From Magnetovibrio sp. (GTDB taxonomy: Bacteria; Pseudomonadota; Alphaproteobacteria; Rhodospirillales; Casp-alpha2): 64,000 nt of DNA. Shown in pieces: positions 1 to 64,000 of this stretch; positions within the stretch are counted from its first letter, which is position 1, and each line of letters begins with the position of its first letter. The position numbers and the translations under genes are program-made. The stretch spans positions 1 through 64,000 of the forward strand of contig NZFO01000006.1 of the NCBI GenBank assembly GCA_002690705.1. Direction: 5' to 3'. The notes beneath the pieces were generated by a model. That model was not told where the DNA came from. It worked only from the letters and a program-made list of their open reading frames with translations, and did no database searches.

Positions 1-99
1 GAGGCACAGGCTGCCGTCGTTTCCGTTGCTAAAGGCTTGGCGGACTCTGGCGAAATAGTAATTTCTGGAAACGATGAAGACAGTGAGATGGTTTATTGA
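1..99 (+). CDS. fliG: Partial C-terminus, probably flagellar motor switch protein FliG
   Basis: The window opens inside a gene; 32 codons remain before TGA at 97-99. The tail has an acidic end finishing MVY and a segment reading AKGLADSGEIVI. This closely resembles the last helix of FliG, where family members end with a pattern like RRLAETGEMVI followed by an acidic tail. FliG is the cytoplasmic rotor protein that couples stator torque to the flagellar C-ring. No other flagellar gene is visible, because the rest of the locus lies to the left. The assignment rests on a short stretch only, so it is moderately confident. Confidence 0.55.
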   Translation, partial: EAQAAVVSVAKGLADSGEIVISGNDEDSEMVY

Positions 100-209
100 T
101 TTCTAAGTTTTTTGCACGATCAGTCTGCAAAAGGAGAAGTTGTGTAGAGATACAGGATGATAGATACTGTCCTGTAAATTGCCGATAGAATCACAATATG
201 GCTGCCTAT

Positions 210-1220
210 TTACCGCATAATCATAACGGAATTATATGCGAGTCTGAGAACATCGGTAGAAACACCCCCCCCGAGAATCCGATTCATAGTTCCCTTACCC
301 GAGTCGCCGAGAACGATAGCTGAATAATTCTTACCTACCTCTATGATTTTTTCGACTGGATCACCTACCTCGACATAAGTCTCTTTCAGTTCAAAGTTCA
401 GTTCACGCTTCAACATATGACTGGCCTCAACAACAATTTTCTCAGCCTTGCTCATTCCTTCGGCATCAGGAGATACGCATATTGCCGACACTTTGGGGTC
501 AGGGAAACGAGCAGCTAACTCGGCCTCTTGTAAAACGATTTGGGTTGAAAAATCGGACCCGTCAATACACACTAAATGCCCTTTTCCCGGAACCAAATTA
601 CGAACCAGCAATACGGAGCACGGAGCGTGATACGCCACCTTTTCAGAGACGCTCGGTGTTAGGGTGGCACGCAACCTGCCCCGCCCTTGTTTAGCAGAGC
701 CCGTGATGATTAAGTTGTATGGTCCCAACTCATATTGATCGAGAATGCCGCTCGCAGCATCTGGCGCAACTTTAAGTTTCAGGACGACGGTACGGCCACT
801 TGAATGTCGGTATTCGATCTTATTATCGCCAAGCGGATCTCCATCGACAATTGTGTTTGTTGTTTCGACTTCCCACTCTTTTTTTAGTTCCTCGTCTCCC
901 ACTAGTAATTCTAAACCCGTCTTAAGCCGTCTTATCCCGGGTAATTCCAAACCCCAACTGAGCATATTTTCTCGCGCTATGCGGACCTGCAGCCCGCCAG
1001 AGTGAAGACCTTGGTCGATAGGCCGTACATAGAGAAGTATGATGTCGCAATCGGGTCTCTGACCGCCCATCCTGGCTGCATATTTCAGACCAAGATAACC
1101 CTCGTCTGACCCGTCAATGCATACGAGTATGCGAAATCGATTACGGCGCTTGTTCTGGAGCGCTTCTAACTTTTCGCGGTATTTTTCTTCCTCTGTTCTC
1201 AAACGATTCTCCTCTGCCAC
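210..1220 (-). CDS. Tandem-domain universal stress protein (UspA family)
   Basis: This 336-residue cytoplasmic protein has two Usp folds. Domain 1 starts near residue 29 (ILVCIDGSDEG) and ends with the nucleotide-loop region GSAKQGRGR...CSVLLVR near residues 174-207. Domain 2 starts near residue 214 (HLVCIDGSD) and ends GDSGKGTMNRILGG...SVMIMR. About 70 extra residues, many charged, interrupt domain 1. The N-terminus is a charged, probably helical leader of about 28 residues. The glycine-rich loops suggest the ATP-binding Usp class. The start codon is GTG; the nearest purine-rich stretch (AAAGG) almost touches it, so the exact start is uncertain. It lies 42 nt downstream of the SLC13 transporter gene on the same strand, so the two may be co-transcribed and the Usp may modulate that transporter (inference). 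Confidence 0.85.
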   Translation of the reverse strand: MAEENRLRTEEEKYREKLEALQNKRRNRFRILVCIDGSDEGYLGLKYAARMGGQRPDCDIILLYVRPIDQGLHSGGLQVRIARENMLSWGLELPGIRRLKTGLELLVGDEELKKEWEVETTNTIVDGDPLGDNKIEYRHSSGRTVVLKLKVAPDAASGILDQYELGPYNLIITGSAKQGRGRLRATLTPSVSEKVAYHAPCSVLLVRNLVPGKGHLVCIDGSDFSTQIVLQEAELAARFPDPKVSAICVSPDAEGMSKAEKIVVEASHMLKRELNFELKETYVEVGDPVEKIIEVGKNYSAIVLGDSGKGTMNRILGGGVSTDVLRLAYNSVMIMR

Positions 1221-1262
1221 CCTTTAGTTTAAGTGAGCGAGACAAAATATGCAGTATATCCC

Positions 1263-2780
1263 TCAAGTGCCCAACAGAGGCCAGTAGAAATAAGCTCCAA
1301 GCATCATCACAATTATCGACATGATACACATTTTCCATCCAACTTTAAGGAAATCTGTCGTTTTTAAATAACCAGATGCATAAACGATTGTGCAAGCGGG
1401 TGTCCCGACGACCGTAAGATAGGCGAAGGCAGAGGAAATGGCGGTTATATATCCAATCACAATTGGACTTTCGTTTGCCACAGTCGCTAAATTCAGAACA
1501 ATTGGTCCAAGGACAGCAACTGCTGCACCGTTTGACATTGTATTTGTTACAAACGTAGTTAACGTGGAAACAGCAGCCCAGAGACCAAGTCCTTCGTCCG
1601 CCCCAAAGGGTGAGAGTAGGTTAAGAAAATGCTCTGCTACCCACTGTGCAGCACCGGTGTCCTTCATCTGGACGCCAAGAGATATCGCTGCCGCATACAA
1701 AAGAATAACGCCCCAATTCACGCCAGAATTAATATCTTCCCATTTAACCAAGCCTGCGACGAGAAAACCTACTGCGCCAAAAATCGCCACGGTGCCCATG
1801 CCGATGGTACCAGATGAGGTTATCCAGCCGGTAAGAACTAGGACAAAAATTAAAATTGCAACCCAATCGCCCGGTTTCAAGCTACCTTGCATGTCGACCT
1901 CAGCACGCAATTTAACGATGGCACGAGAGAGATTGCGGTATTCTGGTTTAAACGTTGCTAGCAAGATTATAGTAACAACAGGGATTTGTATTAAGAACAT
2001 GGGATAAGCAAAAATCATCCAATCCACGTAATCGATTAAATATTTGAGAGTTTCTGGATCGGTTGGATTGTAAAAAAACTCCTTCCAGTAACCAATCATG
2101 ATCGCGTTACGCGCCCCACCTGACGGCGTACCAATACCGGCGACGGAACAACCATAGGAAATAGAAAATAATAAAACTGCTGCCAAATTCCTCACCTTTT
2201 TGGGGTCGTCAGACGTAAGTGTAATCAATGTAATGCCTACAGGAAGCATCATCGCAGCGACAGTGTGTTCTCCAATAAAAGATGCAAGGAACCCGGACAC
2301 TGCGGAAATTCCAAAGCATATGTTGGAGGTTTTTGTACCGGTCACTCGAACTATCAGCCACGCTATACGTTTATCGAGTTTTTGCTTCACTACTGCAACG
2401 GCAAGCATTAAAGATCCCATGATAAAAAGAACCGAATCCGTCATCAAGCTTTTAGCGACATTTGTTGAGTCTAGGCCAAGCAGAAGAACTTGGCCGATGA
2501 TTATCATTAAAGCTACGGTTGGCAGGGGAATGGGTTCAGTGATAAAAAGAATGGTTGCAACCACGGACATAGTCAATACGATCAAAGCTTCCCGACTGAG
2601 ATCATCTGAAAGTGGCAGCTGCAGCAAACCGAAACCCACAGCCATAGCTATAAAAAACCAGCGCTTTTCCCAGAAATAGTATATTTTTAGTGTTTTGCTG
2701 ACTCGGGCCACTTGCTGAACGCTACCATATACACCAATACGCTGGGATAACAACTTTGGTGATAGGCTGTTAAGGCCCAT
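1263..2780 (-). CDS. SLC13/DASS family sodium-anion symporter
   Basis: A polytopic inner-membrane protein with about 11-12 hydrophobic segments. It has the DASS-type stretch FITEPIPLPTVALMIIIGQ and the C-terminal half-repeat NTMSNGAAVAVLGPI, followed by VVGTPACTIVYASG. The family imports di- and tricarboxylates, sulfate or related anions with sodium; the substrate cannot be read from the sequence. A longer reading frame begins at 2825. I prefer ATG at 2780 because GAGGAA lies a few bases upstream of it, while the 2825 ATG has no Shine-Dalgarno. This gives 505 residues, normal for the family. The Usp gene follows 42 nt downstream. Confidence 0.85.
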   Translation of the reverse strand: MGLNSLSPKLLSQRIGVYGSVQQVARVSKTLKIYYFWEKRWFFIAMAVGFGLLQLPLSDDLSREALIVLTMSVVATILFITEPIPLPTVALMIIIGQVLLLGLDSTNVAKSLMTDSVLFIMGSLMLAVAVVKQKLDKRIAWLIVRVTGTKTSNICFGISAVSGFLASFIGEHTVAAMMLPVGITLITLTSDDPKKVRNLAAVLLFSISYGCSVAGIGTPSGGARNAIMIGYWKEFFYNPTDPETLKYLIDYVDWMIFAYPMFLIQIPVVTIILLATFKPEYRNLSRAIVKLRAEVDMQGSLKPGDWVAILIFVLVLTGWITSSGTIGMGTVAIFGAVGFLVAGLVKWEDINSGVNWGVILLYAAAISLGVQMKDTGAAQWVAEHFLNLLSPFGADEGLGLWAAVSTLTTFVTNTMSNGAAVAVLGPIVLNLATVANESPIVIGYITAISSAFAYLTVVGTPACTIVYASGYLKTTDFLKVGWKMCIMSIIVMMLGAYFYWPLLGT

Positions 2781-2968
2781 GGGTTCCTCATAAACACAGC
2801 GAATAAGCCCAACAAATTGGGACATATAACCAGTATATCTTGCCGGAATATCGAAACCGACAACATCAAATGCTCAAGTCAGGCAGACCCGAACTAACCG
2901 GAATTAAACTCGGGCTCCTAACTGCCTATGCCATGTGCGCCTGATAACCAGAGAAGTAAAGTAAATTA

Positions 2969-3631
2969 TTAATTTACTGCGTTTTTTAGCGCGCGGATTG
3001 CAGCTGTATAGTCGTTCCCCTTGAATATAGCGCTTCCTGCCACCAAGACATTTGCTCCTGCAGCCACTATATCGCCCGCAGTTTCCGAATTTACTCCGCC
3101 ATCTACCTCCAGGTCAATTGGGCGATTACCAATCATTTTCCGGAGACGAGCGATTTTTTCGAGTTGAGAGGAAATGAAACTTTGGCCACCAAATCCCGGG
3201 TTAACTGTCATAACCAATATTAAATCTACCTCGTCTAAGACATATTCGACAACCGTCTCTGGTGTGTGAGGATTTAAAGACACCCCTGCTTTTTTTCCAA
3301 CCGAGCGAATTAACTGAATGGAGCGATCTAAGTGCTGATCGGCTTCAGCGTGAACTGTGATAATGTCGGCACCAGCGCGCGCATACTGCTCTATATGAGG
3401 CTGCGCTGGGTTAATCATTAAATGCACGTCGAGAGGCTTTTCTGTGTGAGGCCTAATGCATCTAATTACCGGTGGTCCCAAAGTCAGGTTCGGCACGAAA
3501 TGACCGTCCATAACGTCAATATGAACGTAGTCACATCCTGCCCTGTCGATAGCGCGTACCTCATCACCTAATTTTGCAAAATCGGCGGAGAGTATGGAGG
3601 GCGCGATCTTAACTTTTGCGTTATCGGCCAT
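2969..3631 (-). CDS. rpe: Ribulose-phosphate 3-epimerase
   Basis: This enzyme interconverts D-ribulose 5-phosphate and D-xylulose 5-phosphate in the pentose phosphate and Calvin pathways. At 220 residues it has the family's length and motifs: an N-terminal [13 protein letters not shown], metal-site residues in [30 protein letters not shown], and the phosphate-binding VDGGVN and [11 protein letters not shown]. It is the last gene of a tkt-fba-rpe run on the minus strand and starts 11 nt after the aldolase stop. That arrangement implies co-transcription and a shared role in sugar-phosphate rearrangement. Confidence 0.95.
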
Positions 3632-3642
3632 TTTATTGGCCT

Positions 3643-4707
3643 TTAATTCACTGTCGGGTCAAGTGATCCATCGGCATAGCGAGCTGCCATATCAGATAAT
3701 GGAATAGGCTTAATTTTCGATCCATTGCCGGCACAGCTAAAACGTTCAAAGCGATCTGTACAAACCTTTTCCATAGCAGTGATCGCAGGTTTGAGGTAAG
3801 CTCGAGGATCAAACTCTGCCTTTTTCTCGTTTAAAACCTTCCGTATCGCTCCTGTTATTGCCATCCGATTATCGGTATCAATATTCACTTTTCTCACCCC
3901 ATTTCTAATACCCACCTCTATTTCTTCAATTGGCACACCGTAAGTTTGTGGCATTTCGCCGCCAAATTTATTTATGATATCCTGTAAGTCTTGGGGCACG
4001 GTTGAGGAACCATGCATAACAAGGTGTGTGTCTGGTAGTTTGGCATGGATAGCCTTGACGACATCCATCGCTAGGATATCGCCCGTTGGCTTACGCGTGA
4101 ATTTATACGCGCCATGGGAAGTGCCGATAGCGACGGCAAGTGCATCACATTTTGTATGCTTTACAAAATCAGCAGCCTCATCTGGATCGGTAACAAGCAT
4201 ATCTTTGGCAAGTTTGCCTTCGAAGCCATGGCCATCCTCTTTATCCCCCTCTCCAGTTTCAAGTGAGCCTAAACAACCTAACTCTCCCTCAACAGACACG
4301 CCAACCAAGTGGGCCATTTCTGTGACCTTACGCGTAGTTTTGACATTGTATTCGTAAGATGCTGGCGTTTTAGCATCTTCCTCCAGAGATCCATCCATCA
4401 TAACCGATGAAAACCCGTTTGCGATAGCCGACATGCACGTTGCCGCGTTATTGCCGTGGTCTTGGTGCATGCAAACTGGCACTTCCGGGTACATCTCCGT
4501 CGCGGCGACTATCAAATGGCGCAGAACGGTGTCATTGGCATACTTTCGTGCCCCGCGACTCGCCTGCATTATTACTGGACTGTCTGTTTTATTCGCAGCG
4601 GACATGATGGCTAACATTTGTTCCATATTATTAATGTTAAAGGCTGGCATGCCGTAGTCGTTTTCTGCCGCGTGGTCGAGTAACTGTCTAAGTGAAACCA
4701 AAGCCAT
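3643..4707 (-). CDS. fba: Class II fructose-bisphosphate aldolase, Calvin-cycle subtype
   Basis: A zinc-dependent aldolase that joins dihydroxyacetone phosphate and glyceraldehyde 3-phosphate to fructose 1,6-bisphosphate, or sedoheptulose bisphosphate in CbbA-like members. The 354-residue protein shows the class II signatures: the zinc/catalytic region [24 protein letters not shown], the second signature [23 protein letters not shown], and [10 protein letters not shown]. The length and the LGSLETG...EDGHGFEG insertion match the CbbA-type branch. A clear AAGGGA lies upstream of the ATG. It lies between tkt and rpe with small gaps. No RuBisCO or phosphoribulokinase gene is visible here, so autotrophy cannot be concluded. 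Confidence 0.93.
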
Positions 4708-4755
4708 AAAATTATCCCTTTCGAGAATTAAATTTATATTTACTCAGTTAACTGC

Positions 4756-6732
4756 CTAAATTCTGTCTTTAACCGCGGTTATAATGTTTTCACATGTAAT
4801 ACCAAAGTGCTTAAATAGAGCGCTGGCTGGTCCCGAGGCTCCGAAGCTACTCATACCAATAAAACCACCTTTCGGGCCAATATATGCATCCCACCCCATG
4901 CGCACGCCAGCTTCAACGCCAACTCGTATCGTACCCTGACCAAGAATACTATCTTGATAGCTTGAGTCTTGTTTGTCGAATAGTTCCCAACAGGGCATTG
5001 AGATGACGGCGGTTGGTATGCCCTCGGCTTGCAAGCTCTCTCGTGCTGACACTGCGAGTTGAACCTCTGAACCCGTAGCCATGAGGGTCACTCGACGCTG
5101 CCCACCCTCGCCTTCCAAAAGCACATATGCCCCTTTGGCTGACAAATTTTCTTCTGTGTGGGCGATCCGCTGTATAGGAACATTTTGACGGGTGAGAACC
5201 ATTCCTGACGGCCTGTTTTTATTCTCTAAGGCTAAAGCCCAGCATTCAGACGTTTCAACCGCGTCACACGGACGAAAGACATTGAAATTTGGTTGTGCAC
5301 GCAACATCGCTAAGGTCTCCACAGGCTGATGTGTGGGGCCATCTTCGCCGAGACCGATAGAATCGTGGGTTAAGACATAAATAACGCGTTGTTCCATAAG
5401 CGAAGACAAACGCATAGCACCTTTCATGTAATCGGCAAAGACCAGAAATGTACCAGCATATGGAACAAAACCGCCATGCAACGCGATGCCGTTCATCGCA
5501 CCTGCCATCCCGTGTTCACGGACACCGTAGTGGAGATATCGTCCGCTGAAGTTTGAGGGTTTTATGGGACATGTGCTCGGTGTTTTGGTGTTTACCGAAC
5601 CGGTTAAATCTGCCGCGCCACCGATGAGATCAGGAATAACTTCTGTTAATACTGAGAGCACTTCGCCGGAGGCTTTACGAGTAGCCCAGTTCACGGATTC
5701 TTTAGAACAATTCTTCTTATGCACATTTACAGCATTCATCCATCCGTTTGGTAGAGTGCCAGAGATCATTCGTTCAAATTCTTCACGGTTACGGTCATTT
5801 TTGAGCCTACTCTCCCAAGCGATGCGATCCGCTTGGTGTTTTGTGCCTGCATCTCGCCACGCCATTAAAATATCTTCGGGGATAATAAATGGGCCATGAG
5901 GCCATCCCTTTTTCTCACGCGCGCCCTGAAGTTCCTCTTCGCCAAGCGGTGCGCCATGCGTTGATGCAGTGCCGGCTTTTGTTGGAGAGCCATGACCGAT
6001 TTCAGTTTTACATGCTATTAGTGAGGGTTTTTTACTTAGTTTTGCGGCCTCTATTGCTATAGTCACTGCCTCTGGATCGTGGCCGTTAATTGCTTTTACA
6101 TCCCACCCACAGGCTTTAAACCGGCTCAACTGATCGTCCCCGACAGTCATGTCAGTTTGGCCATCGATGCAGATGCCATTGTCATCGAAGAGAATGATTA
6201 ATTTTGCAATTCCCATGTAACCCGCTAATGACACCGCTTCGTGAGAAACTCCCTCCATGAGGCAGCCATCGCCCGCGATGACGTATGTATAATGATCGAC
6301 GAGACCATCTCCAAAACGCGCGTTGAGCATGCGCTCTGCCAAGGCCATGCCTACAGCTGTCGATAAACCCTGTCCTAGGGGGCCTGTTGTGGTCTCGATG
6401 CCGGCGGCATGACCGTACTCGGGGTGGCCCGCGGTTTTAGCCCCAATTTGTCGGAAGTTTTTGATTTCATCCAGTGTCATATCTTTATATCCGGTGAGGT
6501 AAAGTAAAGAGTACAACAACATTGAGCCGTGGCCTGCGCTGAGCACAAACCGGTCGCGATCCATCCAATCTGGCTTAGACGAGTCGAATTTCAAAAAACG
6601 GGTAAACAAAACCGTTGCCGCATCTGCCATCCCCATGGGCATGCCAGGGTGCCCTGAGTTGGCCTGTTGCACTGCATCCGCGGACAGGAAGCGGATCGCG
6701 TTCGCCATATTTTGATGGGATGCGCCTGTCAT
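4756..6732 (-). CDS. tkt: Transketolase
   Basis: This thiamine-diphosphate and magnesium enzyme transfers two-carbon ketol units between sugar phosphates. The 658-residue protein has all expected parts: an N-terminal [59 protein letters not shown], the ThDP motif [13 protein letters not shown]...ILFDDN, and the central YREH-like region [15 protein letters not shown]. It also has [16 protein letters not shown] and a C-terminal transketolase domain ending in SFGASGPA. A strong AAGGGGA precedes the ATG. It leads the tkt-fba-rpe operon, and the roughly 500-nt gap upstream should hold the operon promoter. Confidence 0.96.
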
Positions 6733-7250
6733 AAATAATTCCCCTTGATACGTGACCCTGATGGCCCAATGATTTCTACGACGGTACTTTAAATTTCTCG
6801 AGTTCGGCAGTAACAGCTTATCTATTCCTCAGCACAGTTATTTTAAACAATTGCACCTTAGATTTGGAGTCTGTTTTTCAACGTTAGACCGAACTTTTTA
6901 CCAAGCCGGACAAAACATGGATATCGGGAGCCATGTAAAAAAATCCTTATGCTTCCATATAAATTAACTTTGTGTTTTAAGCATGTTCAGAGGAATGCTT
7001 GTGAAGCAAGAGAGCTTACAGCGAGCTATGTACAGCAATGCAGAAGCGTCCCACTATCATATTAACAAAGTGTGTGGTAATTAACTGATCAAGGCAGATA
7101 CCCTCTGTCAGTAAAGTTTTGGACACCTGAAGAGTGAAAATTATATTTGTAATCATCGCTTATAAATAAACACGGAAATATATATGCTAGCGCATTACTT
7201 GTGAAGAACTGTTTGGGTTTGTATTCCATATTGCCAACTCTGCGTATAGA
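6733..7250. other. Intergenic region between divergent tkt and bolA
   Basis: About 520 nt without a convincing gene. It separates the divergent tkt operon (minus) and bolA (plus), so promoters for both should lie here. I see short imperfect hairpins such as ATGCTTGTGAAGCA near 6996-7010, but no recognisable RNA gene or operator. Confidence 0.5.
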
Positions 7251-7262
7251 AGGAGGATGACG

Positions 7263-7574
7263 TTGACAGTCCAACAAACAATTAAAGATAAAATTCAGGC
7301 TGCACTTGCGCCTGAGCATCTTGAGGTGATCAACGAGAGCCACATGCATAACGTTCCGCCGGGATCGGAGTCCCATTTCAAAGTTATCGTCGTATCGACG
7401 CTGTTTGAGTGTAAAAGTAGGGTGGAGAGACATCAAAACGTCAATTCTATATTGGCTGACGAATTGGCTGGATCAGTTCACGCGCTTTCGATGCAAACCC
7501 ATACTGCAACTGAATGGGAGGAACGGTCGCGTAAAATTATTAAATCACCTAATTGCCGGGGCGGTAGTTTGTAA
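7263..7574 (+). CDS. bolA: BolA-family protein
   Basis: A small cytoplasmic BolA/YrbA-like protein. The family binds [2Fe-2S] clusters together with monothiol glutaredoxins and influences iron homeostasis and cell shape. Visible features are SHMHNVPPGSESHFKVIVVS, with the conserved H-x-H region, a variable loop, RHQNVNSILADEL, and VHALSMQTHTATEW ending in the typical SP-C-GG tail. An in-frame ATG at 7257 directly abuts the strong AGGAGG at 7251-7256 and cannot be the start. The TTG at 7263 lies 6 nt from that site and is preferred, giving 103 residues. No glutaredoxin gene follows, because the tRNA-His island begins about 170 nt downstream. Confidence 0.88.
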   Translation: MTVQQTIKDKIQAALAPEHLEVINESHMHNVPPGSESHFKVIVVSTLFECKSRVERHQNVNSILADELAGSVHALSMQTHTATEWEERSRKIIKSPNCRGGSL

Positions 7575-7590
7575 GAGCCGTCTTTTCGGG

Positions 7591-7737
7591 ATGTCTAAGT
7601 TTGACGATGTTTTGCGAGTACTACCCCTGCTCTGCGTTACAACATGTTCGCTGAATATAGCATGGCTCGCGCCGCAGGCACCGGTGCACGAAAAAACGAA
7701 CACCTTGGATGATGGGGATTCCCGAGCCAATCAATAG
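7591..7737 (+). CDS. Possible small hypothetical protein (48 aa)
   Basis: A short frame starting with ATG 17 nt after bolA. The predicted peptide has a hydrophobic N-terminal stretch (LRVLPLLCVTTCSLNIAWL) that could be a signal or membrane anchor, then a charged tail. There is no strong Shine-Dalgarno and I do not recognise the family. It ends just before the left att copy of the integrated element, so it could be a chromosomal gene fragment. Low confidence that it is translated. Confidence 0.2.
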   Translation: MSKFDDVLRVLPLLCVTTCSLNIAWLAPQAPVHEKTNTLDDGDSRANQ

Positions 7738-7743
7738 AATAAA

Positions 7744-7799
7744 AATGGGGTGGCTGATGGGATTTGAACCCACGACCCTCGGCACCACAAGCCGATGCT
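7744..7799 (-). repeat. attL: truncated 3' copy of tRNA-His (56-bp direct repeat)
   Basis: These 56 bp are identical to 20902-20957. They comprise the anticodon arm, variable region, T arm, 3' acceptor strand and CCA of tRNA-His (minus sense). The 5' part (D arm and 5' acceptor strand) is missing, so this is not a tRNA gene. Beyond 7799 the sequence diverges from tRNA-His. This is the displaced attachment site left by site-specific integration into tRNA-His. Confidence 0.9.
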
Positions 7800-7922
7800 A
7801 TGTATATCATGTGGTGGAAGAAGGTGTCAGGAAAAATCAAGAATAGCGTATGTTTTTGGTGCTTTTTAGATTATCCGTTGCCTGCTCCCCTCCTTACTAG
7901 TATCAAGGTGTAAGTAATTTTT

Positions 7923-7941
7923 GTTGCCTAGAAGTTGCCTA
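7923..7941 (+). repeat. Paired GTTGCCTA words, left arm-type site
   Basis: GTTGCCTA occurs at 7923-7930 and 7934-7941, start-to-start 11 bp, one helical turn apart. A third GTTGCCT is at 7877. The same 11-bp spaced pair occurs near the right end (20828-20846) in the same orientation, and inverted at 12056-12074. Location just inside att and ahead of the integrase suggests arm-type integrase or excisionase binding sites. Confidence 0.55.
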
Positions 7942-7958
7942 GTTAACATTTCCAAGAG

Positions 7959-9200
7959 ATGCAAATGCCGCGCTACATTCCACGAACTGCCTCACAGTGG
8001 AACCGGCTGGAAGCCGTTAATGGTCGCCAGACTGACTACGTTGACCACGGGCCGAACCGTGTGCCGGGTTTGGTATTGCGGGTATCACCAACCGGTAAAA
8101 AATCATGGGTGGTTACTGCCCGACGCCCTGGCATGAAAAACCCAAGCCGCTTTACCCTTGGTGATATCCGCGACTTGGCGACACTGACAGAAGCACGGGA
8201 AAAAGCGGCGCAATTTAAAGGCGAACTAAAAGCCGGTCGCGATCCATTGGCCGAACGTGCTGCCCAAAAAGCCGAAGCCGCTGTCACCCGTCTGGAAACC
8301 GTAGACAAACTACTAGAGGCATTCTGCCAGCACTGCGAGCAGACCAACCGAACCGGCAAGGAACAGGCTTCACTATTGAGGAATGATGTCCTGACCCACT
8401 GGAAAGGCCGTAACATTCGAACCCTCACCCGGCGCGATGTGCGCGATGTGGTGGAGCAGAAGAAGAAGAAAGCCCCCGTCAGGGCCAACCGCCTGTTGAC
8501 GTTGATAAAAACGTTTTTCACCTGGGCGATGGAACATGACCACATCGAGGCAAACCCCGCCCACGGCTTAAAGCCCCCAACGCCTGAACATTCACGCAAT
8601 AGGGTTTTGGATGATGAAGAACTAAAAGCCGTTTGGGACGCCGCCGTGGTGGCTGGTGCGCCATTCGGGGCCATAACCCGCCTTTTGATACTAACGGCAC
8701 AACGGCGCGAAGAAGTGGCCGGTATGCGGTGGTCTGAGATTAACCCTGACACGGCGGAATGGGTTATCCCCGCCTCCCGAAGCAAGAACGGTGAAGAAAA
8801 TCGTGTTCCACTGACAGCAAGTGCATTGAGTATCATTTAGGCGCAACCCAAAGTTAAAGGCTCTAACTTCGTTTTTCCGTCCAGCCGTAACCCAGAGACC
8901 AAACACGCGTCAGGCTACTCAAAGGCGAAGGCCCGTCTTGATAAGGCTAGTGGTGTAACCGACTGGCGTTTCCATGATCTGCGGCGCACGGCGGCATCGG
9001 GTATGGCAAGGATGGAAATAGCGCCGCATGTGGTCGAAAAGATACTGAACCACACCACCGGTATCATTGGCGGCGTGGCGGCAGTTTATAACCGCTATGG
9101 GTATGACAAAGAAAAACGCCGCGCCTTGGAAGCATGGGAAAGCGTTGTGATTGGAAATCTGGATCTAACTAACGTTATCGAACTACACAGGGCTAACTAG
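7959..9200 (+). pseudogene. int: Tyrosine integrase interrupted by an in-frame TAG
   Basis: A site-specific recombinase of the phage-integrase family with an N-terminal arm-DNA-binding domain (DUF4102-like; LVLRVSPTGKKSW...FTLGDIRDLATLTEAR). It then has a core-binding domain and a catalytic domain. The frame of 414 codons contains one stop, TAG at 8838-8840 (codon 294). Catalytic Arg249 (TAQRREEVAGMRW) lies before the stop. The H339-x-x-R342 box (FHDLRRTAA) and the nucleophile Tyr377 (AAVYNRYGY) lie after it in the same frame, with no frameshift. The truncated product would be inactive. Either the element is immobilised by a recent point mutation or the codon is suppressed; the former is likelier. 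ATG at 7959 or 7965 could be the start. The gene reads into the element from attL. Confidence 0.85.
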
Positions 9201-9497
9201 ATATAGGGTGTATTCTATATTGTATTGAGGCGTTAAACACTGTATATTGTGTTTATCGCGCATTGTTGCGAGATCGGTTTTAAGGCGTTCGTTTATGAAA
9301 TGAGAAACTGTATCAACCGAGAACCTGATATAAAAGTTGGCAAGTTGCCGGGTCGCATTGCGCGGGCCACCCAAAACCGAACGATCTGCTAGAAACTCAG
9401 AACTCCAACGTTCAACCGTAATTTGGCGGTGGCGTTGGTGCATGTGTTCCATCGTTGCCGCCGTGAACGATGGAGTTAGATATGCCACACATGACAC
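9183..9497 (-). CDS. Possible hypothetical protein opposite the excisionase promoter
   Basis: An open frame of up to 104 codons on the minus strand fills the gap between the integrase end and the excisionase gene, overlapping the integrase end by 18 nt. It has a plausible soluble composition (VERWSSEFLADRSVLGG, LANFYIRFSVDTVSHF) and could encode a divergent regulator starting at one of several ATGs near 9450. I do not recognise a family, and no strong Shine-Dalgarno is visible. It may be only a chance frame. Confidence 0.25.
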   Translation of the reverse strand: MSCVAYLTPSFTAATMEHMHQRHRQITVERWSSEFLADRSVLGGPRNATRQLANFYIRFSVDTVSHFINERLKTDLATMRDKHNIQCLTPQYNIEYTLYLVSPV

Positions 9498-9703
9498 GGC
9501 AAACCCTGATCGAAGAATACCCAGTCCCCAAAACTCGTCCTGGCCTTCGGCGCTGGATTAAGAAACTTGGCTTTCCAAAGCCAGTTTATGCGCACTCTAA
9601 CTTACCCCTGTGGTCTCCAGAGGCGGTGGAAGAATGGTTCGAAAGCCGCTCTGCATACCGGTTCGATGCGGGCCGCGTTACTCACGCAAAAGACAAGGGG
9701 TGA
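9482..9703 (+). CDS. AlpA-like DNA-binding protein (probable excisionase)
   Basis: A 73-residue protein with the winged-helix layout of AlpA/MerR-type excisionases: an N-terminal TLIEEYPV, then RRWIKKLGFPKPVY, then LPLWSPEAVEEWFESR. AlpA-like proteins activate or direct excision of P4-type elements and can regulate integrase. An ATG at 9470 is also in frame, but GGAG at 9472-9475 is well placed only for the ATG at 9482, so I chose that. The replication gene starts 7 nt after its stop, indicating co-transcription. The protein should act at the att arms of this element. Confidence 0.72.
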   Translation: MPHMTRQTLIEEYPVPKTRPGLRRWIKKLGFPKPVYAHSNLPLWSPEAVEEWFESRSAYRFDAGRVTHAKDKG

Positions 9704-9709
9704 GGAGCC

Positions 9710-11602
9710 ATGACCAACAAAAGATCAACCCCCGGCGCGGGCAAGGCGCACGAGGGCTGGAATGCTTCTTTCGACTTCGAAGATCATACCAAAATCGAGT
9801 GCGCCCTTCAACTTGCGGCAAGGGGTTTCAATGTCTTTCCGGTGCGGGAAAACAGTAAAATGCCGTTGATCGAACAATGGCCAAGTCGCGCGACAACTGA
9901 TCCGAAACAGATCGAAAGATGGTGGGATGAATGGCCTGAGGCGAACATTGGGATCTGCACGACAGACTTTAAGGGCCGACATCTTGTTGTTGTCGATCTT
10001 GACGTAAAGGATGGCAAGGATGGTGTCGCCCTTTTCTATGACAAATTTCCGGTCGAGGATTTCCCAGAGAACACGTTCACGGTCGAGACGCCATCCGGAG
10101 GACAGCACCTTTATTACCTGTCAGAAGGACGCTACCGGTCAGGTACGCATGTCCTTGCCATTAATATCGACATTCGGGCCACTGGCGGATTTGTGGTCGC
10201 ACCTGGATCAACGATCGACGACAAGCCGTATAAAGTTATCGACGCCTCACCAATGAAAACGCTGCCGCCCGGTGGTGCAGCAAGGCTCAAGCCGGTGAAA
10301 GCAAAAGCGGAGATCGTTTCGCTTGCCTCTGTGCATGAGGGTGACCCAAGGCGCGTTGAACGTGCGCGGGAGTATTTAGCAACCGCCGCACCCGCAATCC
10401 AAGGCCAAGGCGGCGACAATCATACCGTTGCGGTAGCTAATCAGCTTGGCGACCTTGGCATCTCACGCGAAACAGCGCTTAGCCTTATGGGCGGGGAATG
10501 GAATGAACGCTGTGAACCGCCGTGGGAACTGTCAGACCTGAAAACGAAGGTGTTCAGCGCATACAAGAGCCGAGAGAACCCGATCGGCTGCCGAACTGGC
10601 GCGTACCAATTTTCTGACGTGTCAGCGTTCGTCAGCAATCGCACAGCACCGGAACCAATCGTTAAAACCGATGGTATTCGCTTGCTGACTATCAGCGACT
10701 TGTTAAACAAGCCAGCGCCACGGTTTCTCGTACGAAACATGCTGCCGGAATTTGGTGTTGCGATCCTTGCCGGACAATCCCGGCATATGAAGTCGTTCTT
10801 GGCATTGTTGCTTGGAATGTCGATCGCCACGGGTCGAAAAGTTGGCGCCTGTAATGTCATTCAGAAGCCAGCTGTATATATGCTTAATGAAGGAGCAGCC
10901 GGTTTTGGCGCTCGTGTCCGCGCATGGTTGCAATTCAATGATATTGATCATGTGCCAAACTTCCGAGTTATCGAGCAAACTCCGAACTTGATGAACTCTG
11001 ACACTGCCGATGCATTCATTGCGGCAATCAACGAGCATCAATTTCATCCCGGCATCATCGTCATTGATACGTTTTCGAAAGCCACGATTGGAGGTGAAGA
11101 TAACAGCACAAAAGATATGGCCGAGGCGTTATCGAACGCGGAACGGATCGGGCGACACTTCAATTGTCTTGTGCTGCTGATCGACCATCTTGGGAAAGAT
11201 CCCAAGAAAGGTATCAGGGGAGCATATACGAAACTTGCGAACGCAGATGCTGTCGGGCTTGTCGTAAAGACTGGTAACACGGTTTCACTGTATATCGACA
11301 AAATGAAAGACGGCCCGGATGGCCAGACTTTCTACTTCGATATTAAACACGTCGAAACCCCAGGGGAGCAGGACACGACACCAGCGTTGTCAGCGCAATC
11401 GATGGACACGACACCAAAGCAAGCGGACTTCATTCGGAACAGGCTTGAGGCTAAAGGTGAGTTGACGCGGGAAGCCCTGAGGGCAGAGTTCCTTGAGATG
11501 TATCCGGGGCGAGTTAAGTCGTTCAATGAAACGCTTCGGCGTTTGGAGAAGTACAAAAAAATAATCCAGGAAAACGGCACTTATGTATTGGCTGGAACCT
11601 AG
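9710..11602 (+). CDS. Bifunctional primase-polymerase / RecA-fold ATPase replication protein
   Basis: This 630-residue protein joins an archaeo-eukaryotic-type prim-pol domain to a RepA-like (AAA_25) ATPase. Residues about 25-180 show prim-pol motifs: FPVRENSKMPLIEQW, catalytic D96-x-D98 in VVVDLDVKDG, TPSGGQHLYY, and RATGGFVVAPGS. Residues about 340-560 carry the ATPase domain with Walker B IIVIDTFSKA, LIDHLGKD and RGAYTKLANAD. The Walker A region (residues 355-362) reads GQSRHMKS, with methionine in place of the usual second glycine. The C-terminal 70 residues look like a winged helix. It follows the excisionase by 7 nt with a GAGGAG site. Such proteins start replication of satellites and plasmids; the repeat-rich stretch downstream is a candidate origin. 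Confidence 0.85.
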   Translation: MTNKRSTPGAGKAHEGWNASFDFEDHTKIECALQLAARGFNVFPVRENSKMPLIEQWPSRATTDPKQIERWWDEWPEANIGICTTDFKGRHLVVVDLDVKDGKDGVALFYDKFPVEDFPENTFTVETPSGGQHLYYLSEGRYRSGTHVLAINIDIRATGGFVVAPGSTIDDKPYKVIDASPMKTLPPGGAARLKPVKAKAEIVSLASVHEGDPRRVERAREYLATAAPAIQGQGGDNHTVAVANQLGDLGISRETALSLMGGEWNERCEPPWELSDLKTKVFSAYKSRENPIGCRTGAYQFSDVSAFVSNRTAPEPIVKTDGIRLLTISDLLNKPAPRFLVRNMLPEFGVAILAGQSRHMKSFLALLLGMSIATGRKVGACNVIQKPAVYMLNEGAAGFGARVRAWLQFNDIDHVPNFRVIEQTPNLMNSDTADAFIAAINEHQFHPGIIVIDTFSKATIGGEDNSTKDMAEALSNAERIGRHFNCLVLLIDHLGKDPKKGIRGAYTKLANADAVGLVVKTGNTVSLYIDKMKDGPDGQTFYFDIKHVETPGEQDTTPALSAQSMDTTPKQADFIRNRLEAKGELTREALRAEFLEMYPGRVKSFNETLRRLEKYKKIIQENGTYVLAGT

Positions 11603-11609
11603 TTTTAAC

Positions 11610-11711
11610 GGCAACAAGGGTGTTGTCGGACCTTCGGTAACAAGGGTGTTGTCGGCGGGTGTCTGAAAACCTTAAAAACCAAGGGCGGCTGCGGGACACA
11701 CCCTTGTTGCC
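11610..11711. repeat. Iteron-like direct repeats with an inverted partner
   Basis: GGCAACAAGGGTGTTGTCGG at 11610-11629 recurs with one mismatch at 11636-11655, period 26 bp. A 14-bp inverted copy of its first part lies at 11698-11711 (ACACCCTTGTTGCC). The repeats begin 8 nt after the prim-pol stop. Confidence 0.7.
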
Positions 11712-11738
11712 ACGCAGTTGCCGCCACTCGGCAACACA

Positions 11739-11763
11739 CAAGCATCCCTGAAAGGGATGCTTG
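11739..11763. terminator. Perfect hairpin downstream of the prim-pol gene
   Basis: An 11-bp perfect stem (CAAGCATCCCT pairing with AGGGATGCTTG) with a GAA loop. The following T-run is poor, so it may be a factor-dependent terminator or part of the origin structure rather than a classical intrinsic terminator. Confidence 0.45.
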
Positions 11764-12055
11764 TTACCGTGACAGCAGATTTAAAATAAGACCAATGGTT
11801 AAATCAGATAAATTGTGCCGCGTCGTTGCGGCTATGCGATCACGTTATATTGCGGTGTCGCGGTGTTATGGTTTTGTACTTTTGACGTACCTTACTCAAT
11901 CGCACGCTGCTCGATTAGAAATTATTCATTTCAGCCGCCTGACCGCAGTACAACGGTAAACCAGGTAGCACGTGACACTGTAGCAGGTGTCATTGTTTTG
12001 GCTTGGCCAAGGAAACCAAGGCGTTGCCGCTATGAGGGAGATTACTTAAACCCGT

Positions 12056-12074
12056 TAGGCAACCCTTAGGCAAC
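12056..12074 (-). repeat. Paired GTTGCCTA words, internal inverted copy
   Basis: On the plus strand TAGGCAAC occurs at 12056-12063 and 12067-12074, again 11 bp start to start. This is the same pair found near both ends of the element but in opposite orientation. It may be an additional regulatory or excision site, or the relic arm of another element end. Confidence 0.5.
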
Positions 12075-12412
12075 ACATCTGCCCTTTTTGCCCCTAAACG
12101 TGATCAATTTTGACTTACCGTAGCAAATAGTCCGGTCACGGTTGGTATCTTATCTGCACTTTGTGACTTCTCTCCCCTACCCCCGCAAATTCGCATAGGG
12201 GGGGATTGGGGGTACGGGGGGCAAAAATTGCGCGGCCGGACATATCGTTATGGTGGTCACGCAACAAAATCGCACCACTGCAAAAACCCGCCCTAAAAAA
12301 TATTCTGAAATTCTCAATAATGTGGAATATAGGAAGCAACCTATAGGTTATAATACATATTCTTAAACAACCTTTTTTATGTTAGTCTGTGGGCAGAATA
12401 GGAGTTCGCAAC

Positions 12413-12763
12413 ATGACGGCTGGCAGACCCAAAGGTTACGAGAAAACAGGCGGCATCCAAAAAGGTGGGCGCAAATACCAGACCGCCGCTGTAAAGGATG
12501 CAATCGTTCGTGTTTTTCACGAAGTGAATAAGGGTGACGATCGTTACCTCCACTCCCTGGCTATAAACGAAAAGAAACTTTTTCTCGATCTGGTGAAGCG
12601 CTGCGTTCCGCAAGAGATGGAAATTCAAACCGAGACGAAGGTCACGGTGGATCTCGGTGCTGCAATGGCTGAGGCTGAGCGTCGTTTAGCAGATAATTAT
12701 CCAAAACAAATTGATGCGACACCAAGCGATTTCACCGTGGTTGAAACTGCAGCGAAACCATGA
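12413..12763 (+). CDS. Small phage-type hypothetical protein (terminase-small-subunit-like)
   Basis: A 116-residue basic-to-acidic protein starting MTAGRPKGYEKTGG, followed by QKGGRKYQTAAVKDAIVRVF. This opening (AGRPKG...GGRxKG...TAAVKDAI) is common in small proteins of phages and satellites that lie near terminase genes, including DUF5681-like proteins. The later part (AMAEAERRLADNY) is helical and acidic. A frame extends up to 12389, but TAGGAG upstream of the ATG at 12413 supports the shorter form. Its role here, DNA packaging or regulation, is a guess from family resemblance. Confidence 0.5.
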   Translation: MTAGRPKGYEKTGGIQKGGRKYQTAAVKDAIVRVFHEVNKGDDRYLHSLAINEKKLFLDLVKRCVPQEMEIQTETKVTVDLGAAMAEAERRLADNYPKQIDATPSDFTVVETAAKP

Positions 12764-13068
12764 GACTGCATTGTGACCTAAAATCCTTCCGTTCTGAGTT
12801 GTAAGGCGGGCCCAAATCTAAAGAAAGTCTGCTAGGCGCTCAGGAGCAGTCGAAATTGGGGTTCGTTCGGAACGTCTGCGAATAGCCATGAGCGGAAACC
12901 AAGAATTGTCCAGTTAAATGGCATTAGAGCAATAGTCTGAAACTGCCGGTAAAACCTGCTCAATGGCCTAACTGCCAGTCTATCCGGCTACGTTACATCG
13001 TGTTCACTTGATTGCGCGACGCAAAACAACTATTATCCCCATCGATAGGACACATTTTCGGGTTTTGT
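12764..13068. other. Intergenic region before the copper cassette
   Basis: About 305 nt with no supported gene. It marks the junction between the element's replication core and the GC-rich copper cassette, and should contain the cassette promoter. I could not identify a CueR- or CopR-type operator with confidence. Confidence 0.4.
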
Positions 13069-13506
13069 ATGAAACGACTTTGTTTCATTTCGTTGGTGAT
13101 GCTCTGCGCTTTTCTCTGGGCGCCGACCGAAAGTGCTGCCCATTCCCACGAGCACCATACGGCTCAAACCCATCAGTTAGCTGATGCGGAATCAATGTCC
13201 CATGCAGGACATGGCCGTCATCACGCCAAGCACGGGCACAGCGACTGCCCCATGTCCATCGGCAAGTCGTACCAGCATTGCCTCGATTGTCCGCTGGACT
13301 CGGTCCAGGAAGCCGTATCGCCCCGTTTAAATCAATTCGACACAGTCCAAACGGAGACTGTTTCTTCGAGCGGGGTGGATGCGTTCCATGAAGAACCCAT
13401 CTCGATCTCACCTCGACAAGTCAGTCCGCCCTTGGTGCGGCTCCCGTCTGTCGAGGGTTCTTTCAGCCAGTCGGTTTATCTCTCCACACAACGTCTGCGG
13501 ATTTAG
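13069..13506 (+). CDS. Secreted His-rich protein of the copper cassette
   Basis: A 145-residue protein with a signal peptide (MKRLCFISLVMLCAFLWAPTESAAHS). A His/Met-rich stretch (HSHEHHTAQTH, SHAGHGRHHAKHGHSDCPM) and a C-x2-C (HCLDCPL) follow. The residues are well suited to binding Cu(I), Ag(I) or other soft metals in the periplasm. Similar small proteins often precede cus/czc efflux genes, but I cannot name a characterised family. A frame extends upstream to 13012; the ATG at 13069, which begins the signal peptide, is preferred. Base composition switches to GC-rich here, suggesting the cassette was acquired as a unit. Confidence 0.65.
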   Translation: MKRLCFISLVMLCAFLWAPTESAAHSHEHHTAQTHQLADAESMSHAGHGRHHAKHGHSDCPMSIGKSYQHCLDCPLDSVQEAVSPRLNQFDTVQTETVSSSGVDAFHEEPISISPRQVSPPLVRLPSVEGSFSQSVYLSTQRLRI

Positions 13507-13596
13507 GGGAAGGCCCATAGGGCGAAAATCGCGCTATGCGTTCAATCCCTTTCGGACGGTGATGCCCGTCCAAACAACATCCGACAGAGGTCTGTC

Positions 13597-15417
13597 ATGT
13601 GTGCACGATGTGAGAAGCGATCCGCTAAACCCGGACGTACAACTACCCTGGCGCTGGCGTTTTACGCGGCAACGGCGATACCGATAACGGGACCTGAAGT
13701 TCCAACCGGCGTTGGTGGCGGAGTTGCGGATCAAGGTTTTCCGTCGCTCATCGGGTCGGCCAATGCCGCTGAAGCGAAGAAAACCCAGGAAGGCGATACG
13801 GACAAATGGACGTGTCCCATGCATCCGCACTACATCGCGGACGAGTTCGGCTCTTGCCCCATCTGCGGCATGGATTTGGTCAAACTTGAAACCGGGGACG
13901 TCGGGAGCGGTCCAGCCGCCACCGAGCAGCGGTCCATTGTCACGATTTCGCCCGAGGTGATGCAGAACATCGGCGTGCGACTGGGCAGGTCCGAGCAGGT
14001 CAGCTTCGGAAGAAGCATTCGGAGTTACGGGCTTGTCGAGGAGAACGAACGCGCAGTCAGCGAAATATCTGCCCGCGTTGAGGGATGGGTGGAACAACTG
14101 AAGATCACGGCGGTCGGCGACGAAGTTAAATCGGGCCAGCCATTATTCAAACTCTATGCCCCTCAGCTCCTGATTTCTCAGCGGGATTACCTCCTCTCCC
14201 TGGAGGACCCGCAGATGGCCCGTGGCGGCATCCGGCAACTCAAATCCTATGGCGTTCAGGACCGGGTCCTTGATGAGTTGAAAGAGACGCGCGAGTCCCT
14301 GGAACTTGTGCCGTTCTACGCGGAGCGAAGTGGCACCATCTCCGTCCTCAATCTCAAGGAAGGCGGTTACGTGGATCGCGGCATGCTGCTTGCCCGCATT
14401 CAGGATTATTCCTCCGTCTGGCTCATCGTCGGTGTGGCAGAGAAGGATTTGAGTTTCATCTCGAAAGGCATGCAGGCGAACGTCGTGTTTCCGAACCTTC
14501 CGGGGCGGGAAACGGAAGCCAAGGTCGATTACATCTATCCTACCGTCGACCGGCAAACCCGGACGGGGCGCGTGCGGTTGGTTATCTCCAACAAGGACGG
14601 GGTCATCCGCCCTGGCAGTTATGCGGACGTGACATTCGATGTCGGCGTTTTGGACCGGATTGCGGTCCCGAGCGAAGCGGTACTGAAGAACGGCCAAGGC
14701 CGTTACGTGGTAGTTTCCCTGGGCGAAGGACGCTTTGAGCCACGCCGCGTTCGGATCGGCTTGACCTCAAAGGGTTGGGCTGAAGTTTTGAGCGGCGTGG
14801 ACGGTGGTGAGGACATCGTCGTTTCCGGGCAGTTTCTGATCGATTCGGAAAGCGCATTGCGCGAGTCGTTCCACAAGCTGCAAAAGCTCCAATTGCCGTT
14901 GTCGCTTCTCAAGCTCACCAAGAACGAGTTTGCGATGGTCGATCACCTTGTCGACGCCGCGCTTTACCTCCATGAGGCGCTTGTAGATGGCTACGACCTC
15001 GATCCGGAGTTCTTGGAACCTGCGATCTCGATCCGTGATTTCCTTTGGCCGCGTTACGGTCAGACGCAACTCGGCTTCATCCTGGACGATGCGGTCCAGG
15101 CTCTGCGCGATGCCCAAAAAGCCCGCACGGAGAGCGAGGTGCAGCGGTCGTTACGCGCACTCGTACAAACCCTGCGGCCTTGGGTGATCGATGGCGCAAC
15201 CGCCCATTATCAGTCCAAGGATGTGGTGATGTTCGAGGATGCGCTGGGCCGCGCATGGCTTCAACTCGGTGAGCGTGCGTTCAATCCCTATGGCCGGGAA
15301 GATGCCGAGCCCGTCGCTTACCCTGAAGTTGAAACAGATGAGCAGGAGAGAGAAACCGAAGTAACCAACGTGGACGCTGCGCCTCAGCCGGGTGGGGAGA
15401 AAAAGCATGTCCACTGA
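13597..15417 (+). CDS. cusB: CusB-type RND periplasmic adaptor with heavy-metal-binding domain
   Basis: This membrane-fusion protein links an inner-membrane RND pump to an outer-membrane channel and passes Cu(I)/Ag(I) to it. Near residues 71-98 is a heavy-metal-binding domain (CPMHP...CPICGMDLVKLE). The barrel-sandwich and beta-barrel domains follow (ISARVEGWVEQL, FKLYAPQLLISQRDYL, VWLIVGVAEKD, RPGSYADVTF, VVVSGQFLIDSES). After the usual end there are about 140 extra residues, mostly helical, with a C-terminal acidic and His-containing tail (EKKHVH). The extension recalls the DUF3347-like helical domain of some Cus adaptors. At 606 residues it is long for the family. The N-terminus is weakly signal-like. 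The next gene overlaps its end by 11 nt, implying translational coupling. Confidence 0.88.
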   Translation: MCARCEKRSAKPGRTTTLALAFYAATAIPITGPEVPTGVGGGVADQGFPSLIGSANAAEAKKTQEGDTDKWTCPMHPHYIADEFGSCPICGMDLVKLETGDVGSGPAATEQRSIVTISPEVMQNIGVRLGRSEQVSFGRSIRSYGLVEENERAVSEISARVEGWVEQLKITAVGDEVKSGQPLFKLYAPQLLISQRDYLLSLEDPQMARGGIRQLKSYGVQDRVLDELKETRESLELVPFYAERSGTISVLNLKEGGYVDRGMLLARIQDYSSVWLIVGVAEKDLSFISKGMQANVVFPNLPGRETEAKVDYIYPTVDRQTRTGRVRLVISNKDGVIRPGSYADVTFDVGVLDRIAVPSEAVLKNGQGRYVVVSLGEGRFEPRRVRIGLTSKGWAEVLSGVDGGEDIVVSGQFLIDSESALRESFHKLQKLQLPLSLLKLTKNEFAMVDHLVDAALYLHEALVDGYDLDPEFLEPAISIRDFLWPRYGQTQLGFILDDAVQALRDAQKARTESEVQRSLRALVQTLRPWVIDGATAHYQSKDVVMFEDALGRAWLQLGERAFNPYGREDAEPVAYPEVETDEQERETEVTNVDAAPQPGGEKKHVH

Positions 15418-18400
15418 GAGCCGCAAAACCGTCGTCGAAGCGGGACATGACCCGACAACGTCCGGTGTCGCCAAGGTCATCGATTGGTCCGTCAGAAACC
15501 AACTGCTCGTCATCGTCGGTGCGATTGCGCTGATCGTCAGCGGTTGGCTCGCGTTGAAGCAAACGCCATTGGACGCCGTCCCCGATCTGTCGGATACGCA
15601 AGTGATCATCCGAACGGATTTTCCGGGGCAGTCTCCGCAGATCGTCGAAGACCTGGTCACGTATCCATTATCGACGGCGATGCTTGGGCTTCCCCGTACC
15701 GAGGACGTTCGCGGCTTCTCAATGTTCGGGACGAGTTTCGTCTATGTGATTTTCGAAGACGGCGTCGATCAGTATTGGGCGCGGTCGCGGGTGATCGAGG
15801 CGTTATCCTCGGTCGGCGGCGATTTGCCCGATGCAGCGGCACCGCGTATCGGGCCGGATGCCACGGGCGTCGGCTGGGTCTATCAGTATGTCCTTGAGGA
15901 CCGAACAGGCAAGCGCGATCTTTCCGATCTTCGGTCGTTACAGGATTGGTTCGTTAAGTTCGAGTTGGCGACGGTCGATGGTGTGTCCGAGGTCGCATCG
16001 GTCGGCGGCTTCGTTAAAGAATACCAGGTCCTGATCGATCCCAACCGGCTTCGTGCCTACAACATCCCGATCTCCAGAATTGTCGAAGCCGTTCGCGCCG
16101 CCAGCGGCGAAGTCGGGGGGCGTGTCCTCGAACAGGCGGAAACCGAACTGATGATCCGCTCCACCGGCTACATCGAGCGGTTGGAGCAGCTTCGCGACGT
16201 GGTCGTCTATTCGGCGAACGGCAACCCGGTCCACCTAGGCGATATCGCGACCGTCGAGAAAGGTCCTGAACTGCGGCGCGGCGTTGTCGAGTTAAATGGA
16301 GAGGGCGAGGTCGTTGGCGGTATCGTCGTTATGCGTTCGGGTGAGAACGCGCTCAATGTCATCGAGGGCGTGAAGAAGAAGATCGTCGAGATCACCGCCG
16401 GACTGCCGGACGGCGTTGAGATCGTTCCCGTCTATGACCGTGCGCCGCTCATCAAGGGGGCGGTCAATTACCTGAATACCAAGCTTATCGAGGAAGCGCT
16501 GGTCGTCGCCTTGGTCTGCTTCATCTTCCTGCTTCACGCGCGTTCGGCGTTCGTCGCCATCATCACGTTGCCCCTCGGCGTGCTTGGCGCATTTACGATC
16601 ATGGCGGCACAGGGGATTACCGCGAACATCATGTCCTTGGGCGGCATCGCGATTGCCATCGGTGCAATGGTCGATGCGTCCATTGTCATGGTCGAGAACG
16701 CGCACCGTAAGCTCTCTGAACTCGACGAGAACGCGGATGTATCGGTCCGCCGGGAAGCCTTGCTGACGGCGGCAAAGGAAGTCGGACCGGGGCTGTTCTT
16801 TTCCCTATTGATCATCACCGTTTCGTTCCTGCCCGTCTTTGCGTTGACGGGACAGTCGTTCAAGCTGTTCGCGCCGTTGGCCTATACTAAGACCTACGCG
16901 ATGGCGTTTGCGTCGTTGCTCTCTGTGACGGTCGTGCCGGTTCTCATGCTTTGGTTGATTCGTGGCCGGATACGCCGAGAAATGGCGAACCCGATCAACA
17001 AGATTTTCGTCTGGCTCTATAAACCAATCTTGAAACTGGCGCTGCGGTTCCGCTGGATGACACTGCTCGTCGCCTTGGGCGTTGCAGGATCCCTCTACTA
17101 TCCGATCACCAAAATCGGGTCCGAGTTCATGCCAGCCTTATATGAGGGCGAACTCCTCTACATGCCGACGACATTGCCTGGCGTCTCGATCACAAAAGCC
17201 CGCGAGGTTCTGTCTCAGACGAACCGCTTGATTTCGAGCGTGCCCGAAGTGGAGCGTGTCTTCGGCAAGGCTGGCCGGGCCGACACGGCAACGGACCCCG
17301 CGCCGATTTCGATGATCGAAAGCTGGATACGGTTGAAGCCGAAAGACGAATGGCGTCCCGGCCTGACGGTCGAAGATTTGGTCAAAGAGTTGGATCAGCA
17401 AACCAAGCTGCCGGGCCTCGTGAACTCCTGGGGCTATCCGATCAAGATACGCATGGATATGATTTCGACGGGTATTCGAACGCCCGTCGGCGTCAAGATT
17501 TCCGGCAATGACCTTGAGACCATCGAGCGGATCGCGCTTCAAGTTGAGGGTGCGGTGAAGGACATCGACGGCACGCGCTCCGCGTTTGCCGACCGGGTTA
17601 TCGGTGGCCGGTATCTGGAAATTCAGCCCGACCGCCGGGAACTTGCGAGACGGAACATTGACCTCGGAACTTTCCAGTCCGTGATCCAAACCGCGCTCGG
17701 CGGCATGAAGCTGAGCGAGAGTGTCCAGGGCCGAGAGCGCTATAACATCATGCTCCGCTACGACCGGCCGTTCCGGGAAACCCCTGAGCAGTTGGCCGAG
17801 ATTTTGATCCCGACCCCCATGGGTCAGCATATCCCGCTGGAGGAAATCGCGGACATCGCCGTTACCGACGGTCCGCCGTTGATCAAGTCGGAGAACGCGA
17901 GGCTGACGGGATGGGTTTTCGTCGATATCGCGGGCCGCGACATTGGGACCTATGTAAACGAGGCCGCCGAGATTATTCGTGAGCGGGTCGATCTGCCGCC
18001 CGGCTACAGCATTACGTGGTCCGGCCAGTTCGAGCAATTGATCGAAGCGCGGGAAAAACTGTCCATCGCGATCCCGACCGTTGTCGCTATTATCTTTGTC
18101 CTATTGATGCTCCATTTCGGGCGTCTCGATCGGACGCTGATCATCATGCTCTCGCTGCCGTTCGGATTGATCGGGGGTCTCTGGGCCGTTTATCTCGCGG
18201 GTTACAATCTATCCGTCGCGGTCGCCGTCGGCTTCATTGCGCTCGGCGGGATCGCCGTCGAGACGGCGGTGGTCATGTTGCTTTACATCGACCACCAAAT
18301 CCGCAAGCACCCGCCAGGGACGGTCCAGGAACTGCTGACGGCGATCACGGACGGTGCCGTGATGCGTGTTCGGCCCAAGTTGATGACGGTTTCCGTTATC

Positions 18401-18616
18401 GTAGGTGGGTTACTGCCGATCTTCTTTACGGAAGGCCCCGGCTCGGACGTCATGCGTCGGATCGCATTGCCGATGGTCGGCGGTATGGCGACGACGACCG
18501 TCCTCACGCTGATCGTGATTCCCGTCATTTATTACCTGTGGGAAGGCAGGCGCTTCAAACAACGCCGTGAAACCCATACCCCATCAAGTTCATCAATTTC
18601 GGAACCGGCTGAGTGA
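15407..18616 (+). CDS. cusA: CusA-type Cu(I)/Ag(I) RND efflux pump
   Basis: A 1069-residue heavy-metal RND transporter of the inner membrane. TM4 contains GGIAIAIGAMVDASIVMVENAH, the signature of the monovalent-metal (HME4, CusA) class rather than the divalent CzcA class. Met586, Met636 and Met685 (LLYMPTT, APISMIES, IRMDMIST) have spacings of 50 and 49. These match the three metal-binding methionines of E. coli CusA (M573, M623, M672). ATG at 15407 is preferred over a GTG at 15392 because it follows GGGAGAA and begins the conserved N-terminal region; it overlaps cusB by 11 nt. The cassette has no CusC, so the pump must use an outer-membrane channel encoded elsewhere. Confidence 0.93.
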   Translation: MSTESRKTVVEAGHDPTTSGVAKVIDWSVRNQLLVIVGAIALIVSGWLALKQTPLDAVPDLSDTQVIIRTDFPGQSPQIVEDLVTYPLSTAMLGLPRTEDVRGFSMFGTSFVYVIFEDGVDQYWARSRVIEALSSVGGDLPDAAAPRIGPDATGVGWVYQYVLEDRTGKRDLSDLRSLQDWFVKFELATVDGVSEVASVGGFVKEYQVLIDPNRLRAYNIPISRIVEAVRAASGEVGGRVLEQAETELMIRSTGYIERLEQLRDVVVYSANGNPVHLGDIATVEKGPELRRGVVELNGEGEVVGGIVVMRSGENALNVIEGVKKKIVEITAGLPDGVEIVPVYDRAPLIKGAVNYLNTKLIEEALVVALVCFIFLLHARSAFVAIITLPLGVLGAFTIMAAQGITANIMSLGGIAIAIGAMVDASIVMVENAHRKLSELDENADVSVRREALLTAAKEVGPGLFFSLLIITVSFLPVFALTGQSFKLFAPLAYTKTYAMAFASLLSVTVVPVLMLWLIRGRIRREMANPINKIFVWLYKPILKLALRFRWMTLLVALGVAGSLYYPITKIGSEFMPALYEGELLYMPTTLPGVSITKAREVLSQTNRLISSVPEVERVFGKAGRADTATDPAPISMIESWIRLKPKDEWRPGLTVEDLVKELDQQTKLPGLVNSWGYPIKIRMDMISTGIRTPVGVKISGNDLETIERIALQVEGAVKDIDGTRSAFADRVIGGRYLEIQPDRRELARRNIDLGTFQSVIQTALGGMKLSESVQGRERYNIMLRYDRPFRETPEQLAEILIPTPMGQHIPLEEIADIAVTDGPPLIKSENARLTGWVFVDIAGRDIGTYVNEAAEIIRERVDLPPGYSITWSGQFEQLIEAREKLSIAIPTVVAIIFVLLMLHFGRLDRTLIIMLSLPFGLIGGLWAVYLAGYNLSVAVAVGFIALGGIAVETAVVMLLYIDHQIRKHPPGTVQELLTAITDGAVMRVRPKLMTVSVIVGGLLPIFFTEGPGSDVMRRIALPMVGGMATTTVLTLIVIPVIYYLWEGRRFKQRRETHTPSSSSISEPAE

Positions 18617-18656
18617 TGTCCGGTTCCTGCCTCTATCAACAAAAGGAGACTTTGAA

Positions 18657-19028
18657 ATGAAAGCAATCAAATTGACGCTGACCGCCGGCATTGTGGCCGT
18701 CGCCATAATCGCCGCCATCGATGTAAGTGCACAGAGCACCATGAACCATGGCGCGGGGCACGAGCATATGAACCATGATGCGATGCCGGGCCAAGGCTCC
18801 GGTGCCGCAGACGTGGATGCCAAGATCAACAGTGTCGATGTGGACGGCGGCATGCTCAACGTCACCCACGGGCCGGTCGAGGCCCTTGGTTGGCCCTCCA
18901 TGACGATGGACTTGCCGGTCACGCGGCGGGTGGACCTCTCAACGGTCAAACCGGGCGACGACGTGACCCTATCTCTCAAGCAGGGTCGGGATAAGCAGTT
19001 CCGCGTCATCGGTATCTCACCGAAGTGA
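18657..19028 (+). CDS. cusF: CusF-like periplasmic copper/silver chaperone
   Basis: A 123-residue protein with an N-terminal signal peptide (about 23 residues), a short His/Met-rich linker (MNHGAGHEHMNHD) and a CusF domain. The Cu(I)/Ag(I) site is intact in THGPVEALGWPSMTMDL. His, Trp, Met and Met have the same spacing (8, 3, 2) as H36, W44, M47 and M49 of E. coli CusF, including the tryptophan that caps the metal. AAGGAG at 18643-18648 fixes the ATG at 18657; the frame is open further upstream but lacks the signal. CusF hands metal to CusB/CusA, and the order cusB-cusA-cusF supports one operon. Confidence 0.92.
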   Translation: MKAIKLTLTAGIVAVAIIAAIDVSAQSTMNHGAGHEHMNHDAMPGQGSGAADVDAKINSVDVDGGMLNVTHGPVEALGWPSMTMDLPVTRRVDLSTVKPGDDVTLSLKQGRDKQFRVIGISPK

Positions 19029-19038
19029 GGCGGCGAAC

Positions 19039-19509
19039 ATGATTGGAAAATCGATGATGTTGCGCAGGGGCATTCCGGTGCTCCTGTTCATCGGGCTCGT
19101 ATCTTGGGGAACGAGCTTGTCTTCGCACGAAGGCGCGACCGGCGTCGTCAAAGAACGAATGACGCTGATGGAGTCGCTGGGCGGCAGCATGAAGACGCTC
19201 GCGAAATTTGCGAAGGGCGAGCTTGAATGGGATACACAGGTTGTTCAGAAACAATTGAGTGCCCTCTCCAGTCACGCATCCAAGGATCTCAGCGCACTAT
19301 TCCCTGAGGGAAGCGCCAGACATCCCAGCGAAGCCAAACCGGCAATCTGGACAGACTGGGATGAGTTTCAGGCTTTATGGGGTGATTTTAACAAAGTTGC
19401 GAAAACCGCCAACGAGGCGGAACCGGATAGTCCCAAAGTCCTGATCTCCCAAATCCGCAAGTTGGCTAAGACATGCAAGTCGTGTCACGACGACTTCAAG
19501 GCAGATTAA
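19039..19509 (+). CDS. Class II c-type cytochrome (cytochrome c'/c556 type)
   Basis: A 156-residue exported protein with a hydrophobic signal segment (GIPVLLFIGLVSWGTSL), a four-helix bundle body and a single C-terminal haem motif CKSCH near residue 148. Haem attachment near the C-terminus is the class II arrangement. The N-terminal VVKERMTLMESLGGSMKTL and central ALWGDFNKVAKTAN regions also fit this class. It begins 10 nt after the cusF stop, so it is probably co-transcribed. The function in metal resistance is unknown; cytochromes c' can bind NO or act as electron carriers. GC-rich like the cassette. Confidence 0.82.
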   Translation: MIGKSMMLRRGIPVLLFIGLVSWGTSLSSHEGATGVVKERMTLMESLGGSMKTLAKFAKGELEWDTQVVQKQLSALSSHASKDLSALFPEGSARHPSEAKPAIWTDWDEFQALWGDFNKVAKTANEAEPDSPKVLISQIRKLAKTCKSCHDDFKAD

Positions 19510-19918
19510 TGAGCGGTGCTTTAGTCTGAAGTTTTAGAGTGACTGCTTCGGGTCTTGGCTGTGTAAAAACAAAAATCCGGCGATTTTATTGAAAGATTGA
19601 TTCGCGCCAAGCGCTCAACGAGCAAATTTGATTCTTCACCGAACAGCTCCCGATTCCATTATTTCAAACTCAACCCTAAAGCGAACGTTTTTACACAGCC
19701 AGGGTCATCAACGGTCTAAATTATCCGATGTGAAACTGGTCTGCTTAGCGCCCAACACCGGAAATCAACAGCCGGGATTTTCGCTTAAACCCTATGAGCG
19801 GACCAAAATCGCGGTCCGTGATATAGTCCCTTCATAGCCAATAACTGATATTCAGGCTAATCCAAAAACTGGACAGAAGCGTAGTCGAATGTAGTACTTA
19901 AAGTTCGGGTTCCAATTC
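19510..19918. other. Non-coding stretch containing an inverted-repeat element
   Basis: About 410 nt after the copper cassette, with no supported gene. It holds the MITE-like element at 19556-19701 and then AT-richer sequence leading to the oxygenase gene. Confidence 0.5.
19556..19701. mobile_element. MITE-like or IS-remnant element with 15-bp terminal inverted repeats
   Basis: TGGCTGTGTAAAAAC at 19556-19570 is the exact reverse complement of 19687-19701. The enclosed segment is about 146 bp and has no transposase. The pentamer GGGTC lies 1 nt left of the left end and directly after the right end, suggesting a target-site duplication. Ends resembling (G)GCTGTGTAAAAAC occur in IS5/IS1182-like elements (family knowledge, not checked here). 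Confidence 0.6.
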
Positions 19919-20620
19919 ATGGCCGCATTCGATCCAAATTATTTAGTCTGTTCATTTCGGTCGCCATTTGCTGACTGCAAAAATCAATTCAATGAATTGG
20001 CCGATGGAATTTACTTTGCGAGTATTGTCACGGATGAATTCTGTGACCACATTTTAGGGTGCATTAGAGATTTCGACGACGAACGTAAAAATGATGCTCC
20101 GGAAAGTGCGAATTCGATGCACTGGAATGCGATAAAAACAAAGCAACTAGGTATCGACCCTTTAGTTTATTCTTTTGTTTCGTTTTTTGACCGCGAGATA
20201 TCAAGACATATTCTGCCAGAGCGTCTCAGGGTTCCGATTGATGCACTACATAGTTACATCGTTCGATACGGTCAGTCGTGGGACCAGGGCCTCGGTTTTC
20301 ACGTAGATGATAGTTTTTTGACGCTTAACATATGCTTGAATGATGGCTTCACGGGCTCGGAGTTAGTTTTTCAGGGCGAGCGTTGTCCAATCCATGTTGA
20401 CACCGGTTCATCCGCTGAAGAGCAAATCTGTATCGAACACAAGAAAGGTTCGATGGTTGTTCATCCCGGTAAGAACAGACACTACGTAAATCAGATTTCC
20501 TCAGGCGAACGCTACAATCTTATCATCTGGTGCCAAAGCGATACCGAGAGAGACAACTGGTTTGATGCACTAAAAACTGGAGAGTGCTTGGAGTTTTGTG
20601 GCATGCGCTCGTCGTCCTGA
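19919..20620 (+). CDS. 2-oxoglutarate/Fe(II)-dependent oxygenase (prolyl-hydroxylase-like fold)
   Basis: A 233-residue protein with the iron-binding triad of the double-stranded beta-helix oxygenases: H-x-D in LGFHVDDSFLTLN, and a distal His in GSMVVHPGKNRHYV. A downstream Arg in GERYNLIIW would bind 2-oxoglutarate. An N-terminal helical part (DEFCDHILGCIRDFDDE) resembles the P4H/OGFOD2-like class. Substrate unknown; small-molecule or protein hydroxylation are both possible. It is the last gene before the right att and is less GC-rich than the copper genes, so it may have a different origin. It is transcribed toward the tRNA. Confidence 0.75.
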   Translation: MAAFDPNYLVCSFRSPFADCKNQFNELADGIYFASIVTDEFCDHILGCIRDFDDERKNDAPESANSMHWNAIKTKQLGIDPLVYSFVSFFDREISRHILPERLRVPIDALHSYIVRYGQSWDQGLGFHVDDSFLTLNICLNDGFTGSELVFQGERCPIHVDTGSSAEEQICIEHKKGSMVVHPGKNRHYVNQISSGERYNLIIWCQSDTERDNWFDALKTGECLEFCGMRSSS

Positions 20621-20903
20621 GCGTTGCCATCATGGTCTTTATCCCCCTCGGGCCATTTACGGATATTTTGGCATCGCAAATCAATGTCCGCTTCACGGCC
20701 AAAACAAGTCGTAATCCATTCTCTTGGCGATAATCGGCTTACGGCGGCACTGTTTCCCACTAGAAATTACCTACCCAGCAGTACCCCGGATCTGGTAGGC
20801 ATAGATGAGTAATTCCAAGGTAATTTTGTTGCCTGCATGTTGCCTAGAGAAAAATAAAGGCCTAGGGGATTTGGCAAAATCAACCCTAAGCCTTTGAATT
20901 TAA
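20621..20903. other. Right-end non-coding segment of the element
   Basis: About 283 nt between the oxygenase and the tRNA-His. A 34-codon frame at 20632-20736 is not supported by a Shine-Dalgarno. The region holds the right paired GTTGCCT sites. Confidence 0.4.
20828..20846 (+). repeat. Paired GTTGCCT(A) words, right arm-type site
   Basis: GTTGCCT at 20828-20834 and GTTGCCTA at 20839-20846 are 11 bp apart start to start. They have the same orientation as the left pair, and both pairs are preceded by TAATTTT. They lie 56 bp inside the right att copy. Probable arm-type binding sites for integrase or excisionase. Confidence 0.55.
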
Positions 20904-20957
20904 TGGGGTGGCTGATGGGATTTGAACCCACGACCCTCGGCACCACAAGCCGATGCT
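20902..20957 (-). repeat. attR: 56-bp repeat within the intact tRNA-His
   Basis: Identical to 7744-7799. Here the repeat completes an intact tRNA-His, so integration restored the 3' part of the gene, as usual for tyrosine-recombinase elements. Confidence 0.9.
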
Positions 20958-20981
20958 CTAACCAACTGAGCTACAGCCACC
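20904..20981 (-). tRNA. tRNA-His (anticodon GTG)
   Basis: A full cloverleaf is visible on the minus strand. The acceptor stem is GTGGCTG/CAGCCAC with the additional G-1 (20981) facing discriminator C73. The D arm contains AGCTCAGTTGGTTAGAGC, the anticodon stem is TCGGC/GCCGA with loop TTGTGGT (anticodon GTG), the T arm contains GGGTTTGAATCCC, and CCA is encoded (20904-20906). Its 3' half serves as attachment site for the integrated element. Confidence 0.97.
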
Positions 20982-21152
20982 GCACAACTTGACTTATTCT
21001 GAGCGATTGCTCCCGATGTTAAGTAACGGTTCGCTACCTAGGCGTCAAGCGCACCGGCCTATGCAATTCCAGATCGCTACAGCTCTTGTCTGATGGTCTT
21101 GCGCCTGTATAAATATTCTGAGCATTAATGCGCATGAAATGGAGGGCGTGCA

Positions 21153-22859
21153 ATGTCAAAAATTACGGGCGGAAAGGCCGTTGTTGAGAGCATCCGTGCC
21201 GAGAGTGTCAACCACGTATTTGGTCTAATAGGATCAGCTACTATGGAGATTTTTGATGCCCTTCATGATGCTGATGACATCCGTTTTATTGGGGTTCGGG
21301 ATGAGCGGACCGGAACGCATATGGCAGATGGCTATGCTCGAGCATCGGGAAAAGTGGGGGTTATTCTGGCTGGACAAAACGGCCCGGGTGTCACCAATTT
21401 AGTCACAGGGCTTGCTCAAGCAAGAGCCGCCTACTCGTCCGTCGTGGCACTGGCTGGGTCGTTATCTACAGGCCACGTTTACCGCGATGCCTTTCAGGAG
21501 GTAGACCAGCAATCATTGCTCACCCCTGTGACCAAGAAAACTTGGACTGTGACCCGAGCCGATCGGTTATCTGAAATGACGGCTGAAGCATTTCGGACTG
21601 CGATGTCTCCTCGTCGTGGTCCCGTTGCGTTGAATTTACCGCGCGACGTTCTTGCGTCACAAACTGATTGGGAGGAGCCGAAACTCATTTCGCGCTTCAT
21701 GGCCGGAGGGTTTTCGAACGGGGACTTAGCTAGCCTAGACGCAGCATTAGAAATCCTATCCAAAACCGAGCGGCCGTTGATTATAGCAGGTGGCGGTATC
21801 AAGAATGCCGGCGCTCACTGGAATGCGTTGGAACTAGCGGAGGCCCTCAATGCTCCTATTGCGACTTCCCCAGGTCATGGTGATGCGGTTCCGTTTGGCC
21901 ATCCTTTAAATGCAGGGCAAGTCGGGCCGCGCGGCAATATCGTTGCTTCCACATTGGCTAGAGAGGCAGATGTAATTGTCGCGCTGGGAACACGGCTCGG
22001 ATTTAACACTACATTTTATTCATACGATAATCTGAATATTTCGGCAAAAATCATCCAGATTGAGGCGGAGCCCACGGCCATTGGACGTTTTTTTCCGGTT
22101 GAGGTTGGTATTTTGGGCGATGCTGCCACGGTTGCCAGCTCGCTGGCGGGCGAAATTGCGTCGTTAAGGTCCAATGCAACCTGTGCTTCAACGGCCACAT
22201 GGACGTCGGACTTTCAAGCTAAGTACGCTGGATATTTGACGGAGAGGGACGCTCAGTTAGGTGAGGTAAATTTGACTACACAACCAGCGCAAGTCTACAA
22301 AGCGATGCGCGCAGTCTTGCCCGAAGACGCTATGATTTCTCTGGATGCGGGCACGCTATGTCTCCAGGCCACAGATGCTCTAAATTATTATAACCCGCCT
22401 TCTTTATTCTCACCCTTGGATTTCGGTCTTGTTGGCTTCTCGTACGCCTGCGGACTTGGGGTTAAGGCTGCCTGCCCAGACCGGCCTGTGATAAGCCTCA
22501 TGGGTGACGGTGGGTTTGGAATGACAACCTCGGAAATTGGTACTGCTGTCTCGCATGATTTAAATACTGTGGCTGTTGTTTTGAACAACGGTTGCTGGGG
22601 GGCCGAAAAAGCATACCAAAAGGATTTCTTTGGACAACGCTATATAGGTGCAGATGTGCCTAATCCACCATATGATAAATTAGCAGAGTTATGGGGAGCG
22701 CGAGGTTTTAGGGCTGACAGGGCTAAGGATATCGAGAATGCGCTAACCGACGCGTTATCATGCGGGCAACCTGCCGTAGTGGAGATAGCGGTCGATCCGA
22801 ATGCTCTTTACAGTTTTCGACGCGATTCCTTCCAACACCGAGTTGGTGGTCAAAATTGA
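21153..22859 (+). CDS. Acetolactate-synthase-like thiamine-diphosphate enzyme
   Basis: A 568-residue ThDP enzyme of the acetolactate synthase/decarboxylase superfamily. The N-terminal PYR domain includes VFGLIGSATMEIFDAL and the ThDP-activating Glu region VRDERTGTHMADGYARASG. The central domain contains PLIIAGGGIKNAG, and the C-terminal ThDP motif is MGDGGFGMTTSE...VVLNNGCWG. The substrate cannot be assigned from sequence: acetolactate synthase, a 2-oxoacid decarboxylase and sulfoacetaldehyde acetyltransferase are related possibilities. The following GMC oxidoreductase overlaps its stop by 4 nt, implying coupled translation and a shared pathway. TGGAGGGCG precedes the ATG. It is the first chromosomal gene right of the tRNA-His. 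Confidence 0.82.
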   Translation: MSKITGGKAVVESIRAESVNHVFGLIGSATMEIFDALHDADDIRFIGVRDERTGTHMADGYARASGKVGVILAGQNGPGVTNLVTGLAQARAAYSSVVALAGSLSTGHVYRDAFQEVDQQSLLTPVTKKTWTVTRADRLSEMTAEAFRTAMSPRRGPVALNLPRDVLASQTDWEEPKLISRFMAGGFSNGDLASLDAALEILSKTERPLIIAGGGIKNAGAHWNALELAEALNAPIATSPGHGDAVPFGHPLNAGQVGPRGNIVASTLAREADVIVALGTRLGFNTTFYSYDNLNISAKIIQIEAEPTAIGRFFPVEVGILGDAATVASSLAGEIASLRSNATCASTATWTSDFQAKYAGYLTERDAQLGEVNLTTQPAQVYKAMRAVLPEDAMISLDAGTLCLQATDALNYYNPPSLFSPLDFGLVGFSYACGLGVKAACPDRPVISLMGDGGFGMTTSEIGTAVSHDLNTVAVVLNNGCWGAEKAYQKDFFGQRYIGADVPNPPYDKLAELWGARGFRADRAKDIENALTDALSCGQPAVVEIAVDPNALYSFRRDSFQHRVGGQN

Positions 22860-24469
22860 AGACGGTTTTCGACTTCATAGTCATAGGCGCTGGATCGGCG
22901 GGATGTGCGTTAGCTGCGCGGTTAAGCGAAGACGGACGCTACAGTGTTTTACTAGTTGAGAGCGGGGGGGCGGCGCGGAATCTTTGGTTACACATTCCAC
23001 TCGGTGTTGGAAAATTATTAACTAATGAAAAATATGTGTGGCCGTTTAGTTCAACTGATCAGGCTAATATGGCTGGGCAAAAAATTTACTCTCCTCGAGG
23101 CAAAGTACTCGGTGGCTCGAGTGCTGTTAACGGCATGGCCTATATTTGGGGAGACCCCGCCGCTTATGACGGATGGGGGGTTGAGGGCTGGTGTTGGAAG
23201 GATGTTGTTCCCTATTTTCAAAAGCTTGAGGATAATCCGTATACTACCCACCCGGGGCGTGGCCATTCTGGGCCTGTGAAAATCACTGATTTAAAAAAAC
23301 GCAACCCCGATCCCATTTCTGAAGCTTTTATAGCCGCATGTGTTGAGCATGGTATTCCAGAAACGGATGACTACAACGCTGGCTCTTATGAGGGTGTAAG
23401 GTACTTAGAGCAAACTGCGGAGAACGGTATTCGCTGTAGTGCCGCAACAGCATACTTGCGTGACTCAAAAAAAAGAGTGAATCTCAAAATACTTACCAAT
23501 GCTGCAATGCGCACTATACAATTTGATGGAACTTGTGCGACGGGTGTTTGCGTTCTCTACAAAGGTAAAGAACGAGAGCTCACCGCAACACGAGAGGTTT
23601 TACTCGCAGCCGGGGCGATCCACTCACCCCAGCTCTTAGAACTTTCGGGTCTGGGGGATGAACAGAGAATACGGGGGCTAGGCATCCCTGTTGTTGCGGA
23701 TTTACCTCAGGTTGGCGAGAATCTGAGCGATCATTTGCAGCTACGACGAACTTATCAAACTAACATTCCCAACACGATTAACGACTTGTTATCGCACCCT
23801 TATCACAAGATACGTTTTGCTCTCACTTATTTGTTGAAGCGCAAGGGACACATAGCAGGAACATCCTCGACAGCACATGCAATCACGCGCTCGCGTACTA
23901 ACGTGGAGCTCGCGGATATTATGGTCCGGATGTATCAAATTAGTGGCGCAGACCGTTATTCCCGGTCTAAAGCCGGTGGAATTGATAGATACTCGGGATT
24001 TACTCTGGGTGGTTTTAAGCTTTATCCAAAATCCCGGGGGAGTGTCCACGCTATGTCTCCCGACCCAAACCAGTTGCCTAAATTGGAACCTAACTACCTA
24101 GAGGAGATTGAGGATCAGGAGACAGCGTTAGATATACTTAAGCTTTTGGCTGCACTAGCCAACGAGCCGGGATTAAGTAAAACCATTGTAGCAGAAAAGA
24201 GGCCAAGGCTGGATGTTGAAGATGATGCAGCGCTAATAGACTATGCAAAGGCAAGTGGACAAACAGCTTGGCATACGGTTGGCTCTTGTAAGATGGGCAG
24301 CGATGGAGCGAACTCTGTTGTTGACAAGCGCTTGCGCGTCCACGGCATTCAAAGTCTGCGTGTTGTTGATGCTTCTATTTTGCCAACAATTCCCTCCTCT
24401 AATACGAATGCTGCAGCCATTATGGTTGGCGAAAAAGGTGCGGATTTAGTACTTTATGATCACGCGTAA
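22856..24469 (+). CDS. GMC-family FAD oxidoreductase (choline-dehydrogenase-like)
   Basis: A 537-residue flavoprotein that oxidises an alcohol or aldehyde. It shows the dinucleotide motif FDFIVIGAGSAGCALAARLSE at the start and GMC signature 1 GKVLGGSSAVNGMAY. Signature 2 is the GAIHSPQLLELSG region, and the catalytic pair is His473 (AWHTVGSCKMG) with Asn516 (SSNTNAA), spaced as in choline oxidase-type enzymes. I chose TTG at 22856: it overlaps the preceding stop (TTGA) and begins directly at the FAD domain. The frame is open upstream but would overlap the ThDP gene by about 100 nt. Electron acceptor and substrate are unknown. Confidence 0.9.
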   Translation: MKTVFDFIVIGAGSAGCALAARLSEDGRYSVLLVESGGAARNLWLHIPLGVGKLLTNEKYVWPFSSTDQANMAGQKIYSPRGKVLGGSSAVNGMAYIWGDPAAYDGWGVEGWCWKDVVPYFQKLEDNPYTTHPGRGHSGPVKITDLKKRNPDPISEAFIAACVEHGIPETDDYNAGSYEGVRYLEQTAENGIRCSAATAYLRDSKKRVNLKILTNAAMRTIQFDGTCATGVCVLYKGKERELTATREVLLAAGAIHSPQLLELSGLGDEQRIRGLGIPVVADLPQVGENLSDHLQLRRTYQTNIPNTINDLLSHPYHKIRFALTYLLKRKGHIAGTSSTAHAITRSRTNVELADIMVRMYQISGADRYSRSKAGGIDRYSGFTLGGFKLYPKSRGSVHAMSPDPNQLPKLEPNYLEEIEDQETALDILKLLAALANEPGLSKTIVAEKRPRLDVEDDAALIDYAKASGQTAWHTVGSCKMGSDGANSVVDKRLRVHGIQSLRVVDASILPTIPSSNTNAAAIMVGEKGADLVLYDHA

Positions 24470-24471
24470 AT

Positions 24472-26022
24472 TCATAAGACAGCTTCAATTAGATACGGCC
24501 CAGATAATGCAAAGCCGCGCTGCAAGGCGGCGGCGAAATGCGTGGCATCATCAACCCTCTCTCCATCGACGCCCATACCCCTAGCTAATGCTACAAAATC
24601 AAGGCTTGGACGAGTTAGATTAAACATATCGTCGGCAACTTTTCCGGGTTTTTCAACTCCAACGGCCTTCATTTCACCTTTCAGTATCGCGTAGGCTCGG
24701 TTGGCATAGATCACAGTGGTGACGTCAAGTCCTTCTCGCGCTTGAGTCCATAATGCCTGGAACGTATACATGGCGGATCCATCAGCCTGTAAGGCCAGAA
24801 CCTTTCTATCTTTACAAGCAACCGCTGCGCCAACGGCAAGGGGTGGGCCATCTCCAATAGCCCCGCCACATATGCTCAGCCAGCTATGTGGTCGAGCGCC
24901 CGCAGTTTGCCAATTCAACTGGCGACCGGAGGTAATGCTCTCATCTACAACAATCGCATTATCCGGCATTATGGCTGATACTATAGCGGCTATTTTCTCT
25001 TGATCTAGTGTGCCGGTAGGTAGCCCATTATCAATGCGCCGGTCTATAAAGTTTGGCATTTCGTTTCGAGCATCCAGTGCAGAGCATAGCATTTCTAGCG
25101 CTTCAAGCCCATTTTGGTTTTCTTTACAAATGTGTTGCACCGAACATTTGTCTGGTAGTATGCGACTTGGCTTATTGGGGTAAGCAAAAAACGCAACTGG
25201 CTCTGCATCCCCAATGCTGACGACTAGGTTAAGTTGACTAAGTCTATCCAAACCTTGATCCACGACGTATGGAATTCGCTCAACGGGAACCCGCCCTGCC
25301 CCGCGATCGATTCGAGCATTTGAGTTTGGGGCGAATAGTTTAGCTCCTGTTTTTACTGCAATCTTTCCAGCCAGTATGAGGCCTCGCTCAGTGAGCACCT
25401 TGCCACTTAAATAGAGCGCTCCCCTATCTCCGGTGTTGGAGAGTTGTCTTGCTGCCACTTCGACATCGTCAATGCTTGGGCTCGCAGGTTCAACTGGAGC
25501 CGTTGCTTTGATTGCCTCCGTTCCCTCCCCCCAAGCCGCATCGGCTGGTAAGATTAGGGTTGCTATATGTCCCGGATAAGTTCTCGCTCGACGAACAGCC
25601 TCTGCACCATCGAGGGCGACGTCGCTAGATTGGCATGAGGTTTTGACCCAGTGTGACATTGTTTGGGCAATTGCCTCTATGTCAGCTGTTAATGGAGCAC
25701 CGTATTGTAGATGATAAGTGGCATGGTCTCCCACGATGTTAACCATGCTAGTTCGGGCCTTTTTTGCGTTGTGAAGGTTTGCGAGGCCATTTCCAAGGCC
25801 AGGACCTAGATGCAGGAGAGTCGCTGCGGGTTTTTCTGCCATCCGGGCGAAACCGTCTGCCGCGCCAGTGACGACGTTTTCATGCAAGCCCAAAATACAA
25901 CGCAAGGCATTAGTGCGATCAAGTGCTGCCATAAAATGCATCTCTGAAGTGCCAGGGTTGGTAAAACATATTTCTATATCGTTGAGGTGTAACGTTCTTA
26001 CCAGGCTCTCAGCGCCGTTCAT
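24472..26022 (-). CDS. Second acetolactate-synthase-like thiamine-diphosphate enzyme
   Basis: A ThDP enzyme of about 516 residues, distinct from the one at 21153. It shows IEICFTNPGTSEMHFMAALD, the activating Glu in LGLHENVVTGAADGFARMA, LHLGPGLGNGLANLHNA, and a C-terminal segment with QADGSAMYTFQALW...VIYANRAYAIL. The last is the GDG...NN motif region, with ADG in place of GDG. Members of this branch are usually annotated as acetolactate synthase large subunit or benzoylformate-decarboxylase-like, without proven substrates. ATG at 26022 is preceded by AGAAGGA and preferred over a TTG at 26040. It ends 2 nt from the GMC gene, so the two units are convergent. Confidence 0.82.
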   Translation of the reverse strand: MNGAESLVRTLHLNDIEICFTNPGTSEMHFMAALDRTNALRCILGLHENVVTGAADGFARMAEKPAATLLHLGPGLGNGLANLHNAKKARTSMVNIVGDHATYHLQYGAPLTADIEAIAQTMSHWVKTSCQSSDVALDGAEAVRRARTYPGHIATLILPADAAWGEGTEAIKATAPVEPASPSIDDVEVAARQLSNTGDRGALYLSGKVLTERGLILAGKIAVKTGAKLFAPNSNARIDRGAGRVPVERIPYVVDQGLDRLSQLNLVVSIGDAEPVAFFAYPNKPSRILPDKCSVQHICKENQNGLEALEMLCSALDARNEMPNFIDRRIDNGLPTGTLDQEKIAAIVSAIMPDNAIVVDESITSGRQLNWQTAGARPHSWLSICGGAIGDGPPLAVGAAVACKDRKVLALQADGSAMYTFQALWTQAREGLDVTTVIYANRAYAILKGEMKAVGVEKPGKVADDMFNLTRPSLDFVALARGMGVDGERVDDATHFAAALQRGFALSGPYLIEAVL

Positions 26023-26076
26023 GTAACGGTTCCTTCTCAACTCTTATAATTTATTATTTACGGATATCATTTGGTA

Positions 26077-27255
26077 TTAATTTTGAAAATGTCTCGCCAA
26101 GCGCAGACACGCGGTATCTAACAACTTATCTTTTTTGCAAAAACAAAATCGTACAAACTGCCTTACCTCCGCGTCTTGATAAAAAGCACTGATCGGGATT
26201 GCGGCAACGCCAACATTACAAATTAAGTGTTCGCAAAATTCGATGTCGGTGCCCTGAAAGCCTATTGAACGGATATCAACTGTGAGAAAATAGGTTCCTT
26301 CTGAAGACAAAGTGCTGAAACCAGCATTCTTCAGACGCACGTCAATCCGGTCGCGCTTGGCTTGCTGTTCAAGGGCAAGACGAGAAAAATATCTATCATC
26401 AAGAAGAAGTCCTGTTGCTACTGCGCGTTGGAGATTGGAGGGTGTAGTGAAGGTGACAAATTGGTGAGCTTTAGCAATCGCGCCGAGTAGATGAGCTGGA
26501 GCAGTTAAATATCCAACTTTCCAAGATGTCATGGAAAAAGTCTTACCAGCAGAACCTATTCTGACACAACGGTCCCGCATGTTAGAAAAGGTCATGAGGG
26601 GGCGATGAACTGAGTCATCAAATGTAATATGTTCATAGACTTCATCACAAACTGCATATGCGTCATTCTCTTCAACTAATTCAGCGATAAATGAGAGTTC
26701 ATCCTCGGTGTATACCTTTGCAGCCGGATTATGCGGTGTGTTCAGCAAGATGAGTTTTGTCTTTTCAGAAAATGCGTTTCGCAGCGCATCCCTTGGTAAC
26801 TCCCAGTGGGGAGGATCAATGCGAACGAGTCTAGGGACACCTCCTGCTCGGCGGACCATTGGTAAGTAACAGTCGTACAAAGGCTCGATTAAGACAACTT
26901 CGTCACCCGGCTCAATTAAAGCTAGCATACAGTCGGCCAGTGCTTCTGTAGCGCCAGATGTTACCATAACTTCGGTTTGCCAATCGACTTCAAGATTGTA
27001 AAATCGTTTGTTGTGGATAGCGACGGCTTGACGTAACTCAGGAATTCCCAACATAGGTGGGTATTGGTTGGGGCCTTCCAAGGTAGCTTGCGCGGCTATC
27101 TGGCGCAGGATTTCTGGGCCGTCCTCGTCAGGAAATCCTTGTCCTAAATTGATAGCATCGTGTTCTATGGCGAGGCGGGATATCGTCTCAAAGACTGTAA
27201 CGCCGTAGCTTGAGAGAATGGAATTAGCAGCTTTCATGATGGGGATGTGTAACAT
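26077..27255 (-). CDS. Class I/II aminotransferase (kynurenine/methionine aminotransferase-like)
   Basis: A PLP-dependent fold-type I aminotransferase of 392 residues. Motifs are INLGQGFPDEDGP, TSGATEALADCM, LNTPHNPAAKVY, CDEVYEHITFDD, and the PLP lysine in GSAGKTFSMTSWKVGY. It also has an arginine-containing RQFVRFCFCKK near the end. The GQGFPDEDGP/NPAAKVY pattern fits the YbdL/kynurenine-oxoglutarate aminotransferase group, which often accepts methionine, glutamine or aromatic amino acids. ATG at 27255 and 27237 are both possible; neither has a good Shine-Dalgarno. It is divergent from the next aminotransferase with almost no gap. Confidence 0.85.
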   Translation of the reverse strand: MLHIPIMKAANSILSSYGVTVFETISRLAIEHDAINLGQGFPDEDGPEILRQIAAQATLEGPNQYPPMLGIPELRQAVAIHNKRFYNLEVDWQTEVMVTSGATEALADCMLALIEPGDEVVLIEPLYDCYLPMVRRAGGVPRLVRIDPPHWELPRDALRNAFSEKTKLILLNTPHNPAAKVYTEDELSFIAELVEENDAYAVCDEVYEHITFDDSVHRPLMTFSNMRDRCVRIGSAGKTFSMTSWKVGYLTAPAHLLGAIAKAHQFVTFTTPSNLQRAVATGLLLDDRYFSRLALEQQAKRDRIDVRLKNAGFSTLSSEGTYFLTVDIRSIGFQGTDIEFCEHLICNVGVAAIPISAFYQDAEVRQFVRFCFCKKDKLLDTACLRLARHFQN

Positions 27256-27299
27256 ACAGTTTCAGCTTGGGAAATCACCGTGATCGATGGAGAAATTTT

Positions 27300-28469
27300 A
27301 TGGTGAAGATGGTGAGCGCGATGTCGCGTTTGGGAACCGAGTCGGCTTTTGAAGTTTTGGCACGCGCTAACGGGCTTGCTGCCCAAGGTAAGTCAATTAT
27401 CAACTTGGGGATCGGTCAACCTGATTTTGAGCCTCCGCCTCATATAATTGATGCCGCTGTTAAAGCCCTTAAGGATGGTCATCATGGTTACACCCCGGCT
27501 AATGGAATTATAGAGCTGCGCGAGGCGGTCAGTCGAGACATTTACCATCGCAGGGGTGTTGAAATTGATCCTAGCAATGTGATGGTTGTCCCGGGTGGCA
27601 AGGTAACCATGTTCTTTGCAATTTTGATGTTTGGCGAGCCGGGGGCTGAAATTATCTATCCAAATCCGGGTTTTCCAATATATGAATCAGTAATTAATTA
27701 TACCGGAGCAACCCCTATTGCTATGTCGTTGCATGAGGAAGCGGGATTTTCGTTTAATGCAGATGAAGTTTTGGAATTGATCACGCCAAATACCCGACTT
27801 TTAATAATTAATAGCCCCGCCAATCCGACAGGCGGCTCCGTACCTAAACAAGAAATGGATAAACTTGCGAGTGGTTTAGAGAAACATAAAAATGTAGTTG
27901 TTCTATCTGATGAGATATATAGCCGCATGCTTTATGATGATAAGACTCACGTAAGTTTGCTTTCTTATAAAGAGATCCGTAACAGGGTAATTCTTTTAGA
28001 TGGCTGGTCTAAAACATACGCTATGACAGGATGGAGGATGGGTTATGGGGTTTGGCCGGCTGAACTAATAAATTTTGCGACACGGTTATCAATAAATTGT
28101 CACTCATGCGTAAATGCGGCTTCCCAATTGGCTGGGGTTGCAGCTTTGGATGGGCCGCAAAATGCTGTAGACGCGATGGTTGCGGCATTTGCTGAAAGGC
28201 GGCGTTTCATAGTTGATGCGTTAAACCAAATACCGGGATTCCGATGTGCTGAGCCCGGCGGAGCTTTTTATGTGTTTCCAAATATTGAAGGCACTGGTTA
28301 TAGCTCCCAAGAATTACAGGATAGACTGTTAAGCGCTGAGGGTGTGGCGACAATTGCGGGCACAAGTTTTGGGTGTCGGGGCCGAGGTTATTTGAGATTG
28401 TCTTACGCGAATTCAAAGGAAAATATTAAAGCCGCGATTGGACGCATACAATCTTTCATATCAGAGTAA
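27300..28469 (+). CDS. Class I aminotransferase (aspartate/aromatic-type)
   Basis: A PLP enzyme of about 389 residues: FEVLARANGLAAQGKSIINLGIGQPDFEPP, HGYTPANGIIELREAV, NSPANPTGG, SDEIYSRMLYD, and the PLP lysine in DGWSKTYAMTGWRMGY. The conserved substrate-binding arginine lies in RGYLRLSYANS. The amino-acid substrate is not determinable. GGAG at 27289-27292 supports ATG at 27300 rather than the longer frame from 27267. It diverges from the neighbouring aminotransferase; their starts are less than 65 nt apart, so they share a very compact promoter region. Confidence 0.87.
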   Translation: MVKMVSAMSRLGTESAFEVLARANGLAAQGKSIINLGIGQPDFEPPPHIIDAAVKALKDGHHGYTPANGIIELREAVSRDIYHRRGVEIDPSNVMVVPGGKVTMFFAILMFGEPGAEIIYPNPGFPIYESVINYTGATPIAMSLHEEAGFSFNADEVLELITPNTRLLIINSPANPTGGSVPKQEMDKLASGLEKHKNVVVLSDEIYSRMLYDDKTHVSLLSYKEIRNRVILLDGWSKTYAMTGWRMGYGVWPAELINFATRLSINCHSCVNAASQLAGVAALDGPQNAVDAMVAAFAERRRFIVDALNQIPGFRCAEPGGAFYVFPNIEGTGYSSQELQDRLLSAEGVATIAGTSFGCRGRGYLRLSYANSKENIKAAIGRIQSFISE

Positions 28470-28484
28470 TAGGTTACAAAGTGA

Positions 28485-28525
28485 TTACAATTTAATCAAA
28501 TGATTATTTTTTGATCAAATTGTAA
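28485..28525. terminator. 16-bp inverted repeat after the aminotransferase gene
   Basis: Arms 28485-28500 and 28510-28525 are complementary over 15 of 16 positions with a 9-nt loop. It lies 15 nt after the stop codon and is AT-rich without a strong T-run. It could stabilise or end the upstream transcript, or be an operator in the glnB upstream region. Confidence 0.45.
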
Positions 28526-28600
28526 GACATATCCGTGCGGTGTGTTTGTGGCTTTGCGCAAATATGTCAGAAAATTGGCCAATCTTATAAACTGTCAATG

Positions 28601-28617
28601 TTGGCATGATCTATGCT
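28601..28617 (+). promoter_or_regulatory. Candidate sigma-54 promoter of glnB-glnA
   Basis: TTGGCATGATCTATGCT has the GG-N10-GC spacing of the -24/-12 elements (GG at 28603-28604, GC at 28615-28616). It closely matches the TGGCAC-N5-TTGC consensus and lies about 125 nt upstream of the glnB start. RpoN control through NtrC is classical for glnBA in proteobacteria. A 10-bp palindrome TTTGCGCAAA lies about 40 bp upstream, but it is not a clear NtrC site. Confidence 0.55.
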
Positions 28618-28683
28618 CAATGACTACAGTGTCATGGCGCCAATGAGTTCTGCATATCCCCGGTTGGGCAAGAATCAGAGTGA

Positions 28684-29082
<399 letters not shown>

Positions 29083-29159
29083 GTTGCGCCGGGGAAAAAC
29101 TTCTTTAGATGCGGGCAAACCGAAAAAAATTTAAAGACAATCAAAAAGGAAACTTTATC

Positions 29160-30584
29160 ATGTCTCTACAATGCAAGACGTCTGACGACGTCATTAAACT
29201 CCTTAAAGAGAAAGAGATTCCATTCGTCGATTTGCGTTTCACGGATCCGCGGGGTAAGTGGCAACATTTGACAATGTGTGCCGAATTTATTGATGAGAAT
29301 GCTTTTGCAGACGGGGTTATGTTCGATGGATCATCCATTGCGGGATGGAAAGCCATAAACGAGTCTGATATGGCCTTGATTCCTGACGCTTCGACAGCTG
29401 TTATGGATCCTTTTGCAGCGCAACCGATGGTAATTATTAACTGCGATATTCTAGACCCTACCACTGGGCAAACCTACAATCGTGACCCGCGCTCTATTGC
29501 TAAAAAAGCTGAGACTTATATGCAGTCCACGAGTATCGCTGACACTGCGTACTTTGGCTCTGAGGCCGAGTTTTTTGTATTTGACGATGTGCGATTTGAC
29601 GTTCAAATGAATCGTAGTTTTTTTGAATTTTCCTCAGAAGAGGGACCTTATATATCCGGGGAAATGTTACCCGAAGGCGGAAATATTGGACACCGGCCCG
29701 GTGTTAAAGGAGGCTACTTTCCTGTACCGCCAGTTGATGCCAGCCATGATCTCCGTGCGGAGATGGTAAGTGTAGCTCAGCAAATGGGCCTGAGCATGGA
29801 TAAACACCATCACGAGGTTGCGCCGAGCCAACATGAGTTAGGCATGACTTTTTCTACCCTAGTTCGCAATGCTGATAACCAGCAAGCATACAAATATGTT
29901 GTGCAGATGATTGCCCACACGTACGGCAAAACAGCTACCTTTATGCCAAAGCCTGTCGCAGGTGATAACGGCTCGGGTATGCACACACATCAATCGATCT
30001 GGAAAGACGGCAAACCGCTTTTTGCAGGTTCTGGCTACGCAGACCTCTCAGAGACTGCGCTATTCTACATTGGCGGCATTATCAAGCACGCAAGGGCGCT
30101 GAACGCTTTTACTAATCCATCAACAAACAGTTATAAACGATTAGTGCCCGGGTTTGAAGCTCCAGTTTTGCTTGCTTACTCAGCCCGTAACCGTTCAGCC
30201 AGTTGCCGAATTCCTTTTTCAGCCTCGCCTAATGGTAAGCGTGTAGAGGTGCGTTTCCCAGATCCAACAGCAAACCCCTATTTGGCTTTCTCGGCGATGT
30301 TAATGGCCGGCCTTGATGGCATTCAAAATAAAGTTTATCCCGGTGATGCTATGGATAAGGATTTGTACGATTTACCCCCGGTCGAATTGGCTGAAATTCC
30401 CACAGTATGTGGCTCTCTTCGGCAAGCCTTGGAGGCTCTAGATTCTGACCGTGATTTTTTAAAGAAAGGTGATGTGTTTACTGATGATGCGATTGATGCC
30501 TATATGGATCTGAAGTGGGAAGAGGTTTATACATTTGAGCATGCCCCGCATCCGGTAGAGTTCCAAATGTATTATTCTGCCTAG
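29160..30584 (+). CDS. glnA: Glutamine synthetase type I
   Basis: This enzyme forms glutamine from glutamate, ammonia and ATP as a dodecamer. The protein is 474 residues. Motifs are [17 protein letters not shown], the metal-binding [37 protein letters not shown], the [14 protein letters not shown] loop, the ATP-site [17 protein letters not shown], and [17 protein letters not shown]. The adenylylation-type tyrosine lies in LYDLPP, as in GSI-beta enzymes regulated by GlnE. AAAGGA before the ATG at 29160 sets the start. It lies 77 nt after glnB and is followed by an intrinsic terminator. Confidence 0.97.
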
Positions 30585-30613
30585 GTACTTATTGAAATAA
30601 TATTCTGACTAAG

Positions 30614-30643
30614 CCGTTCTGAATACCCTCGGAACGGTTTTTT
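30614..30643 (+). terminator. Intrinsic terminator of glnBA
   Basis: A GC-rich stem CCGTTC/GAACGG (30614-30619 with 30632-30637) is followed directly by six T residues and a further T-rich run. It lies 30 nt after the glnA stop. Confidence 0.85.
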
Positions 30644-30725
30644 CTTTTAATTAAGATATAATGTTCTTGTTATGTTCTATAATTTCTACTATCTTCATAA
30701 TTGTTGTGGAGTTTGGAGAAAATTT

Positions 30726-30809
30726 ATGGGTATTAAAACCACCTTTCTTGAATTTAGTGCTTTCGCCGCCCTGGCCTTCGCAGGGTATGTATTTATGTTA
30801 GTTATTTAA
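30726..30809 (+). CDS. Putative 27-residue membrane peptide
   Basis: A short frame with a plausible Shine-Dalgarno (TTGGAGAAAA, 7 nt before ATG). It encodes a few polar N-terminal residues (MGIKTTFLEF), then one hydrophobic helix (AALAFAGYVFMLVI) and a stop. The form is that of a single-pass small membrane protein such as an accessory subunit, but no family is recognised. It lies alone between the glnA terminator and parE. Codon content is unbiased in so short a frame, so support is the ribosome site and the amphipathic-to-hydrophobic design only. Confidence 0.4.
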   Translation: MGIKTTFLEFSAFAALAFAGYVFMLVI

Positions 30810-31197
30810 TCGATCACATTAAAAGCTCGAGAGAATCCGGTCTGGTGATAGGAGTACAAATTTTCTAATGTAACTGGAGTTTTGTATAAATATCATCAAA
30901 TTTTTACCAAAATCCTACTCTTTTGGGCGACGTATTTACAATGTGTGATAGTAATAAAGAGCTAAGTAATTATTGTTTGGCCTTAATCCGCTTGCATAAA
31001 GATAAATTCTCGCGAGATCTGAAGGAAGCGATTTAATTGCTCTTCCCGACAGGTATAGTCGAGTCACTAAATGGCCTTAATTTTACAATATATAGTAGTT
31101 GGACTTGATATAACCACAATATCATACTTGAACTTCTGGGATTAGCCTGATTTATTATGGCAAATGGGGCAAATCGACGACAGCAGTTAGAAACATC

Positions 31198-33279
31198 ATG
31201 CAAACGGATCTCTTTCAAGCAGATCGCTCGAAGAAAAAGCGAATTACCAAAGCTAAACAAGTGGGTAAACCACTGGCTTTGAACCAGAAAAAATCGGATT
31301 TAAGTAAGCGGATAGCCAATTCTGATAGTAATTACACAGCGGCTGATATTGAGGTTCTCGAGGGCCTTGAGCCGGTTCGACGTCGTCCTGGCATGTATAT
31401 CGGAGGAACGGATGAGCGCGCATTACATCATTTAGTTGCTGAAGTGCTAGATAACTCAATGGATGAAGCGGTCGCAGGGTATGCTAATCGTATTGAGGTA
31501 CAGCTGGCTATTGATCAATCTGTAACGATTAGTGACAACGGACGCGGAATACCTGTGGATCCGCATCCAAAGTTTGCAAATAAGTCGGCCCTCGAGGTTA
31601 TTCTTACAACTTTACATTCTGGTGGTAAATTCTCCGGAGACGCTTACGAAACTTCAGGCGGTCTGCATGGTGTTGGAATATCCGTAGTTAATGCTTTATC
31701 AGATCGGTTTGAGGTTGAAGTTGCACGCGACCAGAAAGTTTGGCGACAAACGTATTCTTGTGGCAAGGCGCTCGGACCTCTAGAGGTATTAGGCACAACA
31801 CGTAATCGCCGTGGTACAACCATAACTTTTCACCCTGACTCGAAAATATTCGGTGCATCTAAACATTTCTCTCCAGAAACGTTGTTTCGTATGGTTCGAT
31901 CAAAGGCGTATTTGTTCAAGGGTGTGGAAATTCGTTGGGTTTGTAATCCCAAGTTATTAAAAGGTGATAATGTGACGCCTGACGTTGAGACGTTGCATTT
32001 CCCGGGCGGATTATCTGATTTTTTAAGCACTAGTTTAGGTGAGCGGAAAACGACGACCCCCCTTCCCTTTGCTGGTGAAGCTAAGCTAAATGGAAGACTA
32101 GAAAAAGCTGAGTGGGCTGTGACTTGGCCCGTGGATGAGCACGCTTTTTTCAATTCTTATTGCAACACAGTTCCTACCCCCCTTGGCGGCACCCATGAAT
32201 TGGGTTTCAAAGGTGCTCTCTCAAAGGGCTTGCGGGCTTATGGTGAACTTGTAGGTATGAAGCAAGCGGCAAAAATTTCTGGTGAAGATGTCGCCGGTGG
32301 TGCTTGTATAATGCTCTCGGTTTTTATCGACGATCCACAATTTCAAGGACAAACAAAAGAGAGGCTTGCAACTGCTGAGGCTCAGCGCCACGTAGAGAAT
32401 GTGGTGCGAGATCATTTCGATCATTGGTTATCTGGGGCGCCAGACGCCGCTCAGGTGCTTCTAGAACATATAATCGAGCGTGCGGAAATGCGCCTAAAAA
32501 AACGCGAACAGAAGCCGACCAAGCGCCAATCTGCCACACGAAGATTACGCTTGCCAGGAAAACTCTCAGACTGTGCCAATACATCACGTGATGGAACGGA
32601 ATTATTTATCGTTGAGGGAGATTCTGCCGGCGGCTCCGCTAAGCAAGCGCGTGAGCGGAAAACACAAGCTGTCCTGCCGTTGCGGGGTAAGATACTCAAT
32701 GTTGCCAGCGCTACCGCTGACAAAATGAGAGCTAATCAGGAATTATGTGATCTTATTGAGGCTATTGGTTGCGGTTTGGGAGACAACTTCATAGCTCAAG
32801 ATCTTCGATACGAAAAAATTATCATAATGACCGATGCAGATGTGGACGGTGCTCATATAGCCTCATTACTTATGACTTTCTTTTTTAAAGAAATCCCCGG
32901 TTTAATTGAGGGAGGATATTTGTATCTCGCGCTTCCCCCACTTTATCGGCTGAGCCAAAGCGGGACAGTGGCTTATGCGCGCGACGATGTTCACAAGGAT
33001 AAACTCCTTGAGAATCATTTTAAGGGGCGTGGTAAGGTGGAGATCAGCCGATTTAAAGGTTTGGGAGAAATGCCACCTGCCCAACTCAAGGAAACGACAA
33101 TGAGCCCAAGCCTTCGGACCTTAGCGCGTGTGACTATCCCGAATACAGTAAGCGACCATTCAATTATTGATTCTAAAAATACCGCTCGATTAGTTGATGA
33201 TTTGATGGGCAGGAACCCAGAAAAACGGTTTAAGTTTATCCAAGAGAATGCTGAATTTGTTAAGGAAATAGATATTTAA
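31198..33279 (+). CDS. parE: DNA topoisomerase IV subunit B
   Basis: This is the ATPase subunit of topoisomerase IV, which with ParC decatenates daughter chromosomes. The 693-residue protein has a basic N-terminal extension and GHKL ATPase motifs (EVLDNSMDEAVAG, SDNGRGIPVD, GGLHGVGISVVNALS). Next come the transducer domain, the TOPRIM segment (LFIVEGDSAGGSAKQARERK, PLRGKILNV, MTDADVDGAHI) and the C-terminal YKGLGEM-like RFKGLGEMPPAQLKETT. The TOPRIM spacing and absence of the GyrB insert support ParE over GyrB. Its stop overlaps the convergent argC stop by 4 nt. Confidence 0.93.
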   Translation: MQTDLFQADRSKKKRITKAKQVGKPLALNQKKSDLSKRIANSDSNYTAADIEVLEGLEPVRRRPGMYIGGTDERALHHLVAEVLDNSMDEAVAGYANRIEVQLAIDQSVTISDNGRGIPVDPHPKFANKSALEVILTTLHSGGKFSGDAYETSGGLHGVGISVVNALSDRFEVEVARDQKVWRQTYSCGKALGPLEVLGTTRNRRGTTITFHPDSKIFGASKHFSPETLFRMVRSKAYLFKGVEIRWVCNPKLLKGDNVTPDVETLHFPGGLSDFLSTSLGERKTTTPLPFAGEAKLNGRLEKAEWAVTWPVDEHAFFNSYCNTVPTPLGGTHELGFKGALSKGLRAYGELVGMKQAAKISGEDVAGGACIMLSVFIDDPQFQGQTKERLATAEAQRHVENVVRDHFDHWLSGAPDAAQVLLEHIIERAEMRLKKREQKPTKRQSATRRLRLPGKLSDCANTSRDGTELFIVEGDSAGGSAKQARERKTQAVLPLRGKILNVASATADKMRANQELCDLIEAIGCGLGDNFIAQDLRYEKIIIMTDADVDGAHIASLLMTFFFKEIPGLIEGGYLYLALPPLYRLSQSGTVAYARDDVHKDKLLENHFKGRGKVEISRFKGLGEMPPAQLKETTMSPSLRTLARVTIPNTVSDHSIIDSKNTARLVDDLMGRNPEKRFKFIQENAEFVKEIDI

Positions 33280-34229
33280 ATGGTTAGGCCAACGTTCTCT
33301 TCAAAACCAAGCATGATATTCATATTCTGCACCGCTTGACCGGAAGCGCCTTTACCCAAATTGTCGATTACCCCCATAACTACCGCGTGTTCGTTGTCGT
33401 TATTGGAGAAAATATACAGTTGCAACTTGTCGGTATTATTGAGCCTTTTGGGCTCGATCCGTAGTATTTTTTCGCCCGAAGGTAGAGGTTCTATATTGAC
33501 ACAGCTTTGACCGGAATAGAAGGAATCCAAGGTGGCATGAAGTTCTGCGGCTGATGGCGTACCAGGGATTGACCAGAGTGTAAGTGGAATTTGCACTATC
33601 ATGCCTTGTGGGTAGCGTCCAACACTAGGCACAAATACAGGTGCGTGTGAGAGCCCGCTCCACCGGGTGATTTCAGGCAAATGCTTATGATCAAGCGTTA
33701 AACTATAGGCAAAAAAAGGTGCTTCTGTGTAATTGGCCGAGTTTATATCCTCAAAAGTTGCGATAAGCTTTTTACCGCCGCCACTATAACCAGAGATTGC
33801 ATTGATGGTAACGGGATAGTTTGGCGGAATTAGGCCCGCTTTAATTAAGGGGTAAAGGATTGCGACTGAAGTAATTGCGTAGCAACCGGGATTTGAGACT
33901 CTTCTCGCTGCGGCAATCTTTTCGCGCTGGCCAGGTTTGTATTCTGGAAAGCCGTAAACCCATCCATCTGCCGTTCTGTGTGCTGTTGAAGCATCAATAA
34001 CGCAAGTTTTTGAATTGTTAATTAGTTCTACAGCCTTTCTTGATGCATCGTCGGGTAGGCATAAAATCACTATATCGGCCGCATTAAGCATTTCACGCCG
34101 ATGTGCGATTACCTTTCGATCTTTATCTGCTAAGGCCAGAAGTTCTATATCCTCGCGTCCTTTCAGTCGGGATTTGATTTGAAGGCCGGTTGTTCCTGCC
34201 TCGCCATCAATAAAAACTTTGGGTTTCAT
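33276..34229 (-). CDS. argC: N-acetyl-gamma-glutamyl-phosphate reductase, type 2
   Basis: This enzyme reduces N-acetylglutamyl phosphate to the semialdehyde in arginine biosynthesis, using NADPH. At 317 residues it is the short type-2 form: VFIDGEAGTTGLQIKSRL (nucleotide binding), DASTAHRT, the catalytic Cys in SNPGCYAITSVAILYPL, ISGYSGGGK, and HKHLPEI. GGAGAAA upstream supports ATG at 34229; a longer frame from 34244 is less likely. It is convergent with parE. Confidence 0.94.
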   Translation of the reverse strand: MKPKVFIDGEAGTTGLQIKSRLKGREDIELLALADKDRKVIAHRREMLNAADIVILCLPDDASRKAVELINNSKTCVIDASTAHRTADGWVYGFPEYKPGQREKIAAARRVSNPGCYAITSVAILYPLIKAGLIPPNYPVTINAISGYSGGGKKLIATFEDINSANYTEAPFFAYSLTLDHKHLPEITRWSGLSHAPVFVPSVGRYPQGMIVQIPLTLWSIPGTPSAAELHATLDSFYSGQSCVNIEPLPSGEKILRIEPKRLNNTDKLQLYIFSNNDNEHAVVMGVIDNLGKGASGQAVQNMNIMLGFEENVGLTI

Positions 34230-34359
34230 ATCAGATTTCTCCAATAAAGCGCTCTTTGACGTATTAAATTTTTAAAATTATTAACTTAAATATTTATAAG
34301 CTGTTGGCAGTTGTCATGCTTATCTGATTTGACTAACAACAAATCTGTTAAATTCCTCT

Positions 34360-34725
34360 CTACACTTTTGACATGCCCGACATATCAACGAATACCTCAA
34401 TTGCTGCACTGGCGATGATCGTTGTATATCCTTGGCTTGGATATGGAACGTTTAAGCCGCCTTTCACAACGAAGATGGAAATTATCCCGTGCGGCAATAT
34501 GGCTTTTACCTTTTCTGCATTAATGGCATTTGTGTCCTGTACACCTATGGTTACATGAACTGCCATATCACTCTCTACATTGAAATTAAGTTCTTTTAAG
34601 AAGCTAAGGCTGGAATTATGGATTGCATCTTCTACGGCGCGGCAAGCAGCTTTGTTATAATCTCCGCTGCGCAAAGACGCTCCAGAGCCCATTTCTAATA
34701 TCACTCGATCTATTTTTTTTTCCAT
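34360..34725 (-). CDS. Lin0512-family protein (second of a tandem pair)
   Basis: A small conserved protein of unknown function, 121 residues. The N-terminal VILEMGSGASLRSGDYNKAACRAVEDAI aligns with the equivalent region of the next gene. Both share a middle segment with a conserved glycine (HVTIGVQDTNAI) and a C-terminal ASAAIEVFVDM. A GTG at 34740 that overlaps the upstream stop (GTGA) is another possible start and would add five residues. The tandem overlapping arrangement suggests the two paralogues work together, perhaps as a heteromer. No catalytic residues are evident. Confidence 0.72.
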   Translation of the reverse strand: MEKKIDRVILEMGSGASLRSGDYNKAACRAVEDAIHNSSLSFLKELNFNVESDMAVHVTIGVQDTNAINAEKVKAILPHGIISIFVVKGGLNVPYPSQGYTTIIASAAIEVFVDMSGMSKV

Positions 34726-34736
34726 TGCGACCCAGC

Positions 34737-35105
34737 TCACATAACGTCTTTTTTTAATTGAGGCTTGGGTATTTCCATTCTCACTATAACGGCGGCGTGC
34801 ACCAATAAAGTTGAGTCATTCGTATTTGGATTAGCAATCTCCAAACCGCCGTTCTCACACTGCACTTCAATTTTTCCGTAAGGAAACACTGCTGCGACCG
34901 CAGTTTTATCGACAGTTTCGGGTTTGGGCGCACCAATAATGACTTGAATATCCATTTGTTCGCGCGGTTGCCCCAAGGTTTCGGCAATGTTTAAGTTATT
35001 TCGCGAAATGGCGTTACGGACAGCGCGCTTCGCAGCTTTTGTATTATTTGCTCCGCGAATATCTGTCCCTTGTCCGAGCTGAAGTACAAGACGTTTTAAT
35101 GACAC
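34737..35105 (-). CDS. Lin0512-family protein (first of a tandem pair)
   Basis: A 122-residue conserved protein. It opens KRLVLQLGQGTDIRGANNTKAAKRAVRNAI, the region that defines the Lin0512 family. A middle VIIGAPKPETVD and a C-terminal VHAAVIVRMEI match the fold of its downstream paralogue. Function unknown; proteins of this type occur mostly as conserved hypotheticals. It precedes and probably overlaps its paralogue (GTGA junction) on the minus strand, downstream of the aldehyde dehydrogenase gene, from which it is separated by about 130 nt. Confidence 0.75.
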   Translation of the reverse strand: MSLKRLVLQLGQGTDIRGANNTKAAKRAVRNAISRNNLNIAETLGQPREQMDIQVIIGAPKPETVDKTAVAAVFPYGKIEVQCENGGLEIANPNTNDSTLLVHAAVIVRMEIPKPQLKKDVM

Positions 35106-35232
35106 GATATCGTATCCCTTAATTATTCATAAAGGGCGCCAACCCAAGCGGTTGCAATGACTTTTTTGATCGGATGTCTCCGATTATCAAATGATTTACA
35201 AATTAACTCATAGGTTATTCATTACTTGTATC

Positions 35233-36669
35233 CTATACGCCAGTTTCCGTAATAAATTTTGTGCGTAAAAAAGCGTCTAATCCCTCGATCCCGCCCTCTG
35301 AGCCGTAGCCCGATTCGTTTACACCGCCGAAAGGTGTTTCCGGAGTTGCAACCATCGGATGGTTTACGCCCACCAAGCCAGATTCTAGGGCTTGGCTAAC
35401 CTTGGCAGCTTTATCGCCGTTCGAAGTAAACACATACGATGCTAACCCAAAGGGAAGAGAGTTTGCCCGTTCAATCACTTCGTCATCGTCATTAAAATGC
35501 GTAATTGGCGCAACTGGTCCGAAAGGCTCTTCAATCATGATCTTGGCGCTGTCGGGGACGTCAGAGAGAACCGTTGGAGCAAAAAAATAACCAAGATTGC
35601 CAATGCGTTCGGCACCCACCTCAACTTTGGCACCACAGTTCTTCGCGTCAGCGATAAAATCTTCCATGATAGGAAGCCGGCGTGCATCAATTAATGGCCC
35701 CATTTGCACGCCCTCCTCCATACCGTCCCCAACCTTTAGGGCTTTAGCGCGCTCAGAAAACCCCTCAATAAATGATTTATATATTTTATCATGAACAAAA
35801 AAGCGAGTTGGTGATATGCAGACTTGCCCTGCATTTCGGAATTTGAAACCAGCTGCCGCGTCTAATGCTTTATCTAAATCTGCATCTTCAAAAACGATCA
35901 CTGGCGAATGCCCACCAAGCTCCATCGTGCATCGTTTCATGGTGTCAGCTGCTAATTTTTGAAGGTGCTTACCAACAGGAATTGAACCTGTAAATGACAT
36001 TTTTCGCGGGATTGGGGATCCTAATACATGGCGAGAGACATCGTCAGGGATTCCGAAGACAACATTTAAAACACCATCTGGAAGCCCCGCATCTTGAAAG
36101 CAACGAGCGAGTGCGACGGCGGTGCCCGGAGTCTCCTCGCTAGGTTTAATCAGAATGGAACACCCTGCTCCCAATGCTCCCGCTACTTTTCGTATGAAAT
36201 TAGTGCCTGGAAAATTCCACGCGACGAAGGCGCAGCAGGGGCCAACAGGTTCTTTTGTTACCATTTGACGAACACCAGGTATCCGTGCTGGAACTAAGCG
36301 CCCGTATGCCCGTTTTCCCTCTTCGGCATACCAACGAGTAGCATCAATTACGAATTGTAATTCGACTTTTGACTCTCCAAGCGGTTTGCCCATTTCAAGC
36401 GTGAGGGTTCTTGCAATCTGTTCTATCCGCTGCTCCATCAATCTTGCGGCCTTCTCCAGAATATTTTGGCGCGCAATTGCTGGCGTGTGGCGCCAAATCT
36501 TAAACCCTTGGACGCTACTGTCTAAGGCCTCATCCAAATCTTTTAAGGAAGCGTGTGGAACGTCGCTTAAAACTTCTTCATTTGCTGGATTTATAAGGGG
36601 TTGACTTTTGTTTGCACTTCCTCGCGACCATTGGCCGTTGATGAGTAATTCTATCTTTTCTTTATACAC
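35233..36669 (-). CDS. NAD(P)-dependent aldehyde dehydrogenase (succinate-semialdehyde type)
   Basis: A 478-residue cytosolic dehydrogenase that oxidises an aldehyde to an acid. Motifs are AFVAWNFPGTNFIRKVAGAL (the equivalent of the PWNFP stretch), KPSEETPGTA, FTGSIPVGKHL, the catalytic Glu in MELGGHSPVIV, and the catalytic Cys in GQVCISPTRFFVH. EEPFGPVAPI and a C-terminal PFGGVNESGYGSEGG follow. The E/C arrangement and sequence resemble GabD-like succinate-semialdehyde dehydrogenases, but true substrate and cofactor preference are uncertain. Confidence 0.87.
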   Translation of the reverse strand: MYKEKIELLINGQWSRGSANKSQPLINPANEEVLSDVPHASLKDLDEALDSSVQGFKIWRHTPAIARQNILEKAARLMEQRIEQIARTLTLEMGKPLGESKVELQFVIDATRWYAEEGKRAYGRLVPARIPGVRQMVTKEPVGPCCAFVAWNFPGTNFIRKVAGALGAGCSILIKPSEETPGTAVALARCFQDAGLPDGVLNVVFGIPDDVSRHVLGSPIPRKMSFTGSIPVGKHLQKLAADTMKRCTMELGGHSPVIVFEDADLDKALDAAAGFKFRNAGQVCISPTRFFVHDKIYKSFIEGFSERAKALKVGDGMEEGVQMGPLIDARRLPIMEDFIADAKNCGAKVEVGAERIGNLGYFFAPTVLSDVPDSAKIMIEEPFGPVAPITHFNDDDEVIERANSLPFGLASYVFTSNGDKAAKVSQALESGLVGVNHPMVATPETPFGGVNESGYGSEGGIEGLDAFLRTKFITETGV

Positions 36670-36974
36670 TGTTACCTCTCTTAATAATCAACAATGACTG
36701 TATCTGAGCCAAATAAACCTTAACTTGAGAAAGATGACTGGGCAAAAGTTTATGTGGACCAAAGATACAGCTCAACACCAGTGTGACAATTTTTCCAATC
36801 TTTAAAACTCTTTTAATGGTCAGCGCGTGTTTCTCTAATAACTCGTTTCAGTTTGTATTTTATTGGATGTTCTTTCCGCAGAGCCTACCCTGTCTTTACA
36901 CCTTTACCCTATTGCCATAGACATATTTTAAGCTCTCTGGTTTGCAGAGTAGTTGGAGGATACTTGGAGTTCTG
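36670..36974. other. Intergenic, no gene seen
   Basis: About 305 nt between the aldehyde dehydrogenase start and the end of the hydrolase gene. AT-rich, with no supported coding or RNA feature. Confidence 0.5.
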
Positions 36975-37736
36975 CTATTTCGCTGCATCAGCGGAAATCC
37001 ATGCTGCTATATCCTGTGCGACTATATCCTGAATATCCTCAAACCCATGGTGATGAAGTGGCCCACAATTCCGCCCCGAAGCACCTCCTTGACTATATGA
37101 TAAAAAGGTTTTTCTGGTCGCTTTGAGGTTCTCATAGAATTTCTTTGAATAATAAAATGGCGTGACCTTACATTCGTCTTTTTCATGATGTACCACGAGC
37201 ACTGCAACGTTTGCAATGGGTCCAATAATTTGCTCCATAGAAAAATATTCAGCTTTTCTTGAGTCATTTGTATAGACACCAGACGCAAGAATTATACCTT
37301 TTATATAATTGGGAAATAATTTAGAAAATCGTGCTGAATCAACCGAGCCTCTGCTGAAGCCAATGAGATAAGTTGGTAGTTTATTGCGCTTACTTATCTC
37401 TTTAACAAGGTTTAATACCCTACCAGCACGTTTTTGGCTGTTGCGAAGTTGGTAACTAGCTCTCTCCTTTTTTGACCAATTAGGAAAAAGATAAAAATTG
37501 AGGCCTGAGTTAGTGAAATATTTTCTCTGGGTTACAAGAAAATTTTTGCTTTTACCTTGAGCATTTTTCATGCCTTTTCCACCAATGAATGCTATAACAT
37601 TTGCGCTGGCTTTGTCTTGCTCATCGGTGAAAATGGGGAGTTGGGAGACATTTAAAAAACTAAGTGGTTTTATATCTGCTATCGCGGATTCGGAAAAAAG
37701 TAATACTAAACACGCACTAAATAAAGTTTTTTTCAT
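36975..37736 (-). CDS. Secreted alpha/beta-hydrolase-fold protein
   Basis: A 253-residue protein with a clear signal peptide (MKKTLFSACLVLLFSESAIA). The alpha/beta hydrolase elements are strand ANVIAFIGGKG, a nucleophile elbow LIGFSRGSVDSA (Ser in G-x-S-x-G), an acid in VVHHEKDECKV and the catalytic His in PLHHHGFEDI. Two cysteines (DEC and RNCGP) may form a disulfide, fitting the periplasm. Substrate unknown. Composition is more AT-rich than the flanks and it has no operon partner, so recent transfer is possible. Confidence 0.7.
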   Translation of the reverse strand: MKKTLFSACLVLLFSESAIADIKPLSFLNVSQLPIFTDEQDKASANVIAFIGGKGMKNAQGKSKNFLVTQRKYFTNSGLNFYLFPNWSKKERASYQLRNSQKRAGRVLNLVKEISKRNKLPTYLIGFSRGSVDSARFSKLFPNYIKGIILASGVYTNDSRKAEYFSMEQIIGPIANVAVLVVHHEKDECKVTPFYYSKKFYENLKATRKTFLSYSQGGASGRNCGPLHHHGFEDIQDIVAQDIAAWISADAAK

Positions 37737-38037
37737 TTCTTAAAATCCCATGAAAGATGTATCTAAACCCAATTCAATGTCTCCTCTTAATCTTTAATCT
37801 TGCGGTTTGGGAGATAGTTATGATTAATATTTCAGGATATCCAAGCATCCTATTCCATGGTTATGCAAGCTCGACTGCGTTAAAATTTTTTAAATTTGCT
37901 TCGCGTAGGGTGTCTTAAAATTATTAATTGGCTCAAGTCTTCGTTCTTACCCGATCAAATGGAAATGCGCAGTTGGACCTAAAAAAAATAGTTACCCATT
38001 CATTGGATCACCGCAAATGTAAACTACTTGGGATCAT
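37737..38037. other. Intergenic between divergent genes
   Basis: About 300 nt, AT-rich, between the divergent hydrolase and YdjM-type genes. It probably contains both promoters; no specific site recognised. Confidence 0.5.
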
Positions 38038-39108
38038 ATGGATCCGTTAACACAAGGTTTGGTTGGTGCAGCGCTTCCAATGGCAACTCAGCGACGACCG
38101 AGGGTAGTCATAGCTGCTCTATGCGGTTTTTTAGGGGGCTTAGCCCCTGACCTCGATATCGCAATTTCGAGTTCCCAAGACAACTTGCTTTTTTTAGAGT
38201 TTCATCGGCACTTCACCCACGCACTAATATTTATTCCAGTGGGTAGCGCTTGCGTAGCAGCGTGTATTTTTGGTTTTGCGAGGCGGCATATAAAACTCGG
38301 ATATATGTCGATTTGGATGTTCTGCGCACTTGGCTATGCTACTCATGGACTTCTTGACACCACCACCTCGTATGGAACGCATTTGCTTTGGCCTTTCGAT
38401 AATAGTCGCTTTGCATTGTCTTTAATCTCTATTATTGATCCTCTGTTCACTTTGCCAATTCTTGGCTTTGTGCTAACGGGCTTGATTTGTCGCAACTGCT
38501 ATTGGGCGCGCGCGGCACTGGTTTGGGGGGCGTTATACTTAGGTGCTGGTGCTTGGCAGCATCACGGGGCTATGGCGCAGGCTCGTGGCTTGGCGGCCAG
38601 CCGCGACCATATCCCCGAGCGCGTTACTGTTAAACCATCCTTTGCTAATATTTTTCTCTGGCGGAGTGTCTACGAGGTTAATGGACGATTTCACGTTGAC
38701 GCTGTGCGTCCGTGGCCCTCGCCGCGGATAATTCCCGGCAGTGTAGCTCCGCAGCTAGACATTTCCCGTGACCTGCCTTGGCTTGAGTTAGAATCCCAAC
38801 AGGCCCGCGATATCGAGCGATTCCGTTTTTTCAGTCAGGATTTTTTGGTAAAAGGCTCCGATTTTAGGCCTAATATCTTTGATGTACGCTTCGCTTTTCT
38901 GCCGACGGAAATAGCCGCACTATGGTATATAAGGCTCGATCCTTATGCTGATAACTTTGCTCATGCTGTTTATGAGACGGAACGCAGTCATTCTTTGGAA
39001 TTATTAGCTGATCTAGTCGATATGGTTTTTTCGGAATCTCAGCCCAACCTCAAGCCAGCGGCGCTAAACCGTGAGCCTTGTCTTGGGTGTCGCGGCTCCT
39101 CGGACTAA
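38038..39108 (+). CDS. YdjM-type membrane-bound metal-dependent hydrolase family protein
   Basis: A 356-residue integral membrane protein of the YdjM/DUF457 family. The N-terminal MDPLTQGLVGAALP, PDLDIAI and HRHFTHAL segments supply the conserved His/Asp residues regarded as a metal site. Four to five membrane helices follow, then a soluble C-terminal part of about 150 residues. Members are annotated as metal-dependent hydrolases, but the reaction is not established. ATG at 38038 begins the conserved motif directly. The photolyase gene follows 31 nt downstream on the same strand, suggesting co-transcription. Confidence 0.82.
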   Translation: MDPLTQGLVGAALPMATQRRPRVVIAALCGFLGGLAPDLDIAISSSQDNLLFLEFHRHFTHALIFIPVGSACVAACIFGFARRHIKLGYMSIWMFCALGYATHGLLDTTTSYGTHLLWPFDNSRFALSLISIIDPLFTLPILGFVLTGLICRNCYWARAALVWGALYLGAGAWQHHGAMAQARGLAASRDHIPERVTVKPSFANIFLWRSVYEVNGRFHVDAVRPWPSPRIIPGSVAPQLDISRDLPWLELESQQARDIERFRFFSQDFLVKGSDFRPNIFDVRFAFLPTEIAALWYIRLDPYADNFAHAVYETERSHSLELLADLVDMVFSESQPNLKPAALNREPCLGCRGSSD

Positions 39109-39139
39109 ACTGAAAAGTTAAGAATGACGTATTAATCTT

Positions 39140-40711
39140 ATGAAACCCAAGTCCATTCAAATAGTCTGGTTCAAGAGAGATCTGAGAATTACAGATCACA
39201 TAGCCCTAACAGCTGCAGCCAGCACGGGGGCGGTATTGCCTCTGTATGTTGCTGAACCAGACTACTGGGCTGGTTCCGACACTTCTTCCAGACAATGGTC
39301 GTTCATTAGAGAGAGCCTAATGGATCTTCGAAGCGCACTTGCGGGTAGAGGCCAACCCCTCGTCGTTCGGGTTGGCGATGTTGTTACTACTCTCTCTGAG
39401 TTGCACAGGCAAATAAAGATCGACAGGCTCTGGTCGCATGAGGAGACCGGTAATAGATGGACCTTTGAGCGTGATATCCGGGTCGCTGGGTGGTGCCGTC
39501 AACACAGTGTTCGTTGGACAGAGTTAACACAAAACGGTGTCATACGAGGCCTGTCCGACCGCGACGGCTGGGCTCGAAAAAGAGGCCAATTTATGACTGC
39601 GTCGATGGCGCCAGCTCTTCCGCCAATGCAACCCTTGGAGAGATTTGATATTGGGCCCATACCACACCTGCATGACCTCGGCCTTTCTAGTGACTGCTGC
39701 CCCTTTCGACAAATAGGGGGCTTGGTTAAGGGGCGTGAACGGCTGAAGAGCTTTCTTGACTCGCGAGATGCTAATTACCGTAGCGAGATTTCTTCGCCGA
39801 TAACGGCGGAAACGACTTGCTCACGTTTATCCCCACATTTGGCCTTCGGTACTCTATCTATTCGCGAGGTTGCTCAGGCCACAGATCAAGAGCTTAAAAA
39901 AAACTCGGGGGTCCCGAGGGCCCGGCGGCAATCTCTTTTATCGTTTTCGAGTCGCCTTCATTGGCATTGTCATTTTATGCAGAAACTGGAGAATCAGCCG
40001 GAGCTCGAGTTTATTAATATGCATCCAGCGTATAATGAGCTCCGTGTCGATGATGCTAAACGTCTTGAGGCTTGGTGCCGGGGAGAGACGGGCTGGCCTT
40101 TTGTAGATGCGTGCATGCGGATGCTTAGAGCTACTGGGTGGATCAATTTCAGGATGCGAGCAATGCTCATGGCAGTAGCCAGTTACCATCTTTGGATGAA
40201 TTGGCGGCAACCCGGCGAGCATTTGGCAAGAATGTTCACGGATTACGAACCCGGAATTCATTGGCCACAGATTCAAATGCAGTCAGGAACCACCGGTATA
40301 AATTTACCCCGCATATATAACCCCGTCAAACAGGGGTATGACCAGGATCCTTCAGGATCATTCATTCGTCGATGGGTGCCAGAATTATCTGTCGTTCCTG
40401 ATGCTCTGGTCCATGAACCTTGGACTTGGGAAGAGGCTGATCAGCGGCTGGATGACCGTTATCCCAGAGTTCTCGTAGACTATAAGGAAGCCGCAAAGCG
40501 AGCTCGACAAATCATCTGGTCCGTTCGTAAGAGTGAGTCCTACCAAGCAAATGCAAAAAAAATCTATGAGCGGCATGGTAGCCGAAAAAAAACAGGTTTA
40601 TTTCGGGCGAAAAACCCCCGGCCCAGGCAAACAGTACGTCGCGCAGACGCACCTCAGCAATTAACCTTGTTTGAGTGTGCGGCTGAAATGCGGCCAAAAC
40701 CAATAAACTAA
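39140..40711 (+). CDS. Cryptochrome/photolyase family flavoprotein
   Basis: A 523-residue protein of the DNA photolyase/cryptochrome superfamily. The N-terminal Rossmann domain (IQIVWFKRDLRITDHIAL) would carry an antenna chromophore. The C-terminal FAD domain has SRLSPHLAFGTLSIREV, RLHWHCHFMQKLEN, TGWPFVDACMRMLRATGWINFRMRAM, the flavin-contacting DYEPGIHWPQIQMQSG and the INLPRIYNPVKQG region. It either repairs pyrimidine dimers with blue light or senses light. The sequence looks like the bacterial class often called FAD-binding photolyase-like, and I cannot separate repair from signalling. No Fe-S cysteine cluster is evident. Confidence 0.87.
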   Translation: MKPKSIQIVWFKRDLRITDHIALTAAASTGAVLPLYVAEPDYWAGSDTSSRQWSFIRESLMDLRSALAGRGQPLVVRVGDVVTTLSELHRQIKIDRLWSHEETGNRWTFERDIRVAGWCRQHSVRWTELTQNGVIRGLSDRDGWARKRGQFMTASMAPALPPMQPLERFDIGPIPHLHDLGLSSDCCPFRQIGGLVKGRERLKSFLDSRDANYRSEISSPITAETTCSRLSPHLAFGTLSIREVAQATDQELKKNSGVPRARRQSLLSFSSRLHWHCHFMQKLENQPELEFINMHPAYNELRVDDAKRLEAWCRGETGWPFVDACMRMLRATGWINFRMRAMLMAVASYHLWMNWRQPGEHLARMFTDYEPGIHWPQIQMQSGTTGINLPRIYNPVKQGYDQDPSGSFIRRWVPELSVVPDALVHEPWTWEEADQRLDDRYPRVLVDYKEAAKRARQIIWSVRKSESYQANAKKIYERHGSRKKTGLFRAKNPRPRQTVRRADAPQQLTLFECAAEMRPKPIN

Positions 40712-41132
40712 CCCTTACTGAGAACCCATCGATATAAAGCAATGGATACTGTCTTGATAAAACATACTAGAAGGGGATTCTGTCTGTTCCCTGAACATCC
40801 GAGAGGAATATTAAGAGTGAGATTAGGATTCTAATCACTTTTGCCTTTACTTTTTATAGATTTCACTTTCGATATAATCGATCTTCAACGCGCACCAGCT
40901 ACCATTATATCACCATAGTTTTAGCGATTGGAAAGCGGCTGAGAAAATTATAAGATTCAGAATCTGGCTACGGAAGAGACTATATAAAACGCTTAAATTG
41001 CGGTTTCCTATTAAACCAAATTATATTATAAAATTTTAGGTAGTTCTTTCACGTCCATATTACACAAAGTCGTGGGTTTAAGAGGGGTAATAGCTTAAGA
41101 TTCAGGCTGCAAATACGGGGTCGGCACGAATT
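40712..41132. other. Intergenic, no gene seen
   Basis: About 420 nt between the convergent photolyase and MFS genes. AT-rich, without supported coding frames or clear terminator hairpins. Confidence 0.5.
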
Positions 41133-42497
41133 CTAAGTTAAACGTAAATAGACTACTAGGATGCCGATTGAAGCACCTGCCATCAATATTACCGCAGTAA
41201 AAATCAGGCGTTTCGGGTCTCCACACCATAAGATGGCTCTGAATATTACACTAACCCACGGTGACTTTATTGGTGGACGAAGAAAGATAAGGCCCGAGCA
41301 CAGTGCTGGTATAGAACAGATTAGAAAACCAACGCTATAGGAGCCTGTAATCGCTAACACTCCGCCATACACTGCTGGATAGATCATCATGGCAACGCTC
41401 GTGAACGCTAGGACGCTACCTGTGACCCCTCCTACCTTCTCTAATGGAGAAAGTCTTGCCACTTCTGCTAATAGAATTCCATGCCATCCGAGTGCTGTAA
41501 TATTGTAGAGTATTGCGACCCCAATAATTAACGAATAGCTCCAACTCGTATCATAGAAACTCGTCAGAGTTGCGGCTAAAGAACCAAAAATACCAAGTGT
41601 TCCAAGAATTGATCGCGCAGATAAGAGAGTACTACCCAAGTATCCCCAAAAGATCCGCGCGCCAACTGCAGTAAATGCAGAAATTGCAAAAGCTGACCCA
41701 GCTTCAGTCTCGGTATATCCGAGTCCATCGATTAAAAATAGAATAAAAAAGCCAGCAAAAATAGATTGCAGTCCGCCGAACGCAAAGGCTCCTAGAGATA
41801 TATCCCGCAATTGCGGATGTGAAAGCACAAATTTCATTGTTTCAGATACGCCGGAAAAGGTTAGTCGAATAGATGAGTCACGATCGGCGTCAAAATGCTC
41901 TCTGATTGGTTGTAAAGAGATCGCGACAAGGTACACAATTAATCCGGTCACAAAAGCTGTGCCATAGGCGTCCAGATGAACTGGAGTTTTGAAAGTGGCA
42001 CTATAAAAACTGATTGTCAGTAAAAACGGAATAAGGAGTCCGCCAATAAGACTTCCCACGGGAACGCCGGTTTGTTTGATAGAAAATACAACGGGCGCTA
42101 ATCTTGGGGGACAGACTTGTGATAAAATGTGAGAACTTGCGGGTGTTGAGACAGCTGATACTCCAAGCAAAATAGCAGCTATCGGGTAAACCCAGAGAAA
42201 ACCGGTTGATACTACAAGCAGACTGCCTCCCATTAAGACAAGGCACCACTGGCTAATTCGAAGAGCACCGAAGCGAAGAATAAACCCACCACAACTCATT
42301 GCACCAATTATGGCTGCAATATTTTGCAGAAAGAGGTAAAAACCGAGCCAAGCACGTGAGATACCAAAGTCTTCGGCGATTCGGTTGGCTAAAATGGGCA
42401 TGACGATCTGACAGACATAGGAAAACGCCTGCTGCATGAGCATTGCAAAAACCGCGACACTCAGGACTATCCGCCAATCAAGATGACGTAATTTCAT
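41133..42497 (-). CDS. MFS transporter
   Basis: A 454-residue major facilitator with about 12 membrane segments. It has the loop 2-3 region GGFILRFGALRISQWCL, a TM4-5 region (SAVSTPASSHILSQVCPPRLAPVVFSIKQTGVPVGSLIGG) typical of MFS exporters and nitrate/oxalate-type members, and a long hydrophilic central loop. Its ATG overlaps the stop of the HlyD-type gene by 1 nt (TGATG), so translation is coupled. The pairing suggests a two-part export system in the manner of EmrAB, but the 12-helix design differs from the 14-helix EmrB. Substrate unknown. Confidence 0.83.
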   Translation of the reverse strand: MKLRHLDWRIVLSVAVFAMLMQQAFSYVCQIVMPILANRIAEDFGISRAWLGFYLFLQNIAAIIGAMSCGGFILRFGALRISQWCLVLMGGSLLVVSTGFLWVYPIAAILLGVSAVSTPASSHILSQVCPPRLAPVVFSIKQTGVPVGSLIGGLLIPFLLTISFYSATFKTPVHLDAYGTAFVTGLIVYLVAISLQPIREHFDADRDSSIRLTFSGVSETMKFVLSHPQLRDISLGAFAFGGLQSIFAGFFILFLIDGLGYTETEAGSAFAISAFTAVGARIFWGYLGSTLLSARSILGTLGIFGSLAATLTSFYDTSWSYSLIIGVAILYNITALGWHGILLAEVARLSPLEKVGGVTGSVLAFTSVAMMIYPAVYGGVLAITGSYSVGFLICSIPALCSGLIFLRPPIKSPWVSVIFRAILWCGDPKRLIFTAVILMAGASIGILVVYLRLT

Positions 42498-43603
42498 CAG
42501 AAATTGAATTGATCGTAAATTTGTATATTCACTTCTACCAACATACCGGGTGCAATTTTCTCTGGTGGGTCTAGCATTTTAATACGAATGGGAATACGCT
42601 GTGTGAGCTTCCTTGACCTCCCCTCGCTAAATTCTTGCTCGCCTAAAACCTGCGAGGCAGTGACACTACCAATAAAAGTCACGATGCCTTTGAACTCCTC
42701 AAATGGATAAGGATAGGCGTCCATGTCAATGATGACTTTTTGACCAATCTCAAGGTGTCTTAACTGCGATTCATCCACATTGGCTTGAATCCACAATGAA
42801 TTCTCGTCGTGAAGCAGAATAATCCGTTCAGCTTCCTCGACGTGTTCACTTGTATATTTGTAAACGCTATCAACGATGCCGTCGATTGGACTTCGAATAT
42901 AATGGTAAGTAAGAATTTCTAGTTGTTGATCTTTTAAATTATTTATTTTCCGTATATTTGCATTCTTTATCATTTTGTCAGCCTCCAGCACTTCCAAATG
43001 CGAAGCAGAGGCCTCTATTTCTCGTAATTCTAGTTTAGCGACTTTTATGTTAGCCAACGAACTGTCGACTTCGGCTTCAATAATCAAAGTTTTGCTTTGC
43101 TCTTCTTCGAAGCTTTTTTTAGATGTGAGTTTTTTTTGAAAAAGAATACGTGCACGGGTTAGGTTCTTTTTTGCTAATTCAAAGCGGTTACGGATGGTGG
43201 TGTGCTCGATTTGAAGAGCCTTTATGGCTTCCCTTTTTGTGGCAAGACGAGATGCTAAATCCTGCTTAAAAACTGATACTTCAGCTTCAATTTTTGCACG
43301 CTGGCCCTGCTCACGAATAAGGTCTGCTTCCAGCGCTTCAATCTTCAATCGCTGGACCCTCGCTTTCAAAGCTACAAGCAAATCATTTTTTTTTACTCGA
43401 TCTCCCTCCGCGACGTAAACCTTCTCAATTTCGCCATCAATTCTTGAGGATAGAGTTGTAAGTTTTGCCTCGATTCGGGCATCGTACTCGTAAACATGCG
43501 TTAGTGAAAAAAATACCTCGTATATCAAAAGAGCTGTAAGGGCTATAGAGGCAATGACGCCGAGTCTCTTTAGTATTAAACGTCTTTCTTTATTGAACGG
43601 CAT
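42497..43603 (-). CDS. HlyD/EmrA-type periplasmic adaptor protein
   Basis: A 368-residue membrane-fusion protein. It has one N-terminal membrane helix (VIASIALTALLIYEVFF) and a first lipoyl half (LSSRIDGEIEKVYVAEGDRVKKNDLLVALKA). A long coiled-coil hairpin of about 140 residues rich in K/E/A follows, then the second lipoyl half (YHYIRSPIDGIVDSVYKYTSEHVE) and the beta-barrel domain (LWIQANVDESQLRHLEIGQKVIIDMDAYP). Such adaptors pair with MFS, ABC or RND pumps; here the MFS gene overlaps directly downstream. No outer-membrane channel gene is nearby. Confidence 0.88.
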   Translation of the reverse strand: MPFNKERRLILKRLGVIASIALTALLIYEVFFSLTHVYEYDARIEAKLTTLSSRIDGEIEKVYVAEGDRVKKNDLLVALKARVQRLKIEALEADLIREQGQRAKIEAEVSVFKQDLASRLATKREAIKALQIEHTTIRNRFELAKKNLTRARILFQKKLTSKKSFEEEQSKTLIIEAEVDSSLANIKVAKLELREIEASASHLEVLEADKMIKNANIRKINNLKDQQLEILTYHYIRSPIDGIVDSVYKYTSEHVEEAERIILLHDENSLWIQANVDESQLRHLEIGQKVIIDMDAYPYPFEEFKGIVTFIGSVTASQVLGEQEFSEGRSRKLTQRIPIRIKMLDPPEKIAPGMLVEVNIQIYDQFNF

Positions 43604-43724
43604 ATATCACCAAAAACATTAGATAAACTCGTAATGACCATCTATTACTGTTCAAAAAAAAACAGAATTTACAACAAATAAGTGTAGTTAGTGGGTAAAA
43701 TAACACCTCCGTAAATACCAAAGA

Positions 43725-43976
43725 TTATTTTTGCATATGGCGAAATTGTGCAATGAGAGAAAATATTAGATATGAAGGCTTATCTGAATTGTTTATCAAA
43801 TCAGAAATTATGAGGTTTATTTCACCGGCCATCTCTTCATGGGTAATCACATTCAAAAACTTTACCCGTTTTTCTGAGTTTTTTGCAAAGTAATGAAGCG
43901 CGCAAAATAAATATTTTAAATTCTGATTGATGCCTTCCCTAAATTGTAAGGGTATCAGAAATTTGGTTTCTGACAT
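43725..43976 (-). CDS. Small hypothetical protein (83 aa)
   Basis: A short frame with a soluble, helical-looking product (FREGINQNLKYLFCALHYFAKN...HEEMAGEINLIISDLI). No family is recognised and no strong Shine-Dalgarno is visible. It lies between the adaptor gene and rpsI on the same strand. Composition is AT-rich. It may be a small regulatory protein or a chance frame. Confidence 0.4.
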   Translation of the reverse strand: MSETKFLIPLQFREGINQNLKYLFCALHYFAKNSEKRVKFLNVITHEEMAGEINLIISDLINNSDKPSYLIFSLIAQFRHMQK

Positions 43977-44078
43977 TAGTCCGGGTTTTTAAGCGTCTTG
44001 AAGTATGTACGCATTAAACGTACATCGATAATCAAAAAAACCAGTCCTTTGAGATCATCTCGTAAAAGAAAGAAAATC

Positions 44079-44645
44079 TTAGCGTTTTGAAAACTGAAAA
44101 CTCCGTCGAGCTTTACGGCGACCGTATTTCTTTCGCTCAACCACGCGACTATCACGGGTCAAAAAACCTTCTTTTTTTAGAACAGAGCGAAGGCCGGGCT
44201 CATACAATGTTAGGGCCTTAGAGATGCCGTGGCGTACAGCACCTGCCTGACCCGATAGCCCGCCGCCCGAAACCGTTGCAAAAACATCATACTGCCCAGT
44301 GCGGTCGGCAGAAATAAAGGGTTGGCTCAGCAACATCTGAAGAACGGGGCGAGCAAAGTAACGTTCGATTTCTCGTCCGTTGACTAGTATTTTACCGAGA
44401 CCTGGCTTAATCCAAACGCGGGCAACGGCGTCTTTGCGTTTACCGGTAGCATAAGAACGGCCTTGATCATCGATTTGTGGTTCCGTTGGGGTAAGAGACC
44501 CCGAGGATACTGCTGTTGTGGCACTAAAGTCTACTTCATTGTCTCCTTCGTTAGATATTGCCCTATCTGCGACCACGTCTGGTGGCATCACTTTGCTGTC
44601 CAACGCCTGTTTTAAATTATCTAGGGTCACATTTTCGTCGGCCAT
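44079..44645 (-). CDS. rpsI: Small-subunit ribosomal protein S9 (uS9) with long N-terminal extension
   Basis: The C-terminal 125 residues are canonical uS9: [49 protein letters not shown] and the conserved [18 protein letters not shown] tail that reaches the P site. About 57 extra acidic N-terminal residues precede it; an S9 of this shape is seen in alphaproteobacteria. It lies 3 nt after rplM, the classic rplM-rpsI operon. Confidence 0.97.
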
Positions 44646-44648
44646 GTA

Positions 44649-45134
44649 TTAGGCACTCCTGGCGTTTTTGGGGTTCATGGCAACGATATCCAGTGGTTCT
44701 GGCTGCTGCGCACTGTGCGGGTGCTCTGCGCCGGCATAGACATGTAATTTTCTAATTTGCTGCCGGCCTAGAGAATTTCGGCTGATCATCCGCTCAACGG
44801 CCTTATACACTAATCTCTCAGGATGCTCTCCATCGAGTATAGCTCCTGCTGAACGGCTTTTAATTCCACCCGGATAGCCTGTATGCCAGTAATAGGTCTT
44901 ATTGGACCGTTTATTGCCGGTAAGTCTAACTTTCTCTGCGTTAACTACAATGATGTTGTCACCGCAGTCAACGTGAGGCGTAAAAATTGGCTTGTGTTTA
45001 CCACGTAGTCTTGACGCGACAATAGCGGCTAATCTTCCGAGCACGAGGTCCTCAGCATCGACCACATACCATTTGCGCTCTACGTCCGCAGGTTTAGCGG
45101 AATATGTTCTCATGGCGTTTTTTATGCGTCCCAT
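44649..45134 (-). CDS. rplM: Large-subunit ribosomal protein L13 (uL13)
   Basis: A 161-residue L13 with the conserved [61 protein letters not shown] and [21 protein letters not shown]. It is an early assembly protein of the 50S subunit. First gene of the rplM-rpsI operon; the 133-nt gap upstream to the thioesterase gene should contain the promoter and leader. Confidence 0.97.
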
Positions 45135-45267
45135 AATGAATACCAGTTGTCCACCAATTCAGCACCCGAATGTCCAAATATGCCAGAAAATATCAGACTG
45201 TCAAACGCAAAAAATTAATAGATACAGGTATTTATGTATACGGTATCTAAATACCAGTCATCAAAAA

Positions 45268-45690
45268 TCAAGACGGCATAGGTGGAATTGAATAGGTTCC
45301 TGTTACATGGGCAACAGGATCTTTATTTCCCTTAGAATGCAACATTACGTCACATACAACCAACCGTTTCCCTGCTTTTAACATTCTGCCTTCAGCAATT
45401 AAATCCGCAGGACCCGGCCGGTTAAGAAAATTGACGTTAAGATTGGTTGTTACAGCCAACTCAATCTCTCCCAATAGGCTAAAAACAACTGCGTACATTG
45501 TTACATCTGCCAAAGCCATCATAAAAGGGCCAGCGACGGTACCACCAGGACGCAGCATTTTATCGGCATAAGGTAATCTAAGAACGGCCATGCCCTCAGA
45601 AATTATCTCTGCGCGAATACCGATTTCGTGAGCCCAAAATAATTTTTCCAGAATAATTTGGTTAAAATCGACCGCACTAATCTCGCCCAC
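45268..45690 (-). CDS. PaaI-type hotdog-fold thioesterase
   Basis: A 140-residue hotdog protein that probably hydrolyses an acyl-CoA. It shows LRPGGTVAGPFMMALADVTMYAVVFSLLG, with the conserved G-G-x-x-x-GP...D arrangement (Asp acting as catalytic acid), then TTNLNVNFLNRPGPADLIAEGRML. The start is GTG at 45690 with GGAGA six nt upstream. Substrate unknown. It lies upstream of rplM on the same strand, an arrangement seen in several alphaproteobacteria (from memory). Confidence 0.83.
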   Translation of the reverse strand: MGEISAVDFNQIILEKLFWAHEIGIRAEIISEGMAVLRLPYADKMLRPGGTVAGPFMMALADVTMYAVVFSLLGEIELAVTTNLNVNFLNRPGPADLIAEGRMLKAGKRLVVCDVMLHSKGNKDPVAHVTGTYSIPPMPS

Positions 45691-46799
45691 TGAGAATCTC
45701 CATCTCTATGACGTTTCGCAAACTGCTATGTTGCGAGAAGTTGGACGTCATACCCTTGCTTACTAGGGGACTACCCTACACACTCGACATATAGCATATT
45801 AGAGGGTTTTGGATCTAACTGTTTTAATAATACTAATTCGGAGCTAGATGTCTGATAAACTGGCATAGTGAATAAATTGTTTTTTGGATGTCGGATAATT
45901 AAGGCGGCGCCATAAACCTTGAGCGTTAACCCTTGGGTTAGAACAAAAAAATAATGTTACGATTATCTGTCGGCTGGAGAATTCCTGCCGACTGTAAGGT
46001 TTTGATGTCGGAAATCCCAATATTGAATCCGTTAAAAACCACCTCTAGATCCCAATTTAAATAAATAACCTGTTTGAAAACAAAGACAAGACGCGCAAAT
46101 CCGGGTTCCCTAGTATTCGGCCGTTATGCCTCGCAAGATCTCCACAGTGTGTAATCTGAGTCGGCACGGGCCCTAAACCTCGCGGACAAGCACTTCAGCC
46201 CACACTTTGTGTGATCGGATTGCTAATATCTTGGGAATAAGAAATGAGACGGGCAAGCCAATCCCTATCAATATCGTGTGCAGAACAAACTACTTTTTCG
46301 TCTCTAGCGACGCCAAACGCTAGTTTAACAATTGTCTCAGTTTTGGCCTAGCGCCGCAGTTCATCAGATACCAGTCGATTATTTAGGCGATCCCGCAATG
46401 CTTCAGGTTCCTCGACATGACTTAACTGAACCGGTCGTACTCTGCACCAAGGAGACTTTTGACCGAAGTTCTAATGCGCTCACAGATGTCATTGCTTATC
46501 AGATTCTCATTGACCTGTTTTATCCAAGATTACCCTTCGAACGGGCATCTGCGACTAGCCCGTGCTGAATAATTAAAGTAAGAAAATTTAATATCAAAAA
46601 ACTCTGCGCTATGAGGAACTTTTTTGTATTTCGTCTATTATTTTTACGTCCGGCTTTATTACTACTCCAAAAATGAAAAAAATGAATTGTTATAGTAGAG
46701 ATTTTCTCTGGCCGCGAAAAGAAGTATAGTAATAACTTGCCCCCTCGACTTTATGAGTCGAATATGCGTCTAAAATTTCTGCGAGAGGAGTCCCTCAGA
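45691..46799. other. 1.1-kb stretch without an intact gene
   Basis: No complete gene is supported. A possible degraded coding segment on the minus strand is listed separately (46195-46492). A short plus-strand frame at 46332-46568 overlaps it and is probably chance. The final 200 nt, AT-rich, precede the enoyl-CoA hydratase operon and likely contain its promoter. Confidence 0.45.
46195..46492 (-). pseudogene. Possible relic of a coding gene
   Basis: On the minus strand two stretches with protein-like composition (RPVQLSHVEEPEALRDRLNN and EKVVCSAHDIDRDWLARLI) lie in one frame, separated by a TAG. An upstream stretch continues in another frame. This looks like a decayed gene with at least one stop and one frameshift. 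I do not recognise the family, and chance frames cannot be excluded. Confidence 0.25.
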
Positions 46800-47591
46800 A
46801 TGGCTGACTGCAAGCAAACACCGTTGCTTCGCGAAGATGTTGATGGCATTGCAACTTTAACTTTGAATCGAGGCGATAAGTTTAATGCGTTGTCTGGTAA
46901 TCTGATGACGCGCATGCAAGCGGAGCTTGACTCTATTGCGGAGGATAGATCTGTCAGGGTTGTCATAATTGCGGGAGCAGGCACGGCTTTTTGTGCAGGC
47001 CACGATTTAGGGGAAATGCGGGCGAATCCTAGCTCCAAGGCAATGCAAAGACTTTTCCAGCAGTGTAGTAAAATGATGGTGAGTTTAACCCGGATACCTC
47101 AGCCAGTAATTGCGAGTGTTCATGGAATGGCCACTGCCGCAGGCTGCCAATTAGTAGCGCAGTGTGATTTGGCGATTGCTTCTGAACATGCAACTTTTGC
47201 AACCTCTGGTATCAACGTTGGACTATTTTGCTCCACACCGATGGTTGCTGTTACTAGAAATTTACCTCGAAAGCAGGCTATGGAGTTACTAATGACTGGC
47301 GATTTTATAGATGCAGATACCGCGCACCAATATGGCCTCGTCAACCGCGTCGTCCCCACAAATCTTTTAAGTGATGCAGTAAATCAACTGGCAGCTAATT
47401 TAGCTCGTAAATCCCCCGTTTCGATAGCACGCGGAAAAGCACTGTTTTACAGGCAAATAGAAGCCGGAATTGAAGCGGCCTATGAGGACGCTGCAAAGGT
47501 AATCACCGAAAATATGCAAGATAAAGACACCCGAGCAGGCATCGAAGCATTTATAGAAAAGAGACCCATGCCAGTTTGGGAAGATCGGTGA
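46800..47591 (+). CDS. Enoyl-CoA hydratase/isomerase family protein
   Basis: A 263-residue crotonase-fold protein. Oxyanion-hole segments are NRGDKFNALS with AGTAFCAGHDLGEMR, and HGMATAAGCQLVAQCDLAIASEHATFATSGINVGLFCSTP. The acidic residue usual after the second oxyanion segment is replaced in GLFCSTP, a pattern found in ECHDC3-like members, so hydratase activity is not certain. GAGAGGAG at 46783-46790 supports ATG at 46800 over a longer frame. The following CoA-binding gene starts with GTG overlapping the stop (GTGA). Confidence 0.87.
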   Translation: MADCKQTPLLREDVDGIATLTLNRGDKFNALSGNLMTRMQAELDSIAEDRSVRVVIIAGAGTAFCAGHDLGEMRANPSSKAMQRLFQQCSKMMVSLTRIPQPVIASVHGMATAAGCQLVAQCDLAIASEHATFATSGINVGLFCSTPMVAVTRNLPRKQAMELLMTGDFIDADTAHQYGLVNRVVPTNLLSDAVNQLAANLARKSPVSIARGKALFYRQIEAGIEAAYEDAAKVITENMQDKDTRAGIEAFIEKRPMPVWEDR

Positions 47592-48097
47592 CACAGCCCT
47601 CACGACCTCTTGTTTACTCTGATGTCGACATTAAACGCATCTTACTTGGCGTGCGCACAATCGCAATGGTAGGCGCGAGCGCAAATTGGGTGCGGCCATC
47701 GAATTTCGCAATGAAGTACCTACAGGGTAAGGGATACCGGATTATCCCCATTAACCCGGGGGCAGCGGGCAAAGTGATTCATGAAGAAACTTGTTATGCA
47801 AGTATCAGAGATGTTCCGGATCAGGTCGATATGGTTGATATTTTTAGGTCATCCCCGGCCGCGGCTGGGATTATCGATGAAGTAATTTCTGTTGCATCAG
47901 ATAAAGGTATAAGGGTTGTTTGGATGCAATTAGGTGTGCGTAATGATGAGGCAGCGAGTCGGGGAGAGGCGGCCGGATTGGAAGTCATCATGGACCGATG
48001 CCCGAAGATTGAATTTGGAAGGTTATTCGGTGAACTGGGGTGGAGTGGTGTTAATTCCGGTATTATTTCATCTAAACGTCGGAAATACGCCTCATGA
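47588..48097 (+). CDS. CoA-binding domain protein
   Basis: A protein of about 169 residues with the Rossmann-type CoA-binding fold: IKRILLGVRTIAMVGASANWVRPSNFAMKYLQGKGYRIIPINPGAAG, DMVDIFRSSPAAAGIIDEVIS, GIRVVWMQLGVRNDEAASRGEAAGLEVIMDRCPKIEFGRL. It belongs to the YccU-like family. GTG at 47588 overlaps the upstream stop (GTGA), and its stop overlaps the next ATG, so the three genes form one tightly coupled operon. Role unknown; a link to acyl-CoA or sulfur metabolism is suggested by its neighbours. Confidence 0.85.
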   Translation: MTQPSRPLVYSDVDIKRILLGVRTIAMVGASANWVRPSNFAMKYLQGKGYRIIPINPGAAGKVIHEETCYASIRDVPDQVDMVDIFRSSPAAAGIIDEVISVASDKGIRVVWMQLGVRNDEAASRGEAAGLEVIMDRCPKIEFGRLFGELGWSGVNSGIISSKRRKYAS

Positions 48098-49398
48098 CTA
48101 GTAAATACGATCAGAATGGTAAGGGCCAGCATAAATACGGGATGGAAACACGAACAATCCATGCAGGCTCCAGTCCTGACCCAGTGACAGGTGCACGAAA
48201 TACACCGATTTATCAGACAACATCCTATGTTTTTGATGGTGCTGAGCACGCCTCCGATTTATTTAATTTGCAAGCTTTTGGTTTTATATACTCTCGGCTG
48301 ACTAACCCGACTGTTGCTGTGCTTGAAGAGCGTATTGCTAATTTAGAGGATGGTCGCGCAGCGGTATGTGCCTCTTCGGGCCATGCGGCACAATTTCTTG
48401 CATTTTTTTCTCTGTTAGACCCGGGTGATGAATTCATTGCGTCACGGAATCTTTATGGTGGTTCGATTACCCAGTTTGGGGTAAGTTTCAAGCGCTTGGG
48501 TTGGAATTGTAAATTTGTTGACCCTCATGACCCTGAGAACTTCCGCAAAGCGTTATCTGAAAAGACGAAGGCTATTTTCATTGAGGTTCTTGCTAATCCC
48601 TCGGGTGTTGTTGTCGATCTCGAGGCAATCGCAGCCATTTCTAAAGAAGCAGGTATCCCGCTAATTGTAGATAACACGCTTTCGACCCCCTACCTATGTC
48701 AGCCATTTGATTGGGGTGCTGACATTATTGTGCATTCAACAACAAAGTTTCTATCAGGAAATGGAACATCGATGGGAGGTGCAGTAGTTGAGTCAGGTAA
48801 ATTTAATTGGGCCGCTCGGGGCAAGTTTCCAACGATGACCGAGCCAGATCCTGCTTATCATGGTCTCACATTTGCTGAGACTTTTGGTGACTTTGGTTAT
48901 ACTATGAAGACACGGACTGTTGGGTTGCGAGATTTTGGCCCCTGTATGTCGCCGGCAAATGCGTTTTACACATTGATGGGCATGGAGACCTTACATCTTC
49001 GTGTGGAGCGCCACGTGGAAAATGCCCTTAAAATTGCAGAGTTTTTGGACGGTCACCCCGCAATCTCCTGGGTTTCCTATGCCGGACTGAAATCTAGCCC
49101 TTACCATCAGCTCAAGCAGAAGTATTTACCCAAGGGAGCAGGGTCTGTGTTCACGTTTGGAGTAAAACGTGGCTATGATGCGTGTATAAAATTAGTAGAG
49201 AGTGTCAACTTGTTCTCGCATTTAGCAAATGTTGGTGATACGCGCTCACTTATTCTGCATCCAGCGTCCACCACCCATCGCCAGCTCACTGATGAACAGC
49301 GTAAAAATGCTGGTGCTGGTTCAGACGTAATCCGTCTCTCAGTTGGGTTAGAAACAGTTGGAGATTTAATTTATGACTTAGATCAGGCGCTAAAATAA
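48094..49398 (+). CDS. metY: O-acetylhomoserine sulfhydrylase / Cys-Met PLP enzyme
   Basis: A 434-residue PLP enzyme that makes homocysteine from O-acetylhomoserine and sulfide. Motifs are METRTIHAGSSPDPVTGARNTPIYQTTSY, IYSRLTNPTVAVLEERIANLEDGRAAVCASSGHAA, DNTLSTPYLCQP, the PLP lysine in IVHSTTKFLSGNGTSMGG, and a C-terminal RSLILHPASTTHRQL. The length and long insertion near residue 230 (TMTEPDPAYHGLTFAE) indicate the O-acetylhomoserine type rather than cystathionine synthase. It overlaps the CoA-binding gene by 4 nt (ATGA). Confidence 0.93.
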   Translation: MTSKYDQNGKGQHKYGMETRTIHAGSSPDPVTGARNTPIYQTTSYVFDGAEHASDLFNLQAFGFIYSRLTNPTVAVLEERIANLEDGRAAVCASSGHAAQFLAFFSLLDPGDEFIASRNLYGGSITQFGVSFKRLGWNCKFVDPHDPENFRKALSEKTKAIFIEVLANPSGVVVDLEAIAAISKEAGIPLIVDNTLSTPYLCQPFDWGADIIVHSTTKFLSGNGTSMGGAVVESGKFNWAARGKFPTMTEPDPAYHGLTFAETFGDFGYTMKTRTVGLRDFGPCMSPANAFYTLMGMETLHLRVERHVENALKIAEFLDGHPAISWVSYAGLKSSPYHQLKQKYLPKGAGSVFTFGVKRGYDACIKLVESVNLFSHLANVGDTRSLILHPASTTHRQLTDEQRKNAGAGSDVIRLSVGLETVGDLIYDLDQALK

Positions 49399-49430
49399 AA
49401 ACTTATTTGTGGCAATGAGCGACAGGTTGA

Positions 49431-49832
49431 TTACATGTAATTTGACATTTCGATTAAATTACCATCGGGATCACGAAAATAAACTGATTTGATTGGACCG
49501 ATTGCGCCACTTTTGCCAATTGGGCCCTCTATTATACTTACCCCACAATTTTTTAGATGCGTGATAACTGACTCTAATGAAGTCTTTGTGATAAGACAAA
49601 AATCACCGGATCCGGGAACGGGTTTCTCTGCCTTTGGATAATATGTATTTTTCGCCGGATGAAGATTAATTTTTTGTCGTCCGAACGACAGTGCTGTACG
49701 TCCATCCGCAAACTCAATACGTTGCATCCCAAGAACTTTATTGTAGAATTCACATGCAGCATTAATGTCATGGACAGTTATAACGAAGTGATCTAGCCGG
49801 TCGATTATGATAGCAGGTAGGTCTTTGGTCAT
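49431..49832 (-). CDS. VOC-family (glyoxalase/bleomycin-resistance fold) protein
   Basis: A 133-residue vicinal-oxygen-chelate protein. It has IDRLDHFVITVHDINAACEFYNKVLGM (metal ligand His15), LSFGRQKINLHPA, GSGDFCLITKTSLESVI, and FRDPDGNLIEMSNY with the C-terminal Glu ligand. The pattern matches GLOD5-like proteins. Activity unknown. It is convergent with metY and followed by the decayed MFS gene. Confidence 0.82.
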   Translation of the reverse strand: MTKDLPAIIIDRLDHFVITVHDINAACEFYNKVLGMQRIEFADGRTALSFGRQKINLHPAKNTYYPKAEKPVPGSGDFCLITKTSLESVITHLKNCGVSIIEGPIGKSGAIGPIKSVYFRDPDGNLIEMSNYM

Positions 49833-49864
49833 TCAGCTGGTTCCATACTGTCTTAAAATACGTA

Positions 49865-51071
49865 TTAATCGGGTAAAAATAGGAGCGCTGCACTTCCGGC
49901 TAATGCCAATCCAGCTAATATTATAAATACGGCGTTGAAACCGCCGGTAAGATCAAATAATACGCCCTCTAAAAGTACTCCAAAGGTCGAGAATCCTATA
50001 GCTAGCACAAATTTTAGACCAAATACATAGGCCCAGTGTCTTGATGGGGTATAGCGTGCCTTTAACATATTCTATGCTGGTAAGTCACTGAAATTGATAC
50101 ATACCATTAGGATTACAAAGACAACCAATGCCCTGCCGGTGGTCCAAGCTGCAATCAATAAGATTGGAATTTAAACAAGGTATACTCGTCTGACCGGGTA
50201 TTTGTTCGCTAACCGGCCACTTAAAATTTGGATAAATTCAGCAACTGCGTATATCGCGCCAACAACAACAGAAACTGTTTAAATCCCCTCGACCCTGTTA
50301 GATGAGGTGAAATCGAGTGCAAAAGCTTTTAGCAGTGCGGAACTGGTTGCATGTGCAATGAGACCGCCGCATAGGATAAGTGAAGGCTAACATGCAGATA
50401 ACCCGGGAGATCTCGGCACGACTCATGGGTGGCGGTGGCGGTTTATAATCTTTGGCACTCTCTACAACCCATCTCCGTTTAATGGCAGAAATAAAAGCCA
50501 AAAAAATTAATAGGATAAAAATCCCGGATAAGATTTAGGCTGCGCGCCAACTGAAATTATTAAGAGTTATGCCAGGTAGTATGGTACCAAGAGATGCACC
50601 TAATGCCCCAAAAGCGCAATTAATTTCCAGCGCAGTTCCAGTATGGATGAATACCCTGCTTAGCCAAGAAATTCCTACGGGGTGGTAGATAGAGGCAAAA
50701 AGTCCCGTAACTCCGAGCCAAAACCCCATAGCAAAAGGGGAATCGGGTACTCCAACCATAATCATTTCGCTGCCCGTTCCGACGTAATATATTGCCATCA
50801 TGCAGATGGATTACCAACGATCCGCTAACCAACCGTATAACGGGGCTGCAAAACCAAATAACGCGTTGCTGATAACAATGAGCGATATAATTTCGCCATG
50901 TGCTAAACCTAGATGCTGCTCAAGCGTTAATGGAACCAAAGTGAAGAAAATTGGGGCGAATAAATGCGAGTGTGTTTGTCCAACCCTTGCGAAGCCTGCA
51001 GCAATAAGCGATTTAGAGATTTTTTCATTCATTTTAAACAGACAGTCTCGCAAACTTGAAACAATATGCAT
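49865..51071 (-). pseudogene. Degraded MFS transporter
   Basis: The whole length of an MFS transporter can be followed on the minus strand, but it is broken by five stops and at least one frameshift. The N-terminal part (LIVISNALFGFAAPLYGWLADRW) ends in TAA at 50811. The same frame continues (MGFWLGVTGLFASIYHPVGISWLS) to TAA at 50535 and a cytoplasmic-loop segment. A frameshift occurs near 50390. The last third in the new frame has stops at 50279, 50171 and 50072, then ends with GLKFVLAIGFSTFGVLLEG. No functional product is possible. Confidence 0.85.
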
Positions 51072-51094
51072 CGTGGTAAGAAATATTCCCAGCC

Positions 51095-52489
51095 TTAGAT
51101 ATCCTCAATCAGCGTTTTTAGCACTTTTTTATAACTGGTCTTTATACTCATTTCATCTCGATGCCGCCCATTCAAAACCACCCATTTCCCGGCTGCCATT
51201 ACATCAAGTATTGGTGAAGTGCTGGCAGAAAAAATCCAACTATCGAATAAAATGGACATAGGTTTAGCCAGAAGTGCTGGGTGTTCGGGGTCCATGACAA
51301 TTAAATCTGCGCGATAGCCCTCGGTTAATTGTCCTATTCTTTGGCCTAGCCCTTGGGCCCCACCTTTGGTGGCAAAGTCAAAAAGTTGCCGGCCAGTTGA
51401 GCCACCGCGTTCGGTTGCAGTTACATTTCGAGACAATGTTGCAAGCCTCTGTCCATACTCGAGCCAACGAAGTTCTTCTTTCGGGTCGATAGAGACGTGG
51501 CTGTCAGACCCAATACCCCAGTTGCCATCGGCCTTTATGTAGTCTTCGAGTGGGAATAGTCCGTCGCCCAGATTTGCTTCTGTTGTTGGACACAGACCTG
51601 CCACTGCGCCACAGGCTGCCAAATCTATTATTTCCAAAGAATTTATGTGGGTTGCATGCACAACACACCATTGATTGTTCATATCGGTATTATCGAGTAG
51701 CCACCGGATGGGTCTGTTGCCGGTTTTCAAAATATGATCATCGACGTCCTTTAATTGTTCCGCCGCATGAATGTGGATCGGCATGGAGGTATCAATATCT
51801 TTAATCCCGACCAAAACCGCGTTTAATGTGTCTGGAGACACCTGACGTATGCTATGCGGAGCAATGCCCACTCTACCCCAGTGATCCCTCCTCACGCGAG
51901 CGTAAAGACGATCGACTAGCACGAGAAATGTATCCGGTTTGAGTATACAGCGGCGTTGTCCCGAGTTGGGTGCTTCGCCAGTATATCCACCGCGTGAATA
52001 CATTACGGGAAGTAACGAAATACCGATACCTGTCTCTCTTGCTGCGGCAAGGGCCCGTCCACTCATCTCAGTTATATCGGCATAAGACTGCCCGTTTGGT
52101 GTAAGATGTAGATAATGAAATTCACCAACCGTTGTATATCCGGCTTTCAGCATCTCCATATAGACGAAACGCGCGATAGCCTCGTACTGATCTGGGTCTA
52201 ATCGTGTTACGAAAGCGTGCATGACTTCTCGCCATGACCAAAAACTATCCCTTTGGTACGTATGACGGTGTTCTGTTAATCCCGCGATTGCGCGCTGGAA
52301 GGCGTGACTATGAATATTTGGGACCCCAGGAATGACGGCGCCATACACCCTTTTGTCTATTTTTTGAGCTGGACCTTGAGTAATCGCTTTGATTACACCG
52401 ACTTGGTCAATTGATAAACGTACCGCCTGATGCCAACCTCCCGGAAGGTATGCATGTTCAAGCCACAAATGATGGGTGGGTTCGCTCAT
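51095..52489 (-). CDS. hutF: Formimidoylglutamate deiminase
   Basis: An amidohydrolase-superfamily enzyme that deiminates N-formimidoyl-L-glutamate to N-formylglutamate in the five-step histidine degradation route. Motifs are VIPGVPNIHSHAFQRAIAGL (metal His pair), SFWSWREVM, AGYTTVGEFHYLH, PIHIHAAEQ, VVHATHINSLE, CPTTEANLGDGLFPLEDYI and GIGSDSHVSIDPKEELR. The ATG at 52489 begins the conserved part. A GTG at 52519 is also in frame, and neither has an ideal Shine-Dalgarno. No other hut gene is in the window, so its partners lie elsewhere. Confidence 0.92.
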   Translation of the reverse strand: MSEPTHHLWLEHAYLPGGWHQAVRLSIDQVGVIKAITQGPAQKIDKRVYGAVIPGVPNIHSHAFQRAIAGLTEHRHTYQRDSFWSWREVMHAFVTRLDPDQYEAIARFVYMEMLKAGYTTVGEFHYLHLTPNGQSYADITEMSGRALAAARETGIGISLLPVMYSRGGYTGEAPNSGQRRCILKPDTFLVLVDRLYARVRRDHWGRVGIAPHSIRQVSPDTLNAVLVGIKDIDTSMPIHIHAAEQLKDVDDHILKTGNRPIRWLLDNTDMNNQWCVVHATHINSLEIIDLAACGAVAGLCPTTEANLGDGLFPLEDYIKADGNWGIGSDSHVSIDPKEELRWLEYGQRLATLSRNVTATERGGSTGRQLFDFATKGGAQGLGQRIGQLTEGYRADLIVMDPEHPALLAKPMSILFDSWIFSASTSPILDVMAAGKWVVLNGRHRDEMSIKTSYKKVLKTLIEDI

Positions 52490-52519
52490 GGAATATTTAT
52501 CATTGCCAGCTTTCCCCAC

Positions 52520-52825
52520 TTAATAAAATTATTTTTAATGTAAAAGAAATATAATTTACATGATCAGCAGCTACTTGTTCATGTTAGCCCAAGCTGTAGT
52601 TTAAAGGCTGTGCAAAGTCTAATTTTTCTACCGTTGATGATTACGATCTCGTTGTAAAAATATTTATTTTCATACCATGATACTGCATAAAGACTTAATA
52701 CTCTTCTTTGCCCCTAAAAACAGTTTCTTTATCGTCTTGCCACCAGACAGAAGTACCGAAAAATCAGCATGTCTTGTTGTCTATGGATGCTGTGATAAAT
52801 TGAGGGCTTAACTTGGAGGTAGTGG
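52520..52825. other. Intergenic between divergent genes
   Basis: About 306 nt, AT-rich, between hutF (minus) and the small plus-strand gene. No specific features recognised beyond the strong TGGAGG site of the downstream gene. Confidence 0.5.
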
Positions 52826-53143
52826 ATGAATAATCTACAACAGTCTGGCGACGATGAAACCCAAAGTATCCAACTCGCTAACCAAATCATCAATGTGGCC
52901 AATAACCGTCTTGAAGAGGGTATGCCAGCAGACTTAATAGCTGCAGGGTTGCGTCATGCGGCCGCTAATTTTTCGGCATTTGAGTTTCATCGTGCCGGTG
53001 GCAGCGGTGACGAGCAACTGGCTTCGCGCGTTGAAGATTTTATTCGCGGTTTTGAGTACTATTTAGAGCGGCATGCACCGGGGAAGTCCGAGCCTCTTGG
53101 AGGCTTGAATGATCTAATTTCCCAAGCGAAGGAAGAACTATAA
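52826..53143 (+). CDS. Small conserved hypothetical protein (DUF3144-like)
   Basis: A 105-residue acidic, helical protein: IQLANQIINVANNRLEEGMPADLIAAGLRHAAANFSAFEF. This resembles the DUF3144 pattern (ALAN...GxVSAALxYAAARFNAF). The C-terminal region (RVEDFIRGFEYYLERH) is an added helix. Function unknown. It has a good TGGAGG Shine-Dalgarno. It is convergent with the biotin carboxylase gene, 17 nt away. Confidence 0.65.
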   Translation: MNNLQQSGDDETQSIQLANQIINVANNRLEEGMPADLIAAGLRHAAANFSAFEFHRAGGSGDEQLASRVEDFIRGFEYYLERHAPGKSEPLGGLNDLISQAKEEL

Positions 53144-53160
53144 TTGTTTGCTGAGTAAAA

Positions 53161-54525
53161 TTACGGTTTAGCGGGGTGCTCTTCGACGTACGCAGTCGAT
53201 GGCGGTTTAGTTATATAATCAGGGTCACTGAATATCTGTTTGAGATAAGCAAGATTTGTTGATGGACCCGCGATATGCACTTCCTGAAGAGCAGATCTCA
53301 TGGTGTTAATCGCTTCACGCCTGTTTTTTCCCTTAGCAATAACTTTGGCGATCATTGGATCGTAATAAGGAGTAATCTCATCCCCTAATTGAACACCAGT
53401 ATCAATTCTCAGGTTTGACGAGAGAGGAGGCATGTCAAACGTTATAATTTTGCCTGGTGACGGGAGGAATCCCTTTTCTGGTCGTTCAGCATAAACTCGT
53501 GCTTCAATTGCTGCTCCACCACAAGAAATTTTTGCTTGTGACGCGGTTAAGAATTCTCCTCGAGCGAGATTAATCTGCCATGCAATGAGATCAAGACCGG
53601 TAACCATCTCTGTAACAGCGTGTTCAACCTGAATGCGGGTATTCATCTCAAGAAAAAAGAATTCGTTACTGGTTCGGTCATATATAAATTCAACGGTTCC
53701 CGCGCCCGCGTAGCGCACTTCTCTCACCAAAGCGAGCGCTGCGCTGTGCATTTTTTCTCTTATATCTCGTGGTATTTCAGCTGCCGGTGCTTCTTCAATT
53801 ATTTTTTGAAACCGCCGTTGTATCGAGCAATCCCGATCAAAGAGATGCACACCATTACCATCTCCAAAGCCAAAAATTTGAACCTCAATATGGCGCGCAT
53901 CGGCAATATATCGCTCAAGATATACGGTTGGGTCGCCAAAACTTCGTTCGGCTAAATTTTGCGCTGTTAAAATTTGCCTCTCAAAATTATTTAATTCGTC
54001 AACGGGTTGCATGCCGATCCCACCGCCACCAGCCGTAGCTTTTATTAACAACGGAAAACCAATTGAATGAGCAATGTCAGAAGCGCCATTGATGTTATTT
54101 GGTGAAATCCGTGGGCTGCCCGTTAAGACTGGAATATTTGAAACTTTGGCAATTTCACGGGCTTTCTGCTTATCGCCCATCGATGCAATGGTCACCGGTT
54201 TCGGGCCTATCCAATACAATCCAGTGGCAAGAACATTCTCAGCAAATTGAGCGTTTTCAGCCAAAAACCCGTACCCGGGATGAATAGCGTCTGCATTCAA
54301 GCTTTGGGCTGCAGAGAGCACTGCGTCCATATTCAAATAGCTTTTTTGGGCTGCTGGGGGACCAATTGCATAGGATAGATCTGCAGTTTTTACGTGGAGA
54401 GCTTCTTGATCTGCTTCCGAATAAACCGCAATGGTCTCGATGCCAAGATCACGGCACGTGTGAATGATACGGCACGCAATTTCGCCACGATTGGCAATAA
54501 GTATTCTTCTAATACTGCTATTCAT
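53161..54525 (-). CDS. Biotin carboxylase subunit of an acyl-CoA carboxylase
   Basis: A 454-residue ATP-grasp enzyme that carboxylates protein-bound biotin using bicarbonate and ATP. Motifs are RRILIANRGEIACRIIHTCRDLGI, DAIHPGYGFLAENAQFAE, the ATP loop KATAGGGGIGMQ, HIEVQIFGFGDG, RDCSIQRRFQKIIEEAPA, and MNTRIQVEHAVTEMVTGLDL. It resembles AccC but lacks a fused biotinyl domain, which is encoded separately at 56105-56326. The ATG at 54525 overlaps the preceding stop by 1 nt (TAATG). Last gene of a six-gene operon. Confidence 0.93.
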   Translation of the reverse strand: MNSSIRRILIANRGEIACRIIHTCRDLGIETIAVYSEADQEALHVKTADLSYAIGPPAAQKSYLNMDAVLSAAQSLNADAIHPGYGFLAENAQFAENVLATGLYWIGPKPVTIASMGDKQKAREIAKVSNIPVLTGSPRISPNNINGASDIAHSIGFPLLIKATAGGGGIGMQPVDELNNFERQILTAQNLAERSFGDPTVYLERYIADARHIEVQIFGFGDGNGVHLFDRDCSIQRRFQKIIEEAPAAEIPRDIREKMHSAALALVREVRYAGAGTVEFIYDRTSNEFFFLEMNTRIQVEHAVTEMVTGLDLIAWQINLARGEFLTASQAKISCGGAAIEARVYAERPEKGFLPSPGKIITFDMPPLSSNLRIDTGVQLGDEITPYYDPMIAKVIAKGKNRREAINTMRSALQEVHIAGPSTNLAYLKQIFSDPDYITKPPSTAYVEEHPAKP

Positions 54526-56123
54526 TAAGGCGCTACCCCAGACCGACTTCGCTGACCAAGTCCAATTTTGAGCCGCTTTTCGGCTAATGCTATATACTCG
54601 CAAAGTATTGGGCGTGTCTCTCTTGGATCTATAATTTCTTCAACCGCCAGCGCCTCCGCTGTTCTAAATGGCGATGAATACTCCCTAAACTCTTGTTCAA
54701 GTTCTTTTTCCCGGACCTTGGGGTCATCTGCAGAGGCAATATCACGACGAAACGCCGCAGCAACTCCCCCTTCAACTGGCAGTGAGCCCCATTCACCACT
54801 TGGCCAAGCAAGTTTGAGGTCAATATCTTTCTTATTACAGGTAGCCATTCCAGCCATGCCGTAGCATTTTCGAATGACTACCGTAATGGTTGGTATTTTA
54901 AGCTGTCCTGCCACATAAACTGCGCGCATCCCCTCACGCAGTGTTCCCTCGCTCTCTGCCTTTAAGCCAACCATAAAGCCAGGTACATCGACCAAAAATA
55001 CAAGTGGAATATGGAAGGTATCGCAAAGCTCCATGAAATGTATTTGCTTTCGCGCTGCATCAGCGTCCATTGCGCCACCATATATTTTTGGGTTATTGGC
55101 GATAATACCTACAGGTTTTCCGCCCAATCTCACCAGTGCGGTAATAATAGCTTTTCCATAAGTAGAGCGAATCTCAAAATAGGATCCTTTATCGACAATC
55201 AATTTGATTATTTCTCGCATGTCATAAGGTTGTGTTCTTTTTTCGGGCACCATGTTCAATAAAGCATCTTCGCACCGGTCCAGCGGATCATTTAATTCCA
55301 ACATCGGTGGAAGTTCCCAGACATTTTGAGGCATAAAACTAAGAAACGTTCTGATCTGTGCAAAGGCGTCGTGTTCTGTTGATGCAATGTTATGAATGGC
55401 TCCGGCTTTGTTTACCGCGACATTGGGACCCCCTAATTCCTCTTTTGTGATGATTTGCCCGAGTGAGCGTTTGACTACGGGAGGCCCAGCGGCGAATATT
55501 TGGCTTGATCCCTCAACCATTACCGAAAAATGAGACAAAATTGCGCGTCCGGCAGGCCCGCCTGCTGCTGTGCCGAGGACTGCCGACACAACCGGTACCT
55601 CGCCAAGTAATTCGACAGATCTCTCGAATCCGTCAACGCCGGGAAATACAACAAAACCGCGTCGTTTCGCCGATGTAACTGATCCCCCGGCACCATCAAT
55701 TAGATTAATCAAAGGCATCTTGTAGTGGTGTGCCAAGTCCTCAATGTATCCGCCTTGGCCACCCTTCCGTCGTTGTGCGCCAGAGCTCGTGCCGCCTCGG
55801 ACAGTAAAGTCTTCTCCTCCGATTGCAACTGGTCTGCCATTTATGCGTCCTGTTCCTGCGACGTAAGTGGAGGGGACAAGTTTTTTAAATTCTAAGTTAT
55901 CATCATACTCACCAGTTCCAGCCAAGGATCCAATCTCGCGAAAACTTGCGGTATCTGAGATGGCGTCAATGCGTTCGCGGATGGTCAATCGACCAGCATC
56001 GTGTTGACGTTGCACATTCTTTATACCGCCCATTTCTAAAGCATCAGCTCTGCGTTTGGCTAACTCGTCGAGTTTCTGCTTCCAATAGTCGGGTGCGTTT
56101 CCGTCTAAGTCTCGATTAGGCAC
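54525..56123 (-). CDS. Acyl-CoA carboxylase carboxyltransferase subunit A of two
   Basis: A 532-residue full-length carboxyltransferase of the propionyl/methylcrotonyl-CoA carboxylase beta type, with two crotonase-like domains. The N domain has RLTIRERIDAISD, FTVRGGTSSGAQRRKGGQ, IDGAGGSVTSAKRRG and AVLGTAAGGPAGRA. The C domain has KLIVDKGSYFEIRSTYGKAIITAL, GIIANNP, VFLVDVPGFMVGLKAESEG and VIRKCYGMAGMATC. It differs clearly from the second carboxyltransferase at 56353. The start (MPNRDLD) overlaps the biotinyl gene by 19 nt. Substrate acyl-CoA unknown. Confidence 0.9.
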   Translation of the reverse strand: MPNRDLDGNAPDYWKQKLDELAKRRADALEMGGIKNVQRQHDAGRLTIRERIDAISDTASFREIGSLAGTGEYDDNLEFKKLVPSTYVAGTGRINGRPVAIGGEDFTVRGGTSSGAQRRKGGQGGYIEDLAHHYKMPLINLIDGAGGSVTSAKRRGFVVFPGVDGFERSVELLGEVPVVSAVLGTAAGGPAGRAILSHFSVMVEGSSQIFAAGPPVVKRSLGQIITKEELGGPNVAVNKAGAIHNIASTEHDAFAQIRTFLSFMPQNVWELPPMLELNDPLDRCEDALLNMVPEKRTQPYDMREIIKLIVDKGSYFEIRSTYGKAIITALVRLGGKPVGIIANNPKIYGGAMDADAARKQIHFMELCDTFHIPLVFLVDVPGFMVGLKAESEGTLREGMRAVYVAGQLKIPTITVVIRKCYGMAGMATCNKKDIDLKLAWPSGEWGSLPVEGGVAAAFRRDIASADDPKVREKELEQEFREYSSPFRTAEALAVEEIIDPRETRPILCEYIALAEKRLKIGLGQRSRSGVAP

Positions 56124-56326
56124 AGGACTTGGTCCTCCTCAACTGAGCCTTCGGCCACGACCTTTATTTCGGAGAGTGTTCCCGCCACTGGCGCTTCAAC
56201 CGGAATTTCCATCTTCATGGACTCCAGAATCATAATCAAGTCGCCTTCTTCAACGGCATCACCAACTGATCTTTCTATTTTCCAGACTGATCCGATGACT
56301 TCGGATGTGACCTCGCGTATCACCAT
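56105..56326 (-). CDS. Stand-alone biotinyl (BCCP-like) domain protein
   Basis: A 73-residue biotin carrier with the canonical attachment motif MILESMKMEIPVEAP (Lys of MKM biotinylated). Hammerhead strands lie on either side (GSVWKIERSVGDAVEEGD, GTLSEIKVVAEGSVEEDQVL). It is just one biotinyl domain, without the AccB N-terminal part. It carries carboxybiotin between the biotin carboxylase and a carboxyltransferase. It lies between the two carboxyltransferase genes and overlaps one of them by 19 nt. Confidence 0.92.
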   Translation of the reverse strand: MVIREVTSEVIGSVWKIERSVGDAVEEGDLIMILESMKMEIPVEAPVAGTLSEIKVVAEGSVEEDQVLCLIET

Positions 56327-56352
56327 TTTGTGTGACTCCAGTATTTGTGTTT

Positions 56353-57891
56353 TTAATATGTTGTTGGCCAGGCAGACATGCGGTGTTCACCAATACCATC
56401 TGAATACCGCAGTTGATGGATATCTAATTGATCGATGAGGTAGCGGCGGGTTTCGGCAGGAGAAATTACAGCTTGAATACCATAAATCTCAGCAAGACCG
56501 TAGGCAGAATTATCTTTTTCCATCTGCGTACGAATATCGCTTTTCACATCCTCATTAGTTTGCTGACCCCAAGTGACAATTTCGGTTGCGAAATGCGGGT
56601 CCATAAAGCTGATTTCTGCGGTTGGCCATGCAACGACATCATCAGAATTTCGACCACCACCCATATTGAGGTATGCTTGGCCATAAGTTTTTCGCATAAT
56701 CACTGAAAATTTTGGTACCGTACACATCTGCAGCGCCTGCATAAAGTTCATGATTTTACCCGGCGCTTTTTCTTTTTCACCCTGTATACCAATCACGAAT
56801 CCCGGTGTGTCTACAAGTAGTATAATGGGAATATTAAATGAGTCGCACATGACTGTGAAGCGAGTGGCCTTCTCACATCCAGCGACATCTAATGCGCCTG
56901 CCTTGGCAATGGGGTTTGAGGCCAGGAATCCAACCGTTTTACCCCCAAGGCGTGCAAGTCCAACAGAGATCGTTTTTCCAAACTGCGGTTTGAATTCAAA
57001 AAAACTGTCAATGTCCGCAATACATTTAATGATCTTTCGGACGTCGTACCCACGCGTGCGCGACACTGGAAGGATATCAAGTATGTTCTCCCCTAACGTC
57101 TCGCTGCCAGCGGGAATTGACGCTAAAGGCGGAGGCTCTTTGCAGTGAGACGGCATGTAACTCAAAAAACGTTGGATTTCTGAAATAGCCTCTTCGTCTG
57201 TTTCGACAACCCGATCTACGAGACCTGTAATGCGTTCATGTAGTTTCCATCCACCTAAATCCTCGGCCTCAACTTTTTGTCCTATTGCATAAGAGGCCAG
57301 CCCAGAGCTGGCGACTGCCATAATTGCGCCCTTCCGCATCACAGTGAAGTCCGCTAGGCAGTTGTACCAAGCGGACGAGCCGTAACACTGCCCAAGTGCT
57401 GCTGATGCCCAAGGTGTCTCACGATTCCGAACGTATTGCTGAGGGTCATGGCCAAGATTTACACCCATTCCCTTTGCCCCCATGTTATCTGGCATACGCG
57501 CTCCAGAGGATTCACCAAAAAAAACAAGAGGGAATCCGCGCTCCGTTGCAACCCGTTTAACATGTCCGATTTTTTTCATATTCGTTGCGCTGGATGACGC
57601 GCCTTTGGTTGTGAAGTCGTTAGAGACAACACCAACTTGCCGACCAGAGACCTTTCCAAAACCTGCAACTTTTCCGTCTGCAGGTGTTTTATTCTGATCC
57701 TCCGGGACCAACGACGAAACAGCAAGTAGCCCTGTTTCAATCCAGCTACCGGGGTCTATGAAGGCGTCAATTCGAGATCGAGCATTCATTATGCCCCGCG
57801 TGTTCCTTTTTGCTAGACGATCCGGCCCTCCCATCAATCGTGCTTTATCCTCACGCTTCTTTAAGTCCTCGAGGATATCATCAAAGCTCAT
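56353..57891 (-). CDS. Acyl-CoA carboxylase carboxyltransferase subunit B of two
   Basis: A 512-residue carboxyltransferase, full length, of the PCC-beta type but distinct from its neighbour. It shows KRNTRGIMNARSRIDAFIDPGSWIETG, SNDFTTKGASSSATNMKKIGHV, FFGESSGARMPDNMGAKG, IKCIADIDSFFEFKPQFGKTISVGLARLGG, LLVDTPGFVIGIQGEKEKAPG and IMRKTYGQAYLNMGG. The active-site framework appears complete. Its start overlaps the CaiB stop by 4 nt (ATGA). A second full-length carboxyltransferase in one operon is unusual; the two may form a heteromer or act on two CoA esters. Confidence 0.9.
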   Translation of the reverse strand: MSFDDILEDLKKREDKARLMGGPDRLAKRNTRGIMNARSRIDAFIDPGSWIETGLLAVSSLVPEDQNKTPADGKVAGFGKVSGRQVGVVSNDFTTKGASSSATNMKKIGHVKRVATERGFPLVFFGESSGARMPDNMGAKGMGVNLGHDPQQYVRNRETPWASAALGQCYGSSAWYNCLADFTVMRKGAIMAVASSGLASYAIGQKVEAEDLGGWKLHERITGLVDRVVETDEEAISEIQRFLSYMPSHCKEPPPLASIPAGSETLGENILDILPVSRTRGYDVRKIIKCIADIDSFFEFKPQFGKTISVGLARLGGKTVGFLASNPIAKAGALDVAGCEKATRFTVMCDSFNIPIILLVDTPGFVIGIQGEKEKAPGKIMNFMQALQMCTVPKFSVIMRKTYGQAYLNMGGGRNSDDVVAWPTAEISFMDPHFATEIVTWGQQTNEDVKSDIRTQMEKDNSAYGLAEIYGIQAVISPAETRRYLIDQLDIHQLRYSDGIGEHRMSAWPTTY

Positions 57892-59132
57892 TCAGTTTTC
57901 TCCTTTTCTGGTATTTCCCTCCCATGGATAATCCCTTCGCGCGCAAGGTCGTCGATCTCCTTATCATTGATTTTGAGGACGTCGCTTAATACCTTGGCTG
58001 TATCGTCGCCAATGCCACGACCTGCCCAACGAATTTTACCGGGGGTATTTGAAAGTTTTGGAACCACGCCGGTCAAAGTAACGCCTCCTAAATTCTCGTC
58101 GTCTAGATTAACGAGCATATCCCTGGCATGGTAATGGGGGTCGGCGAAAATATCTTTCACTGTATAGATTCGGGCAGCTGGAACCTTGGCTTGGCTCAAA
58201 GCGATTTCAACATCCTCTAGATCAAGCGTATGAGTCCATTTTGCAACTATTTCGTCGCACTCAACCTGATTTTCCGCGCGAGCAACGGCTGATGAAAAGT
58301 TTGGAATTTTAATCAATTCTGGCTGCCCCATGGCTTTAGCAAGTCTTCCGAAGACTGCGTCCGATGCGGCAGCAAGTAATATATAGCGATTGTCTCGGGT
58401 GGGATAAATAGAGTTAGGTGAATTTCCTGGTAACAACGGACCAGCCCTCTTCGCGATAACACCCAACTTTTCAAAGGCTGGAATATGGGGCTCCATAAAG
58501 CTGAAAGACCCTTCATAAAGAGCAGAGTCAATCACTTGGCCTTTGCCGCTTTTGGCTCGTTCGTGCAAAGCCATCATGGCGCCGAAGGCGCCGTACAGGC
58601 CGGCAATGTAATCGGCTAATGATGTTGCTGCGCGCGGAGGTGGGCGATCTGGATCACCGGTAATCTCCCTTAATCCACTGACTGCCTCACAAACCACCCC
58701 GTAACCGCCTCGGTCCGAATAAGGACCGTCTTGTCCAAAACCGCTGATACGAACCATGATTAAACCAGGGTTTTTTGCAGACAGAGTTTCATACCCAAGG
58801 CCCCATTTTTCCAGCGAACCAGCTCGGAAGTTTTCTACTACTATGTCCGCTCTGACACACAGTTGTTTAACCAGCTGGCGACCTCTCTCCGTGCGTAAGT
58901 TTATTGATACGATTTTTTTTCCGCGTTGAATTGACGCGTTGTATAGCGAATACCCTTGAAAGCGATGGGAAAACGAACGAACAGCATCGCCCTCCGCCTG
59001 CTCTACCTTAATGACATCTGCACCAAAATCTGCCATTAACCGAGCACAAAAAGGCCCTGCGATCGTTGAGCCCAATTCAATCACTTGGAGACCTGAAAGT
59101 GGGCCAAATTCAGTTTCTTTTTCTTTATTCAT
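57888..59132 (-). CDS. CaiB/BaiF family (type III) CoA-transferase
   Basis: A 414-residue type III CoA-transferase that moves CoA from a CoA ester to a carboxylic acid. Motifs are LSGLQVIELGSTIAGPFCARLMADFGADVIKVEQAEGDAVR, SINLRTERGRQLVKQL, VVENFRAGSLEKWGLGYE, ISGFGQDGPYSDRGGYG, and the catalytic Asp region SLADYIAGLYGAFGAMMALHERA. It joins the GntR stop by a 1-nt overlap (TGATG) and overlaps the next carboxyltransferase by 4 nt. Placement ahead of a carboxylase suggests it activates the acid that is then carboxylated (inference). Confidence 0.9.
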   Translation of the reverse strand: MNKEKETEFGPLSGLQVIELGSTIAGPFCARLMADFGADVIKVEQAEGDAVRSFSHRFQGYSLYNASIQRGKKIVSINLRTERGRQLVKQLCVRADIVVENFRAGSLEKWGLGYETLSAKNPGLIMVRISGFGQDGPYSDRGGYGVVCEAVSGLREITGDPDRPPPRAATSLADYIAGLYGAFGAMMALHERAKSGKGQVIDSALYEGSFSFMEPHIPAFEKLGVIAKRAGPLLPGNSPNSIYPTRDNRYILLAAASDAVFGRLAKAMGQPELIKIPNFSSAVARAENQVECDEIVAKWTHTLDLEDVEIALSQAKVPAARIYTVKDIFADPHYHARDMLVNLDDENLGGVTLTGVVPKLSNTPGKIRWAGRGIGDDTAKVLSDVLKINDKEIDDLAREGIIHGREIPEKEKTE

Positions 59133-59812
59133 CACATGAGATACTTCCGGTATTCGAAAAACCAAGCCCTCGCACTTTCAATATTTTGGCGTTTTAACCG
59201 CTCCGCTTTTTCTGCTTTTCCAGATTGCATTGCAGCGAGGATTTTGCGGTGTTGGTGCATGCCAGTTTCGGCGCGCCCAGGTACCAAAATGAGCCGGCGA
59301 ATTAACACGCGAGTTCGATCATAAAGACTGTTTAAAAGGTCATTTAAAAGTTGATTATCAGCACTGATAAAACAGCGTTGACGAAAAACGTAAATGGCAT
59401 TTTCATAGGCATCAAGATTATAATCTTGAATTTTTTGTTCCATGTCGTCGCCGAACAAATTAATCAAGTCCCCCCAGGATCTAGTTGGTGATTTTTCAGT
59501 TGCTAATCGCACAGCTTTTGCCTCTAGCACTTCGCGCACTTCAAATAACTCCTCGATTTGTTGTGCTTCGAGCCGTGTGACTATGGCGCCACGGTTAGGG
59601 ATGCGCTCGATTAGGCCGCGCTCCTCTAAAACACCAAAAGTATCTCGAATGCGCGCTCTTGAGACCTGAAACTCACCAGCTAAGGCTTGTTCACGTAAGG
59701 GTGTGCCGGGCGGCAGATCTTGCTCGACGATACGACGACGCAATTCCTTGAAAATGAATTGATTGCCTAACAAAGCCATGCTGGGTTGTTTCTTTGATTT
59801 ATTCCTTAGCAT
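59132..59812 (-). CDS. GntR-family (FadR/FCD) transcriptional regulator
   Basis: A 226-residue regulator. The N-terminal winged helix-turn-helix (PPGTPLREQALAGEFQVSRARIRDTFGVLEERGLIERIPNRGAIVTRL) is followed by the helical FCD ligand-binding domain (IEELFEVREVLEAKAVRLA...). AAGGAGG 5 nt upstream sets the ATG at 59812. It is the first gene of the CaiB/carboxylase operon and probably controls it by responding to the acid or CoA ester. FCD domains often bind carboxylates through a metal. Confidence 0.9.
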   Translation of the reverse strand: MLRNKSKKQPSMALLGNQFIFKELRRRIVEQDLPPGTPLREQALAGEFQVSRARIRDTFGVLEERGLIERIPNRGAIVTRLEAQQIEELFEVREVLEAKAVRLATEKSPTRSWGDLINLFGDDMEQKIQDYNLDAYENAIYVFRQRCFISADNQLLNDLLNSLYDRTRVLIRRLILVPGRAETGMHQHRKILAAMQSGKAEKAERLKRQNIESARAWFFEYRKYLM

Positions 59813-59882
59813 TACCCCTCCTTGATCTTACAAAGAAGGTCGAATATGTAAGCAATATTGTCAACAATATTATTACTCATTT

Positions 59883-59911
59883 AAAAAGGGTGCATTTCGC
59901 AATGCACCCTT
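59883..59911 (-). terminator. Intrinsic terminator of fhs
   Basis: An 11-bp perfect stem (59886-59896 with 59901-59911) and 4-nt loop, followed on the minus strand by a run of T residues (59887-59883). It lies just downstream of the fhs stop and ahead of the GntR operon promoter region. Confidence 0.85.
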
Positions 59912-59944
59912 ATGGTTAATTCCGAATCTTCACTAATTTTTGGC

Positions 59945-61618
59945 TCAGAACAGGCCTTCAATATCGCCTTTTCGATTAAGATGAATAGCGTTGGCAGATG
60001 GAATGCGAGGCAGGCCAGGCATGGTCATGATCTCACCAGTGATTGCCACTATAAATTCCGCGCCCGCGGACAAGCGAACTTCGCGTAAATTTACCGCATG
60101 GCCTGAGGGCGCGCCCTTGAGGTTTGGATCGGTTGAAAAGGAATATTGCGTTTTTGCAATACATATGGGGAATTTGCCATAACCAGCTGTCTCCCATTCG
60201 GTCAACTGTTGCCGAACCTTCGCGTCCGCTGTCAACCCCTTCGCTCCGTAGATTTTTTTTGCCACTGTCTCGATCTTGTCGATGAGAGAAATGTTGTCAG
60301 GATAAAGCGGTTTAAATTTAGCCTTACCAGAATTTGCAAGTTTTACAACGTGCTTGGCCAAATCTTCAATTCCCTTTGAACCTTCTGCCCAGTGGTTACA
60401 GCGGATTGCTTCAGCGCCAAATTTTTTCGCTGTTGATTTGATCGCATTAACTTCTTTATCGGTGTCCGTGATAAATCTATTTATGGCAACTACTGCAGGA
60501 ACGCCAAATCGCTTTACGTTTTGGAGATGACGCTCAAGGTTGGCGCACCCTTTCCGCACCGCTGCTACATTTTCCTTTCCAAGATCTTCTTTCGTAACCC
60601 CGCCATGCATTTTGAGGGCACGCACGGTCGCGACAATTACGACGGCGTCAGGCTTGAGGCCTGCTTTGCGACACTTAATATCAAAGAATTTTTCTGCTCC
60701 TAAATCTGCGCCAAAACCCGCCTCAGTGACTACAAAATCGGCTAATTTTAAGGCAGTTTTTGTTGCCATGACCGAGTTGCACCCGTGCGCAATATTCGCG
60801 AAAGGACCCCCATGAATGAAGGCCGGATTATTTTCAAGTGTCTGCACGAAATTTGGCATTAACGCGTCCTTCAGCAACACTGTCATAGCGCCAGATGCTT
60901 TGATATCCTTAGCCCTCACGGGCTTCCGGTCACGGGTGTACCCTATAACGATGTTATCAATTCTGCGCTCTAAGTCTCTGAGATCTTTAGCTAAGCAAAA
61001 AATCGCCATTATTTCCGAGGCAACCGTTATGTCAAAGCCACTCTCTCGGGGAAATCCGTTGGCAACGCCTCCCAACGAGCAAGCAATATCACGCAATGCG
61101 CGGTCATTCATGTCCACCACGCGCTTCCAAGCCACACGACGCGAGTCAATCGTTGGCTTTTGGCCCCAATAGATGTGATTATCAACCATTGCCGACAGCA
61201 AGTTATGGGCCGTGCCGATAGCGTGGAAGTCACCCGTAAAGTGAAGATTGATATCTTCCATCGGGACTACTTGAGCGAACCCCCCACCAGCTGCCCCACC
61301 TTTCATGCCAAAGCAGGGACCAAGGCTAGGCTCACGGATACAAATTGTAGCTTTTTGACCTATCGCATTAAGGCCATCGCCAAGACCAACTGTTGTCGTC
61401 GTTTTACCCTCCCCTGCGGGTGTTGGTGTAATTGCAGTTACCAAAATTAACTTTCCGTCTCGGCGACGCGACAAACTGTTTATAAAGTCAAATGACAATT
61501 TTGCCTTTGTGGGCCCGTAATGCAAAAGTGCTCCGGAGGGTATATCAAGCTTCTCGCCAATCTCTGCAATTGGCCGCATTTTAGCATCGCGTGCTATTTC
61601 AATGTCACTCTTTGGCAT
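59945..61618 (-). CDS. fhs: Formate-tetrahydrofolate ligase
   Basis: This enzyme forms 10-formyltetrahydrofolate from formate, ATP and tetrahydrofolate. The 557-residue protein is full length: [22 protein letters not shown] (P-loop), [75 protein letters not shown], and a C-terminal [18 protein letters not shown]. It is followed by a strong terminator and preceded by a PanB-like gene on the same strand. Together with that gene and the LysR at the edge, it suggests one-carbon assimilation or formate use. Confidence 0.96.
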
Positions 61619-61797
61619 CTGGATTTTCCCCTTTGCTAGGTGTTCAGATTCACTTTTTTATATCGCTTTTCGCTCGCATTATCGACTAATGGAATAAGTA
61701 CCAAAACTGCACTTGGTCTGAAACGATGCGATATTAAATGAGGGCTGGCCCGGAAAGACCTCGCTATCCGGACCGGTCCCAAAATTATAATTATGGC

Positions 61798-62700
61798 TTA
61801 TGAGCTACTTTTACGTTTTTCTGCAAGCTCGCGCCCTTTATCCCAGCTCATATCTTTTGCAAACTGGGTAAGTTCATCATCATTCATATACACGGTGTGC
61901 TCTGGGGCGGGGTAAGACCGCGAACTAACATCGCTCATGTAATCTGTGATTACGCGCTCCATAATGGGAATGAGATCTTCATAGATCTTTGAGTGTCTTG
62001 GAACGTGCTCTTCCCATAGATGGAATAGGTCTGATGAAATAATATGCACTCCGTGAGCCTTATTGCCTGCACCCAAGCTAATGACAGGAATCGACAGCGT
62101 TTCCGTTAAATACTGGCACACCTCCTCAGTTGTCACCTCGCACAAGATAGAGAAACAGCCGGCGTCGACAAATGCATGAGCATCATCAACTAGCTGCTTA
62201 GCGCGGTCTGCGGTTTTACCTTGCGCAATGAATCCACCTAACTGTGGCATTCGCATCGGCGTGATCCCGATATGGCCTTGAACCGGCACACCGGCTTTAA
62301 CAATAGCTTCAATATTACGGGCGTGATGCTGATTTCCCTCACATTTCATCACTTCAGCATTTGCTTCATGGACGAAACGCCCAGCATTCTCAACAGCTTG
62401 CTCGGGTGATACGTGGAAACTCCAATAAGGCATGTCCACCATTCTCAGGCCATATTGGCTTCCGCGGTCGATGGCTTGAGACATCATCATGACCTCCTCA
62501 AAACTCACCGAAACGGTGCTTTGATGACCAAATAAAATCATGCCGCCGGTATCGGAAACGCACAAGATATCCATGCCCAAACGATCCGACACTACGGCCG
62601 TCCGGTAATCGTAGACTGCCATCTGTGTAATTGCGCTTCCTTCACGCATTTTCTTCATTAGTTGAGTGATTGTCACCTTGCGGCGTTTCTGTTCCGCCAT
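61798..62700 (-). CDS. PanB-like ketopantoate hydroxymethyltransferase family protein
   Basis: A 300-residue TIM-barrel protein of the PanB family. PanB uses 5,10-methylene-THF to hydroxymethylate 2-oxoisovalerate. Family positions are visible: ITQMAVYDYRTAVVSDRLGMDILCVSD (metal-site Asp), STVSVSFEEVMM, VDMPYWSFHVSPEQAVENAGRFV, EVMKCEGN (substrate Lys region), QGHIGITPMRMPQLGGF and CFSILCEVTTEEV (catalytic Glu). It diverges from standard PanB: the GDSLGM loop is SDTGGM and a 40-residue C-terminal tail is added. It may be a paralogue with another aldol substrate. An AGGAGG-like site (GGGAGGATAATT) precedes the ATG. Confidence 0.78.
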   Translation of the reverse strand: MAEQKRRKVTITQLMKKMREGSAITQMAVYDYRTAVVSDRLGMDILCVSDTGGMILFGHQSTVSVSFEEVMMMSQAIDRGSQYGLRMVDMPYWSFHVSPEQAVENAGRFVHEANAEVMKCEGNQHHARNIEAIVKAGVPVQGHIGITPMRMPQLGGFIAQGKTADRAKQLVDDAHAFVDAGCFSILCEVTTEEVCQYLTETLSIPVISLGAGNKAHGVHIISSDLFHLWEEHVPRHSKIYEDLIPIMERVITDYMSDVSSRSYPAPEHTVYMNDDELTQFAKDMSWDKGRELAEKRKSSS

Positions 62701-63311
62701 AATTATCCTCCCGGTATTGAGTGTTGTTGGTAGCTAATTCGTTACCAACTCAGACCGTTACGATACTATTTGCGATGTGTCCGAGTAAAGTGGTAACTTA
62801 TTGATAGGGCTTACTTATTTCGTTATAGAATATTTCTTAGAAACGAAAATATAAGTATCGAGCCCGGATCACTTCCCAAGGGATCAGTTACTGCAAATAT
62901 AGATCACCTCGAGAAATAATAGTAATCTCCGACTGGACACTAAATCGTTACTAAATTACGTTAGCTACCATATTACTTTGGTTTTGAACATAATAATTAC
63001 ATAAAAAAAGGCTTTCACACTCAACTCAGCTGTTTTCACAGATAATGAGTAAGCGCTTTGAAGCGAACTTTTAAAGACAGTCAATGGAAAAAAAATCTGG
63101 TAAATTTCTATACAGATCACCACCTATCGACTGAAAACGAAGGCTCAAACTACTAGTCAATTTCATTATAGAACAGCTCATAGAACGCGTTTTAAGTGTC
63201 GCGTGCGATTAATTTTCGTTTTATTTATTATTAAACTACTCTAATAGATTCCAACAATCAAACGTCAAACGTGTAGTTTTGATACATAATGTTTATTACG
63301 AGAGGCCTCCG
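62701..63311. other. Intergenic between divergent PanB-like and LysR genes
   Basis: About 610 nt, strongly AT-rich, without a supported gene. As LysR proteins usually control a divergent neighbour or another target operon, operators may lie here. I see no obvious T-N11-A palindrome that I would claim. Confidence 0.5.
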
Positions 63312-64000
63312 ATGTTATTTCGTCAGCTTCAATATCTGGTTGCGTTAAATCAAGAGCGTCATTTTGGACGTGCTGCTGAGCGATGTCACGTATCCCAACC
63401 AAGCTTGTCAAGTGGGATCAAACAACTTGAATTTGGCTTAGGTGTGCCCATCGTCCTTCGTGGGCGGAGATTTATGGGATTTACGCCAGAGGGTGATCGC
63501 GTTGTGGAATGGGCAAAACGTGTCACTTCACAGCGCGATGCGATGATGACTGAACTCTCTCAAATGCGTAACAATTTGGAGGGGCGAATTCGAATTGGGG
63601 CTATGCCTAATTCATCACCTGTTCTGCCGTTTTTCTCACGGATCATGACTCAGCAGCATCCCAATGTAGACATTGAAATTCATTTTTTAGGAGTTGAGCA
63701 AACCCGCATGGGATTGAACAGTTTTGCGCTTGATGTTGGCATCACTTACATTCATGAGAAATCGATAGCTGACCTTCATTCGATGTCAATTTATACAGAG
63801 GAACTTAGTCTGCTGGTACCCGAGAGTTCCAAGTGGGCTGAGATGGAACAAATTACATGGGAGGAAGCTGCAGAACTTCCGCTATGTCTCCTTGACCCAT
63901 CAATGCACGAGCGTCGCATTATTGATGAGGCATTTCATAAAATTGACTGTTCCCCTACCCCCGTGGTTGTCGCGTCAGATTCCATCCTTAATCTTATTTT
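63312..64000 (+). CDS. LysR-family transcriptional regulator (C-terminus beyond the window)
   Basis: An open frame starting ATG at 63312, with GAGG 7 nt upstream, runs to the end of the window. The first 60 residues are a LysR helix-turn-helix (MLFRQLQYLVALNQERHFGRAAERCHVSQPSLSSGIKQLE), followed by the TPEGDRVVEWAKRV linker helix. The start of the effector domain (GRIRIGAMPNSSPVLPFFSRI) comes next. About 229 codons are visible. The sequence recalls the LysR regulators that lie beside fdsGBACD formate dehydrogenase operons, which fits the nearby fhs, but that operon is outside the window and the link is inference. Confidence 0.88.
   Translation, partial: MLFRQLQYLVALNQERHFGRAAERCHVSQPSLSSGIKQLEFGLGVPIVLRGRRFMGFTPEGDRVVEWAKRVTSQRDAMMTELSQMRNNLEGRIRIGAMPNSSPVLPFFSRIMTQQHPNVDIEIHFLGVEQTRMGLNSFALDVGITYIHEKSIADLHSMSIYTEELSLLVPESSKWAEMEQITWEEAAELPLCLLDPSMHERRIIDEAFHKIDCSPTPVVVASDSILNLI

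Follow-up and report, generated by a model that had tools for sequence, protein, structure and literature searches.

The 64,000-nt window analysed here (contig NZFO01000006.1 of a Magnetovibrio sp., positions 1–64,000) contains a minus-strand operon of six adjacent open reading frames (53161–59812) which, by its gene content, encodes a biotin-dependent acyl-CoA carboxylase with two different carboxyltransferases, CT1 and CT2. We give roughly an even chance to the reading that the product is a dedicated, inducible catabolic carboxylase of an imported, CoA-activated acid, in which CT1 and CT2 would belong to one core. The imported organic acid would obtain CoA from a CoA-ester through a CaiB-type transferase, the biotin carboxylase (BC) would load a 73-residue carrier with CO2 using ATP, and CT1 and CT2, two different subunits of a single PCC-like core, would transfer the CO2 to the acyl-CoA. 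We infer both the direction of the reaction (carboxylation) and the CT1–CT2 hetero-oligomer. Import of the acid is suggested by the TRAP-TAXI, TTT or NMT1-type ABC transporter genes present in many related loci; locus L148 of Sneathiella litorea, for example, encodes a TAXI binding protein (13434–14432), and locus L192 an NMT1-type protein (7197–8204).

Organization and gene content of the operon

The first gene (59132–59812) encodes a GntR-family (FCD) transcriptional regulator of 226 residues (PF00392 and PF07729). It is followed by a family III CoA-transferase of the CaiB/BaiF/Frc type (57888–59132; PF02515, 378 bits), CT1 (56353–57891; 512 residues; PF01039, 310 bits), a stand-alone biotin carrier (BCCP) of 73 residues with an ESMKME biotinylation motif (56105–56326; Biotin_lipoyl PF00364, 58 bits), CT2 (54525–56123; 532 residues; PF01039, 360 bits) and a BC without fused carrier domain (53161–54525; PF00289, PF02786 and PF02785). 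CT1 and CT2 are both full-length and of the PCC-beta type, and the Pfam domains of all six products exceed their curated cut-offs. Overlaps of 1–19 nt occur at four of the five junctions: GntR/CaiB (1 nt with a CaiB ATG start at 59132, 34 nt with the mechanical TTG at 59165), CaiB/CT1 (4 nt), BCCP/CT2 (19 nt, assuming that CT2 starts at the GTG at 56123) and CT2/BC (1 nt with a BC ATG start at 54525, 79 nt with the mechanical TTG at 54603). A gap of 26 nt separates CT1 from BCCP. The compact operon described in an earlier note on this DNA is thus confirmed in its coordinates, reading frames, domains and overlaps. Homologues of all six genes keep the same order on one strand in 15 of 80 related loci, which argues against a chance arrangement; in some of the 15, transporter-type genes lie between CT2 and BC.

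The CoA-transferase can be assigned to family III (CaiB/Frc) by its CoA_transf_3 domain and by the Asp of its SLADYIAG stretch, which we take to be the catalytic Asp of the family and which is kept in all 76 aligned proteins, that of the window included. No equivalog of known substrate was recovered among the seven NCBIfam models listed, none of which attains its cut-off; the best, succinate-glutarate CoA-transferase, scores 256 bits for a cut-off of 750. The ESMKME motif is likewise present in all 76 aligned carriers, the window's included, and the LExNTRxQVEH stretch of BC in 52 of 54, among them the window's own (LEMNTRIQVEH), the other two reading IEMNTRIQVEH. The components of a biotin-dependent acyl-CoA carboxylase, namely a BC, a biotinylatable carrier and a carboxyltransferase, are therefore all encoded. 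The emphasis formerly placed on the stand-alone carrier holds in part: it is a separate reading frame, but not an unprecedented one, as NCBIfam models exist for small stand-alone carriers of 70 (NF006079) and 71 residues (NF004547) that share its length class and domain. Its scores of 67 bits for NF006079 (cut-off 95) and 65 bits for NF004547 (cut-off 75) are below both curated cut-offs, so that by those models it is a member of neither.

Two distinct families of carboxyltransferases

In a tree of 95 carboxyltransferases, CT1 and CT2 fall into separate, strongly supported clades, and the PccB-like sequences into another. Both proteins span almost the whole PF01039 model (positions 3–477 for CT1 and 1–481 for CT2, of 493). 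CT1 carries the motifs YGSSAWY and YGQAYLNMGG, where PccB-like sequences show AGGAVY and YGGAY; the corresponding motifs of CT2 are AAGGPAG and YGMAG. The G-S of CT1 is kept in 80 and its G-Q in 79 of 81 aligned sequences, counts that are biased upward by the use of the patterns CYGSS[AS]WY and V[ML]CDSFNI in the scan. For CT2, G-G is kept in 72 of 72 sequences and G-M in 69, the remaining three being truncated or badly aligned there. Since conserved active-site motifs are retained in both, neither CT seems to be a decayed copy.

The departure of CT1 (G-S and G-Q) from the G-G of PccB-like proteins, together with the G-M of CT2 in the C-terminal site, could nevertheless indicate that one CT is catalytic and the other structural or regulatory. 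We consider this improbable, because the altered motifs are near-invariant within their families and no domain of CT1 or CT2 is clearly more decayed at PccB-invariant columns (mean kept 0.44–0.50). In these same columns we sought a division of duties by domain (N-domain of CT1 with C-domain of CT2, or the reverse) and did not see one. A stricter version of the one-core model appears doubtful to us. It posits an obligate CT1–CT2 heterohexamer that carboxylates an imported acid lacking a described carboxylation route; each active site would combine the N-domain of one subunit with the C-domain of its partner, and the oxyanion holes would be rebuilt (GSS/GQA and AGGPAG/GMAG).

Single-chain AlphaFold2 predictions give a complete PCC-beta subunit for both CT1 (pLDDT 88.9; best PDB match 1vrg, TM 0.88) and CT2 (pLDDT 87.7; best match 7w5u, TM 0.87). 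The predicted folds also match the long-chain complex with two CTs (9yx1 and 9yx2), and both CTs have the 12S subunit of transcarboxylase among their best structural matches. The transcarboxylase 12S/5S/1.3S system shares a short stand-alone carrier, and the combination of two CTs with a single such carrier in the operon resembles it. This allows speculation about a biotin-dependent decarboxylase or transcarboxylase, in which one CT would move CO2 from a donor to the carrier and the other from the carrier to an acceptor. Such an activity seems very improbable: a BC with its conserved stretch, superfluous for a transcarboxylase, is encoded in 53 of the 80 loci, the two CTs are both Carboxyl_trans proteins, and the operon encodes no CT of a different type.

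The genome contains five further carboxyltransferase matches, including two half-length ones and, to judge from their motifs, one presumably PccB-like and one presumably MccB-like. The presence of these five suggests that the operon is probably not the housekeeping set. Per-domain identity of CT1 and CT2 to the MccB-like protein is 24.7–27.4%.

Conservation and distribution of CT1 and CT2

Conservation was examined in the best 80 CT1 loci of 409 relatives from a genome scan. In 71 of the 80 the fetched locus also contains CT2, at a distance of at most 500 nt in 46 of them; since the scan started from an alignment of paired CT1s, the figure of 71 is biased upward. CaiB and BCCP are each present in 75 loci and GntR in 63, so that the coupling of a CaiB-type CoA-transferase to a BC and two full-length CTs, pointed out in the earlier note, is a conserved module. 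Evolutionary distances of CT1 and CT2 have the highest correlation of 15 gene pairs (r=0.869, n=72), although genes neighbouring in one operon correlate anyway; the values are 0.802 for CT1–CaiB, 0.771 for BC–GntR, 0.739 for CT1–BC and 0.680 for CT1–BCCP. CT2-family genes were found in 9 of 9 CT1-bearing genomes of the class sample (48 of its 240 genomes overall) and in 6 of 8 of the order sample (8 of 150 overall). Plasmids can carry CT1, CT2 and CaiB genes together as well: three from Cupriavidus do so, and one from Variovorax has two such groups, in which the CT2 is from another subclade (42–43%). On the plasmids examined, the annotation of the CT1 and CT2 genes goes no further than ‘carboxyl transferase domain-containing protein’.

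Nine of the 80 loci are without CT2. One of them (L180) has a CT2 seemingly cut by the contig end, and for three (L182, L189 and L216) a CT2 of 62–63% identity lies elsewhere in the genome. In four genomes with CT1, CaiB, BC and BCCP, those of Polynucleobacter nymphae (L167), two betaproteobacterial bins (L168 and L169) and Parapusillimonas granuli (L185), no CT2 was found, the best matches to P0002 being 34–35%. The CT1 of these four retains the same GSS and GQ motifs; more distant solitary CT1s keep G-S, and several have G-R replacing G-Q. Genomes G241 and G246 contain three CT1-type genes each and no CT2 at E 1e-95, and a CT1 paralogue without CT2 (G000:C3:95101–96630) adjoins an ADP-forming acyl-CoA ligase and a carrier. 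In wider samples, a CT1-family gene (at least 46% identity) is present in 16 genomes and an adjoining CT2 was seen in five only, several of the contigs without it being short. The reverse situation is found on the plasmid of Cupriavidus sp. P-10, which has CT2 without CT1; a deletion may have occurred there, to judge from a MaoC remnant of 95 residues. In Variovorax PBL-E5, some 80 kb separate a CT2 of 65% identity from the nearest CT1.

Where CT1-type genes occur without CT2, CT1 alone must be functional. These cases count against a single core and, together with the intact GSS and GQ of CT1 in the four genomes above, are what would be expected if CT1 and CT2 formed two homohexamers sharing one BC and one carrier, and acting on two acyl-CoAs or in successive steps of a pathway. 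We regard this arrangement as possible, though not probable. The close clade mostly has both CTs, with the tightest distance correlation of all pairs, and no annotated neighbour enzyme is found in more than eight of the 80 loci (a TPP enzyme in eight, PrpD in six); a second pathway is therefore not evident among the annotated neighbour families, which are a subset of the neighbour clusters. A single core containing both CTs remains our preferred reading.

Proposed regulation and possible substrates

An 8+8 palindrome, AATATTGTCAACAATATT, is located upstream of the GntR gene (59854–59871) and, from the recurrence of its core in related loci, is probably an operator. A GntR homologue, in some cases only 27% identical, is present in 63 of the 80 loci, and in 32 of these 63 the core TTGTNNACAA is found in the 400-nt region upstream of that homologue, for a background of 0.048 per kb. 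The longer pattern ATTGTYRACAATAT is unique to the operon site in the 3.03-Mb genome. Of seven genomes, five have it at a single place, G396 has two sites and G202 has none; of the ORFs surrounding the extra G396 site, only a LivG-like ABC ATPase (35%) and a BioA-like ORF matched our probes. The GntR protein would control the operon through this palindrome, probably as a repressor released by the acid or its CoA ester.

The flanks of the operon in the window include genes for formimidoylglutamate deiminase, formate-tetrahydrofolate ligase and ketopantoate hydroxymethyltransferase. We set these aside as a clue to the substrate, because in the labelled neighbour lists of related loci other genes adjoin the module. 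A TauE/SafE-type gene directly follows CT1 in the Burkholderiales-type loci L173, L185, L190 and L204 (Pfam assignment on the L190 copy), L146 and L152 contain YeiH-type genes, and L162 and Variovorax L086 a UxaA pair with Ldh genes; in the neighbour counts for the 80 loci, TauE appears in seven, YeiH in two and UxaA in one. We read these families as sulfonate-linked; as no sulfonate pathway that includes a carboxylation of this type is known to us, a sulfonate substrate is only a lead. FAD-oxidase_C genes, presumably for glycolate oxidase, adjoin distant CT1 genes in L041 and L042, a possible link to glycolate. The TPP enzyme of the eight loci mentioned above, with PDB matches at 1e-60 to BbmA and acetolactate synthase, may indicate a link to oxalate.

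Comparison with known carboxylases

In propionyl-CoA carboxylase (PCC), a single CT is combined with a fused BC-BT-BCCP alpha subunit. The CT fold is shared, with the PCC-beta chains 1vrg, 3n6r and 6ybq among the best matches of CT1 and CT2; however, both lie outside the PccB-like clade, and the genome encodes a PccB-like protein besides them. The MccB/AtuC carboxylases (methylcrotonyl- and geranyl-CoA) are catabolic too, and MCC alpha is the first of six listed matches of BC among solved structures, but CT1 and CT2 belong to clades other than that of the MccB-like protein. Acetyl-CoA carboxylase of the AccA/AccD type has a pair of half-length CTs, whereas both are full-length here.

The closest parallel is the mycobacterial AccA3/AccD4/AccD5/AccE5 enzyme, in which BC and carrier are fused in one alpha subunit. 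In the operon they are separate reading frames, and none of the six genes encodes an epsilon subunit. CT1 and CT2 match chains of the mycobacterial enzyme in sequence and fold (about 30–32% identity to the 9yx chains), and two different full-length PCC-beta-type CTs are likewise encoded; their union in one complex, seen there in 24 D5 and 12 D4 chains over six PDB entries (9t97, 9tdm, 9yx1, 9yx2, 9yx4 and 9yx5), is here inferred rather than observed. Two reports describe a long-chain acyl-CoA carboxylase that combines AccD4 and AccD5 and serves mycolic acid synthesis (PMC4347857, PMC4064979), with an associated epsilon subunit (PMC4347857). On this evidence, the earlier premise that known acyl-CoA carboxylases have one PCC-beta-type subunit is not supported, and the six-gene set is a variant of an architecture with two full-length CTs already known from mycobacteria. 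No operon of this kind was found among open PMC papers at the level of titles and abstract openings.

The CoA-transferase, the regulator and the transporter genes near its relatives point to catabolism rather than to lipid synthesis of the mycobacterial type. If our reading is true, two uncharacterised CT families of Proteobacteria, partly plasmid-borne, would represent a second two-CT carboxylase lineage, separate from that of mycobacteria and with a catabolic role in place of a lipid-synthetic one. The loci of Sneathiella and Halomonas korlensis, and that of Polynucleobacter nymphae without CT2, make the substrate and the roles of the subunits testable in named strains.

The operon and the carboxyltransferases of its genome

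The six minus-strand open reading frames at 53161–59812 have the coordinates, read from the sequence, and the domains assigned to them in the earlier note. From the promoter side they encode a GntR/FCD regulator, a family III CoA-transferase (CaiB), a carboxyltransferase of 512 aa (CT1), a biotin carrier of 73 aa, a second carboxyltransferase of 532 aa (CT2) and a biotin carboxylase (BC). The tight packing described there also stands: successive junctions are overlaps of 1 and 4 nt, a 26-nt gap and overlaps of 19 and 1 nt, assuming ATG starts for CaiB and BC and a GTG start for CT2.

The genome itself (G000; 3.03 Mb, 21 contigs) has seven carboxyltransferase matches: CT1 and CT2, a CT1 paralogue ∼37 kb beyond the operon (C3:95152–96546), two on contig C10, both of full length, that we take, by their motifs, to be PccB-like and MccB-like, and two half-length genes of the AccA/AccD kind. 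Given the five further matches, the operon comes on top of what appears to be the usual carboxyltransferase set. The paralogue (52%; 11098–12633 of locus L034, G000:C3:84001–104000) has no CT2 seen alongside; nearby genes encode an ADP-forming acyl-CoA ligase-type protein, a small biotin carrier, TctA/TctC transport proteins, one member each of the TauD family and the enolase superfamily, and a flavoprotein.

Two carboxyltransferase families

In a quick IQ-TREE phylogeny of 95 carboxyltransferases with SH-aLRT support, the CT1-type clade (27 rows at support 100, or 30 at support 99 when three distant relatives are counted in) and the CT2-type clade (40 rows, support 100) are separate from each other and from PccB-like and MccB-like rows. 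Judged by sequence, CT1 and CT2 are two families. Their AlphaFold2 models are both confident (pLDDT 88.9 and 87.7) and resemble PCC-beta structures along the chain length (best TM 0.88 and 0.87), with the mycobacterial long-chain complex among the matches.

The PccB-like motifs AGGAVY and YGGAY correspond to YGSSxWY and YGQAYLNMGG in CT1 and to AAGGPAG and YGMAG in CT2; the altered glycines presumably belong to the oxyanion holes, as in PCC structures. Among the 80 best CT1 loci described below and the window, CT1 keeps G-S in 80/81 and G-Q in 79/81, counts that are partly by construction because the scan patterns included CYGSS[AS]WY, and CT2 keeps G-G in 72/72 and G-M in 69/72, the remaining three rows being truncated or badly aligned there. 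In a whole-domain comparison neither protein was clearly more decayed.

A conserved C-terminal tail, G[IV]GxHx[ML]xxWPT[ST][YF] (56356–56397), marks most CT1 proteins shown. Distant solo CT1s beside ADP-forming acyl-CoA ligase genes (e.g. L005, L029, L081, L082) tend to YGRAY, versus YGQAY in paired CT1s, which may be a sign of a different substrate or partner.

Conservation of the module

A scan of genome contigs with eight paired CT1 sequences returned 409 relatives; the 80 best loci among them were retained (L138 and L161 are apparently G371:C107 and G202:C217 of the genome samples). Nearly all are labelled proteobacterial, the exceptions being Gemmatimonadaceae (L199), SAR324 (L210) and one just ‘bacterium’ (L140); among the named strains are Sneathiella, Halomonas korlensis, Billgrantia endophytica, Nitratireductor indicus, Roseovarius pacificus, Ottowia thiooxydans, Polynucleobacter nymphae and Parapusillimonas granuli. 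CT2 is present in 71/80 loci (in 46 of them no more than 500 nt from CT1), CaiB and the carrier in 75 each, GntR in 63 and BC in 53, many of the contigs being short. The same six-gene order, which the earlier note proposed to search for, was found in 15 of the 80.

Among the nine loci lacking CT2, the gene is seemingly cut by the contig end in L180, the genomes of L182, L189 and L216 have a CT2 of 62–63% elsewhere, that of L213 offers just a 42% relative, and a search of those of L167, L168, L169 and L185 found none above 35%. Of 15 gene pairs compared by distance matrix, CT1 and CT2 give the highest correlation (r=0.869), to which operon linkage contributes; comparisons with the short carrier are noisy, and all 15 correlations have p=0.001 by permutation.

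Wider samples weaken obligate pairing. A CT1-family gene (at least 46%) occurs in 9/240 class-sample and 8/150 order-sample genomes, 16 genomes in all; CT2 adjoins it in five (G000, G202, G044, G297, G371) and was not seen beside it in the other 11, some with short contigs. CT2-family genes (at least 40%) occur anywhere in 9/9 class-sample CT1 genomes versus 48/240 overall, and in 6/8 versus 8/150 in the order sample, figures uncorrected for genome size and kinship. In a phylum sample of 398 genomes including our own, with three candidates scored per genome, CT1 was found at E 1e-140 in two and CT2 at E 1e-180 in one, our own; the close module is therefore sporadic.

Six plasmid records carry a CT2 of at least 60%, and five of these, four of them searched whole, also have a CT1 of 54–55%. 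Plasmid pMTS3 of Cupriavidus sp. P-10 (L087) has CT2 and lacks CT1; in the place occupied by MaoC, TctC and CT1 on other Cupriavidus plasmids it retains a MaoC remnant of 95 residues. CT1 and most of MaoC are gone between its CT2 and BC, and bioA, bioF, bioD and bioB lie downstream. A Variovorax PBL-E5 plasmid has two CT1s paired with CT2s of another subclade (42–43%), and a 65% CT2 ∼80 kb away with no adjoining CT1. Large Cupriavidus plasmids carry the module in L028, L031 and L032; the latter two are typed as conjugative, so the module may move between strains. In L102 (8099–11820) and L103 (3973–7105), two CT2-family genes of different subclades lie side by side, by their subclades another kind of full-length carboxyltransferase pair.

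Putative operator and neighbouring genes

Upstream of the GntR gene lies AATATTGTCAACAATATT (59854–59871). In the 400-nt stretch upstream of the GntR match, TTGTNNACAA occurs at 32 of 63 loci, versus ∼1.2 expected by our arithmetic from an overall background of 0.048 per kb. The longer palindrome ATTGTYRACAATAT, read on both strands, has one place in the genome itself; among six other genomes it has one in four, two in G396 and none in G202. This pattern is consistent with a local, autoregulated switch, for which we infer repression and an inducer.

Probes matched TAXI-type binding proteins at 18/80 loci, DctM-type permeases at 20, NMT1-type binding proteins at 17, TctC-type at 24, and BioY and BioB at four each, figures that overlap and include weak matches. 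Among annotated neighbour families no enzyme recurs in more than eight of the 80 loci, which suggests that the carboxylated product goes directly into central metabolism.

A very hydrophobic 452-aa protein in L192 (9868–11226) matched no entry of Pfam, NCBIfam or the PDB at the cut-offs applied, and relatives (26–48%) occur at 17 other loci of the 80. A TauE/SafE-type gene directly follows CT1 in L173, L185, L190 (the copy run against Pfam) and L204. UxaA-type small and large subunits with an Ldh-family gene near CT2, in Variovorax (L086, 11617–16380) and a Burkholderiales bin (L162, 10324–12909; copies run against Pfam and NCBIfam), have a composition that recalls sulfolactate genes.

Proposed function and relation to known carboxylases

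Taken singly, the parts of the operon are of known kinds. Searches of open PMC text did not find two new carboxyltransferase families combined with a separate BC and carrier and a CoA-transferase. The long-chain carboxylase family has a fused alpha subunit, and no such fusion is present here, so the operon is not a member; CT1 and CT2 lie outside the PccB-like clade, which likewise separates it from PCC. We file it as a putative variant of acyl-CoA carboxylase outside both.

Signature stretches are retained in every catalytic part, and the straightforward reading is therefore acid import, CoA transfer and carboxylation: an acid would be taken into the cell, the CaiB-type enzyme would put CoA on it, and BC, carrier and carboxyltransferase would add CO2. 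The mycobacterial AccD4/AccD5 carboxylase is a precedent for an enzyme with two carboxyltransferases: PMC4347857 gives their interaction as reciprocal, PMC4064979 reports co-immunoprecipitation, and six PDB entries hold 24 D5 and 12 D4 chains, by our division 4:2 per entry. Active sites of the PCC-beta fold lie in the dimer interface, according to the legend of Fig. 7 in PMC4347857; with CT1 and CT2 co-inherited, mixed sites are possible. The operon very probably encodes a dedicated CoA-activation and carboxylation system; that CT1 and CT2 form a hetero-oligomer within it has an even chance.
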